From Bifidobacteriaceae bacterium (GTDB lineage: Bacteria > Actinomycetota > Actinomycetes > Actinomycetales > WQXJ01), in contig JAISXH010000036.1 in assembly GCA_031270825.1 (NCBI GenBank), forward strand, positions 1 through 64,000: a DNA stretch of 64,000 nucleotides, written 5' to 3'. The position numbers and the translations under genes are program-made. The notes beneath the pieces were generated by a model. It was not told where the DNA came from. It made no database searches and saw only the letters and a program-made list of their open reading frames with translations. Positions 1 through 64,000 of the stretch are shown here, piece after piece. Within the stretch, counting starts at the first letter, position 1. The number at the start of each line of letters is the position of its first letter.

Positions 1-9
1 AATACGCAA

Positions 10-93
10 GGGGACGGTGATTGTGCTGAATTCCGCAGGGGGACGGTGATTGTGCTGATTCCGCAGGGGGACGGTGATTGTGCTGATTCCGCA
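10..93. repeat. Three tandem copies of a 28-bp unit
   Basis: Three consecutive 28-bp units occupy 10-37, 38-65 and 66-93. Each contains the core GACGGTGATTGTGCTGA followed by TTCCGCA or ATTCCGCA. Units 2 and 3 are identical; unit 1 differs near the junctions. The array may extend left of the window, since the first bases (CGCAAG) look like the end of another unit. It lies downstream of the leftward operon and no gene was recognised in 1-243. Confidence 0.85.
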
Positions 94-243
94 GCCGGGG
101 GTAGACGGAGCCACGGCTAGACGGCGAATAGCGACGGCGCGGTGGTTGGGACGTGCCGGTGTTCTGGGTCAGGCGCCAGGCTCAGGGGTTGGCGTCAGAC
201 CCAGACGTTGCCGCCAGCTAGGCCAGAGCCCGCTCCTGGAACG

Positions 244-1008
244 TCAGGCGGCGCCGTCGAGGCGTTTGCGGTATTGCAGCGGGCTGTACCCGATCACCGA
301 CCTGAAGTGGTGGGCCAGCGCGCTTTGGTCATAGAAGCCGACTTCTTCGGCCACGGCGCAGACCGGCAGGTCGGTGTCGCGCAGCAGCTCGCAGGCCTTC
401 ATGACCCGGACGCGGACCTTGAACTGGCTGGGCGGCAGGCCATAGGCGGCCTTGAACTTGGTCTGGAACTGGCGGATGGACATCCGGCATAGCTGGGCCA
501 GTTCGTCAACGCTGAGGTCCTCGCCCGGATCGGCGCGCAGCCGGGCCACGGCGACATCGATGCCGCGGGGCGGCCGGGCCGATTCGGCGGCCGCGCGGTG
601 CTCCTGGATCGTGCCCATCAGACCGACCACCTGGCCCGAACGCGACCACAACGGGAACTTGTTGGTCAGGAACCAGTCCGGGATGCCTTCGGTGCTCAAG
701 AACAGTTCGACTATGCCGACCATGGGCCGCCCCGAGGACAGGACGGCATCGTCGTCGCGTTTGAACTTGGCCGCCAACCCGACTGGCAGGACGTCGAAAT
801 CGGTCCGCCCGATGAAGTCGTCCTCGGACTTGAAACCATAAAGCTGGGCCAGCCCCAGACTGGCGAAGAGGATCGCGCCAGTGCGGTCTTTGACGAAGAA
901 ATGCACGCCGCGAACATGGTCGAAGGCGGTGGTGAACTGCATCGGCGGATCCAGCAAGGACACCAATTCACGTTGGCGGGCCTTGCTTTCGGCGCGGCTA
1001 AGCGGCAT
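244..1008 (-). CDS. PAS-domain AraC-family transcriptional regulator
   Basis: A 254-residue regulator. Residues about 25-135 look like a PAS-type sensor fold (FDHVRGVHFFVKDRTG, later GQVVGLMGTIQEH). The C-terminal 100 residues are an AraC double helix-turn-helix with LSVDELAQLCRMSIRQFQ and the typical second half VCAVAEEVGFYDQSALAHHF. The reading frame stays open further upstream, but that part shadows the preceding thuA-like gene; the ATG at 1008 overlaps the thuA stop by 11 bases and fits the protein family. It is the last gene of the nine-gene mannoside run and is the likely local regulator of it, sensing a ligand through the PAS domain (inference). It lacks the cupin domain that many sugar-responsive AraC proteins carry. 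Confidence 0.85.
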   Translation of the reverse strand: MPLSRAESKARQRELVSLLDPPMQFTTAFDHVRGVHFFVKDRTGAILFASLGLAQLYGFKSEDDFIGRTDFDVLPVGLAAKFKRDDDAVLSSGRPMVGIVELFLSTEGIPDWFLTNKFPLWSRSGQVVGLMGTIQEHRAAAESARPPRGIDVAVARLRADPGEDLSVDELAQLCRMSIRQFQTKFKAAYGLPPSQFKVRVRVMKACELLRDTDLPVCAVAEEVGFYDQSALAHHFRSVIGYSPLQYRKRLDGAA

Positions 1009-1744
1009 CGCCAGCTCGTTCCAGCCATTCGACCAACCGCCCCAACAGGGCGATGTGCCCGGGCGCGCGGTAGCTGGGCAGGTCGTGCCCCAGGGCGCAG
1101 TAGGCCAGTGGCGATGCGCCCGTCTGGGAAACCCAGGCCAGAGGCTGGCGGGCGCCGTCGCGGTGGTGATAGGCCAAAGGCTTGACCCAATCGGCCAGGC
1201 TGAGTCCGGTGTAGAACTCATCCGCTATGGCGAAGTCGTCCAGGCCCGCCGCCAAGGGAGAGTCCTGGTCGATCAGGACCCGGCCTGGGCCGAGCGGCGG
1301 ATGGTAGCTCTGGTCGGGGATCCATTTGGCGCCCAGGCGGCGTTCCCATTCGGGGCAGTCGGCGAAGGCCGATGCCGCCGCGTGCAGCCCCAGCACCGGC
1401 TTGCCTTGGCCCAGCCAAGCGCGCAGGCCCAGGTCGGCTGCGGCGCTGGGGGCGGGGCCGGTTCCGGCCGCCGCTTCTCCCAGGCAGACGACCAACAGGT
1501 CGAAGTCGTCGCTCGGCTTCGGTGGCGCGTCAAGCTGATCAGGGACGGTCGGCGTGCCGGTCTGGGACGGCCCGGTGGCGCAGGACCGGCTGATCGAGGC
1601 CAAGGCCTCATCGACGTCCAGGCGGACTTGAGCCGTCCAGTCCCGGGCGGCCAACAAATCAGCCACCGCCAGCGCATTGGCGTGGTGGTCGTGCCAGGGA
1701 TCGGCGTAGCGGCCGCCGCCCGCCAGGATCAGCGCTGACTTCAC
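998..1744 (-). CDS. ThuA-like (glutamine amidotransferase fold) protein
   Basis: A 248-residue protein of the ThuA / trehalose-utilisation family, a class I glutamine-amidotransferase-like fold seen in sugar catabolic clusters. Family features are the N-terminal ALILAGGGRYADPWHDH, the central FDLLVVCLGEAA, and the C-terminal HALGHD/ALLGRLVEW-type segment. I chose the GTG at 1744, which overlaps the aldo/keto reductase stop as GTGA; the frame continues upstream but would run deep inside that gene. In rhizobia ThuA works with a Gfo/Idh partner (ThuB) in conversion of trehalose-type sugars to 3-keto forms. A Gfo/Idh gene also sits at the head of this operon. The exact reaction here is unknown. 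Confidence 0.8.
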   Translation of the reverse strand: MKSALILAGGGRYADPWHDHHANALAVADLLAARDWTAQVRLDVDEALASISRSCATGPSQTGTPTVPDQLDAPPKPSDDFDLLVVCLGEAAAGTGPAPSAAADLGLRAWLGQGKPVLGLHAAASAFADCPEWERRLGAKWIPDQSYHPPLGPGRVLIDQDSPLAAGLDDFAIADEFYTGLSLADWVKPLAYHHRDGARQPLAWVSQTGASPLAYCALGHDLPSYRAPGHIALLGRLVEWLERAGDAA

Positions 1745-2715
1745 CACGGCTGGTCCAAGGATTGCTGGAGCTCCGCCGGCAAGGGCGTCGAGGTGGCGGT
1801 GATGGCGGCTTCGAGTTGGGCCAGGGAACTGACTCCGACAATTGGCGCCACTGGAGTCGGCGCTCCGGTCATCCAGGCCAGCACCACTTGGCCGCGGGAC
1901 CAGCCGAGATCGGCGGCCACCCGGGTCAGCGCCTCCAGGCGCTTGGTCGAGCCAGGATGGTCGAAGGCCGGATTGATCGGCCGCTCGGGGCGGTCGTAGG
2001 CGCCCTCCATCTGAGGGGTGTAGGCCCAAATCTCCACCTCGGGGTTGTGGTCCACGTAGTCAAGAGTCTGGTCGTCAACCCAACCGAAGCGGTGATCGTG
2101 GATGTGGTCGCGCACGAACGGGCGCGGCTGCAGGTAGGAATAGCGCAGTTGCAGGGCAGTCGGGGTGGCTTGGCCGCTGACGGCGGCGATTGACCGGGCT
2201 CGCTCGACTCGCCACAGGGCCGCGTTCGAGTAGCCCCAACGGCGGGCGCTGCCGCCGGCGACGAGTTCGGTGAAGGCGGCGACGGTTTCGCCCTGCGGAA
2301 CCACATGATCGTCGCGGTGAGCCCAATACAGGTCCACATAGTCGGTGTGCATCCGTTCCAGGGAGTCGCGCAGCCCTTGTTTGACGACTGGGCCGGCCAA
2401 TCCCTCGGTGCCGGCCGGGTTCTTTTCCGGCGGAACCGCTTCGCAGCCCACTTTGGTGGCGATGGCGATCTGGGGGCGAACCCCGGGGTTGGCTTCCAGC
2501 CACCGTCCCAGCACCTGCTCGCTCTGGCCGCCGTGTCCGGATGGGGAGGACCAGTAGGCGTAGCAGTTGGCGGTGTCGAGCCAACGGCCACCCGCTTCGG
2601 CCCATCGGTCCAGGAGGGCGAAAGCGGTCGCCTCGGATGTGGTGGTGCCAAACCGCATGATCCCCAGGACCATCCGGGGACCGCCGTCAAGGGGTCCGGG
2701 CGCTGCTTCACTCAT
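1741..2715 (-). CDS. Aldo/keto reductase
   Basis: A 324-residue NADPH-dependent aldo/keto reductase with a TIM-barrel fold. The catalytic tetrad is present: Asp and Tyr in WLDTANCYAYW, Lys in ATKVG, and His in LYWAHRDD. The C-terminal cofactor region (VAPIVGVSSLAQLEAA) is also typical. Its ATG at 2715 shares one base with the TAA stop of the GH38 gene, and its stop overlaps the next gene as GTGA, so it is translationally coupled on both sides. In this operon it could reduce a keto-sugar formed by the Gfo/Idh enzyme, or the released aldose. Substrate is an inference from context only. Confidence 0.88.
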   Translation of the reverse strand: MSEAAPGPLDGGPRMVLGIMRFGTTTSEATAFALLDRWAEAGGRWLDTANCYAYWSSPSGHGGQSEQVLGRWLEANPGVRPQIAIATKVGCEAVPPEKNPAGTEGLAGPVVKQGLRDSLERMHTDYVDLYWAHRDDHVVPQGETVAAFTELVAGGSARRWGYSNAALWRVERARSIAAVSGQATPTALQLRYSYLQPRPFVRDHIHDHRFGWVDDQTLDYVDHNPEVEIWAYTPQMEGAYDRPERPINPAFDHPGSTKRLEALTRVAADLGWSRGQVVLAWMTGAPTPVAPIVGVSSLAQLEAAITATSTPLPAELQQSLDQPW

Positions 2716-5700
2716 TAGTCTTGCTCCTTCGTCGGGTCTGCGCCGCTAGGTGAGATGCGCAGCGTGGTGATCTGAAATGGGTCGAGCCGGACGGTCGCGC
2801 CGTCGGGACTGGTTGAAACCAGGGCGGAGCCGCTGGTGGCGCGTTCGAGCAGGTCGGTCTCATGGCAGGCGGTGGCGGCGAAGCCGAAGCCGAGACGGGT
2901 TTGGCGCCGCCCGCCGGCCGCTTCGTAGAGCCGCACCACCACGTCACCCGATCTGTCGTCGGCCAGTTTCACGGTGTCGATAATGGCGCCGGGATCGCTG
3001 CTCGTCACTAGCGCCGTGGTAGCGGCGCCGCGGTGGCTGCGGACAGGCCGCGCCATCAGGTAACCATGCCTGACCGCCTGGCTGGTCGGTCCCACTGCCA
3101 GCGCCACATCGATTCGATGTTCACCCTGGTCAGCGACGGGGTCTGGGAACTTTGGCGAGCGCAGCAGACTGGTTGACAATTCGGTGAAACCGGCCCCTCG
3201 CGCCGCGTCGGCGGACTTGCGCCGTCGAACGGAGTAGCCGGCCGGGCCGGCCCGGACCACGGCCAGGCCGAAGTCTGAGTCGCCGACATGCGCCCAGCGT
3301 TGAGCTGGGACTTCGAAGCGGGCTTGATCCCAGGAAGTGTTGGTGTGACTGGGGCGGGTCAACTGCCCGAATTGGATTCCGTAGCTGGCCTGCGGGCTGT
3401 GAACATCCAAGTCGAACGCCATCCGCAAGATGGAGTGTTCCTCGTGCCAATCGATCAGACTGGAGATTTCCACCACCGCCGAATCGCGCGCCAGGCCGAT
3501 CCGCTGCACCACCTGCGACCGGCCGAGGCTCTTGCGCAGGGCCACGGCCGTGTCATCGGCCTTGATCCAGTCGACGCCGTCCACCACCCGGATGCTGTCG
3601 CGGTCTTGGAGGTCAAGGTCCCAGGCATCCCAGCGGTTCGGTCGGTCTGCTCCCAGCGTCAGACGGTTTCCGCTCCCCCCTTGCACGATGCCGTTTCGGC
3701 CAGTCGCCAAGTCCAGCACAGCCACCAGGTGGCCCAGTTGGTCGATTTCGACTCGGAGCCGGTCGTTGGCGAGGATGAACCGGTCGCCGCTCGAAGTCAG
3801 TCGGGGCGGTGTGGCCGGGGCCGGCCGGCCGGCTGAGTGGCCGGGCACGCCGCCGGCTTCGAATGGCCCCGGATTGAACGTCAGTTCCGGATGGCGGCTT
3901 CCTGGGTGGCCGGCCAGGGCGGCTATCGCCGCCGTGATCAGGCGTTCCAGCCGCTGGCCTAGGCGTTCATGCAGGCGGGTGGCCTCGTCGTGGACCCAGC
4001 CGATGGCGGAACCAGGCAAGATGTCATGGAATTGGCCGGTCAGCGCCTGGCGCCAAATGTCCTCGAGTTCCTGGTGGGGATAGGCGCACCCGGTGCGGAC
4101 GGCAGCCGTGGCGGACCACAGCTCGGCTTCGTGGAGCAACGCCTCAGTCCGGGAATTGCCTCTCTTGGTCGCGGCCTGGGTGGTGAAGACCCCGCGATGA
4201 GCCTCCAAGTAAAGCTCGCCACACCAAACCGGCAGCCGCGCGGCATCGGTCAGCTGAACTGCCTCGGGCGACGGGGAGGCCTCGCGCGACCCGGCGGCCT
4301 CAGGCGACCCGGCGGCATCGCGCAACTGAGCGGTATCCGGCGACCGGGCGGCATCGGCGAAAAACTGGGCCGGGGAGGCTAGACGGACCGACGGCAATCC
4401 GGCCTGGTCGGCGGCGCGGCGGGCGCTGGCCAGCATGGCTCTGGTGGGACCGCCGCCGCCGTCGCCGTAGCCGAAAGGCAACAGCGAAGCGTTGAGCGCC
4501 TCCTTGTCGGCCGTGAGTGACTCGGAGCGGGCCAACTCGGCCGGGGTCAGCTCGGCGTTGTAGGTGCCGGCCGGGGGCATGTGGGCGAGCACGCGGGTGC
4601 CGTCGATTCCCTCCCACCAGAAGGTGCTCAAAGCGAAGGGGTTGGTGTCGTTCCAGGACAGCTTCTGGGTGACGAAGCGGTCGGTGCCCGCGGCCATCAT
4701 GATTTGAGGCAGGGCGGCGCTGTAGCCGAATGAGTCGGGCAGCCACGCCTCTTTCGGCTCGACCCCGAACTCCTCCTTGAAGAAGCGCTTGCCGAAGACG
4801 AACTGCCGGACCAAGCTCTCGCCGCCGGGCAGGTTGGCGTCCGCTTCGACCCACATGCCGCCCACCGGCGCCACCGTCCCGGTGGCCACGGCCTGGCGCA
4901 GCCTTCGCCACAAATCCGGATGGTCCTGTTTGATCCAGGCGAAATGCTGGGCTGAAGAGGCCGCGAAAACCCAGGTCGGGTCCTCTTCGAGCAGAGCCAG
5001 GGCATTGGCGAAGGTGCGCGCGGCTTTGCGCCGGGCCTCGCGAACGGGCCACAGCCAGGCGGTGTCGAGGTGGGCGTGGCCAACAGCGTAGACGCGGTGG
5101 GCGCCGGGTGAGGCCGGCAAATCGGTGACGCCGGCTAGAGCGACGCGGGCGGCGGCGGCGGTTTCGGCCGGTTTGGACGGGTCTAGGACTGTCGCCATGC
5201 GTCTGAGAGCCCAGACGGCGTTGGCGAACAGGCCACTGGCGGAGTCGAGTTGGTCGATCAAAGCGTCGACAAACTCGATGTCTTGGACGAGGTCCCAGAC
5301 CGTCCAATTGAGCTGAACCAGGTCGGCCCGGGCCAGCCGGTAGATCCCCGGGCCGTCATAGTCGCGCCAGCGGCCCTCGGGCGTTGCCAGGCCACGGCCG
5401 TCCGCGAGGGCGAAATCCGGGTTGGCGGCCGCTTCGAGGAGGAAGCTGAAGTCCGTCCCCGGGCTGGCCGCGATGGGCACGTGCCGATTGCGCGACGAAA
5501 CCCCCTTGAGCGCCGATCCGTCCGGCCGGTAGGCCAGGGCCTCGGCCCCGAAACCGGGCCGTCTCGGGTCGAAGCCCAAGTCGACCACCGCTTCATAGGC
5601 GGGACGGGGGCCCTGGCTGATCGGCCAGTCGGCCGGGACTGTGCCAGCCGCTTTGAACCAGGTGGTGCCCCAAGGGCGTCCCCACCGCCGGTCGGGGTCG

Positions 5701-5870
5701 AATGGCTGATAGGCCTGGCCCCTGGCGACGTCGAAGCCGACCGGCTCGCCGGCGGCGGCCCAGCAAGTCAGCCGTAGCGGCGTCCGGGCCTGAACCGCGG
5801 CCGACGTCAGCACGTCTTCGACCAGGCGGCGCGCTTTGAGGCGAATCTGGTCGGCGCTCGGTCCGGTCAT
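2715..5870 (-). CDS. GH38 alpha-mannosidase
   Basis: A 1,051-residue glycoside hydrolase family 38 enzyme, a retaining zinc-dependent alpha-mannosidase, probably cytosolic because no signal peptide is seen. The zinc motif HAHLDTAW starts at about residue 265, and the nucleophile is Asp379 in WLPDSFGYS. The N-terminal domain, three-helix region (AHRGVFTTQAATKRGNSRTE) and C-terminal beta domains follow in normal order. The ATG at 5870 has a perfect AGGAGG seven bases upstream, overlapping the permease stop codon. Residues about 501-543 are an unusual low-complexity insertion of SPDTAQLRDAAGSPEAAG-like repeats just before LPVWCGELYLE, where relatives have a short loop. It follows the two permease genes, so it probably cleaves the imported mannoside. 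Confidence 0.93.
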   Translation of the reverse strand: MTGPSADQIRLKARRLVEDVLTSAAVQARTPLRLTCWAAAGEPVGFDVARGQAYQPFDPDRRWGRPWGTTWFKAAGTVPADWPISQGPRPAYEAVVDLGFDPRRPGFGAEALAYRPDGSALKGVSSRNRHVPIAASPGTDFSFLLEAAANPDFALADGRGLATPEGRWRDYDGPGIYRLARADLVQLNWTVWDLVQDIEFVDALIDQLDSASGLFANAVWALRRMATVLDPSKPAETAAAARVALAGVTDLPASPGAHRVYAVGHAHLDTAWLWPVREARRKAARTFANALALLEEDPTWVFAASSAQHFAWIKQDHPDLWRRLRQAVATGTVAPVGGMWVEADANLPGGESLVRQFVFGKRFFKEEFGVEPKEAWLPDSFGYSAALPQIMMAAGTDRFVTQKLSWNDTNPFALSTFWWEGIDGTRVLAHMPPAGTYNAELTPAELARSESLTADKEALNASLLPFGYGDGGGGPTRAMLASARRAADQAGLPSVRLASPAQFFADAARSPDTAQLRDAAGSPEAAGSREASPSPEAVQLTDAARLPVWCGELYLEAHRGVFTTQAATKRGNSRTEALLHEAELWSATAAVRTGCAYPHQELEDIWRQALTGQFHDILPGSAIGWVHDEATRLHERLGQRLERLITAAIAALAGHPGSRHPELTFNPGPFEAGGVPGHSAGRPAPATPPRLTSSGDRFILANDRLRVEIDQLGHLVAVLDLATGRNGIVQGGSGNRLTLGADRPNRWDAWDLDLQDRDSIRVVDGVDWIKADDTAVALRKSLGRSQVVQRIGLARDSAVVEISSLIDWHEEHSILRMAFDLDVHSPQASYGIQFGQLTRPSHTNTSWDQARFEVPAQRWAHVGDSDFGLAVVRAGPAGYSVRRRKSADAARGAGFTELSTSLLRSPKFPDPVADQGEHRIDVALAVGPTSQAVRHGYLMARPVRSHRGAATTALVTSSDPGAIIDTVKLADDRSGDVVVRLYEAAGGRRQTRLGFGFAATACHETDLLERATSGSALVSTSPDGATVRLDPFQITTLRISPSGADPTKEQD

Positions 5871-5878
5871 ATCGCCTC

Positions 5879-6667
5879 CTACTTGAGAGCGCCGGCGGCC
5901 AGGCCGCGTTCGAACATCTTCTGCAGGCTGAGATAGACCACGATCTCCGGTATAGCCGTGATCACAGCCGCTGCCAGGACTTTGGTTTGATCCTGGGAGA
6001 ACTGGCCGATGAAGAACTGCGGCAACTGGGTGATGGTCTGAGTGGACGGCTCCTGCAGGAGCACCAGCGGGAACAAGTACTCGTTCCAGGCCTGGACAAA
6101 GGTCAAAACCACAATGGTGGCGGCGATCGGTTTCGACATCGGCAGGATCACGTAGCGGAAGACCTGGCGGGTCCTTAGTCCGTCGATCCGGGCCGCGTCG
6201 AGCAGATCGTCCGGTATGCCGTCCACAAAAGTGCGCGCGAACAGGACTGTGAAGGGGATTTGCAGGGCCGCGAGCGGCAGGATCACGGCCCAATAGGTGT
6301 TGTAGAAGCCCAGTTTCAAAGTCGTCGAAAACAAGGTCGGCAAGAGGATCGCCCCGGGCAGGGTCAGGCAGGCCAGGAGCATCCAGAAGATGATCTCTTT
6401 ACCGCGTACGTGGAGCTTTGAGAACGCGAAGGCGGCTGCCATGGTGCAGGCGTAGACCAAAGCGACCGTGGTCACCGCGATGATGATCGAGTTCCGGAAG
6501 AACAGCGGCAGTTCCGGGCGCGACAAGACGGCCTCATAGTTGCCCCAGCCTTGGCCGGCGAAGGACCCTTGGACCATCACCACGATCGGAAAGGCGTAGG
6601 GGATGGCCATCAGGGTGACGATCACCTGCAGGGTCAGGCGCTTGCCCTTGCCGCGGACCTCAAACAT
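5879..6667 (-). CDS. Carbohydrate ABC transporter permease (MalG type)
   Basis: A 262-residue inner-membrane permease of the CUT1 sugar importer family. It has about six hydrophobic segments and the ATPase-docking EAA loop DAARIDGLRTRQVFRYVILP about 75 residues from the end, plus the C-terminal FERGLAAGALK typical of MalG homologues. The ATG at 6667 overlaps the end of the MalF-type gene by eight bases. It forms a heterodimeric channel with that protein and receives sugar from the binding lipoprotein encoded two genes upstream. No ATPase gene is present in the operon. Confidence 0.93.
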   Translation of the reverse strand: MFEVRGKGKRLTLQVIVTLMAIPYAFPIVVMVQGSFAGQGWGNYEAVLSRPELPLFFRNSIIIAVTTVALVYACTMAAAFAFSKLHVRGKEIIFWMLLACLTLPGAILLPTLFSTTLKLGFYNTYWAVILPLAALQIPFTVLFARTFVDGIPDDLLDAARIDGLRTRQVFRYVILPMSKPIAATIVVLTFVQAWNEYLFPLVLLQEPSTQTITQLPQFFIGQFSQDQTKVLAAAVITAIPEIVVYLSLQKMFERGLAAGALK

Positions 6668-7721
6668 GGCTCGCCTCCGTCCGCCGGGCCAATCGCGAGA
6701 ACAGGATCGACAGTCCCACAGCTAGCACCAGCAGCACTATCGATGCGGCGGCGCCGTAGCCGACCTTGGCCAGAGTGATCGATTGGCGGTAGATGAACGT
6801 GCTCATCACCTCGGTCGAGTAGTTCGGGCCGCCGGCGGTAACCAGGAAGGGCAGGTCGAAGGTCTTCAGGGCCCCGATGATCGAGAGCATGAACAGGGCG
6901 ATGGTGGTGCCGCGTGCGCTTGGCAGGGCGATGTGCAGCAACGAGCGGAAATTGCCGGCGCCATCGAGCCGTGCGGCCTCCAAGGTCTCCGGATCGACCT
7001 GGCTGAAGGCCCCGTAGTAGAGGATGAACGTCAGGCCGGTGAACTCCCAGACTTGCAGCGCCATGATCACCAGCAGGGATGTGTTCGAATCGGCGATCCA
7101 TGGGTGCGTCAGCGCCCCTAGGCCAAGGTGCTCCAAGACCCAGTTCAGTTGGCCATGGGCGCCGAAGATCTGGCGAAAGACGGGAGCCATGATGGCCGGC
7201 GCCAAGACGACCGGGATGAAAATGATGACTTTGTACAGCGCCGCCAGACGAACTCGCGAGTGCAGCATGGCCGCGAAGGCGATCCCCAAAGTGGTTTGGA
7301 CCGAGAAAGTCACCACGAAGTACAAGCCGCAATGCGCCAGCGCCCGCCAGAAGATCTGGTCCTGAAACAGTTCGACGTAGTTGCCGGCCCCGACCGCCGT
7401 GGGCTCGGGGCTGACCCCGTCCCAGTCCAGGGTCGAAGTCCGCGCCGTGTCGATCAAGCAGAAGTAGAGCAGTCCGATCGACACCAAGACGGCGGGCGCG
7501 AGCCAGGCGTAGCCGGGCCGCTGGACCCGGTAGCTGCGGCGGCCGCCGGCACGACCGCCGCCGGCACGACTGGCGCCGCCACGACTGCCGCCACCGCCAC
7601 GACTGCCGCCACCGGCACGACTGGCGCCGCCGCCACGACTGCCGCCGCCACCACGACTGCCGCCGCCAAGACCGCCGCCGGTGTGGCGGTCGGTCGTGGC
7701 GGCGGCCCCGATTCTGGCCAT
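6660..7721 (-). CDS. Carbohydrate ABC transporter permease (MalF type)
   Basis: A 353-residue MalF-type permease with six or seven hydrophobic segments and an EAA loop (ETLEAARLDGAGNFRSLLHI). I chose the ATG at 7721, five bases after the binding-protein stop; an upstream ATG at 7754 would overlap that gene by 28 bases. The first 60 residues are odd: a cytosolic tail of Gly/Ser/Arg/Ala repeats (GGGSRGGGGSRGGGASRAGG and similar) encoded by short imperfect DNA repeats at about 7530-7685. Sugar permeases usually start with a brief basic tail, so this region looks like a recent repeat expansion. Confidence 0.92.
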   Translation of the reverse strand: MARIGAAATTDRHTGGGLGGGSRGGGGSRGGGASRAGGGSRGGGGSRGGASRAGGGRAGGRRSYRVQRPGYAWLAPAVLVSIGLLYFCLIDTARTSTLDWDGVSPEPTAVGAGNYVELFQDQIFWRALAHCGLYFVVTFSVQTTLGIAFAAMLHSRVRLAALYKVIIFIPVVLAPAIMAPVFRQIFGAHGQLNWVLEHLGLGALTHPWIADSNTSLLVIMALQVWEFTGLTFILYYGAFSQVDPETLEAARLDGAGNFRSLLHIALPSARGTTIALFMLSIIGALKTFDLPFLVTAGGPNYSTEVMSTFIYRQSITLAKVGYGAAASIVLLVLAVGLSILFSRLARRTEASHV

Positions 7722-7726
7722 GGAAC

Positions 7727-9088
7727 CTAGCCCTGCAGTGTTTCCTGCAGCCATTCCACAGCGTCGGCCGGACTTTGTTCACCAGCGGCGACTGCGGAGG
7801 CTGCCTGACCCAGCGAATCGATCACCGCCGGATCGTGTTCCATGCCGCGACCCTCCGTCGACTGCTTGCACTCGCCGATCAGTTCCTCGATCGGCTCGCG
7901 TTGAACGTCCGGGTTGACCAATCCAGCGGCCTGCCAGTCAGTGCTGACCGAGGCCAGCGCGGGGATGTTGTTGAGTTGATCGGCCACTAGCTGTTGGCCT
8001 TTGGCGGATGTGGTCAGCCAGATGGCGAAGGTTGTCGCGGCCTTCGGATTCCGAGCCTTCTTCGAGACGGCCAGACCGTAGTCGGCGGCGCCGAACCAGG
8101 CCCCTGGCGTCCCGTCTTCGTAGGCGGCGGGGAAGGCGATGGGCACAACCGTGAACGGCTCCGGGTTGGACACGCCGGCGCCTTCAATGGCGGGGACCAT
8201 GACGGCCTTGGTCGCGTACTGCGCGTACCATTGCCCCATTTGTATCATCGCGTACTGTTGCGATAGGAACATATTATTAGCATCCGGATAATGGGTGACC
8301 CCCTGCGCGCCATCTTCCATTATCCCGTCTGAGAACATTCTCTCCCAGGCGGCAAAGGCCTGGATGATTTCTGGTTGCGTCCAGTCCTCTTCACCGGCTA
8401 AGACATCTGCGAACAGGCCCGGTTTGATAGTGTCCGCAATTGCCTGAATGATGTCGCGGTTGAAAGCGGCATCTTGTGCGCCGTGGACAAAACACCCGGC
8501 GCCTTGCGCTTTGAATTCCGCGCAGACATCAACCCATTCGTCGAAGGTGGTTGGCGGTTCTAGGCCGTAGCGGTCAAACATTTCCTGGTTGATCCACACG
8601 GGGCCGGCGTAGTTCAGACCCACCGGAACCGCTTTGAGTTCGCCGTTCTCATCGATGAGCGGATCGGCGGCGGTCAACAGCAGCTTTGATTTCCAATCTG
8701 ATCCGAGGGCTTCTTCGATCGCCGCGGTCATGTCGGATCCGAACTGCGCGAACAATCCGTAGGTGACGCCTGGGGCGATCCCGAATAGATCGGGTCCTTG
8801 GTCTGACGCCAGGGCCGGGCGCATGACGGACTGATAGTCGGCCAGCCCGACTTGCTTGAATGTCACTTCGATGTCGGGATATTCCTCGTTGAAGGCGTTG
8901 ATGTAGGTGTCGGCGATGACCTGTTCGGCGGGCGTCCAGCCCCACCAGGTCACCTGGCCTTGGGTGGCCGAGTCTGTGGGCGTGTCCTTGTCGGGGTCGC
9001 CGCAGGCGGAGGCCCCGGCGACGAGCAGGCCGGCTGTCACGAGGATCGCGGCGGCGCGCCGTGCTGCTTTAGATGTGTTCTGTGGCAT
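7727..9088 (-). CDS. Extracellular sugar-binding lipoprotein of ABC importer
   Basis: A 453-residue solute-binding protein (family 1, CUT1). The N-terminus has a basic start, a hydrophobic stretch, and a lipobox-like end (LVAGASAC), so it is predicted to be lipid-anchored outside the membrane. The mature part starts GDPDKDTPTDSATQGQVTWW and keeps the usual central sequence for oligosaccharide binders. The ATG at 9088 is preceded by AAGGAG at good distance; an earlier in-frame ATG at 9115 lacks this. A segment with lower GC (about 8240-8500) is visible within the gene. It delivers the substrate to the permeases directly downstream. Confidence 0.93.
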   Translation of the reverse strand: MPQNTSKAARRAAAILVTAGLLVAGASACGDPDKDTPTDSATQGQVTWWGWTPAEQVIADTYINAFNEEYPDIEVTFKQVGLADYQSVMRPALASDQGPDLFGIAPGVTYGLFAQFGSDMTAAIEEALGSDWKSKLLLTAADPLIDENGELKAVPVGLNYAGPVWINQEMFDRYGLEPPTTFDEWVDVCAEFKAQGAGCFVHGAQDAAFNRDIIQAIADTIKPGLFADVLAGEEDWTQPEIIQAFAAWERMFSDGIMEDGAQGVTHYPDANNMFLSQQYAMIQMGQWYAQYATKAVMVPAIEGAGVSNPEPFTVVPIAFPAAYEDGTPGAWFGAADYGLAVSKKARNPKAATTFAIWLTTSAKGQQLVADQLNNIPALASVSTDWQAAGLVNPDVQREPIEELIGECKQSTEGRGMEHDPAVIDSLGQAASAVAAGEQSPADAVEWLQETLQG

Positions 9089-9101
9089 GGTGTTTCTCTC
9101 C

Positions 9102-10007
9102 TTAGGTTCGGCCAATTGGTTTGTCTGACGGCGCCGGCGCCGGCACGCCAGCGCTGGTCCCCGCCCCCCACCTGGCGCTCAAGAAATCGATGGCGTCGCG
9201 CTGCAATTGGCGGGGCGACCCGAACACGGGTCGCCACAAGGACAGGGTGCCGGCCAATGCCGGATCGTCATCGGTCTTGAACGCTTCGACAATCACCGCG
9301 CCGGTGTAGCCGCTTCGGGCCAGGGCTGTCAGCACCTGGTCCCAAGGGATGTGTCCGGCGCCCGGCGTGCCGCGGGTGTTCTCCGAGGCTTGAAACGACA
9401 AGATCTTGCCGGCGGCGGCGATTATGGCCCCGGTGAGGGACTCCTCTTCGATGTTCATGTGAAAGGTGTCCAGGGCCACCCCGACATTGCTGGCGCCGAC
9501 TTCGGCGCACATCCGCAAAGCCTGATCCACGGTGTTGACCAGGTCCGATTCGAAGCGGTTGAGCGGTTCTACCGCCAGCGCGATCCCCAGCGCATCGCCC
9601 CGGGCGGCAGCCGACTTCAGTCCCTGGACGGCGTGGTCCCATTGGCGCAGGCGTTCGCTTGGGCTGGCCGGCTGGGCCAAGCCGACGGCCGAATACATGG
9701 GGCCGGCCACCACCTTGGCGCCCAGGGCGGCCGCGAACTCGATGCATTCGGCCAGGTAGGCCAGGGCATCCCGGCGCTGGGCCGGCGACCCGCTGGAGAT
9801 GTTGCGGCCGCCAGTGAAGTCGCCGGCGACGGCCAGCTTCAATCCCACCTCTTCGGCCGCCCGCTTGATCAATGGGGCGTGGACCAGTTCGGGGTTCTGG
9901 TAGGCGATTTCGACCAGGCCGTATCCCAGTTCGGCCACGGCCGGGAAATGCTTGGTCAGATCGTCGGTCATGGGCGAGCCGAGGATGAATGAACTCAAAC
10001 CGATCAT
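9102..10007 (-). CDS. Sugar 3-epimerase-like TIM-barrel protein (YcjR/psicose epimerase type)
   Basis: A 301-residue protein of the xylose-isomerase-like/AP endonuclease 2 superfamily, closest by eye to D-psicose/D-tagatose 3-epimerases. Family signatures are AVEPLNRFE, VGVALDTFHMNIEE and ENTRGTPGAGHIPWD. Metal ligands Glu (in EPLNRFE), Asp (in LDTFH) and the late Glu (in IVEAF) are present, but the expected His before SENxRG is Gln at residue 206 (SFQASEN). The ATG at 10007 overlaps the Gfo/Idh stop as ATGA. Position next to a Gfo/Idh gene and ABC sugar genes resembles ycjR in E. coli, where the enzyme acts on 3-keto-glycosides. Role here is inferred. Confidence 0.85.
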   Translation of the reverse strand: MIGLSSFILGSPMTDDLTKHFPAVAELGYGLVEIAYQNPELVHAPLIKRAAEEVGLKLAVAGDFTGGRNISSGSPAQRRDALAYLAECIEFAAALGAKVVAGPMYSAVGLAQPASPSERLRQWDHAVQGLKSAAARGDALGIALAVEPLNRFESDLVNTVDQALRMCAEVGASNVGVALDTFHMNIEEESLTGAIIAAAGKILSFQASENTRGTPGAGHIPWDQVLTALARSGYTGAVIVEAFKTDDDPALAGTLSLWRPVFGSPRQLQRDAIDFLSARWGAGTSAGVPAPAPSDKPIGRT

Positions 10008-11218
10008 GATTGGACGCCTGTGTCGGTGGTCGTTTGCCCGGCCAGGCCGGACAAACCCCGCCAAGGAGGTTCGGTCGACTGATCCAACTGGACCACTTCG
10101 CTGTGCTGGCGCTCGGAGATGGTCCAACGGGGCAGGGCGACGCGCAGGCCGCCGGACAGGGCCGATTGGTGTGAGCAGATGCCGGCGCCGGTGATGTTGG
10201 CGGCCTGAATCGCGTCGGGGTATGGATCGGCCTCACCCGACACGGCTCTGATCAGGCGATCGGCCAAGTGGGGATGGGAGCCGCCGTGGCCGCTGCCCTG
10301 GATGAAGGAAAGATGGGCCGTCTCGCCGTCGGAGCTGTAGACGCCCTCGGTGGTGAAGCGGCGGATCTCCGCTGGCAGTCGATCCGCGAAGTCGGGGACG
10401 CTGACCCGCTCGGGTGTCTCCCCGGTGTAGATCACGTGTCCGGCGCCGTGCACCTGCTCCCATTCGAACGAGCGCAGCGATCCATAGACGTCAAAGCTCT
10501 CCCGATACTGGCGGGCCACCGCCCACAAGCTGCGAGTGACCTCTCCGCGCAAGTCTGAGTCCTTCATGCCGAGCGTGGTCGATTCCACCGCAAACGGCGA
10601 ACCGTAGCTGTCCTGCATGCGTTGGAATACCTGACCCGATCCGGAACACTGCACCCATAATGTTTGATTGTCCGCCAAGCACAGGATCGGGGAGATCGCG
10701 TGCGTGGCATTATGCATCGGCGGCAGACCTTCCCAGTAAGCCGGCCATCCGGTCATGTCTTGCACATGCGACGAACGCAGGAACTGCAACTTCCCTAGCT
10801 CGCCGGAACGGTATAGCTGTTGCACAAAGAGGAACTCGCGGCTGTAAACCACGGTCTCCATCATCATGTAGACCAGGCCAGTCTCTTTCTGGGCGTCGAC
10901 AACGCGCTTGCAGTCTTCCAGGCTGGCGGCCATCGGAATGGTGCAGCCGACATGCTTTCCTGCTCGAAGGGCCGCCACCGAATGATCGGCGTGCATGTGC
11001 AAGGGGGTGTTAATGTGGATCAGGTCGATCTCTGGATCCGCGAGCATGTCCTCGAAGCGGTCGTAGCGAACGTCGACGCCGAATTCGTCCCCGACCGCAT
11101 TCAGGCGCGCGGCCGAGCGCTGGCAAATCGCGCGCATTTCAGCGTTGGGGTGCGCTTGGTAAATCGGAATGAACTCGGCTCCGAACTCAAGTCCGACTAT
11201 CCCGACGCGCGGCTTCAT
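10004..11218 (-). CDS. Gfo/Idh/MocA-family sugar oxidoreductase
   Basis: A 404-residue NAD(P)-dependent dehydrogenase, first gene of the mannoside run. The Rossmann start is VGIVGLEFGAEFIP; the substrate-domain His lies in MHNATHAISP. The EKP motif that usually carries the catalytic/cofactor lysine is replaced: the sequence is GKHVGCTIPMAASLEDC, with Ile94 where Lys would be. A C-terminal metal- or substrate-loop with SHPHLADRLI follows. The ATG at 11218 has GGGGAAGG just upstream. By analogy with YcjS and ThuB it may oxidise a sugar or glycoside at C3, but the altered motif leaves the chemistry open. Confidence 0.85.
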   Translation of the reverse strand: MKPRVGIVGLEFGAEFIPIYQAHPNAEMRAICQRSAARLNAVGDEFGVDVRYDRFEDMLADPEIDLIHINTPLHMHADHSVAALRAGKHVGCTIPMAASLEDCKRVVDAQKETGLVYMMMETVVYSREFLFVQQLYRSGELGKLQFLRSSHVQDMTGWPAYWEGLPPMHNATHAISPILCLADNQTLWVQCSGSGQVFQRMQDSYGSPFAVESTTLGMKDSDLRGEVTRSLWAVARQYRESFDVYGSLRSFEWEQVHGAGHVIYTGETPERVSVPDFADRLPAEIRRFTTEGVYSSDGETAHLSFIQGSGHGGSHPHLADRLIRAVSGEADPYPDAIQAANITGAGICSHQSALSGGLRVALPRWTISERQHSEVVQLDQSTEPPWRGLSGLAGQTTTDTGVQS

Positions 11219-11801
11219 CGCCTTCCCCTATCTACTCTTGCCGAGGTCCGTATGTTCGACCAGTCTAGTAACTATGCGCAGACGCCGGCTTGTATATTCA
11301 GGGCCAAAATGAGGCAAAACACGCAGAGTCGAGCATTCGAGCGGCCGCCCCGGCTCGATTCGCTCGAAGTGCGCCCGCTCGGCCATGTTGGCGTCAGGGG
11401 CGATGCCGGTCACGGTACCGCCTTTGGTCGCAGCCGGCAACGGGGGTTGGGGGAGGGCCAGGAATCTGCCGAACAAGCCAGCTTGCCAGGCCCAGACTTC
11501 GGGCGCCGTTGGTCGGGCCAGGTAGCGCGGGAAGTATTGAAGACCAGCGAGGTCATGTCCCGCAGGCACACCGGGGCCAGGTGGCGCGGGGGTCTTGGCT
11601 TTGACGGGCCGGGTTTGGGGGATGGCGCTGGCCGTGGCGAGGTCGCGCGGGGTCTTGGCCCGGTCAGGCGGCTAGGGCGGCGGTAGAGTCCGGGGCCCAG
11701 CAGGCGACGGGTTTGTGGGGCGGGCGGCGATGGGCTCGCCGGAATTAGTCCGAGACGGGCGGAGGATGTGGGGCACCTCGGCGAGTAAGAAATGTCTTGG
11801 G

Positions 11802-11815
11802 TGGAAGCGCTTCCA
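11802..11815. promoter_or_regulatory. LacI-type operator palindrome TGGAAGCGCTTCCA
   Basis: A perfect 14-bp palindrome with the central CG typical of LacI-family operators. It lies 15 bases upstream of the -35 element of the DUF222 promoter and in the region shared with the mannoside operon. Its inner ten bases (GAAGCGCTTC) are identical to the palindrome in front of the GH3 gene at 40618, which adjoins a lacI-type gene. Confidence 0.7.
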
Positions 11816-11830
11816 ATCGTCGAACAACTC

Positions 11831-11860
11831 TTGTCAACCGGCGAGGTTGTCCGGTAGACT
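11831..11860 (+). promoter_or_regulatory. Sigma-70-type promoter, probably giving a leaderless mRNA
   Basis: TTGTCA (11831-11836) and TAGACT (11855-11860) are separated by 18 bases. The -10 box ends only six bases before the ATG at 11867, so transcription should start at or next to the A of the start codon. No ribosome-binding site is visible, which fits a leaderless transcript, a common arrangement in actinobacteria. Confidence 0.7.
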
Positions 11861-11866
11861 ATACAT

Positions 11867-13840
11867 ATGTCGGAATGGTGTGTTCCTGGTCTGTCATTTG
11901 GTTATGACGACCGTACCGAAGCGGGCTCGGACCCTTCGGCGGACGGCACAGAAATCGGCGGGGTCACCGGATTTGCCCAGCCGGCCAGCCGGGACGCTGG
12001 CACCGACGGAAGCACTGACAGTGGCAGGGGCACCGACCGGAGCGTGAGCACCGGCACTGGCACCGGCACCGGCACCGGCGAGGCCACGGGTGCGCGCCAG
12101 CGGTCCAAGTCTGCGAGTGATGCCGGCGATTGGGCGTTGCCGGGGGTCGACCGCCAAGCGGTCGTTGGCGAGCAAAGAGCACCACAGCCGGGTTCGTTGG
12201 GCGTGGGTGGATTTGTCCCCACAGTTTCTGGGTTGGTGCGGGCTTGTTGTGACTTGTTGGATGTTGGCTTCGCTGCTGGGGCTGGCGGCACGTCTGCGGC
12301 GGTCGCCGCAGCTGGTGGCGCCGCTATGGCTGATGACGCCGCCGGGGTAGACGCCGCCCCTGGGGCGGGCGGCATCGCCGGGGCTCGCGGCTCCTCCGCG
12401 GCGGGAGCCGCTGAGGCTGATGGGGCTGCGGGAGTCGGTGGCAGCGCTGAGGCGGGCGGCGCAAGTGCGGCTGAGCTGGTGGGGTTGGTTCACGTGGTGC
12501 TGGGAAGGCTAGGCGGCGAGGTGTCAGGCCGGCGCGGCGTGATGCTGGCGTCCGCTCCCGATGTGTTGGACGTGCTGCTCGGTTTGTTGAACGTGAAGAA
12601 TCGCGTTGACGCCGTGATTGGCGAGGTGGTTGGGGCGCTGGACCGGTCAGGGCTGTGCGGACAGGTGACTCAAGCGGACCTGACGGCCTGGCTGATGCTG
12701 AAGGCGTTGCTGACCCGCCGCCAGGCCTCGCGGCTGGTGCTGGACGCGCGCCGGGCCACCGGATTCGGCCAGGTCAGACAAGCCGCGCTGGCCGGCGCCA
12801 TGAGCATCGCCCAGGTGGAGGCGGTGGTGGATGTGCTGGACAACTTGCCGCGAGATCTGGATGACGCGCAGACGAAGGGCGCGGAGCGGTACTTGGTCGA
12901 AATGGCCAACTCGACCGCCTCGGACGGGCTGGCCAGGGTCAGCGAAGAAGTTTTGGAGCAGGTGGCGCCAGAGGTGGCGGAGCAACTGGGGGAGGAACGG
13001 GCCAAGCGTCAGTTTGAGCGCGCGACCCGGCGGCGGTCGTTGACCATCCATACCCACGCTGATGGGGTGACCACCTTCTCGGGTTCTCTGCCCGCGATCG
13101 ACGGGGAGATCGTGCGCAAAGTGATCGACAAAATCGCCGAGAAGAACCGCCGGTTGCAGGCCCAGACGCCGGGCGGTGTCCCGGTCGACCGGCGAGCCGC
13201 CCGCGTTGACGCGCTGGTCGAAATCGCCAGGCACGCCCAGGGCTGCGAAAAGGCCGCCGGGCTTGGCGCCGGCGGCGCCCAGATTGTCCTCACCATCCCG
13301 TTGAGTGATCTGACCAGCGGGGCTGGCGCCCAAGGAAGGCTCGCCTCGACTGGGGACCGGATTGACTCGTTGACACTGAAGACTCTGGCCTGTGACAGCG
13401 ACGTGCGCAGAGCCGTCCTGGGGGCCAAGGGGGAGATCCTCGACATCGGCAGAGCCACCCGCGTAATCCCGAAACAGCTTCGCTTAGCGCTTGCCATTCG
13501 GGATTCCGGATGTGCCTTCCCCGGCTGCGATCGGCCCGTCGAAGCCTGTCATATCCATCACATGGACCCGTGGTGGCACGGAGGGCCCACCAGTCTATCG
13601 AACGGCTGTACGTTATGTCCCACGCACCACCGAATGGTCGAGCCGCCCAGGGACGGGCCGCCTAACTGGGTGGTCCGGCTGCGGGATGACGGACTGCCGG
13701 AGTTCATCCCGCCAAAGTGGATAGATCCCGACCAGAAACCGCTGCTCCACCACCGGTTCAAGAACCGGGGCGCGGAACCAGCCTCCGATGCCGACCCAAG
13801 ACTTAACCCAAAACCGCCCGGTTCGCCGCCCCCCGGATGA
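11867..13840 (+). CDS. DUF222 / HNH-endonuclease domain protein (13E12-type)
   Basis: A 657-residue protein of the actinobacterial DUF222-HNH group, related to the mycobacterial 13E12 repeat proteins. Residues about 205-520 form the helical DUF222 part (AWLMLKALLTRRQASRLVLD, MSIAQVEAVVDVL). The C-terminal HNH domain at about 545-590 has CAFPGCDRPVEACHIHHMDP, then WWHGGPTSLSNGCTLCPTHH, with the metal and catalytic His/Asn residues in place. The first 200 residues are low-complexity Gly/Ala/Thr-rich, including a run of STGTGTGTGTG. Copies of this family are often multiple and mobile in actinobacteria, but no flanking repeats or tyrosine/serine recombinase adjoin it here. Its physiological role is not established. 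Confidence 0.88.
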   Translation: MSEWCVPGLSFGYDDRTEAGSDPSADGTEIGGVTGFAQPASRDAGTDGSTDSGRGTDRSVSTGTGTGTGTGEATGARQRSKSASDAGDWALPGVDRQAVVGEQRAPQPGSLGVGGFVPTVSGLVRACCDLLDVGFAAGAGGTSAAVAAAGGAAMADDAAGVDAAPGAGGIAGARGSSAAGAAEADGAAGVGGSAEAGGASAAELVGLVHVVLGRLGGEVSGRRGVMLASAPDVLDVLLGLLNVKNRVDAVIGEVVGALDRSGLCGQVTQADLTAWLMLKALLTRRQASRLVLDARRATGFGQVRQAALAGAMSIAQVEAVVDVLDNLPRDLDDAQTKGAERYLVEMANSTASDGLARVSEEVLEQVAPEVAEQLGEERAKRQFERATRRRSLTIHTHADGVTTFSGSLPAIDGEIVRKVIDKIAEKNRRLQAQTPGGVPVDRRAARVDALVEIARHAQGCEKAAGLGAGGAQIVLTIPLSDLTSGAGAQGRLASTGDRIDSLTLKTLACDSDVRRAVLGAKGEILDIGRATRVIPKQLRLALAIRDSGCAFPGCDRPVEACHIHHMDPWWHGGPTSLSNGCTLCPTHHRMVEPPRDGPPNWVVRLRDDGLPEFIPPKWIDPDQKPLLHHRFKNRGAEPASDADPRLNPKPPGSPPPG

Positions 13841-13975
13841 ATTTCCCGGGCGCGCGGGGCGGCCAGGCGGCCTCGGCGGATGGGCGGGCGGTTCCCTTCG
13901 CGGGCGGACAGCCCAGTGGTGTGCCGCCGGCTACGGAGCCTCGGCGGGCGGCGAGGGGTTCGTGGGTGCGATTAG

Positions 13976-15424
13976 TTATAGGGAGTCGCCGAAGTCGGCG
14001 CGGAACTTGGCGACCAGTTCTTGGGCCCAGTCGCCGATCGGCTCTAGGCGGCCGTAGAAGAAGCGCAGGATCTCGGGCTCCTCGATCCAGCGCAGCCCTC
14101 CGACCAGGTGCCGGTTGGCGTGCAGCCAGCGCAGGCGGTCTATGGCATAGGAGACCTGAGAAAGGGTGAAAACACGGCGGGGTATGGCCAGGCGGACCAG
14201 TTCCATGTGCGCCATCGGCTCGGAGCCGTCGGGATTGCGCTGCTCGGACATGGTGCCGCGCTCCATGCCGCGCACGCCGGAGGCCAGGTAGACGGCTCCG
14301 GCCAGGGCAGCGGCCGGGTACTGGGTCTGGGGCAGGTGATCCAAGAAACGCATGGCGTCGACGTGGGCGCCCAGGCCGCCAGCCGGTTTGACCACAGGGA
14401 CGCCGTAGGAGTCCAACTCGGAAACCATGTGCTCAATGAACTGCGGCCCCTGGTTGATCATGTCCTCGTCCATGGTCTCGTCCAGGCCCACGGTGATGGC
14501 CTCCATCTCGCGCACCGACATGCCGCCGTAGGTCAAGAAGCCCTCGTACATCGGCACCAGTCCGCGCATCTTCTTGTAAATCTCCTGGTCGCGGACGCAA
14601 ATGCCGCCGCCGCGGCCAAAACCGAGCTTGCGCGCGGAGAAGTAGACAATGTCGCAAGCGTCTGCCATCGCCCGGGTGATCTGCGGGATCGACAGATGGG
14701 CGGCGGCGGCCTCGCGTTCCTTGATGAAGTACAGGTTGTCGGCCAACAAGGATGCGTCCATAACCAAGATGAGCCCGTGCCGCGAGCACGAGGCGCGCAC
14801 CTGGCGCAGGTTCTCCAATGAGAACGGCTGCCCGCCAATGAGGTTGGTGCCGGCCTCGACTCTGACAAAGGCGATCGACTCGGCGCCGCGTTCGGCCACC
14901 AGGCGATCCAGGGCGGCCACGTCGAAGTTCCCTTTGAAGTCCCCAGGGTCGTCGACTGACAAACCTTCCGGGCAGATCAATTCCAGGACCTCGCCGCCCA
15001 CCTCGACAATGTGGGCCTTGGTGGTGGTGAAGTGATAGTTCATGGGCACCAGGGAGCCCGGCCGGACGTAGGTCTTGGCCAGGATGTGTTCGGCGGCACG
15101 GCCCTGGTGGGCGGGCAGGAAGTAGTCCATGCCGAAAATCTCCCGAAGCTTGGAATGCAAACGGGTGAAGGTGGCCGAACCGGCGTAGGCGTCATCGGCC
15201 AACAACATGGCCGCCTGCTGGCGGTCCGACATGGCGTTGACGCCGCTGTCGGTGAGCATGTCCAAGAAGACGTCTTTGTTCTCCAGCAGGAAGGTGTTGT
15301 ATCCGGCTTTGGCGACCGCTGCCAGCCGCTCTTCGATTGGCAGCAGCGTCAGCTTCTGGATGATTCGGACCTTGTGCATTTCCAACGGCAGGCTCTGGCC
15401 GCTGAAGTAGGTGACCTTCGGCAT
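13976..15424 (-). CDS. PLP-dependent beta-eliminating lyase (tryptophanase / tyrosine phenol-lyase family)
   Basis: A 482-residue aromatic-amino-acid beta-lyase homologue, similar in length to tryptophanase and tyrosine phenol-lyase. Recognisable parts include the N-terminal KVRIIQKLTLLPIEER, LLTDSGVNAMSD, LPAHQGRAAEHIL, RVEAGTNLIGGQPFS and the PLP-lysine segment YFSARKLGFGRGGGIC. The lysine aligns with the Schiff-base Lys, but the following KD of characterised enzymes is KL here. The C-terminal RLAIPRRVFTLSQVSYAIDRL is family-typical. The ATG at 15424 has AGGAG eight bases upstream; further upstream reading frame is spacer. It would cleave an aromatic amino acid to pyruvate, ammonia and indole or phenol. 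The true substrate cannot be told by eye. It appears to be a single-gene unit. Confidence 0.82.
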   Translation of the reverse strand: MPKVTYFSGQSLPLEMHKVRIIQKLTLLPIEERLAAVAKAGYNTFLLENKDVFLDMLTDSGVNAMSDRQQAAMLLADDAYAGSATFTRLHSKLREIFGMDYFLPAHQGRAAEHILAKTYVRPGSLVPMNYHFTTTKAHIVEVGGEVLELICPEGLSVDDPGDFKGNFDVAALDRLVAERGAESIAFVRVEAGTNLIGGQPFSLENLRQVRASCSRHGLILVMDASLLADNLYFIKEREAAAAHLSIPQITRAMADACDIVYFSARKLGFGRGGGICVRDQEIYKKMRGLVPMYEGFLTYGGMSVREMEAITVGLDETMDEDMINQGPQFIEHMVSELDSYGVPVVKPAGGLGAHVDAMRFLDHLPQTQYPAAALAGAVYLASGVRGMERGTMSEQRNPDGSEPMAHMELVRLAIPRRVFTLSQVSYAIDRLRWLHANRHLVGGLRWIEEPEILRFFYGRLEPIGDWAQELVAKFRADFGDSL

Positions 15425-15700
15425 TGGGGAACTCCTGAGATAGGGCCGCGCCTCCACGCGCGGCGGCCCGTCCAGTCTAGGACCTGCGCCGAGACCCGGG
15501 CAGAACAGCGAGCTGGGCGCGGGGCCGAGAGTCGGGTCCGGGGCCGGATCGGGCGAGCGAAACAGCAAGGTGGGCGTCGAGGCCGGCGCCGGGTCCGGGG
15601 GCAAATCGATACAGCACGCTGGGAACGGGGCTGGGCGTCGGCGCAGGTGCCGGACCGGGCGCGTGTGGCAGCCGGGACGGGCGTCGCCAGGCACAAAGAT

Positions 15701-15736
15701 GGGCCGTGACGCCTCGACGATGAAGCGTCACGGCCC
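15701..15736 (-). terminator. Hairpin terminator after aldehyde dehydrogenase gene
   Basis: GGGCCGTGACGC (15701-15712) pairs perfectly with GCGTCACGGCCC (15725-15736) around a 12-base loop. On the minus strand it is followed by ATCTTTGT, a weak T-rich tail. It lies about 205 bases beyond the dehydrogenase stop and 277 bases before the lyase start. Confidence 0.65.
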
Positions 15737-15813
15737 TCGGCTAGCGTCTGATTCGGACCGACCCGGGCAAGTTGCCTTGTGGATCGCCCAATCGACGCCG
15801 ACTCAATCTGGCG

Positions 15814-15887
15814 GATGGCGGACCTACTCAGATCCGCCAGCGGCCCCGTGGCTTTCCCCGCAGATGGCGGACCTAACTGAATCCGCC
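15814..15887. repeat. Two copies of a ~25-bp repeat with internal dyad
   Basis: GATGGCGGACCTACTCAGAT (continuing CCGCCA, 15814-15839) and GATGGCGGACCTAACTGAAT (continuing CCGCCG, from 15863) are near-identical. Each carries GGCGGA and TCCGCC as short inverted arms, so each could form a small hairpin. Their role is unknown; they could be REP-like elements or part of the lyase regulatory region. Confidence 0.55.
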
Positions 15888-15941
15888 GAACCAGCTCGGT
15901 GGCTCGCGCTCGCCACCTCTACCGTGTCTTTATCCGGCGCC

Positions 15942-17429
15942 TTAGCCGGCAGGGTAGAAGCCTGAAGGCGACTCCGACAGGTTGATCATGATGTTCTTCT
16001 GTTGCGTGTAGTGCTCCAGAATCACCTTGTGTGTCTCGCGGCCAATGCCAGAGGCCTTATAGCCGCCGAAGGGGGCGCCAGCCGGGATCGAGTTGTAGGT
16101 GTTGATCCACACCCGGCCGGTCTCAATGCCGCGGGCCACACGGATGGCGCGGTTGATGTCTCTGGTCCAAACCGCCCCGCCGAGTCCGTAAACCGAGTCG
16201 TTGGCCATGGCGATGACCTCTTCCTCGGACTTGAATTTGATCACCACGGCCACCGGGCCGAAGATCTCCTCTTGCGCGACCTTCATGTCATTGGTCACGT
16301 CCGCGATCAGCGTCGGCTCCATGAACGCGCCCTTGGCCAGTTCTTCGCCGGGAGCGCGCTGGCCGCCGGCGATGACCGTGGCGCCCTCTGCCTTGGCCTC
16401 TTCGACCCAGCCCAGGATCTTCTCCAGCTGGTTCTGATCGACCTGCGATCCCATCTGGGTGTCTGGCTCCCAGGGCAAACCGACCTTGATCTTCTTGAAG
16501 GCTTCGACCGCGTCGGCCAGGAAGCGGTCGTAAATGTCCTCGTGGACAAAGACGCGCGAACCGGCGCAGCAGACCTGGCCTTGGTTGAACAAGATGCCGA
16601 GTTGCAGGCCGTCCAAGGCCATATCCCACTGGGCGTCGGGGAAATAGATGTTGGCGGACTTGCCGCCCAACTCGAGGGTGGACGGGATCAGGCGCGAGGA
16701 AGCGGCGTTGGCCACCGCGCATCCGATCTCGGTCGAGCCGGTGAAAGCCAGCTTGCGGAATCCCTGGTGGTCCAAGATGGCTTGGCCGGACTTCGAGCCC
16801 TTGCCGGTCACCACGTTGAACACGCCCTTGGGCAGGACGTCCCCGATCAGGCGGGCGAGTTCGAGGACGCTCAGCGATGTCAGCGACGAGGGCTTGAAGA
16901 CTGTGCAACAGCCCGCCGCCAGCACTGGCGCCAGTTTCCACGCCGCCATCAGGAACGGGAAGTTCCACGGCACGATCTGGCCGACCACGCCGATCGGCTC
17001 GCGCAACACCAAGGAGAGGGTCTCCTCGGTCAGCAGGGTGGCTGTGCCCTCTTCGGTCCTGACCGCGCCCGCGAAATAGCGGAAATGGTCAGATGCGAAG
17101 GGGATGTCGATGGCGCTGGTCTCACGGATCGGCTTGCCGTTGTCAAGCGATTCGACCAGGGCCAAATGCTGGGTGTTGGCGTCGATGATGTCCGCGATTT
17201 GGTTCAAGATGGCGGCGCGCGCGGCCGGCTCGACCTTCTTCCAGGATTCGAAGGCCGCCCAGGCGGCGTCAACTGCTGCGTCGACGTCTTCTTTGGTGGC
17301 CTCGGCGACACGGGCGAGGGGCTCGCCGTTGGCGGGACAGGTGCTCAGGAAAGTGGCGCCGTCTGAAGCGGGCCGCCATTCCCCGTTGATGTACAAACCG
17401 TAGGTTTCTTGCAGATCGGCTTTGATCAT
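15942..17429 (-). CDS. NAD(P)-dependent aldehyde dehydrogenase
   Basis: A 495-residue aldehyde dehydrogenase of the usual length. It has the cofactor-binding IVPWNFPFLMAAWKLAPVLA and FTGSTEIG, the general-base Glu in LELGGKSANI, and the nucleophilic Cys in FNQGQVCCAGSR. The C-terminal PFGGYKASGIGRETH is typical of acetaldehyde/short-chain aldehyde dehydrogenases. The ATG at 17429 has GAGAGG upstream, and the gene has its own well-formed promoter and an operator-like palindrome. It stands alone between the lyase and mutM. It probably oxidises acetaldehyde or a similar aldehyde to the acid in the cytosol. Confidence 0.92.
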   Translation of the reverse strand: MIKADLQETYGLYINGEWRPASDGATFLSTCPANGEPLARVAEATKEDVDAAVDAAWAAFESWKKVEPAARAAILNQIADIIDANTQHLALVESLDNGKPIRETSAIDIPFASDHFRYFAGAVRTEEGTATLLTEETLSLVLREPIGVVGQIVPWNFPFLMAAWKLAPVLAAGCCTVFKPSSLTSLSVLELARLIGDVLPKGVFNVVTGKGSKSGQAILDHQGFRKLAFTGSTEIGCAVANAASSRLIPSTLELGGKSANIYFPDAQWDMALDGLQLGILFNQGQVCCAGSRVFVHEDIYDRFLADAVEAFKKIKVGLPWEPDTQMGSQVDQNQLEKILGWVEEAKAEGATVIAGGQRAPGEELAKGAFMEPTLIADVTNDMKVAQEEIFGPVAVVIKFKSEEEVIAMANDSVYGLGGAVWTRDINRAIRVARGIETGRVWINTYNSIPAGAPFGGYKASGIGRETHKVILEHYTQQKNIMINLSESPSGFYPAG

Positions 17430-17455
17430 TTGATACCTCTCTAGAGGGGGGGATT

Positions 17456-17471
17456 GTGCTGTGGACAGCAC
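17456..17471. promoter_or_regulatory. Palindromic operator at the aldehyde dehydrogenase start site
   Basis: GTGCTGTGGACAGCAC has seven-base perfect arms around GG. It begins 27 bases upstream of the dehydrogenase ATG and lies just after the -10 box, where a bound repressor would block transcription start. The regulator is not identifiable from the motif. Confidence 0.55.
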
Positions 17472-17475
17472 TTTC

Positions 17476-17504
17476 AGCCTATCGGCCGAGCCTGTTCCTG
17501 TCAC
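17476..17504 (-). promoter_or_regulatory. Sigma-70-type promoter of aldehyde dehydrogenase gene
   Basis: On the minus strand GTGACA (17504-17499) and TAGGCT (17481-17476) are separated by exactly 17 bases. The predicted start falls near 17469, inside the palindrome, leaving a leader of about 40 bases with a GAGAGG ribosome site. Confidence 0.65.
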
Positions 17505-17778
17505 TGGTATTTGGTTCTCCGGTTCGGCCGTTGTCTTGGCTGTTCGCGACTTCCCGGGGACGATGCCGTCGGCTCGCCAGACCGGTTTTCCACCGTTTGA
17601 CGTGGGGTTTTCCCGGCCTGTCCCCGGCGCGGCTGAAGCCTGATCCGGCTCTATCCACTCGGGGCGAGAGTGGTCTGCGTGCGCGCCGTCGGCACGCCAG
17701 CGGGTGGCGTCTTGGACCGAGGCAGGCCGGGCCGACGACCGGCGAGTTCGCTCTGCGGACTCTCGGGCGGCCGGCGTT
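17505..17778. other. Spacer between aldehyde dehydrogenase promoter and mutM
   Basis: About 275 bases upstream of the dehydrogenase promoter and downstream of mutM. It has no recognisable gene. A short direct repeat (GCCGTCGGCTCGCCAG near 17567 and GCCGTCGGCACGCCAG near 17687) is the only structure noted. Confidence 0.5.
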
Positions 17779-18921
17779 CTAACCGTCCGACGGGGGAGGC
17801 GTCGCTTTGGGCGCCGGCGGCGCCGGAAGCTGCCGGCGGCGTTGGCAGCGGGGACACAGGTGCGTGCCGCGACCGGCCACGCGGGTCTTGATGATCGTGG
17901 TGTCGCAGCGGGCGCAGGGCCGTCCTTGGCGGCGGAAGACCTGGGCGAAATCGAGGTAGGCGCCGCGTCGGCCTTCGGCGTCCACATAATTGCGGTCGGT
18001 CGAGCCGCCCAGCTTCAGAGACAGGTCCATCACTTCGCCGGCGGCGATCAACAGTTCCTTCAGTTTGGGGTCTGACAGCGCCCCGATTGGTGTTTCTGGG
18101 TGAATGCGGGCGGCCCACAGGGCCTCGTCGGCGTAGATGTTGCCGATGCCGGCCACGACGGCTTGATCCAGGAGGACGGCTTTGATCGGCGCACGCCGGT
18201 GGCGCCGGGCGCGGCGGCGGAACTCTGGCCAGGCCTGCGGCCCGAACGGTTCTGGTCCCATCTTGGCTAGCAACGGAATAGCGCCGACCTCGGCGGTGGG
18301 CATGACCGCCAGCCAGCCGAATTTGCGTTGGTCGTTGAAGTAAAGGCGTGACCCGTCCGTGAACCGGATGACGACCCGGGTGGAATTGTCCGGCAGCGGC
18401 CCGATCAGCGAGTCGCTGGGATGTCCGCCGCCCCAAGCCTCGCCCGCCTCGATGGCTGCGGTGCCGATGGGTGAGACGCCGGCGGCACCGCTGTTGGGCA
18501 CGCTCGCGGTGGTGGGCGAGACGCCGGGCAGCGCCGGGGTGGCGGCCTGGCGGCGGGGCGGGGCTGCCACAGGCGCGCCGGCGGTGCCGCCGGTGGGTCC
18601 ATTCGACGCGGCGGAAGCCGCCGCCGCGTGATCGCCAGTAGGTTTACTCGTCGCAGTGGGCCCAGACGCGGCGCCAGCAGGACTGCGGAGGACCAATTGC
18701 CCGGTCATCTTCAGATGCGCCACCATCGAAATACCCTTGTCCAGGTCTATGACCAGCACTTTTCCGCGCCTGCGCAGGCCAGTCACCGGCTGGCCCACGG
18801 CGTTGGCGGCCACGCCGGTCAAGCTTGACGGTTCGATCGCCTCGATGCCGGCGATAGTGCGGCCCACGATCAAGCGTTCCAGGCCGCGGCGAACGGTTTC
18901 GACTTCGGGCAACTCCGGCAT
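17779..18921 (-). CDS. mutM: Formamidopyrimidine-DNA glycosylase with large insertion
   Basis: A base-excision repair glycosylase/lyase that removes oxidised purines such as 8-oxoguanine. The catalytic N-terminus PELPEVETVRRGL is intact (Pro2, Glu3), as are Lys54 (RRGKVLV), the helix-two-turn-helix segment VVAGIGNIYADEALW and the zinc finger CARC...CPRC near the C-terminus. At 380 residues it is about 90 longer than usual. The excess is an Ala/Gly/Pro/Ser/Thr-rich insertion at about residues 81-178, between LKMTGQLVLR and TRVVIRFTDG. This falls in a loop of the N-terminal domain, so activity is probably kept. A 30-residue Pro/Arg-rich tail follows the zinc finger. No other repair gene adjoins it. 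Confidence 0.93.
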   Translation of the reverse strand: MPELPEVETVRRGLERLIVGRTIAGIEAIEPSSLTGVAANAVGQPVTGLRRRGKVLVIDLDKGISMVAHLKMTGQLVLRSPAGAASGPTATSKPTGDHAAAASAASNGPTGGTAGAPVAAPPRRQAATPALPGVSPTTASVPNSGAAGVSPIGTAAIEAGEAWGGGHPSDSLIGPLPDNSTRVVIRFTDGSRLYFNDQRKFGWLAVMPTAEVGAIPLLAKMGPEPFGPQAWPEFRRRARRHRRAPIKAVLLDQAVVAGIGNIYADEALWAARIHPETPIGALSDPKLKELLIAAGEVMDLSLKLGGSTDRNYVDAEGRRGAYLDFAQVFRRQGRPCARCDTTIIKTRVAGRGTHLCPRCQRRRQLPAPPAPKATPPPSDG

Positions 18922-19136
18922 CGTCCCAGCCTAGGACGGTGGTCAACGACCACCATGGGGAGCGGATCATGTCGGCGGCGCGAGCTGTCGCCGCCAGCGG
19001 GGTCGAAGGATCGGGTCGGGGCCAGTCCGAATTACGTCTGATCGTGGCCTAGTAGATGCCGGAATCGAAGGCCGCCGCTGACTGACGGAGCGACACGAAT
19101 TGCGCTCTGCCGGCGGTGCCGAGGTGGCCGGGTGGC

Positions 19137-19285
19137 CAAGGTGACCGGGTGCTGGGCGGCCAGGGTGGCGGGGGGCCAAGGTGACCGGGTGCTGGGTGGC
19201 CAGGGTGGCGGGGGGCCAAGGTGACCGGGTGGCCAAGGTGACCGGGTGCTGGGCGGCCAAGGTGGCGGGGGGTCTGGCGGCCAAG
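19137..19285. repeat. G-rich tandem repeats, 40-bp unit and fragments
   Basis: Two near-identical 40-bp units (19137-19176, 19177-19216) begin CAAGGTGACCGGGTGCTGGG and end in GGTGGCGGGGGGC. They are followed by shortened copies built from the same blocks (GGCCAAGGTGACCGGGTG, GGCCAAGGTGGCGGGG). Fragments recur at 19371-19410. Such an array is prone to slippage and lies upstream of a surface-protein gene. Confidence 0.8.
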
Positions 19286-19311
19286 GTGGCGGGGCGCCTG
19301 GTGGTCGGGGC

Positions 19312-19489
19312 GCGACCTGAGATTTGGGGGTGGGGGATTTGGATTAGACGGATATTGACGTGGCCTGGCGGCCAGGGTGACCGGGTGCCGGGTGGCCAGG
19401 GTGACCGGATGGTTGAGCTGGCTGGGTGGTAGAGGCGCGGCTTGAGAATCGGGGTTGGGGGATTTGCGTTGGACGGATATTGATGTGGC
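19312..19489. repeat. Imperfect 55-bp direct repeat
   Basis: Two copies, about 19312-19365 and 19435-19489, share TGAGA, GGGGGATTTG, GGACGGATATTGA and GTGGCC in the same order and spacing. They are about 124 bases apart. The second copy ends 100 bases before the surface-protein start codon. They may be duplicated regulatory segments, or simply products of repeat expansion. Confidence 0.6.
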
Positions 19490-19588
19490 CGGGGATAGTC
19501 TGGGGGCGGATGGTACTGTTTAGCGGGGACACGTGTACCGACGTGGGCTAAAGGTGGTTGTGTGAGGTTTCAGCACGAGGAGGCAGAA

Positions 19589-22500
19589 ATGAACCAATTC
19601 AGGACTAGCGCGCATAGCGCGGCGTCTGGCAGGGGAACCCGCTCGGGTAAAGAGCGGCGGGCTTTGGCGCAGAGGGTCACCGCAGTGACCCTGTCGGTGG
19701 CGCTGGCGGGCACCGGCCTGGTGCTGGCCCAGCGCGCGCCCGAGGCGCACGCCGCCCGGACTCCGCACAGCCACACTTTCACGTCTGCCCAGCTCACCTA
19801 TACGCTGCCGGCCAACGCCGTCGACATCACGATCGAGGTCTGGGGCGGCGGCGGTGCCGGCGGCGGGGCGCGAGCCTGCGGTGGTTGGGACGGATGGGGG
19901 ACCTGGGGGAATCAGGCGAAAACCGGCACTGCGGCTGGTGGTGGTGGCGCTGCTGGCGCCTACACCACTTACGGGGTGCCAGCCTACGGGAAGGCGCTGC
20001 TTCTGACCGCGACCTTAGGAGACGGTGGGACCAGCAGTGTCATTTCGAACACACTAGGCGACGGGGCCACCGACACGCCGGAGCCGGGCACGGGTGCGGC
20101 AGGCGCTCTCTCAAAGGTGGTGGCGACCGCCGGAGGCACCAAAGTGGACGAGGTCTCGGCCGCCGGCGGAGATGGTGGCTACGGTGCCAGTGTGAATGCC
20201 GGCACCGCTAATCTGCAAGCGGCGGGCACCGGCGGCGCCGGCCCCGGCGCCGCCGGCGACGCGGGCAGCGCCCCAACCAACACGACAACGGCCAAGGGCG
20301 GTGCCGGCGGCGCCCCCGCCGTAAGTGGCGGTTCGGCGGCGCAGGGAATAGAGGTTACCGGCAACTCCGCGAGCGCGGGCAACTCCGGCGTTGCTCCGGG
20401 TGGTGGCGGCGCCGGCGCCAGCGCTCGGGCCACTAACTCCAACTACTGGGATAGCTGCCAGGGCAGCGCCGGCTCCCGCGGCGCCCAGGGTGGGGCGAAG
20501 GTCACTTATTACACCTATGATCAGGCGGTCACCTTCGAGCCGGCCGCCACTAAGACTTTGAAGGGTCGTGGCGCTCTGGCTGGTGAGAGCTTCAAGTTCG
20601 AGATCACGCCCACGGGCACAACCACCCCGGCGGCCGTGGCCGCCGGGAATGTGGTGTTGCCGGCGCAGCAGGCGACCTTGAGCGGACCGTTCGACGTGGA
20701 CACCCCACAGACTGTGAACTTCGGGGATATCACTTTCAAGACGCCGGGGACCTACGAGTTCCTGGCCACAGAGGTCGCCGTGAACACGGGTCCGGGGGTG
20801 TCTAAGACGGCTAGTTCTTTCGGTTTCACGGTGAAGGTCGAGGATGTTGCGGGGACGTTGACTCCCACGCCCACTTATCCCCTTGGCGGGATCGCGTTTG
20901 TGAACCAGTATGTGGCTTCGTCGGTGGATCTGGTCTTGACTGGCTTCAAGGAGCTGACCCCCGACGATTCTTTGCTCAAACCGGATGATCCGAAGGAGAA
21001 GTTCGAGTTCACGTTGGCGGGCGTGGGCGGAGCGCCGGTTCCGTCTTCTTTGACGGCGAAGAATGACGAGTCTGGCACGATTGATTTCGGCTTGGTGACT
21101 TACGAGTTGGATGATCTTGGCGGGCAGGCTTCTAAGACGTTCACCTATACGGTGACTGAGAAAGCCACTTCTATCGGCGGGGTGGACGACGACCCGAATC
21201 CGGTGAAGACTTTCACGGTCACGGTGGCGGATGATCGGACCGCGGCCGCGTTGGAGGTGACCGCGACCAGTCCGGCGAGCCCGGATCGGTTGTTCCAGTT
21301 CACTAACACTTACAGCGCCGATGAGGCGGTCTTGGCGCTGCCGCAGGCGTCGAAGACGATCGCCGGGCGTGGCTTCTTGAGCACCGATTCGTTCAGTTTC
21401 GACCTGACGACGACGTCGGCGAACCCGCCGGACGGTATTGAGAACAACACCGGGACCCAAACCGAGTCGGTCGGCGGCGCGGGGGGCGCCACCAAGACGT
21501 TCAACTTCGCGGACATCGAGTTCTCCAGGCCTGGCACCTATGTGTTCGGGATCGCGGAGGACTTGACCGGCCTTCCTGGGGCCTTGTCGCCTGATGACGG
21601 CACTTGCGCTTTCACGGTGAGCGTGACCGACGACGGCGCCGGCCAGCTAGACGCCGCGATCACTAGCACGGATCCCAGTCCCGTGGCGGAGTGTTTCGCG
21701 TTTGAGAACACTTACACTCCGGATGCGGCGGAGTTGGAAGTCAACGGCCTCAAGTCGTTGGTGTTCGACCCGTCCGACGCTCCTTTGGATTTGACGTTGG
21801 CGGATTTGGTGTCTGACTACACCTTCACGCTGACCGCGCTGGACGGCGGCCCGATGCCTGACGGTTGCGGCGCCTTGTCTTGCCCAGTGTCGATGGACGC
21901 GTCGGGGGCTATCGATTTCGGCAAGGCCGTGTTCGCCAAGAGCCTCCTGCCCACGGGCGATATGCAGCGGGATTTCGAGTATCGGGTGGTCGAGGCCGGC
22001 TCGCATGGCGGGGTGGTCAACGATCCGAATGCGGCTGTGTTCACGGTTAGTCTGACGGACGACGGTTCGGGGAAGCTGGACGCGAAAGTCGTCACGCCGG
22101 CTAGCGGCCCCACGTTCAGTTTCACCAACACCTATGCGGTCGAAGGCGTGGAGACGAATCCGATCGACGCGAACAAGACCCTCGACAACCGCGATTTCAA
22201 CGCCGACGAGTTCGATTTCGTGATCACAGCCTTGGATCAGGACACCAAGGCCGCGGTGACCGCCGGTTTGGTGGTGTTGCCGCCTCAGGTCCAGGTTTCG
22301 GGCGGCGCGGCTGGCGTGGCGGAGGCGTTCGCGTTCGACCCCATTTGGTTCGCCAGGCCGGGTGTGTACTCGTTCCGGGCGAGCGAGTTGCCTGGGCTGC
22401 CGGCCCACATCAACCCGACTGTCAATTTCCACGATTTCACCGTGACGGTCACCGACAACAAGGACGGGACTTTGTCGGCGGTCCCGGGCTATCCGAGCGG

Positions 22501-25063
22501 CGGGCTGGCTTTTGTGAACACCTATGAGACCAACCAGGTCACGCTGTCGCTCGACGGCGCGAAGGTGATCGCGCAGGAGGCCTCCTCGGGTTTGGGCTAT
22601 TCGGACATCGCCGGGGCTTGCGAGTTCACGATCTCGGGTGGCGCCGGCGGCCCGGCGATCCCGTCCGCGCCGGCGCATATGGACGGCCAGGGGAACATTT
22701 CCTTCGGGAGTGTGGTTTACACCCAGGCGATGTTGGGCGGCCAGTCGTCTGAGACCTTCACTTACACGGTGGCCGAGGACTGCGGCTCTTATGGCGGCCT
22801 GGCCCAGGATTCGGATCAGAGCTTCTCGATCACGGTCGCTGACGACGGCGCCGGCAACCTTTCCTACACGTCTAGCCCGGCTTCGGGCGCGCTGTTCGAG
22901 TTCGAGAACACGTATTCGGTCGCGCCGGTCGAGGTGCCGGTCAGCGCCACTGTGACGCTGGTGGGCCGTGACGGCTTGCCGGGCGAGAAGTTCGTGTTCA
23001 GGGTCAGCGACACGACACCGGTTCCGGCCTGGTTGCGGCGGGCTTTGCCGGCGGAGGTGGAGGTCGACGCGGGCGGCAACGGCGTTCCGGTGGTGATCCC
23101 GTTGGGGGCTATCGAGTTCCAGACGCCGGGCAGGCTTCAGTTCACCGTCGCCCAGGACACGACCGGTCTGGAGCCGGGTGTCACGGCCACCAACAACAAC
23201 CTGACGTTTGTGGTGGAAGTGGTCGACGATCATAACGGCGGCTTGGATTATTCGGTCACCTACGCTGACGGCGCCGATGGTCTGGCGTTCGTCAACACTT
23301 ATGCGACCACGGATGTGACCAGGCCGTTCGCGGGGAACAAGATTTTGCGTCTGGATCCTGACGATGGTTCGTTGGCGTTGGGCACAGGCGATCTGGCGGG
23401 GGCGTTCAGTTACGCTTTGACGGCCCCGGCGGGCACGCCGTTGCCGAGCGAGTGTGTTGTCGGCGATCCTTGCGTGGTCTCCAACGACGCCACCGGGACG
23501 GTCTCGTTCGGTTCGGTGACTTATGGTTTCGCCGATCTGGCGGGACAGACCTCGAAGGTGTTCACATACACTGTCGAGGAGTCGGGTGGTTACCCGGGTG
23601 TTGTGAATGACCCGGTTTCCTCCCGGGATGTGAGGGTCCAGGTGGAAGACAATTTGGACGGCACTCTCAAGGTGACGGTGCTGGACTTCCTGCGTGATGT
23701 GGTCGATCCTTGGTTCGCTTTCACGAACGTGTATTCGGTGGTTCCGACACGCACGGAGATCACGGCGACGGCGGTCCTGGACGGCCGGCCGATGGCGGCT
23801 GGCGAGGTGTTCCGGTACAGGTTGATAGCGCTGAACGACTTGGCGGCGCTTGTGCCGTTGCCTGGCCCGGTGACTGTCAGCGCGGCCGGCGAGGGCGAAG
23901 TGGTCGCCTTCAGCTTCGGCGAGCTCGAGTTCCCCGGCCCGGGCGAATACATTTTCGAGGCCTATCAGGAGATCGCCACCCGTCTGCCGCCCGGGGTCAG
24001 CGAGGTGGCGGGCCGGTTCGTGTTCAAGGTCGTGATCGAAGACGCCAAGGACGGGACTTTGACGGCCACGGTGGTGTATCCCGAGGGCGATATCGCTTTC
24101 GAGAACCAGTACACCGCCCAACATGTGAACCTGGATTTCAATGGCATCAAGGTGCTGGATCTGGCTGATCCGGCGTTGGGTTTGACGTTGGCGGACATCG
24201 CCGACCGGTATCGGTTCACGGTGCGGGCGGTGACTCCGGGGGCGCCGTTGCCGGCCAGTCCGACGGCCTCGAACCAGGCGTCCGGGCAGGTGTCGTTCGG
24301 CCAGGCGGTCTACACGTTGGAGGATCTGGACGGCCAGCCTTCTAAGGCTTTCACTTATGAGGTCTTAGAGTCCGGCGCGGTGCCGGGCGTGGTCAACGAT
24401 CCGGAGGCGCAGACCGGCAAGAGGTTCACGGTCACGGTGACCGATGACGGTCTGGGCCACTTGGTGCAGACCACCGAACCGTCGGCGCCGTTGTTCACGT
24501 TCGTCAACACCTATGGTGTGGCGCCGGTGTCAGTCGATGTGGTTGCGACCAAGGTGTTGGAGGGCCGGGGCTTGGAGGCTGGGGAGTTCACGTTCAGCTT
24601 GTCTCAGGGCGATCAGGTCCTTCAGAGCCTGGCCAACGCGGCCGACGGGTCGGTCGCGTTCGACCCTGTGACGTTCACCAGGCCGGGCGCTTATTCGTTG
24701 ACCGTCTCCGAGACCGCCGGGTCGGCTGATGGCGTCTACTACGACAGCCACGTCGCCGTCCTGAATTTGGTGGTCGAGGACGACGGCGAAGGCGGCCTGG
24801 TCGTGGCGCCCTATGAGGCCCAGGGCGGTCTGGTGTTCACGAACGCTTACACGCCGCCGCCAGGACCGGAGCCAGAGCCGACACCGACCCCGACACCCAC
24901 GCCTACCCCGACGCCGACGCCGTCGGCGGGCGCCTCGGGTGATCTGCCCTGGACCGGGGCCGACCCGCTCGGGCGGGTGTGGCTGGCTGTCGTGTTGGTG
25001 GCCCTAGGGGCGGTCCTGCTGCTGACCGGCCGGCGCCGGGCACTGGCCAAGAGCCGGAGCTGA
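19589..25063 (+). CDS. Giant LPXTG-anchored surface protein with alternating isopeptide (Spy0128/FctA-like) domains
   Basis: A predicted 1,824-residue secreted, wall-anchored protein. The ATG at 19589 follows GAGGAG at good spacing; an earlier in-frame GTG (19562) lacks this. A long signal peptide ends near APEAHA (about residue 46). Residues about 50-300 are a glycine-rich domain. From about 310 to 1755 there are 11 beta-sandwich repeats, each starting with a KxL/KxLxGR-type strand and ending FxNTY or FVNQY, as in pilin isopeptide domains of Gram-positive bacteria. They alternate between a 'GRxL' type (A) and a 'LTLADLADxYxF' type (B) in the order (AB)x5-A. The expected Lys is absent from A4 (SATVTLVGR) and A5 (TATAVLDGR). 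A Thr-Pro linker precedes LPWTG (residues 1786-1790), a membrane helix and a basic tail. Likely an adhesin or stalk. No sortase gene lies in the window. Confidence 0.88.
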   Translation: MNQFRTSAHSAASGRGTRSGKERRALAQRVTAVTLSVALAGTGLVLAQRAPEAHAARTPHSHTFTSAQLTYTLPANAVDITIEVWGGGGAGGGARACGGWDGWGTWGNQAKTGTAAGGGGAAGAYTTYGVPAYGKALLLTATLGDGGTSSVISNTLGDGATDTPEPGTGAAGALSKVVATAGGTKVDEVSAAGGDGGYGASVNAGTANLQAAGTGGAGPGAAGDAGSAPTNTTTAKGGAGGAPAVSGGSAAQGIEVTGNSASAGNSGVAPGGGGAGASARATNSNYWDSCQGSAGSRGAQGGAKVTYYTYDQAVTFEPAATKTLKGRGALAGESFKFEITPTGTTTPAAVAAGNVVLPAQQATLSGPFDVDTPQTVNFGDITFKTPGTYEFLATEVAVNTGPGVSKTASSFGFTVKVEDVAGTLTPTPTYPLGGIAFVNQYVASSVDLVLTGFKELTPDDSLLKPDDPKEKFEFTLAGVGGAPVPSSLTAKNDESGTIDFGLVTYELDDLGGQASKTFTYTVTEKATSIGGVDDDPNPVKTFTVTVADDRTAAALEVTATSPASPDRLFQFTNTYSADEAVLALPQASKTIAGRGFLSTDSFSFDLTTTSANPPDGIENNTGTQTESVGGAGGATKTFNFADIEFSRPGTYVFGIAEDLTGLPGALSPDDGTCAFTVSVTDDGAGQLDAAITSTDPSPVAECFAFENTYTPDAAELEVNGLKSLVFDPSDAPLDLTLADLVSDYTFTLTALDGGPMPDGCGALSCPVSMDASGAIDFGKAVFAKSLLPTGDMQRDFEYRVVEAGSHGGVVNDPNAAVFTVSLTDDGSGKLDAKVVTPASGPTFSFTNTYAVEGVETNPIDANKTLDNRDFNADEFDFVITALDQDTKAAVTAGLVVLPPQVQVSGGAAGVAEAFAFDPIWFARPGVYSFRASELPGLPAHINPTVNFHDFTVTVTDNKDGTLSAVPGYPSGGLAFVNTYETNQVTLSLDGAKVIAQEASSGLGYSDIAGACEFTISGGAGGPAIPSAPAHMDGQGNISFGSVVYTQAMLGGQSSETFTYTVAEDCGSYGGLAQDSDQSFSITVADDGAGNLSYTSSPASGALFEFENTYSVAPVEVPVSATVTLVGRDGLPGEKFVFRVSDTTPVPAWLRRALPAEVEVDAGGNGVPVVIPLGAIEFQTPGRLQFTVAQDTTGLEPGVTATNNNLTFVVEVVDDHNGGLDYSVTYADGADGLAFVNTYATTDVTRPFAGNKILRLDPDDGSLALGTGDLAGAFSYALTAPAGTPLPSECVVGDPCVVSNDATGTVSFGSVTYGFADLAGQTSKVFTYTVEESGGYPGVVNDPVSSRDVRVQVEDNLDGTLKVTVLDFLRDVVDPWFAFTNVYSVVPTRTEITATAVLDGRPMAAGEVFRYRLIALNDLAALVPLPGPVTVSAAGEGEVVAFSFGELEFPGPGEYIFEAYQEIATRLPPGVSEVAGRFVFKVVIEDAKDGTLTATVVYPEGDIAFENQYTAQHVNLDFNGIKVLDLADPALGLTLADIADRYRFTVRAVTPGAPLPASPTASNQASGQVSFGQAVYTLEDLDGQPSKAFTYEVLESGAVPGVVNDPEAQTGKRFTVTVTDDGLGHLVQTTEPSAPLFTFVNTYGVAPVSVDVVATKVLEGRGLEAGEFTFSLSQGDQVLQSLANAADGSVAFDPVTFTRPGAYSLTVSETAGSADGVYYDSHVAVLNLVVEDDGEGGLVVAPYEAQGGLVFTNAYTPPPGPEPEPTPTPTPTPTPTPTPSAGASGDLPWTGADPLGRVWLAVVLVALGAVLLLTGRRRALAKSRS

Positions 25064-25096
25064 CCAAACCGGAAGGAAGGTTACTGGACCAGGGCG

Positions 25097-25909
25097 CTAG
25101 GCGGCGGCGCCAGCCGCCGCCGCGTCCACCAGCCACAAGGTCCGGTCACGCCCAGCGGCCAACGCCGCCGGCGCCGCCGTGTCGGCGCTGGCGGCCTGGC
25201 CGTCGCGGACCGGACAGTTGACGGACGGGTCAACCAGTTCGGCCGTCCCGGCCAGTGCTGCCGGCGCTGGCGCGGGCGGAGCGCTGAGGGCTGCCGCGAC
25301 CGCGTTCCGCTTGGCCTGCCCGGCCGCCACCAGCCAGACCTGGGCGGCGGCGTTGATGGTGTCCAGGGTCAAAGACACCCGCGCGGGCGGGGGCTTGGGC
25401 GAATCCGGCACCGCGAAGGCGCCGGGCACTTCGATGCCAGCGCCATCGCCGGCTCCCGGGAAGATCGAGGCGACATGGCCGTCGGGTCCCACGCCCAGCA
25501 GGACGAGCGAAAACACCACCTGGTGGCGGCGCAATTCGGCGGTGTAGTCGCGGGCGGCCTGGACCAGGGACAGGCCCTGATCGGGACTGGCGACGGGATG
25601 GATCCCGCCGGCGGCCTCCGGCAGGTGGTCGAGCAGCGCCCGGTGCGCCCGCCAATCATTGCGGTCTGGGCCGCCGGCCGCCACAAAGCGCTCATCGCCC
25701 CACCAAAAGTGCACGTCAGGCCAGGACACGGCGCCCAGGAGAGTGTTGGCGCGGACGCGCTCCAGGACGGCTATGCCGGTGTCGCCGCCGGTCAGCGCCA
25801 CATGGATGGGCGAGGTCAAAGACTGCGACTCGAGCAAGAATGACACCAGCCGCTGAGCGGTGGCCTCGACCACCGAGGCCGGATCCGGCAACACGATCAC
25901 GTCTCTCAT
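25097..25909 (-). CDS. pgl: 6-phosphogluconolactonase
   Basis: A 270-residue enzyme that hydrolyses 6-phosphogluconolactone in the oxidative pentose-phosphate pathway. Family motifs are present: VALTGGDTG, HFWWGDERFV, and LLGVGPDGHVASIFPG. It is last in tkt-zwf-opcA-pgl, and its ATG overlaps the opcA stop as ATGA. The C-terminal third is Ala-rich (PAALAGTAEL, QAASADTAAPAALAAG) and slightly longer than usual, before the conserved end RTLWLVDAAAA. It ends 33 bases from the convergent surface-protein gene, with no obvious terminator between them. Confidence 0.95.
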   Translation of the reverse strand: MRDVIVLPDPASVVEATAQRLVSFLLESQSLTSPIHVALTGGDTGIAVLERVRANTLLGAVSWPDVHFWWGDERFVAAGGPDRNDWRAHRALLDHLPEAAGGIHPVASPDQGLSLVQAARDYTAELRRHQVVFSLVLLGVGPDGHVASIFPGAGDGAGIEVPGAFAVPDSPKPPPARVSLTLDTINAAAQVWLVAAGQAKRNAVAAALSAPPAPAPAALAGTAELVDPSVNCPVRDGQAASADTAAPAALAAGRDRTLWLVDAAAAGAAA

Positions 25910-26886
25910 GAATTGGCATCCTCGGGTCCCGGTGGGATTGGCGGACCGCCGGCCAGGTAGCGGGGCAGCGCCTCCTCGACCAGATGGCCGTAGGCCAGGT
26001 CCGGCTCCAGCCGCCGCAATTCCTCGGCCAGCGCCTCGGCCCGGCTGCGGCGGCTTAGCGTCACCACGCGATCGACCTGCCCGCTGATGCGGAGCACGGC
26101 TTGGGACTCCTCTGACTCCTTGTCCAGCAGGACGCGCCGGCCGCCGGCGAGGCGGAACTCAACTGCTGTCAAGAACGGCGAGTCGGCTATCTGGCGCCGG
26201 GTCGGCACTCCCAGCCGGTCTGTCAGCCAGGCCGCCATCAGGTACGATGCCGTCGAGTCAGGTCCGGTCACCGTGGCCGCGGCGACCGCCGTCAGGGGCG
26301 GGATCTCCAGGGCCGCCGCCAACTGCGCCCGCCAGGGGGTCAGCCTGGTCCAGGTCAGATCGGTGTCGCCGGGGGTGTATCCAGTGGTCAGCGCGGCCAC
26401 CAGGGGCAGCGGACCGGCCTCGCCGGCCAGATGGCGCTCGGCCACGGTGGCGTCGGTGATCCGGCGCGAGGCCAAGGTGCCCAGACGGTCCTGGGAGGGC
26501 AGGTCCGGCCAGACATCCGGCCACCAAACCACCACCGGAGCGTCCGGCAGCAGCAGCGGAGTGGCCACGGCGTCCAAATGCCGCCCTGGGGCGCCTCGCA
26601 GCCGCAGGACTATCACCTCCGACGCGCCCGCGTCTGATCCGACCCTGATCTGGGCGTCCATCGAGGCGGGGCCGTCAAGATCCTCGGCGGTGAGCACAAT
26701 CACCCGGCAGGGATGCTCTATCGAGGCCAGATTCGCGGCCTGGATCGAGGTTTCGATGTCGCCTGCTTCGCAGTGGATGATCAGGGTCAGCACCCGCCCC
26801 AGGGCGGCGACGCCGCCGTCTTGGCGCAATTCGACCAGCTTGGTGGCGACATGCGCGGTCGAGGTCGCGTACAGCGGAATGATCAT
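25906..26886 (-). CDS. opcA: Glucose-6-phosphate dehydrogenase assembly protein OpcA
   Basis: A 326-residue OpcA homologue, the partner that supports Zwf activity in actinobacteria and cyanobacteria. Typical parts are the start IIPLYATSTAHVATKLVELR, PCRVIVLTAED, DAPVVVWWPDVWPD and the C-terminal GGRRVLLDKESEESQAVLRI. I chose the ATG at 26886, which overlaps the zwf stop as ATGA and has GGAGG upstream inside the end of zwf; another ATG four codons earlier is less well placed. Coupled translation with zwf fits a stoichiometric partner. Confidence 0.94.
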   Translation of the reverse strand: MIIPLYATSTAHVATKLVELRQDGGVAALGRVLTLIIHCEAGDIETSIQAANLASIEHPCRVIVLTAEDLDGPASMDAQIRVGSDAGASEVIVLRLRGAPGRHLDAVATPLLLPDAPVVVWWPDVWPDLPSQDRLGTLASRRITDATVAERHLAGEAGPLPLVAALTTGYTPGDTDLTWTRLTPWRAQLAAALEIPPLTAVAAATVTGPDSTASYLMAAWLTDRLGVPTRRQIADSPFLTAVEFRLAGGRRVLLDKESEESQAVLRISGQVDRVVTLSRRSRAEALAEELRRLEPDLAYGHLVEEALPRYLAGGPPIPPGPEDANS

Positions 26887-28565
26887 GGCCGCCTCCATTC
26901 CCGGCCGTCGCGAGCGAGCAGCCGATCGGCCCCGGCGGGCCCCCAGGTTCCAGCCTGATACGGTTCCGGGCGCGAATCGAGCGAAGCCCAGTACTCCTCC
27001 ACCGGATCGATCACGCGCCAGGATTCATCGACTTCCCGAGCCCTTGGGAAGAGCGGGTCCTGGCCCAACAGGACGTCCAGAATCAACGGCTCGTAGGCGT
27101 CCGGCAACGACTCGGTGAAGGCGTGCCCGTAAGAGAAGTCCATCGTCACGTCGCGCACGTCCATGTCGGTCTGGGGCACTTTGGCGCCGATCCTAAGGGT
27201 GATGCCCTCATCCGGCTGGATGCGAATGACCAGCGCGTTCGCGCCCGAGGGCCGTCCCTGCAAACAGAAGTCCGGCCACGGACTGCCGGAAGGGCGCTTG
27301 GCGCCGAACGTGGCCGCCGCAGCGGACTCGGCCGCTGGCGCGAACTCAGTCGCCGGCCCGGACGCCGCCGCCGAAACGGGTTCGGCCGCTGGTCCGAACT
27401 CGGCCACCGGGCCGGGCTGGGCCGCCCCGGCGCATTCGGCCTGGTTGTCGGCGCGCCGGAAAATGATCGCCACCTCGGTCACGCGGCGGCCCAAACGCTT
27501 GCCGGTGCGCAGATAGAACGGAGTGTCCCGCCAGCGGTCCGTTCGGACCGCCAGTTTGAGCGCCCCATAGGTGTCCGTCACCGAGTCTGCCCTGATGCCC
27601 GGTTCGTCCAGGTAGCCGCGCACAGGGATATTGCCCTGCCAGCCGGCGGTGTACTGCCCGCGGACCGCGCATTCGCCCACCGGGCCGGGGATCGCCACCG
27701 CCGCCAGGGCGGCCTCTTTGGCCGCCCGCAAGTCGGCCGCGCCGAAGGAGGCCGGCTTGTCCATCGCGATTATGGCCAGGAGCTGGAGCAAGTGGTTTTG
27801 CATCACATCGCGGGTGGCCCCGATCCCGTCGTAATAGCTGGCCCGGGATCCCACCCCCAGTTCTTCAGCCATGGTGATTTGGACGTGGTCCACGTGCTCG
27901 GAGCACCACAGTGGCTCGAAGACCTGGTTGGTGAAACGCATCGCCAGCATGCCGCGGACGGTTTCCTTGCCCAGGTAATGATCGATCCGGAAGACGCTGG
28001 CCGGGTCGAAGACCTGGCTGAGGGTGGCGTCCAGGGCCTGGGCCGAACTCAGGTCATGTCCGAACGGCTTCTCGATCACCACCTTGGCGTCCGGTCCCCG
28101 GGCGGCCAAGCCGGAACTGGCCAAGTGGCCGCAAATGACCCCGAAAGTGGCGGGCGGCATCGACAAATAGAAAACGCGCCGACCACCGGTGCCGAAACTG
28201 GCGTCGGAGCGATCCAACACCTGGCGTAGCCGGTCATAGGTCGAGGCCTCGGCGATGTCTCCGCTGACATAGGTCATCGAGGCGCTCAATTGCTCCCACA
28301 CGCGCTGGCGGAAGGGCGTGCGCGCCCCGGAGGCGACGGCCGCATGGGCCTGGCCGACGAATTCGGCGGTGGTCCACTCAGAGCGGGCCACGCCGGTCAA
28401 GGAGAACCCGGCCGGCAACAGGCCGCGATTGGCCAGATCATAGATGGCGGGCAGGATCTTGCGGCGGGCCAGATCGCCGGTCACGCCGAAAATGGTCAGC
28501 GCGCATGGCGGCGGCACCCTGGGGACGCGCTGGTCCAGAGGGTCGACCAGCGGATTGACGCTCAC
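26883..28565 (-). CDS. zwf: Glucose-6-phosphate 1-dehydrogenase
   Basis: A 560-residue enzyme for the first NADPH-forming step of the pentose-phosphate pathway. The cofactor motif TIFGVTGDLARRKILPA, the KPFG motif (VVIEKPFGHDL) and the substrate motif FRIDHYLGKETV are intact, as is the C-terminal DFSYGHAF. The GTG start at 28565 overlaps the tkt stop as GTGA. The protein is about 50 residues longer than usual because of an Ala/Pro/Glu-rich insertion at about residues 375-427. It sits between VTEVAIIFRRA and ANALVIRIQPDEGITL, where the blocks PAAEP, PATEF and PAAES alternate. This is a surface loop in known structures, so function is probably retained. Confidence 0.95.
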   Translation of the reverse strand: MSVNPLVDPLDQRVPRVPPPCALTIFGVTGDLARRKILPAIYDLANRGLLPAGFSLTGVARSEWTTAEFVGQAHAAVASGARTPFRQRVWEQLSASMTYVSGDIAEASTYDRLRQVLDRSDASFGTGGRRVFYLSMPPATFGVICGHLASSGLAARGPDAKVVIEKPFGHDLSSAQALDATLSQVFDPASVFRIDHYLGKETVRGMLAMRFTNQVFEPLWCSEHVDHVQITMAEELGVGSRASYYDGIGATRDVMQNHLLQLLAIIAMDKPASFGAADLRAAKEAALAAVAIPGPVGECAVRGQYTAGWQGNIPVRGYLDEPGIRADSVTDTYGALKLAVRTDRWRDTPFYLRTGKRLGRRVTEVAIIFRRADNQAECAGAAQPGPVAEFGPAAEPVSAAASGPATEFAPAAESAAAATFGAKRPSGSPWPDFCLQGRPSGANALVIRIQPDEGITLRIGAKVPQTDMDVRDVTMDFSYGHAFTESLPDAYEPLILDVLLGQDPLFPRAREVDESWRVIDPVEEYWASLDSRPEPYQAGTWGPAGADRLLARDGREWRRP

Positions 28566-30682
28566 TTGGCCTTCGCGGCCGCGATCGACTGTTGGGCCGC
28601 CGCGGCGACCTTCTCCGGGGTGAAGCCGTGCTGTTCGAAAAGCTCTCCGGCGGCCGCGGACTGACCGTAGCCCTCGATCGAGACGCACCGGCCGGCATCG
28701 CCGACCAACCGGTACCACGGCATCGCGATCCCGGCCTCGACCGAGACCCGGGCCTTGACGGCCGCCGGCGCCACGTCCTCGCGATACTCCGGCGTCTGTT
28801 CGGCGAACCACTCCAAGCATGGCGCGGAGACGACGCGCGCCCCCACCCCCTGGCTGGCCAGAAGAGAACGGGCGCCCAGCGCCAAGTGGACCTCGGAGCC
28901 GGTCGCGAACAGGAGCACGTCGATCTTGGGCAGCGGCGAATCGGCCAGCACATAAGCTCCGCCGCACAAATCGACCGCCTGGCCCAAGCCTTCGCCCAGT
29001 CGGTCCAACACCGGCAGGTTTTGGCGGCTGAGGATCAGCGCGGCCGGGCGGCGGCGGGCCAGCAGGTGGCGCCAGGACCAGACGACCTCATGGGCGTCCG
29101 CCGGGCGGATCACGTCCAGGCCCGGCAGCGCCCGCAGGGCGGCCAGTTGCTCGACCGGTTGGTGGGTCGGCCCATCTTCGCCCACCCCGATCGAGTCATG
29201 CGTCCACACCAGCGTCACCGGCAGGTTCATCAGGGCCGTCAACCGGACCGCGCCCCGCATGTAGTCGCTGAAGACCAAGAAGGTGCCGCCGTAGGGCAGG
29301 GTCGGGCCGTGCAGCGCGATCCCGTTCAGAATGGCCCCCATGGCGTGTTCGCGCACCCCGAAGTGGATGGTCCGGCCGCCAGGATTGTCCGGCAGGAAAG
29401 AGGTCGCCCCGGCGATGGTGGTGTTATTGGAGCCGGCCAGGTCCGCCGATCCGCCCCACAGTTCCGGCAGCACCCGTCCCAGCGCGGACAGCACCTTGCC
29501 CGATGCCGCCCGGGTGGCTATGGCTGTTCCGGCTTCGAACGTGGGCAGCGCGTCTTCGATAGCGGCCGGCAATTCCTTTCGGCTCAGCCGGTCCCACAGC
29601 TCGGCCCGCTCCGGGTTGGCCTCGCGCCAGGCGTCGCAGCGGGCGCGCCAGGCGACATGGGCTTTGGCGCCGCGTTCGCGGGCCTGACGGGTGAACGCCA
29701 GGACTTCTTCCGGCACGCTGAAAGCCGCGTCCGGGTCCAGGCCGAGCGCGCGTTTGAGGCCGGCCACTTCGGTTGGGCCCAGTTTGGAGCCGTGGATGGC
29801 GCCGGTGTTCTGCTTCGACGGCGCCGGCCAGCCGATGACGGAGCGCAGTCTGACCAGGGAGGGCCGGTTGGTTTCGGCCTGGGCGGCCCGCAGGGCCCGG
29901 TACAGCGCCTCGTAGTCTTCGTGATAGCGCCCGCCGCTGGTCCAATCGACGCTCTGGGTGTGCCAGCCATAGGCCTGGTAGCGCTCGATCACATCCTCGG
30001 TGAAGGCGACCGCCGTGTCGCCTTCGATCGAGATCTGGTTCTGGTCGAACAGCACCACCAAATTGCCCAGCTTCTGGGTTCCCGCCAGCGAGGACGCCTC
30101 GGCGGTGATGCCCTCTTCGAGGTCGCCTTCGCCGGCGATCACCCAAATGGTGTGGTCGAAGAGGCTGCTGGCGCTGGGACCTGGGCGGTCGGCGTCGGCG
30201 GCGGGGTTGTCAGCCTGTTCGGCGGCCTGTTCGGCGGCGGCGTCCGGGTCGAACAAATAGCGTTCGCGGCGGGCGGCCATGGCCATTCCGACGGCTGAGG
30301 CGAAGCCTTGGCCGAGCGGCCCGGTCGACATCTCGACGCCGGGGGTGAGCCCCAATTCGGGGTGCCCGGGGGTGATCGAGCCGGCCGTGCGCAGGGCCTT
30401 GAGGTCATCCAGCGACACGTCGTAGCCGGCCAGGTAAAGCTGGATGTAGAGCATCACCGAGGTGTGTCCGGCGCTGAGGACGAAACGGTCCCGGCCGGGC
30501 CAGGCCGGATCGGCCGGATCGTGCGTCATCAGCCGCTGGAACAGCAGGTAGGCGGCCCCGGCCAGCGAGATGGCGGTGCCGGGATGGCCGGAGCCGGCTT
30601 TTTCGACGGCATCGGCGGCGAGGGCTTTGGCTGTGGCGACGGCCTCGTTGTCGAGGTTGGTCCAGTGGAGCGATTGCGACAT
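28562..30682 (-). CDS. tkt: Transketolase
   Basis: A 706-residue thiamine-diphosphate enzyme of the non-oxidative pentose-phosphate pathway. The N-terminus (DAVEKAGSGHPGTAISLA), the ThDP motif region (GEGDLEEGITAEASSLAGT) and the pyrimidine domain with TFLVFSDYMRG and HDSIGVGEDGPTHQPVEQ are conserved. A 25-residue Ala/Gln/Pro-rich insertion (about residues 146-172) splits LFDPDAA from FDHTIWVIAGEGD. It heads the tkt-zwf-opcA-pgl operon, and no transaldolase gene is present between tkt and zwf. No ribosome site precedes the ATG; TAAGAT ends seven bases upstream, so the mRNA may be leaderless. Confidence 0.95.
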   Translation of the reverse strand: MSQSLHWTNLDNEAVATAKALAADAVEKAGSGHPGTAISLAGAAYLLFQRLMTHDPADPAWPGRDRFVLSAGHTSVMLYIQLYLAGYDVSLDDLKALRTAGSITPGHPELGLTPGVEMSTGPLGQGFASAVGMAMAARRERYLFDPDAAAEQAAEQADNPAADADRPGPSASSLFDHTIWVIAGEGDLEEGITAEASSLAGTQKLGNLVVLFDQNQISIEGDTAVAFTEDVIERYQAYGWHTQSVDWTSGGRYHEDYEALYRALRAAQAETNRPSLVRLRSVIGWPAPSKQNTGAIHGSKLGPTEVAGLKRALGLDPDAAFSVPEEVLAFTRQARERGAKAHVAWRARCDAWREANPERAELWDRLSRKELPAAIEDALPTFEAGTAIATRAASGKVLSALGRVLPELWGGSADLAGSNNTTIAGATSFLPDNPGGRTIHFGVREHAMGAILNGIALHGPTLPYGGTFLVFSDYMRGAVRLTALMNLPVTLVWTHDSIGVGEDGPTHQPVEQLAALRALPGLDVIRPADAHEVVWSWRHLLARRRPAALILSRQNLPVLDRLGEGLGQAVDLCGGAYVLADSPLPKIDVLLFATGSEVHLALGARSLLASQGVGARVVSAPCLEWFAEQTPEYREDVAPAAVKARVSVEAGIAMPWYRLVGDAGRCVSIEGYGQSAAAGELFEQHGFTPEKVAAAAQQSIAAAKAK

Positions 30683-30689
30683 GGTGACA

Positions 30690-30695
30690 ATCTTA
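30690..30695 (-). promoter_or_regulatory. Possible -10 element of tkt operon
   Basis: TAAGAT on the minus strand (30695-30690) ends seven bases before the tkt ATG. This would place the transcription start at or beside the start codon. The -35 region (CAGTCC at the right spacing) is poor, so this is a tentative call. Confidence 0.4.
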
Positions 30696-30750
30696 GGGCT
30701 GGCCTGCGCGCTGGACTGGGCCGATGCACCTGGTGGGCCAGTATTGAGAT

Positions 30751-31812
30751 GTGCTTGTCGGTCCACTGGGTGAAGGCTCTGCGTTCGGCGGTGATCGCTC
30801 GCCGGACCCTGTCGGTTCGCGGCCCGCGGCCGAATCCCATGCGCCTGGCGACCTTGGCGCCGCCCGGAAACGGTTCTTGGCCCATCTGCGGGTCGAGCGT
30901 TCGGCCAGCGCGGCGACGGTCGAAGCCTATGGACGGGACTTGGACCGCTACTGCTCTTACCTGGGCGAGGTCCGGCTGGATGGCGTCACCCAGGCTCGGA
31001 TCGAGCAATTCCGGGCCGACCTGATGGCGTCCGGCTTGGCAGCGTCCTCGGTGGCGCGGACCCTGTCCGCTGTGCGCGGGCTGCACCGTTTCGCGCTCTT
31101 GGAGGGCTGGGCCGCGGACGACCCGACGGCGCAGGTGCGCCCGCCCCGGCCGGGTCGGCGCTTGCCTAAGGCGTTGACCGTCGACCAGGTAGAGGCGCTG
31201 ATCACAGCCACGGGCCAGGATTTGACGGCGCGCGCGCTGGTCGAATTGCTGTACGGCACGGGCGCGCGTGTCTCGGAAGTGCTGAATCTGGACCTGGACG
31301 ATCTAGGCCTGGAAGACTCCGGGCCGGGCCGGGCCGCCCGGGCCGCCCTGGCCGACCGGTCCTGGGTCCGGGTGATCGGCAAGGGCGACAAGGAACGGGT
31401 CATCCCGATGGGCGCCTGCGCCCGCGCGGCCGTGGAGCAATATCTGGTCCGCGAGCGTCCCGGCCGCGTCCTGCGGGGCAGGGGCACGGCGGCCCTGCTG
31501 GTTGGCCGGCGCGGCCGGCGCCTGTCCCGCCAGGCCGCGTTCGAGCTGGTCCGGGCCGCAGGCGAGGCCATTGGCCAACCGGACACAACGCCGCACCGGC
31601 TGCGGCACTCCTTCGCCACCCACTTGCTGCAGGGCGGCGCCGACATCCGAGTGGTCCAAGAACTGCTCGGCCACGCCTCGGTCACCACCACCCAGCTCTA
31701 CACCAAGGTCACTCCCGACCACTTGCGGGAGGTTTTCGCCGCCGCTCATCCCCGCGCCCGCCAAGCCACCAGTGCCACCACTGGCGCCGCGCAGGCCAGC
31801 GCCAACACGTAG
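30751..31812 (+). CDS. xerD: Tyrosine recombinase, XerD type
   Basis: A 353-residue site-specific recombinase. The N-terminal SAM-like DNA-binding domain ([23 protein letters not shown]) is followed by the catalytic domain. Its active residues are visible: Arg in GTGARVSE, Lys in [10 protein letters not shown], His and Arg in [12 protein letters not shown], His in [13 protein letters not shown] and the Tyr nucleophile in the same segment. The pattern ([27 protein letters not shown]) is closest to XerD, the chromosome-dimer-resolution partner, rather than an integrase. The only usable start is a GTG at 30751, giving an N-terminal extension of about 35 residues. A short insertion ([16 protein letters not shown]) precedes the Lys motif. 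The last 22 codons overlap the convergent membrane-protein gene. Confidence 0.85.
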
Positions 31813-33818
31813 CGGAATTCGGCGAAGCCTGGCGAGAGCAGGGCTGTGCCCCAGATGCCCGCCAGGGGAGTCAGGGCCAGCGCCAACCTCGCTCGGCGCT
31901 TGATGACCAGGGCGGTCGCCGCCAGCACGGTCAGGCCGAAGTAGAAGCCGATCGAGAAGAACATGGAGACCACTGGGACCGGTCTGGGGCTGCCCCAAGC
32001 CGCCCAGGTCATGGCCTTCCTGAGGCCGGGGGCGAGTGAGTCGTCAGCCGAGATCCCCCAGGGATTGTCCGCTTGATAGCTCTGGCTGGCGTGCTCGATC
32101 GCCTCCGGATACCAGTAGCCGAAGGTCTGGGCCAGGGCCGCGTTGATATAGGACTTGGGATACCTGCGGCCCAACTCGAAGTAGAGCTCCAAAGCTTCGG
32201 CCTTGTGCGCGGACAGATATTCCGAGTCGATCTGGTTCTTCACCCAGTCAGACAGCCGGGGGTAGTAGGCGTCTTCGAACGGCATCGACTGGGACACCCA
32301 TGTTTCGACCGAGAAGATGTCCGCGATCAGCCGCTTCTCCTGGTCGGTGAGCTGGGCGTGGTGCTCGTGGACGGCGCGGGCGACCTGTTGGACGGGCAGG
32401 GAGAGGGACTCGCGTAGCGAGTCGCCGGGCGCCTCGGCCAGGGCGGCGGACACCGGTCCGGTGACCAACGCCCACAGCGCCCCGGTGATGGCGGCCGCCG
32501 CCAAGAATTGCCGCCGTTGGCCTTTGGCCCAGATGACCAGGCAGGCGAACGCCAACGCCAGCGCGTAGATGCCATTGGACCGCCATAGCGCCACCACCAG
32601 CGCAAAGGCGACCAGAGGGATCCACCGGCCGGGTCCGCCTGAGAATTCAGGCCGGCGCCTGAGCACTTCCACCAGAGCGGTCACCAGGCACATGGCCCCG
32701 AGCGCGAAGGGCACGTCCTTCTCCGCGTCGACCGAGTACATCCCGAACAGCGGGTTGAGCGCGAAGAAGGCCCCGGCGCCCAGGACCGCCGCCGCTGGGA
32801 TCCCCCAGCGTTTGAGCGCGAGCAGCACGTAGGCGAAGGCCGCACTCGAAGCCATGATCAAGAACACCGAATAGGCCGCCAGTCCGCCGGTCACCGATCC
32901 AACCGCCCGCCCGGCCTGGCCGAACACCGCCAGCGCAGCGGTGTGCGCCAGCGAATGATGCGCGAACAGCGGGTATTCGCCCAGCGCCTGCTCGAGTTGA
33001 TTCTCCGCGTCGACCGTCAGCACCGCCGGGTACCAGGCCAGCAGATACGGCACCCGGCTGAGGCACAGCGTCAGCCAGATCCCGAACACGAACCGCCGCC
33101 GGTGTTGGCCCCATTGGCGTCTCAACCATCCCCACGCCGCCGATGCCGTGCCGGCGCCTCCGGTTCCGCCGCCGCCTTTGGCTGGGGTCGCCTCGCCCGC
33201 CTGGACCGCCTGGCCCGTCTGGTCCGGGCCCAACGGCCCGGCGCCCAACGGCCCGGCGCCCGACTGACCGGCGCCCGACTGGCCGGCGCCCGACTGGCCG
33301 GCGTCCGACTGGCCGGCGTCCGACTGGCCGGCGCTTCTGGCCGCAGTGGCCTCACGCCGCCTGGCCGCCTGGCCGCCGGCCTTCAGGCAGGCCGCCAGGA
33401 GCAGCGCGAACACTATGTAGAAGATGACCCAATAGCCGGTCAGATGGATGGCGGTCTTGGCTAGCTGGGTCTTCGATGAGACCAGCAAATGGAGCGAGTT
33501 ATCCCAGTTGAGCGCCGCGCCAAGGGTCTCAGCCAGAGCGGCGGCGACGGCCAAGGCGGCCGCGGCCGCACGGGCGCGACGGCTCGTCACCGCCAGAGCC
33601 CGGGCGGCCACCAGGGTCAGCCCCGCCCAGATCGCCAGCAAGAAGACGTCGTTGCCGGCGAATTCGCCGTCCAGCGGCACCGTCTCCCAGGTGTCCAGGG
33701 TTCGGTAGCGGAATCCGCCCCATGTTTCCCGGACCAGGTTGGTGCTCAGCGACACGGTTCCGGCCAGTCCCGCCGCCAGGGCGACAGCCCGTCTGGCGGG
33801 GCGGGACAGGTTCGTCAT
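31746..33818 (-). CDS. DUF6020-like multispanning membrane protein
   Basis: A 690-residue membrane protein with about a dozen hydrophobic segments. The core [33 protein letters not shown] and [26 protein letters not shown] resemble DUF6020 / glycosyltransferase-C-like proteins, whose early-loop acidic residues are thought to take part in lipid-linked sugar transfer; activity is unproven. Residues about 154-216, between the fourth and fifth membrane segments, are a repeat loop of [15 protein letters not shown] units encoded by 15-bp DNA repeats (about 33217-33345). The last 22 codons overlap the 3' end of xerD on the opposite strand. It is a single gene; envelope polysaccharide synthesis is a guess. 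Confidence 0.75.
33217..33345. repeat. 15-bp tandem repeats inside membrane-protein gene
   Basis: Repeated 15-bp units of the types GGCGCCCGACTGGCC and GGCGTCCGACTGGCC run through this part, preceded by GGCGCCCAACGGCCC units. They are in frame, encode [10 protein letters not shown] and AGPLG pentapeptides, and occupy a hydrophilic loop. Copies are nearly identical at DNA level, suggesting recent expansion. Confidence 0.8.
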
Positions 33819-33848
33819 GCGGCCAGTTTAGTTAGGCCGACGGGCCAA

Positions 33849-34136
33849 TCAGTCGGCTGGCGGCAGCGCGGGTGGGGCCAACAGGCCGCGGCGGGACCGC
33901 CGGATCAGACCCAAGGCCAGAAGATTCAGGCCGATCATGAAGCAGCTGGCGCCGGCCACGGCGCCGATCACCTCCCAGCGGGCGGCGTCCAGGGCGTGAT
34001 CGACCAGGCCGATCAGGCCCAAGCCGAAATCGACCACCGGACTGATCGCCATCAGGCCGATCCCACTGGCGGGCATGGCGAGGCCCGGGCGTTTGCCCGT
34101 GTCGGCCCTGAAATCAGGGACTGCCACGTCGATCAT
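33849..34136 (-). CDS. Small hypothetical membrane protein
   Basis: A possible 95-residue protein with two hydrophobic stretches (GLMAISPVVDFGLGLIGLVD and VIGAVAGASCFMIGLNLLAL) and a basic C-terminal tail, RRSRRGLLAPPALPPAD. An internal ATG at the MPASGIG position would give a 75-residue version. It lies between the DUF6020-like gene and the aconitase promoter. I do not recognise a family. The two-helix pattern argues for a real gene, but there is no strong ribosome site. Confidence 0.5.
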   Translation of the reverse strand: MIDVAVPDFRADTGKRPGLAMPASGIGLMAISPVVDFGLGLIGLVDHALDAARWEVIGAVAGASCFMIGLNLLALGLIRRSRRGLLAPPALPPAD

Positions 34137-34178
34137 GTGGTCAAGCTAGACCGCCTGGCGCCGGCGGCGCCAAGGCAA

Positions 34179-34194
34179 TGTGATCTATCTCACA
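34179..34194. promoter_or_regulatory. CRP/GlxR-type binding site TGTGA-N6-TCACA
   Basis: TGTGATCTATCTCACA matches the consensus of the cAMP-receptor family (CRP, and GlxR of corynebacteria) at every fixed position. The symmetry extends one base on each side. It is 175 bases upstream of the acnA start and 42 bases upstream of the small divergent gene, so it could serve either. Confidence 0.7.
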
Positions 34195-34200
34195 TCGCGG

Positions 34201-34233
34201 CCGCCCGCGCCCCGCCCGCGCCCCGCCCGCGCC
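34201..34233. repeat. Three perfect 11-bp repeats
   Basis: CCGCCCGCGCC is repeated three times without change directly after the CRP-type site. It separates that site from the likely acnA core promoter. Confidence 0.85.
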
Positions 34234-34295
34234 CCGGTAGTGGTCAAGAGCCCGTCAAGGGCGGGGGATAATTGAAGGGCAAGCTGGTAGGGTAG

Positions 34296-34321
34296 CATTT
34301 ACCTCGATGTCGAGATAAATG
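34296..34321. promoter_or_regulatory. 26-bp inverted repeat in acnA leader
   Basis: CATTTACCTCGA and TCGAGATAAATG are 12-base arms around TG, with a single mismatched pair. The element ends 48 bases before the acnA start and overlaps TAGCAT (34293-34298), a possible -10 box. A repressor bound here would block aconitase expression. Its identity cannot be told from the motif; it does not resemble the corynebacterial AcnR site as I know it. Confidence 0.65.
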
Positions 34322-34369
34322 TGCGGGGCGGCCCACGGCGGGACGCCCAGAAAGGGATTTTCCGTAACA

Positions 34370-37120
<2,751 letters not shown>

Positions 37121-37130
37121 CCGAGTCCCG

Positions 37131-37176
37131 GCCGGGGCCGATGCCGCCTGGTCGCCTTGGCGGCATCGGCCCCGGC
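37131..37176 (+). terminator. Strong hairpin terminator after acnA
   Basis: GCCGGGGCCGATGCCGCC (37131-37148) pairs perfectly over 18 bases with its complement at 37159-37176 around a 10-base loop. It starts 10 bases after the acnA stop. There is no T tract, which is common for actinobacterial hairpin terminators. Confidence 0.8.
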
Positions 37177-37474
37177 TCGGTTGGGGCTGGCTCGGTTGGC
37201 GCCGGCTTGGGCGCCGGGCGGGGAGGCGATGCGGCGACTTGCCCCGCCTGGCCGTACCATTGAAGGCCAGCGATGTTGTAAGCCGAGCCTGGGATGTCGA
37301 CAATGGGGGACGGCCAGGCGGCGGGTGAAGAGTTCGGTGAAGAGTTCGGGTGCGCGGGCCCGCCACGCTGGCGGTCGGCGGGCACGGTCTCAGCATCGAA
37401 GACAGAAAGGTTCCTAGCCGTTGAACGCAGCGCGTCGAGACCCCGGTTTGGGCCGTTCACGACCGCCAGGGACG
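37177..37474. other. Spacer and leader upstream of dxs
   Basis: This follows the acnA terminator. It includes a second small dyad (GGCGCCGGCTTGGGCGCC, about 37199-37216) and the unassigned dxs promoter; I could not identify a convincing -35/-10 pair. AGAAAGG at about 37404 could serve an alternative TTG start at 37421. Confidence 0.5.
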
Positions 37475-39346
37475 GTGTTGTCCCAGGTCAACAATCCGCG
37501 ATCGCTGAAGAAGCTCCAACCTGAGCTAATCGAGGACCTGGCCGCGGACATCCGCGACTTCCTGGTCGAGAAGGTCTCCCGAGCCGGCGGCCATCTGGGC
37601 CCGAACCTCGGGGTGGTCGAATTGACGATCGCCGTGCACCGGGTGTTCGACTCGCCCCGCGACACGATTGTCTTCGACACCGGCCATATCTCCTATGTCC
37701 ACAAGATCCTCACCGGTCGCCAGGACTTCGACCGTCTGCGCCAGGCGGGAGGTCTTTCCGGCTATCCGTCGCGGGCCGAATCGGTCCATGACGTGCTCGA
37801 GAACACCCATGCTTCAGCCGGACTGTCTTGGGCCGCCGGGATCGCCGCCGGGAGGCGCCTGTCCGGACAAACCGACCGCTTCACGGTGGTGGTGGTCGGG
37901 GACGGAGCCCTGACCGGGGGGATGAGCTGGGAGGCCATCAACAACATCGCCGAATCGAACGAAGGCCGGCTGATCATTGTCGTCAACGACAACGGCCGTT
38001 CCTACGCGCCGACCATCGGCGGTCTGGCCAACCATTTGTCGGGGCTGCGCACCACGCCCTATTACGAGCGCCTGCTCGGCTGGGGCAAGCGTCAATTGCG
38101 TTCCCATGGTGGACGCTTCGGGCGGTTGGTTTACGGCGCGCTGCACGGGTTGAAGAAGGGCGTCAAGGACGTGGTCGCCCCGCAGGCGATGTTCGAGGAC
38201 CTGGGGCTGAAGTACATCGGCGCGGTCGACGGCCATGACGAGCCGGCGGTCGAACGCGCCTTGGCGCAGGCCAAGGCCTTCGGCGGTCCGGTCCTGGTCC
38301 ACGTCATCACTGAGAAAGGTCGCGGCTACATCCCGGCGGAGGGACACTGGCCGGATCGGTTCCATTCGGTGGGGCGTATCCACCCCGAGACCGGTCTGCC
38401 CTTGGAGCCTTCGCGTTTCGGCTGGTCATCGGTGTTCTCCGACGAATTGGTGCGAATTGGGCGCAAAGATTCAGCGGTGGTCGCCATCACCGCGGCGATG
38501 CTCGAGCCGGTCGGGCTGGTGCCGTTCGCGGCCGAATTCCCGGATCGGGTCTTCGACGTCGGAATCGCCGAACAGCACGCCGCCGCCCTGGCCGCCGGTT
38601 TGGCCTATGCCGGCGCGCACCCGGTGGTGGCCGTCTACGCCAGTTTCCTGAACCGAGCCTTCGACCAGATCCTGATGGACTGCGCCCTGCACCGCGCCGG
38701 CGTCACCTTTGTCTTGGACCGTGCCGGCATCACCGGCTGCGACGGCCCCAGCCACAACGGCCAATGGGACTTGGCCCTGTTCCGGCTGGTCCCGGGGCTG
38801 CGGCTGGCCGCTCCCAGGGACGCCGCGACGTTGCGCCAGCTATTGCGTGAAGCGGTCGCCGTCGTGGACGCCCCGACCGTGGTCCGTTACCCCAAGGGCC
38901 CGATGCCGCGCGACATCCCCGCGCTCTGGCGCCAAGACGGGTTGGACTTGCTTGAGCGGACGGGCCCGAATCCGGTGGTGCTGCTGGTCGGGATCGGTTC
39001 TGAGGCGGGCACGGCGCTGCAGGCGGCCGAGTTGCTGAAGGAACGCGGCGTGGCCGCCACGGTGGTCGATCCAGGCTGGGTCTACCCGGTCGCTCCCGGG
39101 CTGACCCGGTTGGCCGCCGCTCACGAGCTGGTGGTGACGATCGAGGACGGAATGGTGGCGGGCGGCGCCGGCGAGGCGATCGCCCGCGCGGTGGCGGCGG
39201 AGGCTTTGACCTTGCCGGTGGTCAACTGCGGCCTGCCGAAGGAGTTCTTCTCCCACGGCGCGCGGGCGGACATCGCCGAACGCTGGGGGCTGACGGCGGA
39301 CGCTGTGGCTGCCCGGGCGCTGGCCGCTTTGCCCGCCGTGCTTTGA
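37475..39346 (+). CDS. dxs: 1-deoxy-D-xylulose-5-phosphate synthase
   Basis: A thiamine-diphosphate enzyme that condenses pyruvate and glyceraldehyde 3-phosphate, the first step of the MEP isoprenoid pathway. Clear motifs are GGHLGPNLGVVELT, IVFDTGHISYVHKILTGR, VGDGALTGGMSWEAINN and VGIAEQHAAALAAGLA. I chose the GTG at 37475, giving 623 residues and a start (VLSQVNNPRSLKKL) that matches the family; an in-frame TTG at 37421 would add 18 residues. It ends four bases from the convergent lacI-type gene. Confidence 0.95.
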   Translation: MLSQVNNPRSLKKLQPELIEDLAADIRDFLVEKVSRAGGHLGPNLGVVELTIAVHRVFDSPRDTIVFDTGHISYVHKILTGRQDFDRLRQAGGLSGYPSRAESVHDVLENTHASAGLSWAAGIAAGRRLSGQTDRFTVVVVGDGALTGGMSWEAINNIAESNEGRLIIVVNDNGRSYAPTIGGLANHLSGLRTTPYYERLLGWGKRQLRSHGGRFGRLVYGALHGLKKGVKDVVAPQAMFEDLGLKYIGAVDGHDEPAVERALAQAKAFGGPVLVHVITEKGRGYIPAEGHWPDRFHSVGRIHPETGLPLEPSRFGWSSVFSDELVRIGRKDSAVVAITAAMLEPVGLVPFAAEFPDRVFDVGIAEQHAAALAAGLAYAGAHPVVAVYASFLNRAFDQILMDCALHRAGVTFVLDRAGITGCDGPSHNGQWDLALFRLVPGLRLAAPRDAATLRQLLREAVAVVDAPTVVRYPKGPMPRDIPALWRQDGLDLLERTGPNPVVLLVGIGSEAGTALQAAELLKERGVAATVVDPGWVYPVAPGLTRLAAAHELVVTIEDGMVAGGAGEAIARAVAAEALTLPVVNCGLPKEFFSHGARADIAERWGLTADAVAARALAALPAVL

Positions 39347-39350
39347 GTCT

Positions 39351-40430
39351 CTAAACGTTGGAGATGCTGGTTGGCGCCGGTGCTGGTGCTGGTGTCGGCG
39401 GCGCTGGCGGCGGTCCTGAGCTGTCCCTGACCACCAGCCGACACGGCAGCAACACCGATGCCGGCTCGCGTTCCAGGTCGGGCGGCGTCTGCAGGGCCTC
39501 GATCAGCAGGCGGGCGCCCATCTGGCCCAGTTCGATCGCCTGCGGCTCAAGGGTCGTCAACTTGGGGCGGAACATCTCGGTGACGCGGGTCGAGGAGGCG
39601 ATCGACACGACCGAGAAGTCGCGCGGCACGGACGCGCCGATGCGTTCTATGGCGCTGAGGACCCCGACGGTGGCGCGGTCGTTCATAATGGCGATGCCGG
39701 TCAGGTCGGGGGCGGTCTCCAGCAGTTCGCGGAAGGCGGCTTCTCCAGATTCGGAGTCCTCGCCGCAGGGGCGCTCCAGGTAGGCGACCGAGAACTCTTC
39801 CGCGGCCCGTCTCAAGGCCGCCGCCGCCCGCACTGACGGGCCATAGGCGGTCGACATCTCAGAGGCCGAGTGGTTCAGGAAAGCGATCTTGCGGTGGCCG
39901 AGTTTGGCCAGGTGCTCGACGGCGTCTCTGCCGGTCTGGTCGAAGTCGATGTCGGCGCAGTCGATCCCGTCCGGGTCCCGCGGCCGGCCGATCATCGAGA
40001 AGGGTATGCCGGCGTTGCGCAGCAGGGGGATGCGTTCGTCATCCAAGCGCACCTCCATCAGGATGGCGCCGGCGATCAATCCGCCTTTGTTCAGCGCCTC
40101 GACCTGGCCGGCCGTGTTGGAGTTGGTCACCGACAGGACCAGTTGGTGGCCTAGCTCCTTGGCGGCCTGGGCGGCCCCGGTGGCGAACTCCATCTCGGTG
40201 AAGCCGATTCCGCGCTGGGATTCGGGCAGCAGCAGGGCCACCACGCGCGACCGCCGGCTGGCCAGGCCGCGGGCCAATTCGTTGGGTTTGTAACCGAGTT
40301 CGGCGATGGCCCGAAGAATGCGTTTGCGGGTCGACGGGGATATGGTGCGTTGACCGCTGAGGGCGTAGGAGACGGTGCTGGGAGCCACATTGGCTCTTCT
40401 GGCGACGTCGATCATCCTGGGGTTGGCCAC
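39351..40430 (-). CDS. LacI-family transcriptional repressor
   Basis: A 359-residue repressor. The N-terminal helix-turn-helix is [20 protein letters not shown], followed by the hinge [15 protein letters not shown] and a periplasmic-binding-protein-like sensor ([26 protein letters not shown]-like). The GTG at 40430 follows GGAAAGGAAAG; the frame is open to 40481 but that start adds a non-conserved stretch. The C-terminal 20 residues are Pro/Ala-rich. It is read divergently from the GH3 gene, and a 14-bp operator-type palindrome sits between them. It probably controls the GH3-ABC-GH31 locus in response to a sugar. Confidence 0.92.
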
Positions 40431-40587
40431 CGGCTTTCCTTTCCATTCGACTGCTTGCAGCTTACGCCGGGTCCCTGTCATTTCGCCGACACCAGCCTCC
40501 GCCGGGGCGGCCCGGGCCTCAGTCCGCGCCGAACCCCCATGTCAGCCGTTCGCCTTCAGTGTCCACGTTGCAGTTGGGCCACAGCTA

Positions 40588-40618
40588 TTGACGGGGGGCC
40601 GACCGGGTGCGGTAGTAT
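40588..40618 (+). promoter_or_regulatory. Promoter of the GH3 sugar locus
   Basis: TTGACG (40588-40593) and TAGTAT (40613-40618) are separated by 19 bases, slightly longer than ideal. The predicted start falls within the operator palindrome at 40618-40631, so repressor binding would occlude initiation. Confidence 0.6.
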
Positions 40619-40631
40619 CGAAGCGCTTCGA
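40618..40631. promoter_or_regulatory. LacI-type operator TCGAAGCGCTTCGA
   Basis: A perfect 14-bp palindrome with a central CG, placed over the predicted start site of the GH3 transcript and 187 bases upstream of the divergent lacI-type gene. It shares the inner GAAGCGCTTC with the site at 11802. Confidence 0.8.
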
Positions 40632-40722
40632 GTCCCGCGGCGGGGGGGTGTCGGCTCGCTCAAATTCATCGGCAGTGTTGCCGCAACGGCCAAGCTGCCG
40701 CAACCGAAGGGAATCAAAGGAG

Positions 40723-43700
40723 ATGCACCAAACCGGTCGGCTGAGTGCCGCCAAGAAAGTTGTGGCGGCCACGGTAGCCGCGACAGTGGTTGCTTTTGGG
40801 TTGGTTACCACCCAAGATAATCAGGCAGTGGCTGCGCCCGAGGACATTACCGGCGTCGCTTACCCGTTCCAAGACACCTCGCTCAGCGACGATGCACGGG
40901 TTCAGGATTTGATTTCGCGCCTCACCGTGGACGAGAAGGTTGGCCTGCTGCACCAGTTCAGCGCCGCCATCATCCGCTTGGGCGTGCCCCAGTTCAGGAC
41001 CGGCACCGAAGGGTTGCACGGCCTGTCATGGCTCGGCTACGCGACGGTGTTCCCGCAGAACACCGGCATCGCTATGACCTGGAACCCCGAACTGGCCGAG
41101 AAGATCGGCGATGTCGTGGGCTCTGAGGCGAGGGCCTATAACTCGGTCGACGCCCGCTTCAACGGGATCGACATCTGGGCCCCGGTGGTGGACCTGGCCC
41201 GCGACCCGAGGGCCGGCCGGGCCTCCGAGTCCATGGGCGAGGACGCCTTCCTGGCGGGCACCATTTCCTCTTCCATGGCCGCTGGCCTGCAGGGCGGCGA
41301 CAATGGCTACTACCAGGCGATTCCGACCCTGAAGCACTTCGCCGCCTACGGGCAGGAGGCCAACCGCGCCGGCTATTCGGCCAACGCCGGTCCCCGTAAC
41401 CTGTACGAATACTATTTCCGGGCCTTCAGCCGGGGCATCGCCGAGGGCAACGTCAACGGCATCATGACGGCGTACAACCTGGTCAACGGCAAACCCACGA
41501 TGGTCATGCCGGAAGTCATGAGCCAGCTCTACGGCGAATGGGTGGACGGCGGATACGGCAGCGGCGCGTTCTTCGCGGTGACGGATGCCGGGTCTCCCGG
41601 GAACCTGTCAGGCTCGAACGCCTATTACCCGGCTAGCACGCTGGGCCAATCGGCTTCGATGGCTGATTCGCTCAAGAACGGCATCGCCGTGATGACTCCC
41701 TCCGACACGGACACTCCTACCACCCGGCGCTGGTTCTATGAGGCGCTGGCCCGGGGAATGATCACCGAGGCGGACATCGACCAGGCCATCTACGGCATCT
41801 TGCTGGTTCGTTTGCATGCTGGCGACTTGGACGCGGACGCCACCGACAACCCTTACAAGCAGCTCAACAAGATCAATGCGCTCGACACCCAGGCCAACCG
41901 CGAGGTCGCCGCTCAGGCCGCGAAAGAGCAGGTCGTGTTGCTCAAGAATGATGGCGGCATTCTGCCCTTGTCGAAGTCGGCTGATGTCGCCTTGGTCGGC
42001 CCCTTGGGAGATGAGAACTCGACCGACTTCTACGCTGGCACCTACCCCTACACCACCCTGATCAAGGACGAGGTGGCGCGGAAGGTGGCCGCCAGCGGTT
42101 CGCTTGACTTCAGCCGCGGAGTCGATCTGGTGGCCCTCCAAGTCACCAACGGCACCGGCAATCCGGACGGCAAGTTCCTGGTCACCGGGGCCACGCCGGC
42201 CGATCCGTTGACCGGCACGGGCACATCGGCAAGCGATGCCAAGGCCCAGTTCTACCTCTACGACTACGGCTACAACAACATGCTGCTGCGTTCGGCCGAC
42301 ACCGATCGATATCTGGTCGCGCGGGGCTCCGGCAACACCGTCATAGCCAACGCCGACCCGCCCGGCTACGAAGGCGCCAACCGGGCCAGCCAGCAGTGGT
42401 CCACCGATCAAAACCTGGGCATTGTCCAGCGGGCCGGCTCCGTCGTCTCGTTGCGCTTCGCCAAGGGCACCTCGATCGTCTCCCCGACCGCCGCCTCCAA
42501 CGTCTACGTCAACCAGAATTCGCCCTACAACGTGGTCCACAACGGCAACAACTCCAGCGTCAACCGGCAGTTCGAGCTGATCACGGTCCAGGACGGGGTA
42601 GACGATGCCGTCGCCAAGGCCACCGGGGCCGATGTCGCCGTTGTCGCCGTGGGCGACCAGCCGCACATGACCTCGCGTGAGACCTACGACCGGCAGTCGA
42701 CTGCGCCGGACATCAAGCTGGCGCCCGCGCAGGAAGAACTGATCGACGCCGTCGCCACCGCCAACCCGAACACGGTGGTCGTGATAGTCGGCAGTTACCC
42801 GTTCGACGTCTCGGCCGTCCAGGCCAACCCCAACGTCAAGGGGATCGTGTACACCAGCCACGCCGGTCAAGAACTCGGCAACGCCGTCGCGGACGTCCTG
42901 TTCGGGGACTATGCTCCGGCCGGCCGGCTGAACCAGACCTGGTATGCGGGCCTGGGCGACCTCCCACCGATCACCGACTACGACATCATCAAGGGCAACC
43001 GCACCTATCAGTACTACGACGGCGCCCCGATTTACCCGTTCGGCTACGGCCTGACCTATACGACCTTCGCCTATTCGGGCGTGTCGTTGAATCCGGCCTC
43101 GGTCCCGAACGCCAACCTCAGCGCGACGGTGCCGGTCTCCGTGACCGTCTCGAACACCGGCACGCGGGCCAGCGACGAGGTGGTACAGCTCTACTCGTCG
43201 TTCAACGGCGCCGGGTCCTCGCGGGTCGAGTATCCCAACCGGACGCTGATCGGCTACAAGCGGGTCAACGTCGGCGCGGGCGCCACAGCCCAAGTCACCA
43301 TCAACGTGTCGCTGAGCGATTTGGCGATCTGGGATGCGGCTGGTCAACGGTATGCCCTCGAACCAGGCACGTACACCATCGCGGCGGCCCGGTCCTCGGC
43401 GACCGCTGACCAGCTGGCCACGGCCACGCTGACGGTCACCGGCCCTGGACTGGCGGCTCGTGACTTGAGCACGGCCCAGTCGGCGTACAACTTCGACGAC
43501 TACTCGTTCACCACGGTGACGGCCACCGGCACCCAGGCGGATGTGATCCCGAGCTCGGTCAATGAGAACGACACTTACGGCATCAACTTCCGCGCCACCA
43601 CCGGCGGCTGGGTCAAGTACGCCGATGTCAACTTCGGATCGCAGACGGGCTTCGCCATCCGGGCGTCTAACTCGAACGCCGTTCCGGTTGCGGTCGAGGT

Positions 43701-46434
43701 TTGGCGCGACGGCCCTGACGCCGGCTCCGGCGGAACCCCGATGGGAATCGTCAACGTCCCGCCGACGGGACATCTGCAGACCTTCGTGAGCATTGGGACC
43801 ACGCTGGCCGCGGTTCCCAGCGGGACGGCCGATCTCTACTTGGTCAGCCCGTCCAGCGGCGTGTCGGTGTCTTGGCTGCGCCTTGGCGCCTTGGCCCAGG
43901 CGACCAATGCCGATGTGACGGTCACCACCAACCACTACAACACCAACCTGACCACCTCCCTGACCCGGTACCACGTCGAGGTTCCGGCCACGATCGAGCA
44001 GCGGTCCGGCAACTTGGTGGTTGAAGCCGAAATCAACGCTCCCCGCGTGGTGGCCGGCGCGGTCACCTGGTCGGTGACAGATTTGTTGGGCGCTCCGACG
44101 ACAGCGGCCACCATCAGCGCCACTGGACAGCTCACGGCCGCCGGGACAACCGACGGATGGGTGCGGGTGACCGCCACCTACCCGACCGCTTCCGGCCAGG
44201 CGTCTGGTTCGATCGATGTGGAATTGAAGAATCAGACGGTCGACGCGGGCACCAACGCGGAGGCGATCATCATTCGCAGCGGCTGGGATTCGCGGCCGTC
44301 GGATATCTCGTGGGGGCCGAACCAGTTCGACACCTTCGGCGCCATACACCAATACAAGGGCGAGCTGCTGCTCAGCGCCGTCACCTACCCGTTCCCAAAC
44401 AGCGCGGCCCGTCCGGTCACGTTCACGGTGACGAACCAGTACGGCCAGCCCACCAATCTGGCAGAGATCGTCGCTGGGTCCGAGGCGGCAGGATTCGTCG
44501 AGGGTCAGACCTCTGGGAACAACAACCGGGCCTACAACGCCACCTTGCGGGCGACTGGCAACGGCGACGGCGAGGTCTATGTGACGGCCACAACCAGCAA
44601 CAACCTCTCCTACACCACCCGGATCGTCATTCAAGGCCAAGGCATTCGCTCGGCCTACCCGACGCGCTACGAGGCCGAATTGTTTGACTCGGCTGGGAAC
44701 GTCGACGGTGTGACACCGGCCAACCTGCGGGCCGACAATGTCCACGGTGACGATGCCGGTCTGCAGCTCAACCGCATCCGCAACGGCGATTACGCGGTCT
44801 ACAACCGGTTCTACATGGGGGAGGCTCAGGCGGTCGAAATGACGCTGCGCTATATGAAGGCCTCCACCGAACCGGCCAAGATCACGGTCATGGCAGACGA
44901 TCCGGTGACAGGGACCAAGCTCGGCGAAGTCGAACTGGCGGGCGACCTGGACCTGACAGTGGCGGCGGATTATCAGAATCCGGTCTATCACTGGCAGGAT
45001 GTCACCTTCGCCTTGACGCCGCTGGCCGGAGTCCACGACCTCTACCTGGTATTCGAGGTGTCGGCGGCGATTCCGAACACCGACATCTCCAGCGTCTATG
45101 GCGCTGTCGCCGGCTGGCTCGACCTGGGCATCAACTGGTTCGCGATCGAGGGCATTCAGCAGAGCGCTCCGCAGGGAACGGCCCAAGATGTGAAGGTCGG
45201 CGAGGCGGACGGCAACGGCACGGTCAAGCAAGTGGTGCTCGATGCCGCGCCGGTGGCGGACCCGGCCATCGCGACCGCGTCGATCGATCTGGCCGCCACC
45301 CAAATCGGCGCCATCACCTCGGCTGACGGCGATGTCTCGGCCACCGAAGCGGTGGTGCTGCCCGATGGCACAGTGCGCTTCTCGGGCGATGTTCCGGGCG
45401 TCTACGAGATTCCGGTGACCTACTACGACAACCTGGGCAAGAGCGTGGTGGTGACGCATGTCGTCACCATTCAGGCCATGCCCGCGGGAGTCGGCGGCCA
45501 GGCCCGGATCGCCGAAGACGGCTCGCACGCCTTCGGTGCCCCGGCCGGGATCGGCGCCGCGACCGGTGCTCTGTCCACGCCGCCAGCCGATGGCGCCGTG
45601 GTGATCGGGCCAAGTGGGGCTGTGGAGTTCGACGCCGATGGCGTCGCGCCCGGCGCCTACGAGTTCGACGTCACATTCACCGACGACCTCGGCCAATCGG
45701 TGGTGGTCTCGTATGAAGTCGTCGTCCAGGCCCGGCCCACCGCCGGCGGCGGATCGGCAACGGTCGATGAAGGTGGCGAGCACACCTTCCAGGTCGCCAT
45801 CGGCACCACCGGGAGCATCGTGGCTGGCACCGCCGCGGACGTCCCGGCCGGCGCGACGGTCACGGTCGGCCTGGACGGCACGGTGGAGTTCGATGCCGGC
45901 GCCGCCGCGCCGGGGACCTACCAGTTCTCCGTGACCTGGCGAGACAACCTGGGCCAGACCGCCACCAGCGAATTCACGGTAATCATCGCCGGAGAGCCCG
46001 GCGAACCCGGCGAACCCGGCGAACCTGGCGAACCTGGGGAGCCGGGTGAACCCGGTGAGCCGGGAGAACCTGGTGAGCCCGGAGAACCTGGCGAGCCTGG
46101 TGAACCTGGGGAGCCGGGTGAACCCGGGGAGCCCGGAGAGCCGGGCGAGCCTGGTGAACCTGGGGAGCCTGGAGAACCTGGGGAGCCCGGAGAGCCGGGG
46201 CCAATTGGACCAATCGGACCAATTGGACCGACTGGGCCGGCTGGGCCGGCCGGACCGGCTGGGCCGGCCGGAGGAGCGGGCGGAACGGGAGTATCGCCTG
46301 ACGATGAGGGACAGCTGCCCTTCACCGGCACCTCAGCCCTGCCAACTGCCGCGCTGGCCGCCTTGCTGATGCTGGTCGGCGGGTTCGCCGCAGTCGCCTC
46401 GCGCCGTCGGCGGCGCAGCGAGGGGGTCGGCTGA
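40723..46434 (+). CDS. Wall-anchored GH3 glycosidase with CBM6-like, Ig-like and collagen-like regions
   Basis: A 1,903-residue secreted multidomain enzyme. A Sec signal (about 1-39) is followed by the GH3 catalytic domain: KHFAAYG, then the probable nucleophile Asp288 in FAVTDAGS. A non-standard domain (about 480-623) interrupts the GH3 C-terminal half; an Fn3-like domain lies near 788-905. Further on are two CBM6-like parts (about 910-1060 and 1313-1476), a Big2-like part, and three Ig-like repeats. Residues 1757-1849 are collagen-like: 23 Gly-Glu-Pro then eight Gly-Pro-X triplets. LPFTG (1865-1869), a membrane helix and a basic tail complete a sortase anchor. The chosen ATG gives a good signal peptide, although AAAGGAG sits unusually close to it. 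It is probably a beta-glucosidase or beta-xylosidase displayed on the wall. Confidence 0.9.
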
Positions 46435-46443
46435 TCTAGCCGC

Positions 46444-46481
46444 GGCCCGGGAATCCGGTGCGCTAATCGGATTCCCGGGCC
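46444..46481 (+). terminator. Hairpin after GH3 gene
   Basis: GGCCCGGGAATCCG (46444-46457) pairs perfectly with CGGATTCCCGGGCC (46468-46481) over 14 bases with a 10-base loop. It begins 10 bases after the GH3 stop and 150 bases before the binding-protein gene. It is either a terminator or a partial one that lowers read-through into the transporter genes. Confidence 0.75.
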
Positions 46482-46630
46482 AAAGCCGCGGGGTCGGCCT
46501 GGGCCGCCGACGGGGCTTGGCCGCCCGGGCCGACACCGCCGGCCCCGCGGGATCTATCCATTACTAGAAGTCAAAACAGTAAGAAAACGCCAGCCGGAGA
46601 TCACTGGGGTCCGGCGGAAAGAAGGAAGCA

Positions 46631-47962
46631 ATGACACGATCAACACGGGCAACAATGGCGGTCGCGATGATCGCCGCCGGCATGCTGGCGCTGACCGCCT
46701 GCGGCGGCGAAAAGGACGAGAACGGTGGCGGCGGCGGAGGCGCCTCCGGCGGCGGCGAGGAGACAACGCTGGTCTTTTGGCACTACGAAGGCGAAGACGC
46801 CGCCATGACCAAGTCTTGGAACGCCGCGATTGAGGAATTCGAAGCCAATAATCCAGGCGTCAAGATCAAGGTCGAGGGCCAGACCTTCGAGCAGCTGCAA
46901 AAGAACGCCAAGATCGTCCTGACTGGCGACGACGTGCCAGACATTATGGAATACAACAAGGGCAACGGCACGGCGGGGCAGCTGGCTTCGCAGGGCCTGT
47001 TGGTAGACCTGAGCGAGTACGCCTCGCAGTATGGCTGGGATTCCAAGCTCTCGCCGTCTCTTCAGACGACGGCCCGTTACGATGAGAACGGCCTTATGGG
47101 ATCGGGCAATTGGTACGACGTGCCGACCTATGGCGAGTACGTGACGCTGTACTTCAACCAGGACATGTTCGACGAGAACGGCATCGCGGCGCCGACCAGC
47201 TTCGAGGAGCTCGAGGCGGCCATGGCGGCTTTCGTGGCCAAGGACATCACCCCGCTGGCTCAGTCCGGAGCCGAGTACGCCTTGGGCCAGCTCTGGTACG
47301 AGTTGGCGTTGTCCCGGGCCGACCGTTCGTTCATCGACGCCTACCAGCTATTCCAGGGCGACGCCGACTTCTCCGGCGGCCCATTGCTGGAAGGCGCCGA
47401 GTTGGTGGCGGATTGGGTCGACAAGGGCTTCATCGCCAAGGACTGCACTGGTCTGACGGCTGAGGATATGGGGACGGCCTTCATAGCCGGCACCTACCCG
47501 ATGATGTACTCGGGATCCTGGTGGTTCGGCCGTCTCAACGCCGAGGTCCAGTTCACCCTGGGGCAAGTGCCATTCCCGGGCTCCGATTTCTCGCCTGGGT
47601 CCTCCGGCAACTTGCTGGTCATCCCGTCGAACGCTAAGAACGCCGATCTGGCTGCCAAGTTCATTGACACGGCCTTGGGCGCCAAAGCCCAAAACGTCAT
47701 GGCCGAACTGGGCGGCTTGCCGGTGGCTGGCGATTCGTCGGTGATCACCGATGAGAACACCAAGGTCCTGCAGGACAACTGGGACACGATCGTCGCTGCC
47801 GACGGCCTGGCCTACTATCCAGACTGGCCGGTGGCCGGATTCTACGACCAGATCGTGGCCTTCGGGCAGTCGATAGTGAACGGCTCCAAGACTCCAGCGG
47901 CGGCGTTGGCGGAGTTGGGGGACTTCTACAATGCCGGTAAGGCCGACTTGTTGGGCGGCTGA
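46631..47962 (+). CDS. Extracellular sugar-binding lipoprotein of ABC importer
   Basis: A 443-residue solute-binding protein, family 1. The signal ends in the lipobox LALTAC, followed by a flexible Gly-rich linker (GGGGGGASGGGEE). The mature part starts TTLVFWHYEGEDAAMTKSW and includes the usual binding-cleft segments (GSWWFGRLNAEVQFTLGQVPFPG). Start at ATG 46631 with GAAGGAAG upstream. It lies after the GH3 gene and before the two permeases, separated from each by hairpins, which may raise its mRNA relative to the permeases. It probably binds oligosaccharides trimmed by the wall-bound GH3 enzyme. Confidence 0.94.
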   Translation: MTRSTRATMAVAMIAAGMLALTACGGEKDENGGGGGGASGGGEETTLVFWHYEGEDAAMTKSWNAAIEEFEANNPGVKIKVEGQTFEQLQKNAKIVLTGDDVPDIMEYNKGNGTAGQLASQGLLVDLSEYASQYGWDSKLSPSLQTTARYDENGLMGSGNWYDVPTYGEYVTLYFNQDMFDENGIAAPTSFEELEAAMAAFVAKDITPLAQSGAEYALGQLWYELALSRADRSFIDAYQLFQGDADFSGGPLLEGAELVADWVDKGFIAKDCTGLTAEDMGTAFIAGTYPMMYSGSWWFGRLNAEVQFTLGQVPFPGSDFSPGSSGNLLVIPSNAKNADLAAKFIDTALGAKAQNVMAELGGLPVAGDSSVITDENTKVLQDNWDTIVAADGLAYYPDWPVAGFYDQIVAFGQSIVNGSKTPAAALAELGDFYNAGKADLLGG

Positions 47963-47970
47963 CGCGCGCT

Positions 47971-48004
47971 CCTAGGAAACCGGTGAACAAACCGGTTTCC
48001 TAGG
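47971..48004 (+). terminator. Hairpin 1 between binding protein and permeases
   Basis: CCTAGGAAACCGGT and ACCGGTTTCCTAGG form a perfect 14-bp stem with the loop GAACAA. It begins eight bases after the binding-protein stop codon, so it can protect the upstream mRNA or cause partial termination. Confidence 0.8.
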
Positions 48005-48070
48005 GCGAAGCAGCGTTTGCCTTCCGCGTTTCCGCTGGTCAGCGTTCCGCTGCCCGGCGTCAACACGGTC

Positions 48071-48095
48071 GGAGCGTGGTTGTTCACCACGCTCC
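48071..48095 (+). other. Hairpin 2 between binding protein and permeases
   Basis: GGAGCGTGGT and ACCACGCTCC form a perfect 10-bp stem with a five-base loop, TGTTC. It is the second of three consecutive hairpins in this 275-bp gap. Confidence 0.7.
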
Positions 48096-48105
48096 TAGAT
48101 CGGTA

Positions 48106-48147
48106 ACACAGGCTGAGGCCCGCCACATGGCGGGCCTCAGCCTGTGT
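48106..48147 (+). terminator. Hairpin 3 between binding protein and permeases
   Basis: ACACAGGCTGAGGCCCGCC (48106-48124) pairs perfectly over 19 bases with its complement at 48129-48147; the loop is ACAT. It is the strongest of the three hairpins. It lacks a T tract and lies 91 bases before the permease start. Confidence 0.8.
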
Positions 48148-48237
48148 CGGAGGAAATGAAGGGGGCACAGGCATGGTTGGGCAAGTCCGGCGCCACGGCG
48201 GCCAGCGAACACAGGGGAGGAGATGAAGGGCAAAGCT

Positions 48238-49170
48238 ATGACCAGGCCCGCCGCCAAGCGGCCCGTCCGTGGCCGCGGGCGGGTTTACTGGCTCTACTTG
48301 ATTCCGGGCGCGATCGGGTTGTTGACGGTCATAATCGTGCCTTTCGGCCTGAACGTCTGGTACAGCCTGCACCGCTGGAAGGGCGGTCTGGCGCCGATGC
48401 ATTGGAACGGGCTGGGCAACTACGCCGACCTGTTGGGCGACGCGGCCTTCTGGGGATCGTTTCGGAACTCGATCTGGATGGTCGTTTCGATGGTGCTGGT
48501 GCCGACCCTGATCGGACTATTGTTGGCCGCCGTTCTGTTTGATTACGTGGCCACTCACGTTGGCCAACGAGTGGCGGGCTTCCTTAGGGCGACCTACTAT
48601 CTGCCCCAGATCATGCCAATCGCTGTGGCCGGCATCGTCTGGAACTGGATCCTGAACGCCCAGACCGGCGCGCTGAACGAGACGTTACGCGCGATCGGCG
48701 TCACCCAGCCGCCCAACTGGCTGGGCGAACCCAAGAGCGCCTTGCCGGCGGTGATGGTGGTGCTGGTCTGGATCCAGATCGGCTACCCGACGGTCATCTT
48801 CATGTCCGCCCTGCAGCGGGTCGATCCGGAGCTTTACGAAGCGGCCGAATTGGACGGGGCGGGATGGTTCCGGCGCTTCCGCGCCATCACCATCGCGCAG
48901 ATCCGGCCAGAGACCTTTGTCGTCGTCTTGACTTGCACGGTCGCGGCCCTCAAGGTCTTCGCCCCGATCTATGTCCTGACCCGGGGCGGCCCGGAGAAAT
49001 CGACCTTGGTGCCGTCCTATTACTCGTTCCTGAATTTCTTCGACACATCCAAAGTCGGTTACGGCGCGGCCATCGCGACGGTGCTGACCGTGGTGATCAT
49101 CGTGGTCGCCGGAATCATCCAGGTTCTTCAAAACAGATCAGAGCGTTCTAGGACGGAGGCGCCGGCATGA
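48238..49170 (+). CDS. Carbohydrate ABC transporter permease (MalF type)
   Basis: A 310-residue inner-membrane permease of the CUT1 family with six hydrophobic segments and the EAA loop ELYEAAELDGAGWFRRFRAI. I prefer the ATG at 48238, with AAGGG seven bases upstream; an ATG at 48223 has GGAGG too close to it but would add only five residues. It follows the three-hairpin gap and overlaps the next permease as ATGA. It forms a channel with that protein for sugars bound by the lipoprotein. Confidence 0.93.
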   Translation: MTRPAAKRPVRGRGRVYWLYLIPGAIGLLTVIIVPFGLNVWYSLHRWKGGLAPMHWNGLGNYADLLGDAAFWGSFRNSIWMVVSMVLVPTLIGLLLAAVLFDYVATHVGQRVAGFLRATYYLPQIMPIAVAGIVWNWILNAQTGALNETLRAIGVTQPPNWLGEPKSALPAVMVVLVWIQIGYPTVIFMSALQRVDPELYEAAELDGAGWFRRFRAITIAQIRPETFVVVLTCTVAALKVFAPIYVLTRGGPEKSTLVPSYYSFLNFFDTSKVGYGAAIATVLTVVIIVVAGIIQVLQNRSERSRTEAPA

Positions 49171-50048
49171 CCGCAGTTGTACCGGCTTCGGCCCGGGTGG
49201 GCCCCAGGCGGGCGCATGACCGCCACCATCGGGGCGTCTTGAGGTGGTTCGTATTAGCCGGCTGCGTGGTGGTGGCGCTGGCCATGTTGGCGCCGTTCGC
49301 CCTGATGATCATCAACGCTTTCAAGTCCCCCACCGAGTACTCCACTTCCGGCCCGCTGGCGTTGCCGAGCGAGTTGTACACCAAAGGCCTGGTCGACTTC
49401 TGGAACCGCGTCGACTTCCCGACCAAGCTGTGGAATTCGATCTGGACTTCGGCGGCGGTGGCGCTGTTCGGGACACTGCTGTCGCTGTTGTCCGCCTACG
49501 CGCTCGGAGTGGGCAGAGTCCGGGGCCGGCTCTGGCTGGTCGGCGTGTTCTTGCTGGCCAACATGTTGCCCCAGGAAGTGCTGCTCTATCCCCTCTACGA
49601 CATGGCCCAGGAAGTCGGACTGAACAACTCCGGTTGGTCGATCGTGATCATTTTCACGGTCATTCAATCCGCCTTCGGCACCTACCTGGTGGCGTCAGTC
49701 CTCGGCACCTTCCCGCCTTCGCTGCTGGAGGCGGCGGCGCTGGACGGCGCCAACTCTTGGCAGCAGCTATGGAAGGTGGTCTTCCCAATAGTGCGGCCAA
49801 CCCTGTCGGTGCTGATGATCTTCTTCTTCATTTGGACCTGGAATGAGTTCTTCATCCCCCTGGTGATGTTGACCTCGCCAGATTCGCAAACGGTGCCGAT
49901 CACACTATCCTCGTTGCAGGGAGACCGGATGCTCGACGTGCCGACTCTCAACGCCGGCGCCCTGGTCTCGTTGATCCCAACCCTGATTTTCTTCCTGATC
50001 TTCCAACGGACCCTGACGCGGGGTGTCACCGCGGGGTCGATAAAGTAG
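49167..50048 (+). CDS. Carbohydrate ABC transporter permease (MalG type)
   Basis: A 293-residue partner permease with six hydrophobic segments, the EAA loop LLEAAALDGANSWQQLWKVV, and the C-terminal LTRGVTAGSIK characteristic of MalG homologues. Start ATG 49167 overlaps the previous stop. A 30-residue basic N-terminal tail (RVGPRRAHDRHHRG) precedes the first helix. The ATP-hydrolysing subunit is not encoded in the locus. The GH31 gene follows after 29 bases, so the two are probably co-transcribed. Confidence 0.93.
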   Translation: MTAVVPASARVGPRRAHDRHHRGVLRWFVLAGCVVVALAMLAPFALMIINAFKSPTEYSTSGPLALPSELYTKGLVDFWNRVDFPTKLWNSIWTSAAVALFGTLLSLLSAYALGVGRVRGRLWLVGVFLLANMLPQEVLLYPLYDMAQEVGLNNSGWSIVIIFTVIQSAFGTYLVASVLGTFPPSLLEAAALDGANSWQQLWKVVFPIVRPTLSVLMIFFFIWTWNEFFIPLVMLTSPDSQTVPITLSSLQGDRMLDVPTLNAGALVSLIPTLIFFLIFQRTLTRGVTAGSIK

Positions 50049-50077
50049 CCACCAACCAACCGCTTCTAGGACGAATA

Positions 50078-52348
50078 ATGAAATTCTCAGACGGATACTG
50101 GCAAGTGCGGGGGGGCTTGTCAGTGCTCCATCCGGCCGAGGTGCGCGATGTCCGCGCCGATTCGAACGCCGGCACATTGACCGTCTATGCCCCCACAGCG
50201 CGGATCAGATCCCGCGGTGACACGCTCAACCGGCCCTTGATCACAATCACCTTGGGTTCACCGGCGCCAGGGGTGATCTCAGTGCGCATTGCCCATCATG
50301 AGGGCCGGACGGTTTCACCGGCGCGTTTCGAGCTGACCCGGGCGGCGGACTATTCCCCCCAGGTTGAAGTCGACGGGCAAAACGCGCGCCTGGTGGCCGG
50401 CGATCTCGAGGCGCGGGTGAGACGCGGAGATGGCTGGGCGCTCGAGTTCTGGTCGGGAGGCCGGATGCTGACTTCCTCGGTCGGCAACTCGGTGGGACTG
50501 GCCACAGCCGATGACGGCGCCGTCTATGTCCACGAACAGCTGACGCTGGATGTCGGCGAATCGGTCTACGGTCTGGGAGAGCGCTTTGGGCCGGTGGTCA
50601 AGAACGGCCAGAGCGTCGATATCTGGAACCAGGATGGAGGCACCTGCAGCGAGCAGGCCTACAAGAATGTGCCCTTCTACCTGACATCGAAAGGTTATGG
50701 CGTCCTGGTCGACGACCCGGGCCGAGTCTCTTTCGAAGTGGCCTCGGAAATGGTCGAAAGGGTCCAATTCTCGGTTGCCGGGGAGGCCCTGGAGTATTTG
50801 GTGGTCGCCGGCCCAACGCCCAAGCAGGTGTTGGCCCGCTACACCGGCTTGACCGGCCGGCCGGCCAGAGTGCCTCCCTGGTCGTTCGGCCTGTGGCTGT
50901 CGACCTCGTTCACGGCCGCCTACGACGAGGCGACCGTGACCGCCTTCGTGGACGGGATGGCTGAGCGCGGACTGCCTCTGTCGGTGTTCCATTTCGACTG
51001 CTTCTGGATGCGGGAATTCCACTGGACCGATTTCGAGTGGGACCCGGAGCAATTCCCCCAGCCCGCTGCGATGCTGACTCGCTTGAAAGCTCGCGGCCTG
51101 CGCATTTGCATGTGGATCAACCCGTACATAGCCCAGCGGTCGCGGCTGTTCGAGGAGGGCCGCGCCAAAGGCTACTTGCTGCGCCGCCTGGACGGCTCCG
51201 TCTGGCAATGCGATAGCTGGCAAGCGGGCATGGCGGTGGTGGACTTCACCAACCCTGAGGCGGCCGAATGGTACGCCGATCACGTGCGCCAGCTCTTGGC
51301 TCAGGGAGTGGATTGTTTCAAGACCGATTTCGGCGAGCGCATCCCGGTCGAAGGCGTCCGTTTCCACGATGGGTCGGATCCCGACCGGATGCACAACTAC
51401 TACTCGCTGATCTACAACCAAACTGTCTTCCGAACCCTGGTGGAGGAGCGCGGCGAAGGCGAAGCGGTGGTCTTCGCCCGCTCGGCCACCGCCGGATGCC
51501 AACAGTTCCCGGTCCACTGGAGCGGCGACAACGACTCCAGCTACTCCTCCATGGCGGAAACCCTGCGCGGCGGCCTGTCGCTGGGACTGAGCGGTTTCGG
51601 CTTCTGGAGCCACGACATCGGCGGCTTCGAGGGCACGCCGGATCCGACCCTGTTCAAGCGGTGGCTGCCGTTCGGCCTGCTGTCCTCGCATTCGCGGCTG
51701 CACGGGTCGACCTCGGTGCGGGTGCCGTGGGCGTTCGACCAGGAGGCGGTCGACATCACCAGGCGTTACACCGCCCTCAAACACCAGTTGATGCCCTACC
51801 TGGCCCGGATCGCCGAGGAAGCGCACTCCCACGGCTGGCCGGTGCTGCGCCACATGCTGTTGGAGTTCGCCGACGACCTGTCCGCCCGCCACGCCGACAC
51901 CCAGTACATGCTGGGCGACTCGGTGCTGGTGGCGCCGGTGATGCGGGCCGACGGCCGGGTCGACGTCTACGTTCCCGAAGGCGTCTGGACTTCGCTGCTC
52001 GACGGTTCCAAAGTGGCCGGTCCGGGCTGGGTCAGCCAAGAACACGCCGCCGACTCGCTGCCGGTCTTGGTTCGGCCAGGAACCGTGCTGCCGCTGGGCC
52101 GGGGCGGTGATCGCCCCGACTACGCCTGGGCCGAGGATGTGACCCTGAGCGTCTTCGAATTGCCGGACGGAGAATCCCGCGCGGTGGTCATACCGGCGCC
52201 GGACGGCGGTCCGGCGGCCGAGTTCGAGGTCTCAAGGACCGGCCCAGACTTGATCGCGCGCGGGCCCAGCTCCAAGTCCTGGCGGCTCGCCGCCGGGGAT
52301 CGCGTGGTCCAGGCCGTTGACGGCAAGGCCGAGCTGTCACTGGCCTGA
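50078..52348 (+). CDS. GH31 alpha-xylosidase (YicI-like)
   Basis: A 756-residue glycoside hydrolase family 31 enzyme without signal peptide, so probably cytosolic. It resembles E. coli YicI alpha-xylosidase in length and motifs: YGLGERFGP, FHFDCFWMREFHWTDFEWD, CMWINPYIAQRS, the nucleophile Asp417 in FKTDFGERIP and the acid/base Asp484 in HWSGDNDSSYSSMAETLRGG. WSHDIGGFEG completes the active site. It would remove alpha-xylose from the non-reducing end of xyloglucan fragments or isoprimeverose after uptake. It is the last gene of the locus, and its stop abuts the stop of the convergent RNase D gene with no base between. Confidence 0.93.
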   Translation: MKFSDGYWQVRGGLSVLHPAEVRDVRADSNAGTLTVYAPTARIRSRGDTLNRPLITITLGSPAPGVISVRIAHHEGRTVSPARFELTRAADYSPQVEVDGQNARLVAGDLEARVRRGDGWALEFWSGGRMLTSSVGNSVGLATADDGAVYVHEQLTLDVGESVYGLGERFGPVVKNGQSVDIWNQDGGTCSEQAYKNVPFYLTSKGYGVLVDDPGRVSFEVASEMVERVQFSVAGEALEYLVVAGPTPKQVLARYTGLTGRPARVPPWSFGLWLSTSFTAAYDEATVTAFVDGMAERGLPLSVFHFDCFWMREFHWTDFEWDPEQFPQPAAMLTRLKARGLRICMWINPYIAQRSRLFEEGRAKGYLLRRLDGSVWQCDSWQAGMAVVDFTNPEAAEWYADHVRQLLAQGVDCFKTDFGERIPVEGVRFHDGSDPDRMHNYYSLIYNQTVFRTLVEERGEGEAVVFARSATAGCQQFPVHWSGDNDSSYSSMAETLRGGLSLGLSGFGFWSHDIGGFEGTPDPTLFKRWLPFGLLSSHSRLHGSTSVRVPWAFDQEAVDITRRYTALKHQLMPYLARIAEEAHSHGWPVLRHMLLEFADDLSARHADTQYMLGDSVLVAPVMRADGRVDVYVPEGVWTSLLDGSKVAGPGWVSQEHAADSLPVLVRPGTVLPLGRGGDRPDYAWAEDVTLSVFELPDGESRAVVIPAPDGGPAAEFEVSRTGPDLIARGPSSKSWRLAAGDRVVQAVDGKAELSLA

Positions 52349-53548
52349 CTAATTCTCGGGGTGGTCGCGGATGGCCTGGGCCACCAACGGCGCCACCGCT
52401 TCGATCTGCCAGCTGCGGGCGCCCAGGGCGGCCATCGTCTCGGCCGGGTCGGCGGGCGCCTCGAAGACGACCGAGCGCACCAAGTCGGGTTGCATCAGGT
52501 TCTCGACCGGGATCTGTTCGGATTCCGACAGCTCGGCCAGCCCGGCCTTGACCTGGGCCAAGCGTTCGGCGGCGGCGGGGTGGCGACGGCGCCACTGGCG
52601 CACGGCCGGGATCGACTCGCGGCTGGGCCCGCGCATGGCCGGCAGCGCGCCGGCCGGCAGAGCCAAGGCCGCCGCCACCGCCGACCACCAGTAAGGCAGC
52701 AGTTTGATTTGGCGCCGCCCGTCGAAAGGCGGGATCTGGGCCAGCTCCTTAGCTGACCGGGGCAGAGCGGCGGCCGCCGCCACCACGGCCGCGTCTGGCA
52801 GGACCCGGCCCGCGAACACATCGCGCTTGGCGGCCAGCCGGTCGCGAGCCAACCACAGCGAGCGCAGCACGGCCAGTTGGCGCTGGGTCTTCAACAAGTG
52901 GCCGCCGGAGGTGCGCCGCCAAGGGTCGGCCCGGGGCTTCGGCGGCGCCGCCGCCAGCGTGGCCGCCGCCTCGGCCTGGGCGATGCCGAGTTTTCCGGCC
53001 TCGATCAACTCCTGTTCGAGCACGTCGCGGACGTCGAGCAGCACCGCCACGTCGAGGGCGGCGTAGTTCAACCAGGACACCGGCAACGGCCGGCGTGACC
53101 AATCCTGGGCCGAGTGCTCCTTGGCCAGGCCCAGTCCCAGCGTCCGGGCCACCACCGCCGCCAGCCCCACGCGAGGTTCGCCCAGCAGCCGCGAAGCCAG
53201 TTCCGTGTCGAACACCGAACTCGGCTCCAGGCCGCATTCACGCAGGTAGGGGAGATCCTGGGAGGCCGCGTGGAGGACCCACTCGACTCCGGACAGGGCC
53301 GCGCCCAAAGAACTGAGGTCCGGCAGCGCGCGCGCGTCGATCAGCACCAACCCGCTGCCCCGGCGGAACAACTGGACCAGTTCGGCGCGGACGTGATAAC
53401 GGAAACCGCTGGCCCGTTCTGAATCGGCCGCCACCGGCCCGTGTCCCTGGGCCAGAAGCTCGACCGCGCGCTCCAACGCCTGGGGGGTGTCGGTCAGCGG
53501 GGGCACGCCGGCCGGCGGCGAGTCGAGAGGGATAACGGTTTCAGTCAT
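52349..53548 (-). CDS. rnd: Ribonuclease D
   Basis: A 399-residue 3'-5' exoribonuclease for RNA 3'-end maturation. The DEDD residues are visible: AADSERA (DxE), LHAASQDLPYL, SVFDTELASRLLG and NYAALDVAVLLDV. The C-terminal half is the HRDC region (LVLRSLWLARDRLAAKRDV-like) and an actinobacterial extension. It sits next to the DUF3000 gene, an arrangement common in actinobacteria. Transcription runs toward the GH31 gene and no terminator separates the two. Confidence 0.92.
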   Translation of the reverse strand: MTETVIPLDSPPAGVPPLTDTPQALERAVELLAQGHGPVAADSERASGFRYHVRAELVQLFRRGSGLVLIDARALPDLSSLGAALSGVEWVLHAASQDLPYLRECGLEPSSVFDTELASRLLGEPRVGLAAVVARTLGLGLAKEHSAQDWSRRPLPVSWLNYAALDVAVLLDVRDVLEQELIEAGKLGIAQAEAAATLAAAPPKPRADPWRRTSGGHLLKTQRQLAVLRSLWLARDRLAAKRDVFAGRVLPDAAVVAAAAALPRSAKELAQIPPFDGRRQIKLLPYWWSAVAAALALPAGALPAMRGPSRESIPAVRQWRRRHPAAAERLAQVKAGLAELSESEQIPVENLMQPDLVRSVVFEAPADPAETMAALGARSWQIEAVAPLVAQAIRDHPEN

Positions 53549-53652
53549 GGCTTATCAAGCCTATGAGACTTGCCCGGCGCCGGTTGACCGCTGTCTGATC
53601 CCCGGTGACGGCGGTGACGCTGAGGACGCGGCGAAGGCGACATCGACGGCAG

Positions 53653-54222
53653 TCAGACAGGCCGCAAAGCGACAATCCCCGCCGGCAACAATTCCACCCC
53701 GCCCAGTTTGGCCAGGAAACCGATCCAGGCGATCAGTTGCTCGCCAATGTCCGGGCCGCCGGGCGTCCAAGAGGCGCGCACTTCCACGCCCACAGACGAA
53801 CCGCGCATCTTCAGGCCGCCAAAAGACTCCGACAGAGTCCTCGTCACGGTTCCAGCCAGGTGGCCCATCGCCAGCGACTCCATGTCCAGCGACTCGGCCA
53901 GATAGCTCCAGGCCACCTCGGCCAGGAAGGGGTCGGCGCCCAATTCCGGCTCGAGTTCGGCCCGCGCCACCGTCACGATCCTGAAATCGCCCTCCCAAAC
54001 GGCGTGCCCTTCGGGCTCATGCAGAAGCACGAACGAACCGGAGGAGCAATCTGAATCGTCGGCGCCGGGGAGACGCGCCTCGATGGCGACGGCGAAGGAG
54101 GCCGCTCGCACTGGCGCCGGGATCTCTTCCAGCACCGCCTGCGAGGGCAACTCGGCTCGCCGGATCGACTCCAGGGCTTCGACGAACCGTGCCGGCGGCT
54201 GGTCGTTCGCGGGCCTGTGCAC
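53653..54222 (-). CDS. DUF3000 family protein
   Basis: A 189-residue actinobacterial protein of unknown function. Family features are PARFVEALESIRRAELP, LEEIPAPVRAASFAVAIEA, and the long conserved block LAEVAWSYLAESLDMESLAMGHLAGTVTRT. The likely start is the GTG at 54222 (VHRPANDQP); a TTG 20 codons earlier is possible. It lies 104 bases upstream of rnd in the same direction, the usual neighbour of this family. No catalytic motif is recognised. Confidence 0.85.
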   Translation of the reverse strand: MHRPANDQPPARFVEALESIRRAELPSQAVLEEIPAPVRAASFAVAIEARLPGADDSDCSSGSFVLLHEPEGHAVWEGDFRIVTVARAELEPELGADPFLAEVAWSYLAESLDMESLAMGHLAGTVTRTLSESFGGLKMRGSSVGVEVRASWTPGGPDIGEQLIAWIGFLAKLGGVELLPAGIVALRPV

Positions 54223-54307
54223 GCCTTGAACGCTACGCGGATGGCGCTGACTGGTGTGGCTCCCACGCCGCTGACCCCTCAAGTCTTGGCACGGCGCCGG
54301 GCCAGGG

Positions 54308-54793
54308 TCAGGACAAGAGCTTGGTGGTGCCGGAATAGAAGTGGATCACCGGCACTCCCAGCGCGCGCCTGGCCTTGGCGGACCAGTCCTCATGCAGGGC
54401 GTCGCCAACCAGATGCGGCTTGGTCACGAACACCGCGGCGGCGGCCTTGCCGACGGAGATGGTTTGGACCAAGGCGGCGATCAGGTCGCCGGGGATGACT
54501 TCGCCGTCGGCCGTCATGCCGACTCGGCGCAATTCCGCCAGCGATTCGCGCAGAATGGTCGCGGCCTGCTCCAAGCTGCGGGCGTCCGGGTCATGGCCCT
54601 TCAAAGTCGCCCAAGCGTCTGAGAGTTCGCCCAGCAGCAGATGATCCATGGCCGCGGGCAGCCGAGGCTCCGAATCGGCTGTCGGCGCCAGCACCTGGGC
54701 GGTGGTCCCGGGGCCGTAGAGGCCGACGATCTGATCCGCGTCCGAACGCTCAAGCGGGGTGTCGATTACGACGGCGATTGTCCCTGAAGCCAT
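54308..54793 (-). CDS. Conserved hypothetical protein, possibly universal-stress-like fold
   Basis: A 161-residue protein with a beta-alpha alternating look: an N-terminal TIAVVIDTPLERSDADQI strand-helix, a helical centre and a C-terminal ALGVPVIHFYSGTTKLLS strand. I do not recognise a named family with confidence. Its start overlaps the end of the DHFR gene by 28 bases in another frame, which implies coupled translation. The DHFR neighbourhood does not point to a role. Confidence 0.65.
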   Translation of the reverse strand: MASGTIAVVIDTPLERSDADQIVGLYGPGTTAQVLAPTADSEPRLPAAMDHLLLGELSDAWATLKGHDPDARSLEQAATILRESLAELRRVGMTADGEVIPGDLIAALVQTISVGKAAAAVFVTKPHLVGDALHEDWSAKARRALGVPVIHFYSGTTKLLS

Positions 54794-55290
54794 GTCTCAA
54801 ACCTATACCGCAGCGAGGAGACGCTGGTGAGCCAACCCCGGGCGGGTTCGCGCCCGATCAGGCGCCAGTTCGGGCCCATCGCCGGCGCGTAGGTGTCGCC
54901 GGTGGCCCAGGTGTCGATCACGGTCACCTCCGCCCGGCCGGCCAGGTCCGCGAAGGCCCGGTAGACGGCCGCCCCGCCGATCACCCAGACCGGCCCCGGC
55001 AATCCGCTGGCCGCCGCCCGGGCCAGCGCTTCGGCCGGGCTTGGCGCCGTCACAGCGCCCGATGCCGCCCAGTCCGGCTGGCGGGTCAACACCAGGTTCG
55101 TCCGTCCCGGCAAAGGACGGTTCGGCTGGGGCAAAGCCTCCCAGGTCGCCCTTCCCATCACGACCGGATGTCCCCAGGTCAGTTCTTTGAAGCGCTCGAG
55201 GTCCTCCGGCAGGCGCCAGGGCTGGGCGCCTCCGCTGGCGATCACGCCTCCCCGGCTCTGAGCCCAGATCAGGGCCACTTCGGTGGTCAT
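54766..55290 (-). CDS. folA: Dihydrofolate reductase
   Basis: A 174-residue NADPH-dependent reductase that makes tetrahydrofolate. The N-terminal LIWAQSRGGVIASGGAQPWR, catalytic acid in LPEDLERFKELT, cofactor segments PVVMGRATWEALP and VWVIGGAAVYRAF, and the C-terminal RYRFETWL are all typical. The ATG at 55290 fits the family start; the longer frame to 55341 is non-conserved. No thymidylate synthase gene adjoins it here, unlike in many actinobacteria. Confidence 0.95.
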   Translation of the reverse strand: MTTEVALIWAQSRGGVIASGGAQPWRLPEDLERFKELTWGHPVVMGRATWEALPQPNRPLPGRTNLVLTRQPDWAASGAVTAPSPAEALARAAASGLPGPVWVIGGAAVYRAFADLAGRAEVTVIDTWATGDTYAPAMGPNWRLIGREPARGWLTSVSSLRYRFETWLQGQSPS

Positions 55291-55324
55291 CTGGTCGCCG
55301 CCCAGTCCTTCGCTCGGCCGGCCT

Positions 55325-55984
55325 CTAGCTTCTGGCGACACGGCCGCCTCGGAGATCTCGGGGATCTCGGCCGAGCAGAACAGTCCAGACCGGGCGCAGC
55401 CCGGCCCCGGCCAGCGCCGCCTCCAGCTCCGGGCGCAGGTCGGGAGGCAGCTCGACTTCCACCGTGGTCACTTCGCCGTAAACGACTTGCCCGATGCCGA
55501 CCGCCGGGTTCGCCGCCGCCCAGTCGCGCAGGAGGTTTTCGGCCCGGCCCGCCCCGCCGGCCGGCACGGCCAGGCCCAGGCGCAGGCGGGGATCGTCCCG
55601 GTGGAGGCGGGCCAAGCTCAGCGCCGTTGCCACCCCGCCCGCATAGGCCCTGATCAAGCCGCCACGTCCGAGTAGGACGCCGCCGAAATAGCGGGTCGAG
55701 ACAGCCAGTATGTCGGTCACCTGTTCGCGCCGCAGCACCTCCAGCATCGGAACCCCAGCCGTGCCCGCTGGTTCGGCGTCGTCGCTGGAACGCTGGACGG
55801 CGGCATCGGACCCTATGACCATGGCGTAGGCGTGGTGACGGGCGCCGTGGTCGCGGCGGCGGACGGCGGCGATCCGCGCCTTGGCCGCCTCCGGATCGGC
55901 CACCGGGAAAAGACGGGTGATGAAACGCGACTTCTTGATGATTTCTTCGGAAGTCACCTCATCCGCGAGGTAAGCCAGGGGCAT
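55325..55984 (-). CDS. YigZ/IMPACT family protein
   Basis: A 219-residue protein of the YigZ (UPF0029, IMPACT) family. The N-terminal domain has the family sequence KKSRFITRLFPV, HHAYAMVIG, SDDAEPAGTAGVPMLEVL and STRYFGGVLLGRGGLIRAY. The C-terminal domain (about 140-219) is more variable. ATG at 55984 with AGGG upstream. It is read divergently from the phosphatidyltransferase gene, 42 bases away. The biochemical role of the bacterial family is unclear. Confidence 0.9.
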   Translation of the reverse strand: MPLAYLADEVTSEEIIKKSRFITRLFPVADPEAAKARIAAVRRRDHGARHHAYAMVIGSDAAVQRSSDDAEPAGTAGVPMLEVLRREQVTDILAVSTRYFGGVLLGRGGLIRAYAGGVATALSLARLHRDDPRLRLGLAVPAGGAGRAENLLRDWAAANPAVGIGQVVYGEVTTVEVELPPDLRPELEAALAGAGLRPVWTVLLGRDPRDLRGGRVARS

Positions 55985-56026
55985 GGCAAGAACCCTATAG
56001 GCTGATCGGGAAAGGGGAGGCGCGCG

Positions 56027-56626
56027 TTGACTGGGGAACCGATCGTTCGGACGGACCGCATTGCGACCATACCCAATGCCATTTCGATGCTGCGGTTCTG
56101 CCTGGTGCCCGTGTTCGTGTACTTGGTTGTCCAACATGAAGACGTCTGGGCCATAGTGGTGCTGGCCTTTTCCGGGCTGACGGACTGGCTGGACGGGGTG
56201 GCCGCCCGCAAGCTGCACCAGTTCTCAAACCTGGGGCGGTTGCTTGATCCGGCCGTCGACCGGCTGTTCATTCTTTCGACCGTGTTCCTGTTGGGCTGGC
56301 GGGGCGTTGTCCCGTGGTGGTTGGTGGCCTTGCTGGCCGCCCGCGAACTGGTCATGGGACTGGCGCTGATGGTCCTGAAGGCCAAAGACATTGACCCGCC
56401 GGCGGTGGTGTTCGTCGGCAAGGCCGCCACCTTCGCCCTCATGTACGCCTTCCCGCTGCTCTTGCTGGCCGAAGTCTCCAACCGCGTCATCGCCGGTGCG
56501 GCCTGGGTGACCGGTTGGGCTTTCGCCATCTGGGGGCTGGCGCTGTACTGGGTGGCCTGCGGCGCCTATCTGATCGAGGCGCACCGCGCGCTGGCCCGTC
56601 TGGGCGCGGCCGGGGCGTCGGAGTGA
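56027..56626 (+). CDS. CDP-alcohol phosphatidyltransferase (PgsA-like)
   Basis: A 199-residue integral membrane enzyme of phospholipid synthesis. The CDP-alcohol signature is complete: DWLDGVAARKLHQFSNLGRLLDPAVDR (DG-x2-AR-x8-G-x3-D-x3-D). About five hydrophobic segments surround it. The start is a TTG at 56027 with a strong GGGGAGG upstream. It could make phosphatidylglycerophosphate or a related lipid; the acceptor cannot be read from the motif. It leads the run into DUF881-DUF1290-DUF881-garA. Confidence 0.9.
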   Translation: MTGEPIVRTDRIATIPNAISMLRFCLVPVFVYLVVQHEDVWAIVVLAFSGLTDWLDGVAARKLHQFSNLGRLLDPAVDRLFILSTVFLLGWRGVVPWWLVALLAARELVMGLALMVLKAKDIDPPAVVFVGKAATFALMYAFPLLLLAEVSNRVIAGAAWVTGWAFAIWGLALYWVACGAYLIEAHRALARLGAAGASE

Positions 56627-57466
56627 ATGTGGGCGGCCATGAGACGTCCTGACGAATCGATGACCCTGCTGACCGAGGTGCTCTCGCGCCCTCTCGACGG
56701 CGGCTACGCTGAGGCCGCCCAGCGCAAAGCGGCTGGTCAGACTCCGGTGCGTCCGGCCCGCTGGGTGCTGGTCGTGGCGGCGGCGCTGGTTCTGGGTTTG
56801 GCCGCGACCTGGGGCGTGCGGGCTCTGCGCAGCCCCGGCGAAGCCGAACAGCGCGCCCACCAAGCCTTGGAGCGCAGCGCGGCCGAAGCCCAGGAGCGCG
56901 TCACCGCGCTGCGGGAACGGACCAACGAATTGGCCGGCCAGGTCGAAGCGCTGGAGAACCAGGCCCTGGCCCGGTCCGATCCGTCGGCGGCGACGCGGGC
57001 ACGGGAGCTGGCCATGGCTGTCGGCGCGATCGCGGTGGCCGGCCCCGGCCTGGAGATAACCTTGCAGGAGGATGCCGAGGCGGTCGCTGCCGGCGCCGCC
57101 GAGGCCCGCATCCGCGCCGGCGACCTGCGCATCCTGGTCGGCGCGTTGTGGCAATCCGGGGCCGAGGCGGTCGCGGTGGGAGGGGTTCGCCTGGCCTCCA
57201 CCACAGCCATCCGCGACGTCGGCGACCAGGTGCAGGTCGGCTTCGAGTCCTTGGGAACGCCCTACGTCATCGAGGCGATCGGGCCCAGCGATGACATGGA
57301 ACTGGGGTTGGTGGACGGCTCGGCGGCGGATCGGATGAGCCTGTTGAAGGGATACTTGGGCGCCACGGTCGCCATCCGGCGCCTGGATCGGTTGGAACTG
57401 CCGGCCAGCGCCGAGGTGGCCGGATTGGATTACATAACGGTCGGTGAAGGGAGTGAGCCGCGTTGA
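56627..57466 (+). CDS. DUF881 family membrane-anchored protein (first copy)
   Basis: A 279-residue protein with one N-terminal membrane helix (WVLVVAAALVLGLAATWGV), a coiled-coil segment of about 60 residues (EQRAHQALERSAAEAQERVT), and an external DUF881 domain (IAVAGPGLEITLQED, LVGALWQSGAEAVAVGGVRL, VGFESLGTPYVIEAIGP). The ATG at 56627 follows the pgsA-like stop immediately, with GGAG inside that gene. The DUF881-DUF1290-DUF881 trio is conserved next to garA in actinobacteria; function is unknown, though a role at the cell envelope is likely. Confidence 0.87.
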   Translation: MWAAMRRPDESMTLLTEVLSRPLDGGYAEAAQRKAAGQTPVRPARWVLVVAAALVLGLAATWGVRALRSPGEAEQRAHQALERSAAEAQERVTALRERTNELAGQVEALENQALARSDPSAATRARELAMAVGAIAVAGPGLEITLQEDAEAVAAGAAEARIRAGDLRILVGALWQSGAEAVAVGGVRLASTTAIRDVGDQVQVGFESLGTPYVIEAIGPSDDMELGLVDGSAADRMSLLKGYLGATVAIRRLDRLELPASAEVAGLDYITVGEGSEPR

Positions 57467-57795
57467 TCGCGCTCTTGGGGCTGATCGCCGGGGTGGCCCT
57501 CGGCATGGCGACGCAGACGGACGTGCCCGCATTCTTGGTGCCGTACTTGCCGATCGCGGTGGTGGCGGCACTGGACGCCCTGGCCGGCGCGGCCCGGGCG
57601 CTGCTCGACGGGCTCTTCGATGATCGCGTGTTCGTGGTCTCGTTCTTCTCGAACGTGCTGGTGGCGGCGCTGCTGGTGTTCATAGGCGACCAACTGGGAG
57701 TCGGCTCGCAGCTATCCACGGCCGTGCTGGTGGTGCTCGGCATCCGGATCTTCTCCAACGCCGCTTCGATCAGACGGAAGCTGTTCTCGGCGTGA
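57463..57795 (+). CDS. DUF1290 small membrane protein
   Basis: A 110-residue membrane protein of the DUF1290 (Sbp) family, with three hydrophobic segments. Conserved parts are IALLGLIAGVALGM, VPYLPIAVVAALDALAGAARA and DRVFVVSFFSNVLVAALLVFIGDQLG. The TTG start at 57463 overlaps the previous stop (TTGA), and the end overlaps the next gene. Function is not established. Confidence 0.9.
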   Translation: MIALLGLIAGVALGMATQTDVPAFLVPYLPIAVVAALDALAGAARALLDGLFDDRVFVVSFFSNVLVAALLVFIGDQLGVGSQLSTAVLVVLGIRIFSNAASIRRKLFSA

Positions 57796-58544
57796 CCAGC
57801 GATCGCCGCAGCGCGCCAGCCAGTGGCTCAGCCGCTTGGAGGCGTCTGGCGAGGGCGCTGCGGCCGCGGGTGACCAAGGCCCATCTGACTGCCGGCCTGC
57901 TCTGCTTGGTGCTCGGTTTCGGGGCGGCCACGCAGGTCAAACAAGTCGGCAAAGCCGACTTCTCAAAGCTGCGCCAGGACGAATTGGTCGAGGTCTTGGA
58001 CCAACTCGACGCTCGCGCCAGCCGCCTAGAGGCGGAGAACCTGGCCCTGGAACGGGAGCGCGACCGCCTTGAGTCAGACCAGACCAGCCAACAGGCGGCG
58101 GCCGAAGCGGCCCGCCAGCGGGTCGAGGTTCAAGGGATCCTGGCCGGCACCATCGCCGCCCGGGGCCCCGGCATCAGCCTGACGGTGCGCGACCCGGACC
58201 GCAAGCTGACCGCGGCTGCGGCCTACCTGCTGGTGGACGAATTGCGCAACGCCGGCGCCGAGGCGATCAGCGTGGGCCCGGTGCGAGTGGTGGCGGCGAC
58301 CTATTTCAAGGATTGCGCGGCTGGCGGCTGCGTCATTGTCGACGGCGTGGAATTGGCGCCGCCCTACGATTGGCTGGCGATCGGCGACCCGTCGACGCTG
58401 GAGACCGCGCTGGGCATTCCCGGCGGCGCCTTGGCCGCGGTCCGCACCCAGGGGGGTTCGTCGACCATCGTCGCCGAAGATGATGTCGCCATAACAGCAA
58501 TTCGGATTCTGGCCCCGCCGAGCTACGCCACCGCGATAGAGTAA
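57792..58544 (+). CDS. DUF881 family membrane-anchored protein (second copy)
   Basis: A 250-residue paralogue of the protein encoded two genes upstream. It has one membrane helix (AHLTAGLLCLVLGFGAAT), a coiled coil (ASRLEAENLALERERDRLES) and the DUF881 domain (AARGPGISLTVRDPDRKLTA, LRNAGAEAISVGPVRVVAATY). GTG start at 57792 overlaps the DUF1290 stop as GTGA. A CAAGGC-type pair of cysteines (DCAAGGC) in the domain may form a disulfide outside the membrane. Function unknown. Confidence 0.87.
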   Translation: MTSDRRSAPASGSAAWRRLARALRPRVTKAHLTAGLLCLVLGFGAATQVKQVGKADFSKLRQDELVEVLDQLDARASRLEAENLALERERDRLESDQTSQQAAAEAARQRVEVQGILAGTIAARGPGISLTVRDPDRKLTAAAAYLLVDELRNAGAEAISVGPVRVVAATYFKDCAAGGCVIVDGVELAPPYDWLAIGDPSTLETALGIPGGALAAVRTQGGSSTIVAEDDVAITAIRILAPPSYATAIE

Positions 58545-58584
58545 ACAGGGAGATTGCTTCGCGGAACCGGAAGGGGTGACGAGG

Positions 58585-59028
58585 GTGGGGGCTGACTCAG
58601 CGCAGGGCTTTGGCATCGATTCGACTCAAGCGATAGGCGGCCTGGTTGAACTCGACTTGGACGCGCCGCTGGGCGAAGGGCTCAGCCCACAGGCACAAAC
58701 CGCCATCGAGGCGCTGCCGCCCACTTCGGCTTTGCTGGTGGTCCAACGCGGCCCGAACGCGGGCTCGCGGTTTCTGCTCGACGCCGATTCGACCACCGCC
58801 GGCCGTTCGACCAAATCGGACATTTTCTTGGACGATGTGACGGTCTCCCGGCGGCACGCCACCTTTGACCGCGTCGGCGCCGATTTCACTGTCCACGATT
58901 TGGGATCGCTGAATGGCACTTATGTGAATCGCGAACGGGTCGACGAAGCCCTTCTCAAAGCCGGAGATGAAGTGCAGATCGGCAAGTACCGGTTGACCTT
59001 CCATCCGTCCCCCTCCAGGGCGTCGTGA
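58585..59028 (+). CDS. garA: GarA/OdhI-type FHA regulator
   Basis: A 147-residue (from GTG 58585; GTG 58576 is possible) FHA protein. In mycobacteria and corynebacteria GarA/OdhI inhibits 2-oxoglutarate dehydrogenase and related enzymes until phosphorylated by PknB/PknG. The FHA domain is intact: LLVVQRGPNAGSRFLL, AGRSTKSDIFLDDVTVSRRHATF and LGSLNGTYVNRERV. The N-terminal kinase motif differs: GarA/OdhI have a double Thr (ETTSVF), here the matching stretch reads DSTQAIGG with a single Thr. It precedes ftsR, the conserved order in actinobacteria. Confidence 0.88.
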   Translation: MGADSAQGFGIDSTQAIGGLVELDLDAPLGEGLSPQAQTAIEALPPTSALLVVQRGPNAGSRFLLDADSTTAGRSTKSDIFLDDVTVSRRHATFDRVGADFTVHDLGSLNGTYVNRERVDEALLKAGDEVQIGKYRLTFHPSPSRAS

Positions 59029-59672
59029 GGGCGCTCGCCCGCGCCCGGTCGTGGCCGGCCGGGACCAGCCATAGCGCGGTCTTGTCGATCTCGGCCGTGC
59101 TGGACGCGCTGAGGGGCGAATTCCCCGGCCTGACCGTGTCCAAACTGCGTTACCTCGAAGACCAGGGTCTAATCGCTCCGGAGCGGACGGCATCGGGCTA
59201 CCGGCGTTACTCAGAGGCCGATGTCGAGCGGGTGGCTTGGGTGTTGATCCAACAGCGCGACCATTTCTTGCCCTTGCGGGTGATCAAGTCGCGTCTGGAC
59301 GCGATGGACGCCGCCGGCGCGCGGGGCGCTTTGGCGCAGCCGCGCCGGCCCCGGCCGGTGCTGGTGGGCCCCAAAGACGTCGCCACGGTCACCGGCCAGG
59401 AGCTAAGTGTGGTGGAGGCGGTCGCCAAGGCGGCCGGAGTCGACCCTAAATCGGCCGACGGCTCGCTCATCCAGGCGGTCGAGGCGGTGGCCGAACTGGC
59501 GCCATTCGGTTTGGAGTTGCGCCACCTCAAGCCGGTTTTCCACGCCGCGCAGCGGCAAGTCGAATTGGTGGGCTTGGCGACGGCGGCCGCCCCGGCCCAG
59601 GGAGCGGAGTGCGCCGAGGCCATGGCCCGCCTGGCCGGGGCGCTGGTGCGGCTGAAGGCCGCCGATCTGTGA
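59025..59672 (+). CDS. ftsR: MerR-family regulator, FtsR type
   Basis: A 215-residue MerR-type protein. The N-terminal winged helix starts SISAVLDALRGEFPGLTVSKLRYLEDQGLI and continues YRRYSEADVERV; the C-terminal part (ELRHLKPVFHAAQRQVELV) is family-specific. FtsR in corynebacteria activates ftsZ and is encoded beside odhI, as here. GTG start at 59025 overlaps the garA stop as GTGA, so the two are translationally coupled. The effector is unknown. Confidence 0.85.
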   Translation: MRALARARSWPAGTSHSAVLSISAVLDALRGEFPGLTVSKLRYLEDQGLIAPERTASGYRRYSEADVERVAWVLIQQRDHFLPLRVIKSRLDAMDAAGARGALAQPRRPRPVLVGPKDVATVTGQELSVVEAVAKAAGVDPKSADGSLIQAVEAVAELAPFGLELRHLKPVFHAAQRQVELVGLATAAAPAQGAECAEAMARLAGALVRLKAADL

Positions 59673-59699
59673 GCGCCCGACCCGCCGCCTACATTCAAG

Positions 59700-59721
59700 C
59701 TCAACTTGAGGTTGAGATAAT
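59700..59721 (+). promoter_or_regulatory. MerR-type operator and -10 box
   Basis: CTCAAC-TTGAG-GTTGAG is an inverted repeat with a five-base centre (59700-59716), directly abutting GATAAT (59716-59721), a probable -10 box. This fits the MerR mode of binding within the promoter. It most likely controls the second MerR gene, perhaps by autoregulation. Confidence 0.6.
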
Positions 59722-59761
59722 CGGCGGGCCCGTCGGCGTGGCGGATTGACCCGGGCCGTTC

Positions 59762-59884
59762 GTGGACATAGCGTCGAAGCAGCAGGAGCAGCAGGAGCAG
59801 CAGGAGCAGCAGGAGCAGCAGGAGCAGCAGGAGCAGCAGGAGCAGCGGCAGGCCGAAGTGTTATCGAGAGAAAGTGACTCCTAA
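59762..59884 (+). CDS. Possible 40-residue leader ORF with (QQE) repeats
   Basis: A GTG at 59762 opens a 40-codon frame: VDIASK, seven QQE triplets, then QRQAEVLSRESDS. Its TAA stop shares one base with the ATG of the following MerR gene, so translation would be coupled. It lies wholly within the leader predicted from the promoter at 59716. The repeat is perfect at DNA level (AGCAGCAGG, 59778-59846). It lacks a good ribosome site, so it could also be only a repeat expansion in an untranslated leader. Confidence 0.4.
   Translation: MDIASKQQEQQEQQEQQEQQEQQEQQEQRQAEVLSRESDS
59778..59846. repeat. Perfect 9-bp tandem repeat AGCAGCAGG
   Basis: Seven full copies and two-thirds of an eighth occupy 59778-59846 without a mismatch. 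The array lies between the promoter and the start codon of the second MerR gene and is a candidate for length variation between strains. Confidence 0.95.
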
Positions 59885-60441
59885 TGGCCTTCAACGAATA
59901 TGGCCAAGTGGGCGAACAAGGCCTCTTGTTCGGCGGCCGCGTCACCGACGAGGCGATCGGCTTCAGAGGGCCGACCGCCTGCCGCGCCGCTGGGATCACC
60001 TACCGGCAACTCGACTATTGGGCCCGGACGGGCCTAGTCGAACCCTCGGTTCGCCCGGCCACCGGCTCCGGCACGCAGCGGCTGTACAACTTTCGCGACA
60101 TCTTGGTCTTGAAGATCGTCAAGAGGCTGCTGGACACGGGAGTGTCGCTGCACCAGATCCGGACCGCCGTCCAACACCTGCGCGAACGCGGAGTGGAGGA
60201 CTTGGCCACCGTGACCCTCATGTCTGACGGCGCCTCGGTCTACGAATGCACCAACGCGGACGAGGTCTTCGACCTGGTCCAAGGGGGACAGGGCGTCTTC
60301 GGCATAGCCGTTTCGAGGGTCTGGCGGGAAGTCGAGGGCACCCTGGCGGAACTGCCCTCCGAGCGTTCGCAGGAGACGGCATCGGCGGCCGCTCCGATCG
60401 ACGAATTGGCGGCCCGGCGCCGCGCCCGGCGAGTTTCGTAG
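59884..60441 (+). CDS. MerR-family regulator (second, Rv1828 type)
   Basis: A 185-residue MerR protein like mycobacterial Rv1828, encoded two genes after garA. The recognition region is ACRAAGITYRQLDYWARTGLVEPS followed by GTQRLYNFRDILVLKIVKRLLDTG. The C-terminal part, ECTNADEVFDLVQGGQGVFGIAVSRVW, is conserved in this subgroup. The ATG at 59884 overlaps the stop of the leader frame. A MerR-type operator lies in front, suggesting autoregulation. It is followed by a hairpin. Confidence 0.88.
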   Translation: MAFNEYGQVGEQGLLFGGRVTDEAIGFRGPTACRAAGITYRQLDYWARTGLVEPSVRPATGSGTQRLYNFRDILVLKIVKRLLDTGVSLHQIRTAVQHLRERGVEDLATVTLMSDGASVYECTNADEVFDLVQGGQGVFGIAVSRVWREVEGTLAELPSERSQETASAAAPIDELAARRRARRVS

Positions 60442-60460
60442 TCTGAGACCTGCGTCACAC

Positions 60461-60479
60461 CGCGCGCTATTGGCGCGCG
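60461..60479 (+). terminator. Small GC hairpin after second MerR gene
   Basis: CGCGCGC and GCGCGCG form a seven-bp stem with the loop TATTG, 20 bases after the stop codon. It lacks a T tract. It may terminate the garA-merR transcript before the exporter gene. Confidence 0.55.
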
Positions 60480-60493
60480 CCCGTGCTTAGCCT

Positions 60494-62140
60494 GTGTCCG
60501 TGGCCACAGCGACTATTCACACCGGACCGATGGCTCCGCTGGTCATCAGCGTGTTCCGGTGGTTGTGGCTGGCCCAACTGGCCTCCAACGTGGGCAGTTG
60601 GATGCAATCGGTCGGCGCCCAATGGATGCTGGTCAACGACCGGAACGCGCCCCTGCTCACAGCCTTGGTCGCAGCCGCATCCCTGGCGCCGGTGCTGCTG
60701 TTGTCAGTGCCCGCCGGGGTGTTGGCCGACTCGCTGGACCGCCGCTGGCTGCTGATCGTCTCGAACGGCTTCATGGCTGTGGCCGCCGCCGTCCTGGCCG
60801 TGGCGACCTGGGCTGGCGACGCCAGCCCGGTGGTGGTGCTGGTGCTGACCTTCGCCCTGGGCTGTGGATCGGCCCTGGGCGCGCCGGCCTGGCAGGCCAT
60901 CCAGCCGGACTTGGTCCCGCGCTACCTGATCCCGTCGGCATCGGCCATCACCAGCGCGAACATCAACATTGCCCGGGCTTTGGGGCCAGCCCTGGCCGGC
61001 GCCCTGGTGGCCTGGGCCGGACCGGCGCTGGTCTTCGCCATCAACGCGGTTTCCTTCGCCGGCGTGATTGGCGCGCTGGCGCTGTGGCGGGGCTCGCCGG
61101 TCGCACGCGGATCGGTGGGCATGGCGCCCGCGATCGCCTCCGGCCTGCGCTACGTCCGCAACGCGCCGGGGGTCAGGCGCATCATCTTTCGCGCCGCCGT
61201 CTTCGTGATACCCGCCTCCGCCCTGTGGGCGTTGCTGGCGGTGATCGCCCACCGGATGATGGGCGAGGGATCGAGCGGCTACGGCGTGATGCTGGGAGCC
61301 CTGGGAGTGGGCGCGGTCGTGGGCGCGCTGATCCTGCCCTGGTTGCGGGGCCGGTTTCGCAACAACGGCCTGCTCCTCGCCGCCACCGGCCTTTACGCCG
61401 GGACGATGCTGGGCGTGGCCTTCGCCCGCTCCTTGGCGCTGTCCCTGGCGCTGCTCTTGGGCGCCGGCCTGGGCTGGGTGATCGTCCTGTCGGTGCTGAA
61501 CACGGCCATGATGCTGACCCTGCCCGCCTGGGTGAGGGCGCGGTCGCTGGCTGTGTACTCGCTTGTCTTCATGGGCGGCCAGGGGGCCGGCTCGGCCCTT
61601 TGGGGAGTGGTCGCCAGCGCGGTGGGACCAGTTGCGACGCTGGTGGTGGCGGCCGTGGCGGTGTCGGTCGGCCTGGTCACCATGGCCCTGTGGCCGCTCT
61701 ACCGGTCCACCGGCTCCCTCGACCGGGAGATCGTGGCCATGCCAGAAAGCGCTCCCGACCAGGCCTTGCCGGCTTCGGCCGGGCCGGTCCTGATCCAGAT
61801 CGACTACAAGGTCAAGGATGATCACGTCCAGGCCTTCGAGCGGGCCCTGCGCGCCTTGGCCACCTCCCGGCGGCGGACCGGGGCCACCGCCTGGGATCTG
61901 TGGCGCGACGTGGCCGACACCAGTCATTTCGTGGAGCAATACACCCTAGCCACCTGGGGCGAGCACATAGCCCAACGCGAGGAACGCATCACCGGCTACG
62001 ACCGCGAGCTTGAGCGCCAAGCTTTGGCTTTGGCCGCGCCGGATCCGCGGGTCAGACACCTAGTCCGGCCCGAACACATGCCGCGGAAAGATCGGGGGAT
62101 CGCCGTGGCTGACACGCAGAATCGAGGAAAAATCCCATGA
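60494..62140 (+). CDS. MFS exporter (MFS_3/EntS type) with C-terminal ABM-like domain
   Basis: A 548-residue membrane transporter with about 12 hydrophobic segments. The N-terminal FRWLWLAQLASNVGSWMQSVGAQWML and PAGVLADSLDRRWLL are typical of the EntS/MFS_3 drug and siderophore exporter group. After residue about 430 comes a soluble domain of about 100 residues (VLIQIDYKVKDDHVQAFERAL, TGATAWDLWRDVADTSHFVEQY) resembling antibiotic-biosynthesis-monooxygenase/Dabb folds, a fusion found in this exporter group. Either GTG at 60494 or 60500 could be the start; no ribosome site is clear. Its stop overlaps the DUF308 gene, so both are probably co-expressed. Confidence 0.88.
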   Translation: MSVATATIHTGPMAPLVISVFRWLWLAQLASNVGSWMQSVGAQWMLVNDRNAPLLTALVAAASLAPVLLLSVPAGVLADSLDRRWLLIVSNGFMAVAAAVLAVATWAGDASPVVVLVLTFALGCGSALGAPAWQAIQPDLVPRYLIPSASAITSANINIARALGPALAGALVAWAGPALVFAINAVSFAGVIGALALWRGSPVARGSVGMAPAIASGLRYVRNAPGVRRIIFRAAVFVIPASALWALLAVIAHRMMGEGSSGYGVMLGALGVGAVVGALILPWLRGRFRNNGLLLAATGLYAGTMLGVAFARSLALSLALLLGAGLGWVIVLSVLNTAMMLTLPAWVRARSLAVYSLVFMGGQGAGSALWGVVASAVGPVATLVVAAVAVSVGLVTMALWPLYRSTGSLDREIVAMPESAPDQALPASAGPVLIQIDYKVKDDHVQAFERALRALATSRRRTGATAWDLWRDVADTSHFVEQYTLATWGEHIAQREERITGYDRELERQALALAAPDPRVRHLVRPEHMPRKDRGIAVADTQNRGKIP

Positions 62141-62778
62141 CTCAAACCCAACCCTTGTCAACCGGAACCACCGAGAAAGCCCCGGGGGCGCCCGCCTGGT
62201 CGCAAACCGCCGGCTTGTTCGGCCCTACGCTCGGCCGTCCCTCCAGGCTCAACGCCGGGTCGGTCGGCCGCCTGAGGGCTTGGCTGATCATCCGCGGCCT
62301 GGCCGGCCTGGCCCTGGGGGCGCTGATCCTGTTCCTGCCGGGCCTGTCCATAGAGGCGTTCGCCTTGGTGATCGGCATCTTCTTCGTGGTGGCGGGAGTC
62401 ATCCGAATTGTGATCGGCGCCGTCGACACTGAGTTCACCGCTGGACTGCGGGTGCTCAACATCATCATGGGCGTGCTCTTGGCCGCTATCGGCGCCATCG
62501 CGATCCGCTATCCCGGCTTCGGACTGGTCGCAACCGTCATCCTGGTCGGCTTCGCCTGGATGATGGAGGGCGGCGCCACCTTGGCGTTGCTGCCGCCGTC
62601 CGGCCAGGGTCGCGGCTGGGCCATCGCCTTCGCGGTGGTGTCGCTGGTGGCCGGCGTCATCCTGATCCTGTGGCCGCTGGAGTCCCTGCTGCCGCTGGTG
62701 ATCGTGGCCGGCGCCGCCTTGGTGGTCGGCGGGATCTTCGACCTGGTGGGCGGCATCACCCTGAAGAAGACCGCCTGA
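62137..62778 (+). CDS. DUF308/HdeD-family membrane protein
   Basis: A 213-residue membrane protein with six hydrophobic segments in three similar pairs, typical of HdeD-like DUF308 proteins (GLALGALILFLPGLSIEAFALVIGIFFVVAG, GVLLAAIGAIAIRYP, GVILILWPLESLLPLVIVAG). A 45-residue hydrophilic tail precedes the first helix. ATG start overlaps the exporter stop. In enterobacteria HdeD is linked to acid resistance; its role in actinobacteria is not established. Confidence 0.85.
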   Translation: MTQTQPLSTGTTEKAPGAPAWSQTAGLFGPTLGRPSRLNAGSVGRLRAWLIIRGLAGLALGALILFLPGLSIEAFALVIGIFFVVAGVIRIVIGAVDTEFTAGLRVLNIIMGVLLAAIGAIAIRYPGFGLVATVILVGFAWMMEGGATLALLPPSGQGRGWAIAFAVVSLVAGVILILWPLESLLPLVIVAGAALVVGGIFDLVGGITLKKTA

Positions 62779-62835
62779 CACGCCGGCCCACGCCCGCCGG
62801 GTATGGCCAGGTCACGGCCATGGGATGATTAACCC

Positions 62836-63318
62836 ATGGCGATGAGAGACATCCGGGTGATTGGCGACCCGGTCTTGCGCACGCGGTGCGAGCCGATCAC
62901 CAAGATCGACGACCGCGTCCGGTCCTTGGTGGCGGACCTGCTGGAAACAGTCGACACCGAGGGCCGGGCCGGCCTGGCCGCCAATCAAATCGGAGTCTCG
63001 CTGAGGGCCTTCTCATACAACATTGACGACGAGGTCGGCTACGTGCTCAACCCCGTCATCGCCGAACTGTCGGAACAGACCCAGGATGGCGACGAGGGCT
63101 GCCTGTCGGTGCCGGGGCTGTGGTTCCCGACCAAGCGGGCGTTCTACGCCCGGGTGGTCGGCGAGGACCTGGACGGCAACGAGGTGATGGTCGAAGGCAC
63201 CGGGCTGATGGCACGGTGTCTTCAACACGAAGTGGACCACTTGGACGGCCATCTCTTCCTGGACCGCCTGGACCGGGCGACACGCAAGAAAGCCATGGCG
63301 GCGGTCCGCGAATTGTAG
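62836..63318 (+). CDS. def: Peptide deformylase
   Basis: A 160-residue metalloenzyme that removes the N-formyl group from new proteins. The three motifs are present: [18 protein letters not shown] (metal Cys) and QHEVDHLDG (two metal His and the catalytic Glu). The first motif has Ala where many enzymes have Gly (RAGLAANQ). ATG at 62836; no strong ribosome site is seen. No fmt gene adjoins it. The dyad ATGGCC-AGGTCAC-GGCCAT lies just upstream. Confidence 0.95.
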
Positions 63319-63540
63319 GCGGGAGCACCGCCGCCCGGCGTGGTGGTTAGCATTTGTTAATTCGCGCCGCGGCATTTCGATCCGCGCCGAACGGAGTGGC
63401 GTGGCTCGCCCCGGATGGGGCACAATAGTGGATGGCACGCCGCGCGAGGCTGTGTCCGTTTCCGTTGGCTGGAACAGAAATGAAAAGCTACCGAGGTCGT
63501 AGGGGAAGACGCACCTCGAGTAGATTCTGGGAGGCTGATG

Positions 63541-64000
63541 ATGTCTGACGTGATCACGCGCGGCGTGCTCTTCGTGCACTCTTCGCCCAGGGCGGTTAGC
63601 CCGCACGTGGAGTGGGTGATGACCAACGTGCTGGCCATGGACGTGTCGATGGACTGGACGGAGCAGCCGGCGGCGCCCGGCACGCTCCGGGCGGAGTACT
63701 CCTGGCAGGGTCCGCAAGGCACCGGCGCGCGCCTGGCTTCGGCTCTGCGCGGCTGGGAGCATCTGCGTTACGAGGTCACCGAGGAGCCGTCCTTCGGCGC
63801 CGACGGCGGACGCTGGTCGCACACGCCGTCGCTGGGGATCTTCTACGCCGTCATCGATGTCCATGGCAACACCATGGTGCCGGAGGATCGCATCCGGGCC
63901 GCCCTAGATTGCCGGGGCGACCTGATCGCCATGCGCCGCGGGCTCGATCTGGCCTTGGGCCAAGCCTGGGATGACGAATTGGAGCCCTTCCGCTACGCCG
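63541..64000 (+). CDS. DUF3145 family protein (cut by the window end)
   Basis: An open frame of 153 codons running off the right edge with no stop. The start ITRGVLFVHSSPRAVSPHVEW, the middle ARLASALRGWEHLRYEVTEEPS and the end AWDDELEPFRYA match the actinobacterial DUF3145 family, which has no known function; its usual length is only slightly greater than what is visible. GGGAGG precedes two adjacent ATG codons (63538 and 63541). The 220-bp gap after def contains no other gene. Confidence 0.85.
   Translation, partial: MSDVITRGVLFVHSSPRAVSPHVEWVMTNVLAMDVSMDWTEQPAAPGTLRAEYSWQGPQGTGARLASALRGWEHLRYEVTEEPSFGADGGRWSHTPSLGIFYAVIDVHGNTMVPEDRIRAALDCRGDLIAMRRGLDLALGQAWDDELEPFRYA

Follow-up and report, generated by a model that had tools for sequence, protein, structure and literature searches.

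A nine-gene sugar operon of a Bifidobacteriaceae bacterium with a GH109-like Gfo/Idh protein, a candidate NAD+-dependent glycosidase

According to PMC11701701, the NAD-dependent glycosidases of CAZy form only five families, GH4, GH109, GH177, GH179 and GH188. For GH109, PMC10755693 assigns catalysis to His404 and His259 and, in a cited title, mentions an acid-base catalyst located in a conserved GGHGG loop; for the GH188 enzyme ArSqgA, it places Lys107 at the C3-OH. Comparable gene sets are ycj of E. coli, whose annotated stretch contains no ThuA gene, and lgdA-B1-B2-C of Bacillus smithii, where the elimination and hydration steps fall to LgdB1 and LgdB2, two proteins annotated as sugar phosphate isomerase/epimerase (PMC7676230).

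The operon described here is found in a stretch of 64,000 nucleotides from a Bifidobacteriaceae bacterium (the window). The ORF listing gives nine genes, all on the minus strand, each with its Pfam class above the respective cut-off (Table 1), so that the order, families and operon structure reported in a preliminary description are confirmed. The gaps do not exceed 13 bases, as that description said, the widest being between the epimerase and the solute-binding protein (SBP). The remaining junctions are one 8-base gap or overlaps of 1 to 11 bases, except that SBP and permease 1 have 28 bases in common if the permease starts at 7754, although a later start is possible. The ATPase of the ABC importer is absent from the operon. 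Contig C39 (84,692 bases) ends where the window starts, so whatever follows AraC is out of the window's view, and the terminal 243 bases past AraC contain a 28-base tandem repeat and zero gene calls.

Table 1. Coordinates of the operon genes and of an upstream palindrome in the window
Feature	Position	Strand	Basis or remark
Gfo/Idh/MocA-fold protein, GH109-like (Gfo)	10004..11218	-	Pfam PF01408, 98-sequence alignment, PDB profile, AlphaFold model and fold comparison, trees
TIM-barrel sugar epimerase, ketose 3-epimerase type	9102..10007	-	Pfam PF01261
ABC transporter solute-binding protein (SBP), CUT1 type	7727..9088	-	Pfam SBP_bac_1 / SBP_bac_8
ABC permease 1 (start possibly later than 7754)	6660..7754	-	Pfam BPD_transp_1
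ABC permease 2	5879..6667	-	Pfam BPD_transp_1
GH38 alpha-mannosidase	2715..5870	-	Four GH38 Pfam domains above cut-off
Aldo/keto reductase (AKR)	1741..2715	-	Pfam PF00248
ThuA-like protein, GTG start	998..1747	-	Pfam PF06283
AraC-family regulator, PAS_4 at N-terminus and AraC helix-turn-helix	244..1008	-	Pfam PF08448, PF12833, PF00165
Perfect palindrome TGGAAGCGCTTCCA	11802..11815		584 bases before Gfo start, ~50 before divergent HNH gene

The palindrome upstream of Gfo is presumably of the LacI-operator type, and its link to the operon is putative and unproven. A conserved LacI operator was discarded, since the 12-base core of the palindrome is unmatched in the closest related operon (L028) at up to 2 mismatches. 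An RNA switch in the ~650-base stretch before Gfo was also rejected, with zero Rfam matches over the whole window at gathering thresholds.

Gfo is composed of a Rossmann half and an HGGSHPH loop containing His311. At the site of the EKP motif of ordinary Gfo/Idh members it has T93-I94-P95, and the lysine position is occupied by Val or Ile in all 98 relatives of our 98-sequence alignment. The loop is well preserved in the same alignment (His311 and Gly313 in 98/98, Gly312 in 97/98, Gly310 in 95/98). GHGG was looked for in 45 further Gfo/Idh frames: the 3 GH109-like ones have it, and the remaining 42, among them YcjS and 6 levoglucosan dehydrogenase orthologues, lack it. In this motif control the E[KR]P string was scored anywhere in the frame, so that in a few rows, such as L037, L040 and L115, it lies off the motif; duplicate loci are counted among the 125 family frames. 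His173, present in 98/98 aligned sequences, aligns with the His of YPxH in the GH109-like frames (His259 of AmGH109A is the counterpart tested); as it is also found in YcjS and ordinary members, it is not diagnostic of GH109. Together with Glu121, Arg236 and Asp276, it is kept in two aligned GH109-like frames. In AmGH109A, Tyr226 is the general base at C2; its counterpart in Gfo could not be placed, and His151 and Gln153 of Gfo stand at Tyr179 and His181 of 2ixa.

A PDB profile search with the Gfo family placed 2ixa (GH109) at the top of all chains with 88.5 bits, followed by DgpA with 86.1, and the 2ixa match includes a second stretch across the GHGG loop. In fold comparison, the AlphaFold model of Gfo (pLDDT 85.9, pTM 0.86) scores highest with 6t2b_C (Z 37.0, rmsd 2.5) and 2ixa (Z 36.8, rmsd 2.5), each over 345 residues, and next with 5uhw_A (Z 35.6, rmsd 2.7, 333 residues) and the levoglucosan dehydrogenase 6a3g_D (Z 35.2, rmsd 2.8, 332 residues). 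The split joining the family with GH109 is supported in three trees (100/98, 100/99 and, with BT2158-like rows added, 99/98), levoglucosan dehydrogenases and BT2158-like proteins being apart, as is YcjS in the sole tree containing it. Four rival groupings were rejected in the second tree (AU p 0.0018-0.0030). YcjS and other long rows are among the 72 rows of the first tree and absent from the other two, and the third took in 6 of 10 BT2158-like frames. GH109 is represented by three frames chosen by similarity to a 2ixa fragment, two of them listed by the ORF filter; the trees do not include GH177 and GH179, and GH188 was compared by fold alone.

Some results count against a GH109 reading. Gfo is only 17-19% identical to GH109 proteins, the Z margin of the GH109 folds over ordinary dehydrogenases is 1.2-1.4, and Foldseek alone ranks scyllo-inositol dehydrogenase 1st, 2ixa 27th and 6t2b 33rd. 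All three trees raised a long-branch warning, and the GH109 stem is long. No GH109-named Pfam model matched the 27-sequence family set at E <= 1, in a library that may not include one.

General models match proteins like Gfo weakly, as dehydrogenases, and the model of BT_2158-type glycoside 3-dehydrogenases (NF058561) gives Gfo 23.2 bits against a 750-bit cut-off. By kinship Gfo sides with the GH109 glycosidases and not with the 3-dehydrogenases, and from its sequence a glycosidase activity is predicted. This affinity was overlooked in the preliminary description, which had proposed the oxidation of an alpha-mannoside at C3; that the operon chemistry passes through a C3-oxidised sugar is still probable.

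The epimerase keeps three of the metal ligands (Glu147, Asp180, Glu241), but Gln206 replaces the fourth, a His, so it deviates from the Glu/Asp/His/Glu set of ketose 3-epimerases. Of 15 epimerases compared from cassettes or from near cassettes, 13 share the replacement. By sequence, ketose 3-epimerases (126 bits) are nearer than YcjR (57 bits), and they also provide the closest folds (Z 37.3, rmsd 2.1, 285 residues), whereas YcjR, with 26% identity, aligns with Z 29.9 (rmsd 2.3, 254 residues). The D-psicose 3-epimerase model gives the protein 158.4 bits against 300.

Near the N-terminus of the SBP we recognized by eye a lipobox-like ASAC. The GH38 protein, with no evident signal peptide, contains HAHLDTAW, PDSFG and FHDILPG, which we take to be meaningful motifs of GH38 alpha-mannosidases; HxHxD, PD and HD are thus present besides the four domains, and its closest solved relative is the alpha-mannosidase 7ufs. 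The ThuA-like protein exceeds the PF06283 cut-off (52.9 against 33.4 bits) and shows 21% identity, across 136 aa, with a ThuA domain encoded at a Gfo locus elsewhere (L033). It has no PDB relative by sequence, and our search of the literature on ThuA and 3-keto sugars listed nothing on ThuA function.

The nearest relative of the operon, L028, has most genes 65-81% identical (SBP 71%, permease 2 81%, AKR 65%) and retains the gene order from Gfo and epimerase through the transporter to AKR and AraC, without GH38 and ThuA. The genome of this sister operon (L028/L133), G182, is 69% complete and gave no GH38 match. The mannosidase is therefore accessory, and alpha-mannoside catabolism, the operon core according to the preliminary description, was set aside. 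The exact nine-gene set was seen here only. A Gfo relative exists in 20 of 297 genomes of the order. No fetched neighbourhood has Gfo directly beside GH38, and the cassette is also missing from those fetched around the nearest relatives of GH38 and AKR in the order, except for L173, with a 37% identical Gfo ~15 kb from a GH38.

Elsewhere, Arthrobacter, marine Gammaproteobacteria and Pelagicoccus also have the trio of PAS-AraC, epimerase and Gfo, accompanied by a ThuA domain in the latter two. An AraC relative and an epimerase adjoin Gfo in L029, L033-L035, L039, L041, L042 and L057, and the PAS_4-AraC architecture of our regulator is shared by L029, L033 and L035. ThuA-domain proteins lie within 6 kb of Gfo in 9 of 80 loci, and their adjoining Gfo-epimerase-AraC cassettes strengthens the ThuA link made earlier. 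In our scan the Gfo family is mostly from Planctomycetota, and also from Actinomycetota, Acidobacteria, Spirochaetes, Gammaproteobacteria and Pelagicoccus. Since the ORF picker favours the longest frames and performs badly in GC-rich DNA, neighbourhoods were read by tblastn with the window's own proteins, which under-describes other types of gene around the cassette. A BT_2159-type search was empty both in 10 genomes and in the controls, and is therefore uninformative.

We tentatively favour, at slightly under an even chance, a glycoside uptake operon assembled around a portable cassette (PAS-AraC, Gln-type epimerase and GH109-like Gfo). The ABC importer would take up a small glycoside that contains mannose, and GH38 would take off an alpha-mannosyl residue, presumably in the cytoplasm. 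Gfo, with NAD+ kept bound, would oxidise C3, eliminate the aglycone, add water and re-reduce the sugar, acting as a glycosidase with no net dehydrogenation. The released sugar, keto or epimeric and perhaps rare, might be converted by the epimerase and AKR into one usable in central metabolism, ThuA may work on the same 3-keto-type intermediate, and PAS-AraC could sense the substrate or an intermediate. A CUT2 (ribose-type) transporter adjoining the cassette in L029 suggests a monosaccharide-sized substrate, a poorer fit to a glycosidase.

With a chance somewhat below even, Gfo may represent a family of NAD+-dependent glycosidases that is new, widespread and the sister group of GH109, and which in several lineages is joined to a PAS-AraC, Gln-type epimerase and ThuA cassette coupling redox cleavage to keto-sugar handling, here with an ABC importer, AKR and GH38 added. 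If the GH109-like reading is right, many genomes would have an unassigned glycosidase able to cut bonds that classical enzymes may not, this uncharacterised family, related to a rare class of enzymes that break sugar bonds through oxidation and re-reduction of the sugar, could be tested directly, and the cassette would offer partners and a regulator for finding the substrate. If that reading is false, the operon would nonetheless allow a clean test of Gfo/Idh function without the usual lysine.

Other explanations were weighed. In a stepwise, levoglucosan-like route, Gfo would release a free 3-keto-glycoside, the TIM-barrel protein (with ThuA) would be a beta-eliminase/hydratase, AKR would reduce the 3-keto-hexose and GH38 would only trim mannose. 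We find it unlikely: the gene types and ABC transporter fit this layout and the roles of LgdB1 and LgdB2 give it a precedent, but Gfo, without the EKP lysine, reaches 61.7 of the 650 bits required by the levoglucosan dehydrogenase model NF052479, and its grouping with these enzymes is rejected (p 0.003). A NF052479-type search at 1e-150 found no match in the bacterium's own genome and matches in 6 of 297 genomes. The epimerase cuts both ways, its Gln separating it from true ketose epimerases, to which it is nevertheless closest in fold; in AtOGE, moreover, the homologous metal His is essential (H189A, <0.1% activity, PMC10628242), and here it is Gln.

Plain catabolism of a rare sugar, by a polyol or sugar dehydrogenase (Gfo), a ketose 3-epimerase and a ketose reductase (AKR), with GH38 brought in by chance rearrangement, is similarly improbable. 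The first Foldseek matches, the nearest relatives of the epimerase, the CUT2 transporter of L029, an MFS protein adjoining the cassette in L033 and the reduced gene set of L028 agree with it, against which stand the GH109-type loop, the loss of the EKP lysine, the GH109 tree grouping and the metal-site Gln. Least probable is a ycj-like epimerisation of the intact glycoside (C3 oxidation, epimerisation of a neighbouring carbon, re-reduction by AKR and hydrolysis of the resulting alpha-mannoside by GH38), since the ycj analogy drawn in the preliminary description holds for transporter class, enzyme roles and the common epimerase-YcjR fold, but not at the protein level, where Gfo, having lost EKP, matches YcjS (which carries CEKPP) with 27% identity over just 115 residues, the epimerase is nearer to ketose epimerases, and L028 has no GH38.

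Compared with known systems, the epimerase shares the fold (Z 36-37 over ~280 residues) and three of four metal ligands with ketose 3-epimerases (L-ribulose, D-allulose, D-tagatose), which have His at the position of Gln206. The lgdA-B1-B2-C genes (PMC7676230) have in common a Gfo/Idh protein, TIM-barrel 'epimerases' and an ABC transporter; here Gfo falls far under the LgdA model cut-off, the TIM-barrel protein is single and GH38 is present. E. coli ycj (YcjNOP, YcjQRS) shares SBP, two permeases, epimerase, Gfo/Idh and a second reductase, but has phosphorylases instead of GH38 and YcjQ instead of AKR, while ThuA and AraC-PAS belong to our operon; Gfo and the epimerase have closer relatives than YcjS and YcjR. 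With GH109 N-acetylgalactosaminidases (2ixa, 6t2b), Gfo shares the fold, the GHGG loop His and the absence of the EKP lysine, and differs in the low identity, in the residues at Tyr179/His181 and in SHPH, not MDY, after the loop; the operon has no N-acetyl-hexosamine context, and the activity of Gfo is predicted. Finally, GH188 sulfoquinovosidases (SqgA) are also NAD+-dependent enzymes of Gfo/Idh fold (8qc5_B, Z 34.2, rmsd 3.0, 334 residues against Gfo), and Lys107 of ArSqgA would correspond to the EKP lysine that Gfo has lost.

The nine genes were confirmed to run leftward and closely packed, as the preliminary description had it, and every class scored above its Pfam cut-off. No ATPase gene for the transporter is found in the operon. 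The nearest relative operon (L028, also L133 of genome G182; hereafter the sister operon) belongs to Bifidobacteriaceae bacterium isolate Md513_bin16 and keeps the gene order of the window: Gfo/Idh protein (Gfo, 72% identity), epimerase (52%), binding protein (71%), two permeases (73 and 81%), aldo/keto reductase (AKR, 65%) and AraC (69%). The GH38 and ThuA genes are absent from it, the intergenic space being too small for either. The core of the operon is smaller than nine genes. Among the 18 genomes of the family-level group, Gfo was found in two (G000, G182) and GH38 in three (G000, G112, G070). The N-terminal extension of permease 1, encoded by 18-base repeats, appears shorter in the sister operon than in the window.

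The observation stands, but its interpretation, that an alpha-mannoside may be oxidised at C3 by a route combined with a GH38 mannosidase and a reductase, is supported in part and otherwise redirected. The window GH38 appears complete, with four domains and the usual motifs, and its closest solved structure is the alpha-mannosidase 7ufs. GH38 is widespread, being carried by 117 of the 297 genomes of the order, but in none of the loci fetched there does it directly adjoin a family Gfo. The mannosidase thus points to what this strain may take up, not to the action of the core enzymes. The AKR is part of the local core, given its conservation in the sister operon; it has the patterns DTANCY, TKVG and WAHRD, and no AKR was detected by tblastn within 6 kb of the marine cassettes described below.

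The lead enzyme, Gfo, is not an ordinary dehydrogenase. When the window protein is aligned with those of 97 loci, the lysine position of the EKP motif of ordinary Gfo/Idh members is Val or Ile in all 98 sequences, and His311, Gly313, Ser314, His315, Pro316 and His317 are invariant. The best solved-structure match of the family profile, built from 27 sequences, is the GH109 N-acetylgalactosaminidase 2ixa, which reads EVS at the EKP position and whose second matched stretch covers the GHGG loop. GHGG occurs in 119 of 125 family frames (duplicates included), the other 6 having HGGSHPH. Among 45 other Gfo/Idh frames of all loci it is restricted to three (L178, L179, L180), the GH109-like frames that a 2ixa fragment retrieved from 198 genomes of the phylum; to this fragment they are 42-48% identical, and the window Gfo was the fourth match (35%). 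The remaining 42 frames, including 6 levoglucosan dehydrogenase orthologues and YcjS, all lack it. The HGG motif is also absent from the ten BT2158-like frames retrieved, seven of which have QKP or EKP.

Phylogenies recovered the family together with GH109, with support of 100/98 against all others in a tree of 72 rows, 100/99 in a tree of 30 rows where long rows were left out, and 99/98 in a tree of 32 rows including six BT2158-like frames, a long-branch warning applying to all three. In the 30-row tree, AU tests rejected the grouping of GH109 with LGDH (p 0.0028), with planctomycete Gfo (p 0.0030) and with another group (p 0.0018), as well as that of the family with LGDH (p 0.0030).

The AlphaFold model of Gfo (pLDDT 85.9, pTM 0.86) aligned best with GH109 6t2b_C (Z 37.0, rmsd 2.5, 345 residues) and 2ixa (Z 36.8, rmsd 2.5, 345 residues), followed by 5uhw_A (Z 35.6, rmsd 2.7, 333 residues), the levoglucosan dehydrogenase 6a3g_D (Z 35.2, rmsd 2.8, 332 residues) and, further down, GH188 8qc5_B (Z 34.2, rmsd 3.0, 334 residues), although Z by itself proves nothing because the fold is common to the whole superfamily. 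The Foldseek ranking differs, with a scyllo-inositol dehydrogenase in first place and 2ixa in 27th.

By profile and fold, the epimerase groups with ketose 3-epimerases and not with YcjR: the best profile match is 3vyl (226.4 bits, against 116.9 for YcjR), and the fold is closer to 8yeb_I (Z 37.3, rmsd 2.1, 285 residues) than to YcjR (Z 29.9, rmsd 2.3, 254 residues). Across 12 aligned sequences, Glu147, Asp180 and Glu241 do not vary. The fourth position, a metal ligand in the ketose epimerase family, is Gln206 in the window, whereas ketose epimerases and YcjR have His; of the 15 epimerases in or near a cassette, 13 carry Gln and two (L055, L093) carry His. A ligand role here also follows AtOGE, in which the metal ligand His189 is essential (excerpt of PMC10628242) and, judging from the fold, would occupy this same position.

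A cassette of PAS-AraC, epimerase and Gfo recurs in other lineages, with Arthrobacter sp. MYb227 and Marinimicrobium agarilyticum among its culturable carriers. Among 80 genome-contig loci holding a Gfo relative, an epimerase relative lies within 6 kb in 15 and a ThuA-domain protein in 9; most of the 80, largely Planctomycetota, have no AraC, epimerase or ThuA neighbour. AraC relatives occur on L028, L029, L033, L034, L035, L039, L041, L042 and L057, and those of the window, L029, L033 and L035 share PAS_4 and the AraC helix-turn-helix. In L029 (Arthrobacter), Gfo has a CUT2-type importer near it as well as AraC and epimerase. The arrangement in Marinimicrobium, Gilvimarinus, Cellvibrio and Pelagicoccus is AraC divergent from epimerase and Gfo, followed by a ThuA-DUF7133 protein. 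In three of these marine loci that protein (about 1,200 residues, scanned over its full length) has ThuA, DUF7133, HEAT and cytochrome c domains, and may be a periplasmic sugar oxidase; an MFS protein is next in line in L033, whose ThuA domain is 21% identical to the window ThuA over 136 residues. In many planctomycete loci (e.g. L037, L040, L046, L072-L074), the family member has another Gfo/Idh gene some 600-900 bases away, divergent and on the opposite strand; in most of these loci it is of the ordinary EKP type.

Further features are listed in the table. The LacI-like protein could regulate both palindrome sites. One end of the contig (C39, in a genome of 2.94 Mb) coincides with the window start, and the 28-base repeat there, with no further copy in the window, is perhaps the cause of the assembly break. 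No Rfam element was found. The GH3-like gene has LacI, binding protein, two permease and GH31-like genes as neighbours (families by eye).

Coordinates of repeats, putative regulatory sites and additional proteins
Feature	Sequence	Coordinates	Strand	Remarks
28-base unit repeated 3.2 times	window	5-94		very contig end
18-base repeats	window	7542-7680		Gly/Ser/Arg-rich extension of permease 1
LacI-type palindrome	window	11802-11815		perfect; between operon and divergent HNH gene
Protein of 1,833 residues	window	19562-25063	+	repeated pilin-like domains (VFTNTY-type repeats), LPWTG sorting signal; by eye
LacI-like gene	window	39351-40481		by eye
LacI-operator-like palindrome	window	40618-40631		2 mismatches; near LacI-like gene
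GH3-like protein	window	40375-46434	+	family by eye; long GEPGEP collagen-like stretch, then 12 residues (not shown); C-terminal LPFTG sorting signal
Tandem repeats	window	45989-46272		in GH3-like gene
ThuA-DUF7133-HEAT-cytochrome c protein	L033	11183-14692		adjoins Gfo; marine bacterium
ThuA-DUF7133-HEAT-cytochrome c protein	L034	3494-7069		adjoins Gfo; marine bacterium
ThuA-DUF7133-HEAT-cytochrome c protein	L035	11151-14717		adjoins Gfo; marine bacterium

A Nature paper of 2024 reportedly describes a stepwise glycan pathway. Among the open papers listed by the searches, none, judged by its title and the opening of its abstract, describes the Gfo family or the cassette. In levoglucosan breakdown, Gfo/Idh and TIM-barrel proteins perform oxidation, elimination, hydration and reduction (excerpts of PMC7676230 and PMC10066097), and E. 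coli ycj (excerpt of PMC11543891) was the model system of the preliminary description. The NAD-dependent glycosidase families of CAZy are GH4, 109, 177, 179 and 188 (excerpt of PMC11701701). In GH109, His404 is the base/acid in C3 oxidation and reduction, His259 acts in cleavage and Tyr226 at C2 (excerpt of PMC10755693); a title cited in the same paper names a conserved GGHGG loop with the catalytic acid-base. The window Gfo is less than 20% identical to GH109, matched no GH109-named Pfam model, and has no equivalent of the C2 base that we could locate. Both the loop His and the counterpart of His259, the latter present in YcjS too, are retained, so the sequence evidence favours a GH109-like mode of working. 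For a glycosidase specialist, a predicted sister family of GH109 in a conserved cassette would merit an assay.

Follow-up and report, generated by a model that had tools for sequence, protein, structure and literature searches.

An isopeptide bond between Lys and Asn requires the two residues and the acid, and in a locked domain of the Spy0128 type it ties the first strand to the last and blocks extension. The stalk described here has in common with the pilin Spy0128/FctA (PF12892; 3b2m) its sequence family, its predicted fold, and Lys, Glu, and Asn in nine of its domains; whereas Spy0128 is a two-domain polymerised pilin, ours would be a monomeric stalk of eleven domains with its own tip and anchor, in which two domains are without the Lys and the Glu. 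The pilin FctB has no isopeptide bond (PMC7900414), and Kwon et al. (PMC5311914) equated its Asn13, Gln67, and Pro117 with Spy0128 Lys36, Glu117, and Asn168. Introduction of K, E, and N into FctB was insufficient; a fourth change, V26F, was required for the bond, and in Spy0128 Phe54 sandwiches the Lys (Kwon et al., PMC5311914). Gln at the Glu site of a bond-less domain is, then, already known in one protein, FctB. Mobiluncus has giant adhesins of the TIE type (PMC10619420) which, together with tandem isopeptide stalks (PMC12617251), resemble the protein considered here in being LPXTG-anchored, grown by duplication of domains, and mostly isopeptide-linked, with some disulfides. Every domain of the Mobiluncus adhesins is reported to be cross-linked (PMC10619420); in contrast, the present protein has two domains without cross-link residues, and a glycine-rich tip.

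The window, by which we mean the whole 64,000-nucleotide stretch of Bifidobacteriaceae DNA that was analysed, contains an open frame on the forward strand from 19562 to 25063. The likely start is the ATG at 19589, with AGGAGG a few bases upstream, and the stop is at 25063, giving a protein of 1824 aa. Its parts are, in order, a signal peptide region (19589 to 19753) with the hydrophobic stretch VTAVTLSVALAGTGLVLA, the glycine-rich tip (19754 to 20506), the eleven FctA domains, and a putative sortase anchor (24857 to 25063) made up of a Pro/Thr linker, LPWTG (24944 to 24958), a hydrophobic, presumably transmembrane, helix, and a basic tail. The signal peptide was read by eye; none of the Pfam anchor profiles scored above cut-off against the protein, and the anchor call likewise rests on reading the sequence. 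The whole protein matched the FctA profile PF12892 with E=1.2e-148 and 488 bits (cut-off 22.1) in 11 stretches, and TIGR03786 with E=6.7e-70 in 10 stretches. When the genome was scanned with PF12892, 10 stretches were individually above the curated cut-off, including the domains called A4 (46.7 bits) and A5 (33.8 bits) below, and this was the sole FctA gene detected in its genome by that profile search. Two sortases are present in the genome, both on other contigs. With a signal peptide, a tip, a repeat stalk, and an LPXTG-type motif, the product is, by its predicted architecture, a sortase-anchored fibrillar adhesin.

The initial annotation had called the glycine-rich tip unusual. The tip resembled Gly_rich_2 (PF21722) over nearly the length of the profile (4 to 226 of 226) and is possibly Gly_rich_2-like, but the match, at E=0.04 and 14.4 bits, fell below the cut-off of 24.3. 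A single-sequence AF2 run gave a pLDDT of 34, unusable as a fold prediction; no thioester domain was detected in the tip, no Gly_rich_2 match was found in 18 genomes of the family, and no homologue of the tip was found among the FctA loci collected.

The FctA domains are all on the forward strand and range in length from 111 to 144 aa, and the first ten alternate between two types, A and B. Nine of the eleven contain the complete triad, with AAG as the codon of the Lys in strand 1, GAG as that of the catalytic Glu in the E-box, and AAC as that of the Asn in the last strand. These are A1 (20507 to 20920; Lys, Glu, and Asn codons at 20552, 20771, and 20903), B1 (20921 to 21322; 20948, 21158, and 21305), A2 (21323 to 21724; 21353, 21557, and 21707), B2 (21725 to 22144; 21752, 21992, and 22127), A3 (22145 to 22534; 22175, 22385, and 22517), B3 (22535 to 22924; 22562, 22775, and 22907), B4 (23312 to 23743; 23339, 23579, and 23726), B5 (24122 to 24523; 24149, 24368, and 24506), and the last and shorter domain, A6 (24524 to 24856; 24551, 24710, and 24842). 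The two remaining domains lie on either side of B4. A4 (22925 to 23311) reads Val (GTG, 22952), Gln (CAG, 23153), and Asn (AAC, 23294), and A5 (23744 to 24121) reads Ala (GCG, 23771), Gln (CAG, 23966), and Asn (AAC, 24104), so that the Asn codon AAC is retained in all eleven domains; in A5 the Phe that sandwiches the Lys is also changed, to Tyr. The codons thus bear out the earlier statement that nine domains have the Lys, whereas A4 has Val and A5 has Ala in its place. The change of Glu to Gln that is coupled to the Lys loss in both domains is the point which that annotation missed.

The Glu losses fall in exactly the two of eleven domains that lost Lys, a coincidence expected once in 55 if the losses were placed at random. 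Each of the two domains is at least three nucleotide changes away from the Lys and Glu codons of its siblings. A4 and A5 share 34% identity, and both resemble A1 more than they do one another, so a single common loss is not required. Two cysteines each were found in A2, B2, B3, and B4 and none in the other seven domains; A4 and A5, having neither the triad nor Cys, are therefore the only domains without cross-link residues. From the known chemistry we infer that no Lys-Asn bond forms in A4 or A5, which should accordingly be domains of FctA fold that do not form isopeptides. The Cys pairs, spread over 21323 to 23743, suggest extra disulfide locks in some of the bonded domains only.

Pairwise identities were 25 to 41% among A domains, 33 to 45% among B domains, and 17 to 29% between A and B. 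In a FastTree phylogeny of 167 domains, B1 to B5 and the B5 of an orthologue from the same genus formed a clade of exactly six (support 0.896), and A1 to A5 clustered with one outside domain (0.777). In a second tree the same six B domains fell within a starred 9-row group that included three outside domains, and A1 to A5 within a group supported at 90 that was joined by two domains of genome G012. With the B1 to B5 clade and the A1 to A5 group in these trees, the proposal that a two-domain unit was duplicated held up, and duplication of such a unit would be the simplest reading of how the stalk grew. B-like domains are also present in stalks of Eggerthellaceae and Oscillospiraceae; the B type therefore extends beyond this gene. 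The proposed layout of (AB)x5-A stood less completely: the alternation is real for domains 1 to 10, by both identities and trees, but the last domain, of 111 aa, was placed outside A1 to A5 in both trees. An AU test nevertheless did not reject a single clade of A1 to A6 (p 0.56), and the safer wording is '(AB)x5 plus one more'.

A core score was computed over the conserved columns minus the triad. A4 lay at the 25th and A5 at the 27th percentile of bonded domains; the bonded siblings ranged from the 11th to the 43rd. AF2 was run on two-domain units, and the A4-B4 model had a mean pLDDT of 87. The A4 model found its best match (VIA-align) in FctB, 3klq, with Z 12.4 and an rmsd of 2.5 over 112 residues, and the two-domain A4-B4 model matched Spy0128, 3b2m, with Z 11.2. 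FctB (3klq, 8k6t) and A4 would thus have the same fold, Gln at the Glu position (Gln67 in FctB), and, by prediction for A4, no bond; they differ in that FctB is a single-domain pilus base with Asn13 and Pro117 for Lys and Asn, whereas A4 and A5 keep the Asn and lie inside a stalk. A4 and A5 may work like FctB in lacking the bond; direct kinship is not implied. The N-domain of FimP, in which the bond is absent though all residues are kept (PMC3485203), is a different case from A4 and A5.

FctA domains were gathered at four ranks, genus, family, order, and phylum, together with 28 named loci, some of them from Bacillota, and were aligned and curated. The named-locus scan that took in Bacillota used four Bifidobacterium domains as query; a scan of genome contigs with the adhesin protein as query found no relative. 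The census comprised 465 domains with a readable triad, in 381 clusters at 60% identity, and 439 of the 465 domains were Lys/Glu/Asn. By cluster, 363 were Lys/Glu, 0 were Lys/Gln, 2 had Glu without Lys, and 9 had Gln without Lys (Fisher 1.5e-16; as the sequences are not independent and the trees weakly resolved, the value denotes a strong association and not a count of events). On the curated tree the Lys state changed 9 times and the Glu state 8 times, with only 2 independent pairs on well-supported (starred) branches. In the nine clusters with Gln and no Lys, the residue in the place of Lys was Val, Ala, Leu, Thr, or Arg, and Asn was retained. Glu had been replaced by Gln in 9 of the 9 clusters that lost Lys and Glu and kept Asn, Gln being one of seven non-stop outcomes of a single-base change from GAG. 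Where Asn was lost, Glu had become Asn or Cys, and in two further domains Leu. The Lys-less domains that kept Glu, L143 d6 and L089, are poorly aligned in the first strand, and the Lys position in domains with a strand-1 insert was reassigned by eye from the sequences, which is a judgement. Apparent Lys/Gln or Glu/Gln domains at L112, L114, and L116 were rejected, their sequence, either GVKVQIQGR or GVEVRIQGR, having Val there, as was the automatic assignment of Lys in domain 2 of L121, where the site reads Leu.

The Phe site is relaxed as well: the alignment column that, in our reading, would correspond to Spy0128 Phe54 had F in 229 of 244 bonded domains as against 5 of 9 unlocked clusters (Fisher 0.002). 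The positions of unlocked domains varied, from the first FctA domain in Bifidobacterium stalks to the last two of three in L121, and unlocked single FctA domains also occurred in choline-binding proteins. The census provides a simple rule by which locked FctA domains can be told from unlocked ones in sequence, namely that Lys and Glu are lost jointly, with Glu becoming Gln; a search of the literature found no report of such a family-wide rule, which is no proof of novelty.

The same-genus orthologue, on contig L031 of another species (G007), starts inside A5 and continues through B5, A6, and LPFTG; the rest of it is absent from the G007 assembly. Its B5 was 50% identical to B5 here and 40% identical to B4, and reads Thr/Gln/Asn, whereas B5 here is Lys/Glu/Asn. 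The co-loss therefore arose elsewhere in the stalk, and its placement is not conserved, which argues that unlocking may be tolerated or tuned and is not fixed at A4 and A5.

We think it likely that A4 and A5 represent a recurrent bond-free state of the FctA domain, in which loss of the buried Lys is accompanied by neutralisation of Glu to Gln. The basis for this is the observed joint loss of the residues, its recurrence across the family, and the preserved conservation of the core. The nine other domains would be capable of an internal Lys-Asn isopeptide bond; in A4 and A5 a small apolar residue would have taken the place of the buried Lys, and Gln, a neutral isostere, that of the buried Glu with which the Lys was paired, with the Asn staying. 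Lys and Glu would make a buried charged pair of which one member is lost and the other neutralised, Gln having the closest neutral shape. Once the Lys was gone, a Glu left uncompensated among apolar core residues would be penalised, leading to Gln, which could still hydrogen-bond, perhaps with the retained Asn. FctB keeps the Gln without the Asn (Pro117), so such a Gln-Asn contact would not be general. Domains of this kind would be folded, yet force would unfold them, and proteases cleave them, more easily than their locked neighbours.

The initial annotation had proposed that A4 and A5 were either weak links by design or domains in decay. As selected weak links they would act as shock absorbers that can stretch, or as points of release sensitive to protease, within a stalk that is otherwise inextensible, on either side of B4, which can be locked in two ways. 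Their conserved cores, by which they should fold, and their being the only domains with neither triad nor Cys pair, on either side of a B4 that has both, are consistent with this; but the unlocked domain of the orthologue is B5, which is intact here, and the unlocked domains of Bifidobacterium, L121, and the choline-binding proteins keep no constant place. Weak links are thus a possible function, and one that we think rather unlikely, the placement not being conserved. We are equally doubtful of a stronger form of our own reading, in which the Lys-less/Gln/Asn domain would be a distinct selected bond-free state, installed by bacteria at chosen places in otherwise locked stalks so as to adjust their extensibility or their release by protease, a Gln-Asn hydrogen bond replacing the covalent clasp. 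Decay, in which domains lose function neutrally and Lys is hit first, might be tolerated in a stalk with nine locked domains, and the differing placement in the two orthologues would fit it. It does not account for the identical Glu to Gln outcome in all 9 clusters, for core conservation in A4 and A5 equal to that of their locked siblings, for the absence of any frameshift or stop in either, or for triad codons that have changed by three or more bases in each domain with the Asn left untouched; with the core conserved and the Lys-less/Gln/Asn set recurring across clusters, we regard it as quite improbable. Another cross-link in A4 and A5, such as a bond to a Lys from another strand or one involving the Gln, seems to us scarcely credible. 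Both Gln and Asn are retained, and Thr-Gln ester bonds are described in other adhesin domains (PMC10619420), a precedent for such a bond; but the sole Lys of A4 appears to lie at the start of strand 2, off the buried site, those of A5 would occupy one loop and one strand position exposed by alternation (where locked domains have Thr or Lys), the Val and the Ala are inert, and there is no Cys in either domain. On the bond-free reading that we prefer, locked and unlocked siblings stand side by side in one natural protein, which makes the contribution of the isopeptide bond to an adhesin stalk directly testable.

Several other proteins were noted during this work. L096 (1576 to 3552, reverse strand) and L097 (2525 to 3925, forward strand) encode proteins that have choline-binding repeats and a single FctA domain each, of the Val/Gln/Asn kind, and the protein of L096 has in addition a YkuD L,D-transpeptidase domain. 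In the last FctA domain of L091, L092, and L094, Lys and Glu are kept and a Glu is aligned at the Asn position, possibly by misalignment or as a different acceptor. In a related genus, L029 (7569 to 8504, forward strand), near another FctA gene, encodes a small LPFTG protein with one FctA-like domain without the triad (Gln/Asn/His), a candidate FctB-like basal pilin. In a congeneric species, a single ORF of L030 (4272 to 6245, reverse strand) contains a class B sortase (TIGR03064, E=3e-43), after which come two bond-less FctA domains and an LPFTG anchor, and adjoins a pilin-like ORF (6395 to 7849, reverse strand); it is apparently a sortase fused to a substrate resembling a basal pilin, or possibly an assembly artefact. 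Elsewhere in the window, positions 40375 to 46434 of the forward strand encode a 2019-aa LPXTG protein in which a GH3 glycosidase, an Fn3-like domain, and CBM6 modules are combined with collagen-like repeats ahead of the anchor; it is by prediction a wall-anchored enzyme that cuts sugars and contains a collagen-like stretch.

Follow-up and report, generated by a model that had tools for sequence, protein, structure and literature searches.

A sortase-anchored GH3 glycosidase whose collagen-like stalk is replaced in a sister species by a non-collagen tail

Analysis of the window (the whole 64,000-nucleotide stretch of DNA) identified a gene on the forward strand (40723..46434; open frame and Pfam) for a sortase-anchored GH3 protein of 1903 aa with two CBM6 domains and a collagen-like stalk. 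A sister species joins the same enzyme to its anchor by a non-collagen tail, and we favour reading the Gly-X-Y strip as an exchangeable spacer, for which collagen-type three-stranded folding is possible. We consider it somewhat probable that the protein is a surface exo-beta-glycosidase held by sortase on an acidic spacer, performing the extracellular step of a LacI-controlled xylo-/xyloglucan-oligosaccharide locus.

Architecture of the anchored GH3 protein

The open reading frame extends from an ATG at 40723 to a stop ending at 46434, exactly as delimited in the initial annotation. It begins with a signal peptide ending in QAVAA (40723..40839, read from the sequence, with a corresponding start in the orthologues L047 and L069), followed by the N-terminal catalytic domain of GH3 (PF00933, Glyco_hydro_3; 40978..41793; 100.6 bits, cut-off 27) and the C-terminal domain in two halves (PF01915, Glyco_hydro_3_C; 41932..43059; 157.6 bits, cut-off 31). 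Both catalytic motifs are present: VTDAGS, from residue 286, aligns with the SDAGG region of the solved GH3 structure 21ji, and SRETYDR starts at residue 651. Across four GH3 orthologues VTDA is invariant, as is SRETYDR except for a Y/F exchange; we take the Asp of the former motif to be the GH3 nucleophile and the Glu of the latter to be the acid/base. An insert of ~150 aa within the C-terminal domain (42133..42588) has no Pfam match and is weakly beta-trefoil-like, its PDB matches to designed beta-trefoils being weak (best E 6.5e-5).

Downstream lie a fibronectin III-like domain typical of GH3 (PF14310, Fn3-like, 65.4 bits; 43177..43398) and the two CBM6 domains (PF03422; 43585..43878 and 44776..45066). 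CBM_6 reaches 64.7 bits over the two stretches, and the second yields 33.4 bits on its stretch alone (cut-off 28.9); the initial description of a GH3 enzyme with two CBM6 regions is thereby upheld. Ig-like repeats, recognised by a weak Big_9 match and predicted beta-sandwiches, precede the stalk (45400..45987). AlphaFold modelled residues 1058-1757 as a string of beta-sandwiches with medium confidence (pLDDT 65-92 over the final ~200 residues), for which Foldseek returned generic Ig/cadherin chains; the model of residues 41-1060 (pLDDT 39, four-row alignment) was not used.

The stalk, delineated by triplet reading and Pfam, consists of an acidic part of 23 Gly-Glu-Pro triplets (45991..46197) and a neutral, wall-proximal part of eight Gly-Pro-Y triplets with Y = I, I, I, T, A, A, A, A (46198..46269), the very counts initially proposed, and is followed by the degenerate triplets GGA GGT GVS (46270..46296). 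Past these, from 46315, comes the sorting signal, in which LPFTG is followed by a hydrophobic stretch and an RRRRR tail (PF00746; 46315..46431). Gram_pos_anchor scores 21 bits on this protein (cut-off 20) and 28 bits in the genome-wide search, and the host genome encodes two sortases, so that the LPFTG anchor of the initial annotation also stands.

Regulation, transport and predicted substrate

A LacI-family regulator (Pfam LacI and Peripla_BP_3; 39351..40481, reverse strand) diverges from the GH3 gene and holds the same position in L047, L048 and L069. Alignment of three upstream regions revealed a tentative promoter-like site on the forward strand (40588..40618), composed of TTGACG (40588-40593) and TAGTAT (40613-40618) at a long spacing of 19; the TATTGACG stretch at this site is conserved in the three orthologous loci. 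Adjoining it is a putative LacI-type operator palindrome, TCGAAGCGCTTCGA (40618..40631, no strand assigned), whose core is kept in 3/3 orthologues and is duplicated in L047. The motif GAAGCGCTTC occurs twice in the window against 0.05 expected occurrences.

Downstream on the forward strand are genes for a sugar ABC transporter substrate-binding protein (PF01547; 46631..47962), two sugar ABC permeases (PF00528; 48223..49170 and 49167..50048) and a YicI-type GH31 alpha-xylosidase with no apparent signal peptide (PRK10658, PF01055; 50078..52348), which scores 1173 bits against the NCBIfam PRK10658 equivalog (cut-off 606). The entire order, LacI-GH3-SBP-permeases-GH31, is preserved around an 86% identical orthologue; L047 keeps LacI-GH3-SBP up to a contig end, and in Jiangella LacI, SBP, permeases and a GH31-like gene lie beside an unanchored GH3 homologue.

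The adjacency of a YicI-type alpha-xylosidase to an importer and a GH3 gene is characteristic of xyloglucan/isoprimeverose loci. The window GH3 falls below the cut-off of every NCBIfam equivalog. Among solved structures, those nearest to it in sequence are an isoprimeverose-producing oligoxyloglucan hydrolase (21ji, the best) and, among others, beta-xylosidases and beta-glucosidases. Judged from these similarities, the locus most likely serves the capture of xylo- or xyloglucan-oligosaccharides. The anchored GH3 would trim oligosaccharides bound by its CBMs on the cell exterior, the product would enter through the ABC importer, and the GH31 alpha-xylosidase would complete the breakdown in the cytoplasm, an isoprimeverose route being the most attractive version. 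The host is a gut-type actinobacterium.

Repeat evolution and exchange of the Gly-X-Y stalk

The Gly-X-Y pattern of the window stalk is uninterrupted, with Gly in 34/34 triplets (31 of them GEP or GPY) and a Pfam Collagen score of 55.7 bits against a cut-off of 27.2, and thus has the long unbroken run typical of Scl-kind bacterial collagen-like proteins. All of its charge is acidic, Lys and Arg being absent. The array is a DNA repeat as well: units of 18 and 54 bp match at 83-89%, versus 76% for the 9-bp unit. Because the longer units are the better preserved, we conclude that the array grew by duplication of multi-triplet blocks and was, then or meanwhile, maintained through selection on the peptide.

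These higher-order periods, and further 9-bp arrays in the host genome (including two at contig ends), speak for the repeat being mainly a by-product of slippage in a G+C-rich 9-bp minisatellite, with a tolerated, roleless peptide. We consider this extremely improbable. Relative to the unit consensus, all 41 differences in the GEP units fall at third codon positions, leaving first and second positions unchanged, and the 23 differences among the 13 distinct 9-mers are all synonymous (p about 3e-14 under random change). Selection has therefore acted on the peptide, as the initial annotation had supposed from codon variation between repeats. Moreover, the Gly phase is preserved in the 86% orthologue, and in both genes the array is placed exactly where the last domain gives way to the sorting signal. 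Pure DNA slippage was accordingly rejected, strongly disfavoured by the synonymy of every inter-unit change. The stalk count excludes Collagen matches elsewhere in the genome, most of which are 9-bp arrays with several open frames, as well as the GEP arrays of G006 and G003, which sit in short frames.

Relatives were searched with the GH3 protein minus its stalk. The 86% orthologue, from the same genus, has an uninterrupted Gly-X-Y stalk of the same two-part design, with 26 core triplets and GPSGPPGPPGPAGPSGPAGPP at its wall end, and retains Gly at each third residue although X and Y have diverged. Between the two collagen-type orthologues, Gly occupies every third position in 57/57 core triplets, staying in phase even where Pro moves from Y to X; Y is not Pro in 13 of these triplets, and X is variable. 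The L047 orthologue (72%) combines the same enzyme and anchor with an acidic, PTEEP-type P/E/T-rich tail that is not collagen-like (PVDSPPTEEPTEAPTEEPTGAPSEEPSGAAPSGGATTPGGASP ahead of LPVTG), and the Jiangella homologue is without an anchor. The tails of the three anchored orthologues are all Pro-rich and acidic, with Lys and Arg nearly absent, but do not share the collagen pattern. Five other LPXTG proteins of the host genome bear shorter Pro-rich or plain tails.

Two sister species thus offer a natural comparison of the same enzyme with and without the collagen pattern. Because one of them manages without it, the main job of the spacer is probably independent of a collagen trimer. The Gly-X-Y segment would then be an extended acidic spacer of ~26-29 nm that brings the bulky enzyme across the wall and a short way past it; we infer both this wall-spanning role and the oligomeric state of the stalk. 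What speaks against a plain spacer is the fixation of Gly at every third residue, for which a simple PPII spacer would have no use. Dense rows of Glu could conceivably bind cations, and the strip might mainly be a ligand or adhesin for host or bacterial partners, or for metal, rather than a spacer. This is very unlikely: the strip adjoins the wall with at least five domains above it, it can be replaced, as in the 72% orthologue, and the locus bears no sign of adhesion.

Trimeric folding and comparison with known systems

The initial annotation proposed a GH3 enzyme displayed on a collagen-like stalk, three heads to a trimer. The wall-anchored GH3 on a Gly-X-Y segment is borne out by the domains, the sorting signal and the Gly phase in the 86% orthologue; trimerisation and three heads per stalk are not, and the replaced stalk of the 72% orthologue and the composition tell against them. 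Were three chains to wind into a collagen triple helix, the neutral Gly-Pro-Y block on the wall side could nucleate it and zipping could proceed through the acidic Gly-Glu-Pro block. The unbroken triplets, the Collagen match, the similarly built stalk of the 86% orthologue and the purely synonymous changes within the array are all consistent with such a helix, which we nevertheless regard as somewhat doubtful. Scl proteins possess a trimerisation domain beside the collagen region (PMC8968730), whereas Pfam and NCBIfam recognised none beside this stalk, where Ig-like repeats lie. Electrostatics are said to stabilise bacterial collagens (PMC4066190), yet the wholly acidic stalk has no Lys or Arg for pairing. 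Studied bacterial collagens have >30% Pro in X and about 5% in Y (PMC3707005), and here Pro occupies Y in 23/31 triplets and X in 8/31. Prolyl hydroxylation as the missing stabiliser was rejected, as the 95% complete genome gave no match to PF13640, the prolyl hydroxylase-like family covered.

Acidic G-X-P tails also precede the sorting signals of unrelated surface proteins in the same order, including amylopullulanases. Ten sampled tails (L109-L113, L121-L123, L137, L140) resemble the window stalk in position, in acidic G-(E/D/Q)-P composition and roughly in length, but their heads are not GH3 and they lack the neutral Gly-Pro-Y block. In these juxta-anchor arrays Gly is found in 267/274 triplets, a figure favourable to a trimer but biased, since the arrays were found by their G-X-P pattern; Gly is interrupted within the array in two of the ten (L111 and L113), which tells against it. 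Such tails mean that the stalk idea is not unique to GH3. The initial annotation knew of no such arrangement for GH3, which may be right, as a literature search (thin on subscription papers) found no precedent combining a glycoside hydrolase, a collagen-like region and LPXTG; the stalk type itself, however, is also seen on further carbohydrate-active proteins that are anchored by sortase in this order. More doubtful still is a broader proposal, in which acidic, hydroxyproline-free (Gly-Glu-Pro)n assembles into a genuine collagen trimer, with nucleation at the wall-proximal Gly-Pro-Y block and three GH3 heads per stalk, and in which this stalk exemplifies a G-(D/E)-P collagen anchor module that is lineage-wide among the order's carbohydrate-active surface proteins. 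If G-(D/E)-P tails do fold as triple helices, bacterial collagen gains a common acidic, Y-proline, enzyme-clustering wall class, and present rules of collagen stability without hydroxyproline are challenged. If they do not, a perfect Gly-X-Y run with a strong Pfam Collagen match can mark a single-chain spacer, and annotation calls for caution.

Among known systems, streptococcal Scl1/Scl2 (SclA/SclB) likewise place a Gly-X-Y region ahead of a wall-anchoring C-terminus. The window protein differs in that it bears an enzyme, has a stalk with Pro at Y, Glu at X and no Lys/Arg, and shows no recognised V-type trimerisation domain. Its NCBIfam scores, confined to the repeat region, are 53.7 bits for Scl1/SclA (cut-off 400) and 34.3 for Scl2/SclB (cut-off 325); Scl membership was rejected on these scores and on composition. 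The LPXTA carbohydrases of Bacillus cellulosilyticus (PMC3617157) are, like the window GH3, modular CBM glycosidases (CBM6 included) fixed to the wall by sortase; in the accessible part of that report, no collagen-like stalk is mentioned and the GH3 enzymes are unanchored. Isoprimeverose-producing GH3 enzymes (21ji, 5yot; PMC6325624) have the GH3 fold in common with the window enzyme, which is also linked in the genome to an alpha-xylosidase for which isoprimeverose could be a substrate; they have no wall-anchoring stalk as far as is known. For the favoured spacer reading, there are counterparts in PXXP-type PPII tails, a common wall-anchoring element ahead of sorting signals (PMC3707005). As in the window stalk, these tails, FctB for example, place Pro at each third residue right before the anchor and are proposed to be spacers; in the window stalk Gly, too, is fixed at every third residue, in phase when Pro moves.

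Architecture and locus of the anchored GH3 enzyme

The sortase-anchored GH3 gene (40723-46434, + strand) encodes 1903 residues comprising a signal peptide, GH3 N- and C-terminal domains, an Fn3-like domain, two CBM6 domains, a collagen match and an LPXTG anchor. All domain matches exceeded curated cut-offs, the anchor barely so, in agreement with the initial annotation of a GH3 enzyme with two CBM6-like regions and an LPFTG signal. The enzyme retains the catalytic motifs VTDA and SRETYDR, and its closest PDB relatives are an isoprimeverose-producing oligoxyloglucan hydrolase, beta-xylosidases and beta-glucosidases. An insert of about 150 residues in the GH3 C-terminal domain (42133-42588), kept in all four orthologues (68-81%), is weakly similar to beta-trefoils. 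A second surface protein of 1833 aa (19562-25063, + strand) carries, besides a TPTPTP tail and LPWTG, seven FctA/Spy0128-like isopeptide (pilin-type) domains. The search of the window revealed no sortase gene, and the whole genome gave only two sortase matches.

Upstream lies a divergent LacI regulator; the genes downstream encode a sugar-binding protein, a pair of permeases and a GH31 enzyme, whose score as an alpha-xylosidase equivalog is 1173 bits against a cut-off of 606. The palindrome TCGAAGCGCTTCGA (40618-40631) adjoins a promoter-like site and is kept in three orthologous loci, with the core GAAGCGCTTCGA. The core of this putative GH3 operator recurs in a second LacI-type palindrome, TGGAAGCGCTTCCA (11802-11815), which lies a short distance before the DUF222 gene at 11867-13840 and also beside a GFO_IDH_MocA/ABC sugar importer/GH38 alpha-mannosidase cluster. 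Isoprimeverose-producing GH3 enzymes free isoprimeverose from xyloglucan oligosaccharides (PMC6325624). In the simplest model for the locus, the anchored GH3 would trim its substrate at the cell surface, and the product would be imported and acted on by the cytoplasmic alpha-xylosidase.

Repeat structure of the stalk

Between the last domain and the LPFTG signal (starting at 46315), the stalk reads as 23 Gly-Glu-Pro (GEP) triplets followed by GPI three times, GPT, GPA four times, and GGA GGT GVS, matching the 23 GEP and eight Gly-Pro-X triplets originally described. No other run of at least eight Gly-X-Y triplets occurs in any frame of the window, save the antisense reading of this array. Codon variation between repeats, and selection on the peptide rather than the DNA, had also been proposed, and both hold: the 23 GEP units differ from their consensus at 41 third positions and at no first or second position, and among the 13 distinct 9-mers each of the 23 differences is synonymous (p about 3e-14, with random change as the null). 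The array (45991-46197) shows a block structure of 18 and 54 bp and therefore grew through block duplication. Compared with the rest of the gene it uses GGT and CCT more often (p 6e-4 and 3e-6), which may lower slippage or reflect its origin; codon use within the array is nearly even. Elsewhere in the genome, contigs C42 (1-148; L075) and C21 (13540-13651; L074) end within tandem arrays of a 9-bp unit, translated according to frame as Gly-Pro-Thr, Gly-Gln-Pro or Gly-Trp-Pro; the assembly probably broke there inside long repeats.

With helix rises of 0.286 nm per residue in collagen and 0.31 nm in PPII, the 31 triplets would span about 27 or 29 nm, respectively. As this is close to the thickness of a Gram-positive wall, the stalk may sit mostly inside the wall.

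Orthologues and the collagen reading

Using the protein minus its stalk as query against 99 genomes (the window's own, in 70 contigs, included; the assemblies of the same-genus relatives are fragmented, and at least one was binned from a metagenome), we found the full-length gene in only two further genomes, both of the same genus. The closer orthologue (G009, 86% identical) carries a stalk of GEH(GEP)6 GSP (GEP)2 GGP (GEP)2 GQP (GEP)2 GQP (GEP)2, then GPS GPP GPP GPA GPS GPA GPP at the wall end, GTR and TPSPSGSADGEETLPITG. The GH3-on-stalk arrangement is real and conserved in one sister species. Domain-wise comparison revealed that the catalytic part is best kept in all orthologues, and that the stalk is either missing or cannot be aligned in the second orthologue (G005, 72%; Bifidobacteriaceae bacterium Pcl387_bin9, contig identical to L047) and in Jiangella aurantiaca (L048), which has the enzyme and a similar locus without the anchor. 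The Jiangella locus holds two adjacent GH3 homologues (9797-17809), the first of which terminates in a short repeat domain that is not an anchor; no sorting signal was seen in either.

Both collagen-type stalks share a two-part design, acidic Gly-X-Pro followed by neutral Gly-Pro-Y at the wall end. Gly occupies 57 of 57 core triplets, although X varies among E, Q, S, G and P and Y among P, I, T, A, S and H, and its phase is unbroken where Pro shifts from Y to X. This pattern is the best evidence for the collagen reading, in which a trimeric triple helix would, as initially proposed, hold three catalytic heads. We nevertheless consider such a helix possible but somewhat doubtful: G005 replaces the stalk with a PTEEPTEAP-type tail and LPVTG, no trimerisation domain was recognised, and Pro fills Y in 23 of the window's 31 stalk triplets versus about 5% in the bacterial collagens studied (PMC3707005). 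Bacterial collagens are moreover said to be electrostatically stabilised (PMC4066190), whereas the window's stalk contains no basic residue. A PF13640 hydroxylase-like gene was not found in the window's genome.

Gly-X-Pro tails across the order

Of 396 genomes in the order, 21 (from 12 of 109 genera) contain four GEP codon triplets in a row, and runs of eight G-X-P triplets are present in 43 genomes, counts that include arrays outside real genes or away from anchors. At the loci examined, such arrays also directly precede the sorting signal of unrelated proteins: in one genome a ThuA/GSDH/PKD/CBM6 protein (L109) and a PA14/CBM/3-keto-disaccharide hydrolase protein (L110), in two genomes amylopullulanases (L111, and L112, assigned by matching C-terminal sequence), and, in other genomes, further surface proteins (L113, L121, L122, L123, L137 and L140). 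This survey covered one order, arrays matching G-X-P patterns and, as a rule, one locus per genome. In L137, an LPRTG protein with a Rib-type domain, the array beside the anchor combines GEP with GKP triplets, making it a version of the tail with paired charges.

Across the non-GH3 arrays, Gly is missing from 7 of 274 triplets and Pro in Y from 3, both figures biased downwards since the search for arrays relied on a G-X-P pattern. L111 and L113 show in-phase losses of Gly at which Pro remains; what is generally constrained may therefore be G-x-P as an extended acidic spacer, for which a triple helix would be optional.

The surface arrangement had been described as unfamiliar for GH3. It is apparently undescribed in the literature searched, but its spacer type recurs in the order; the protein is a sortase-anchored glycosidase that bears CBMs and stands on a collagen-like spacer belonging to this recurrent type.
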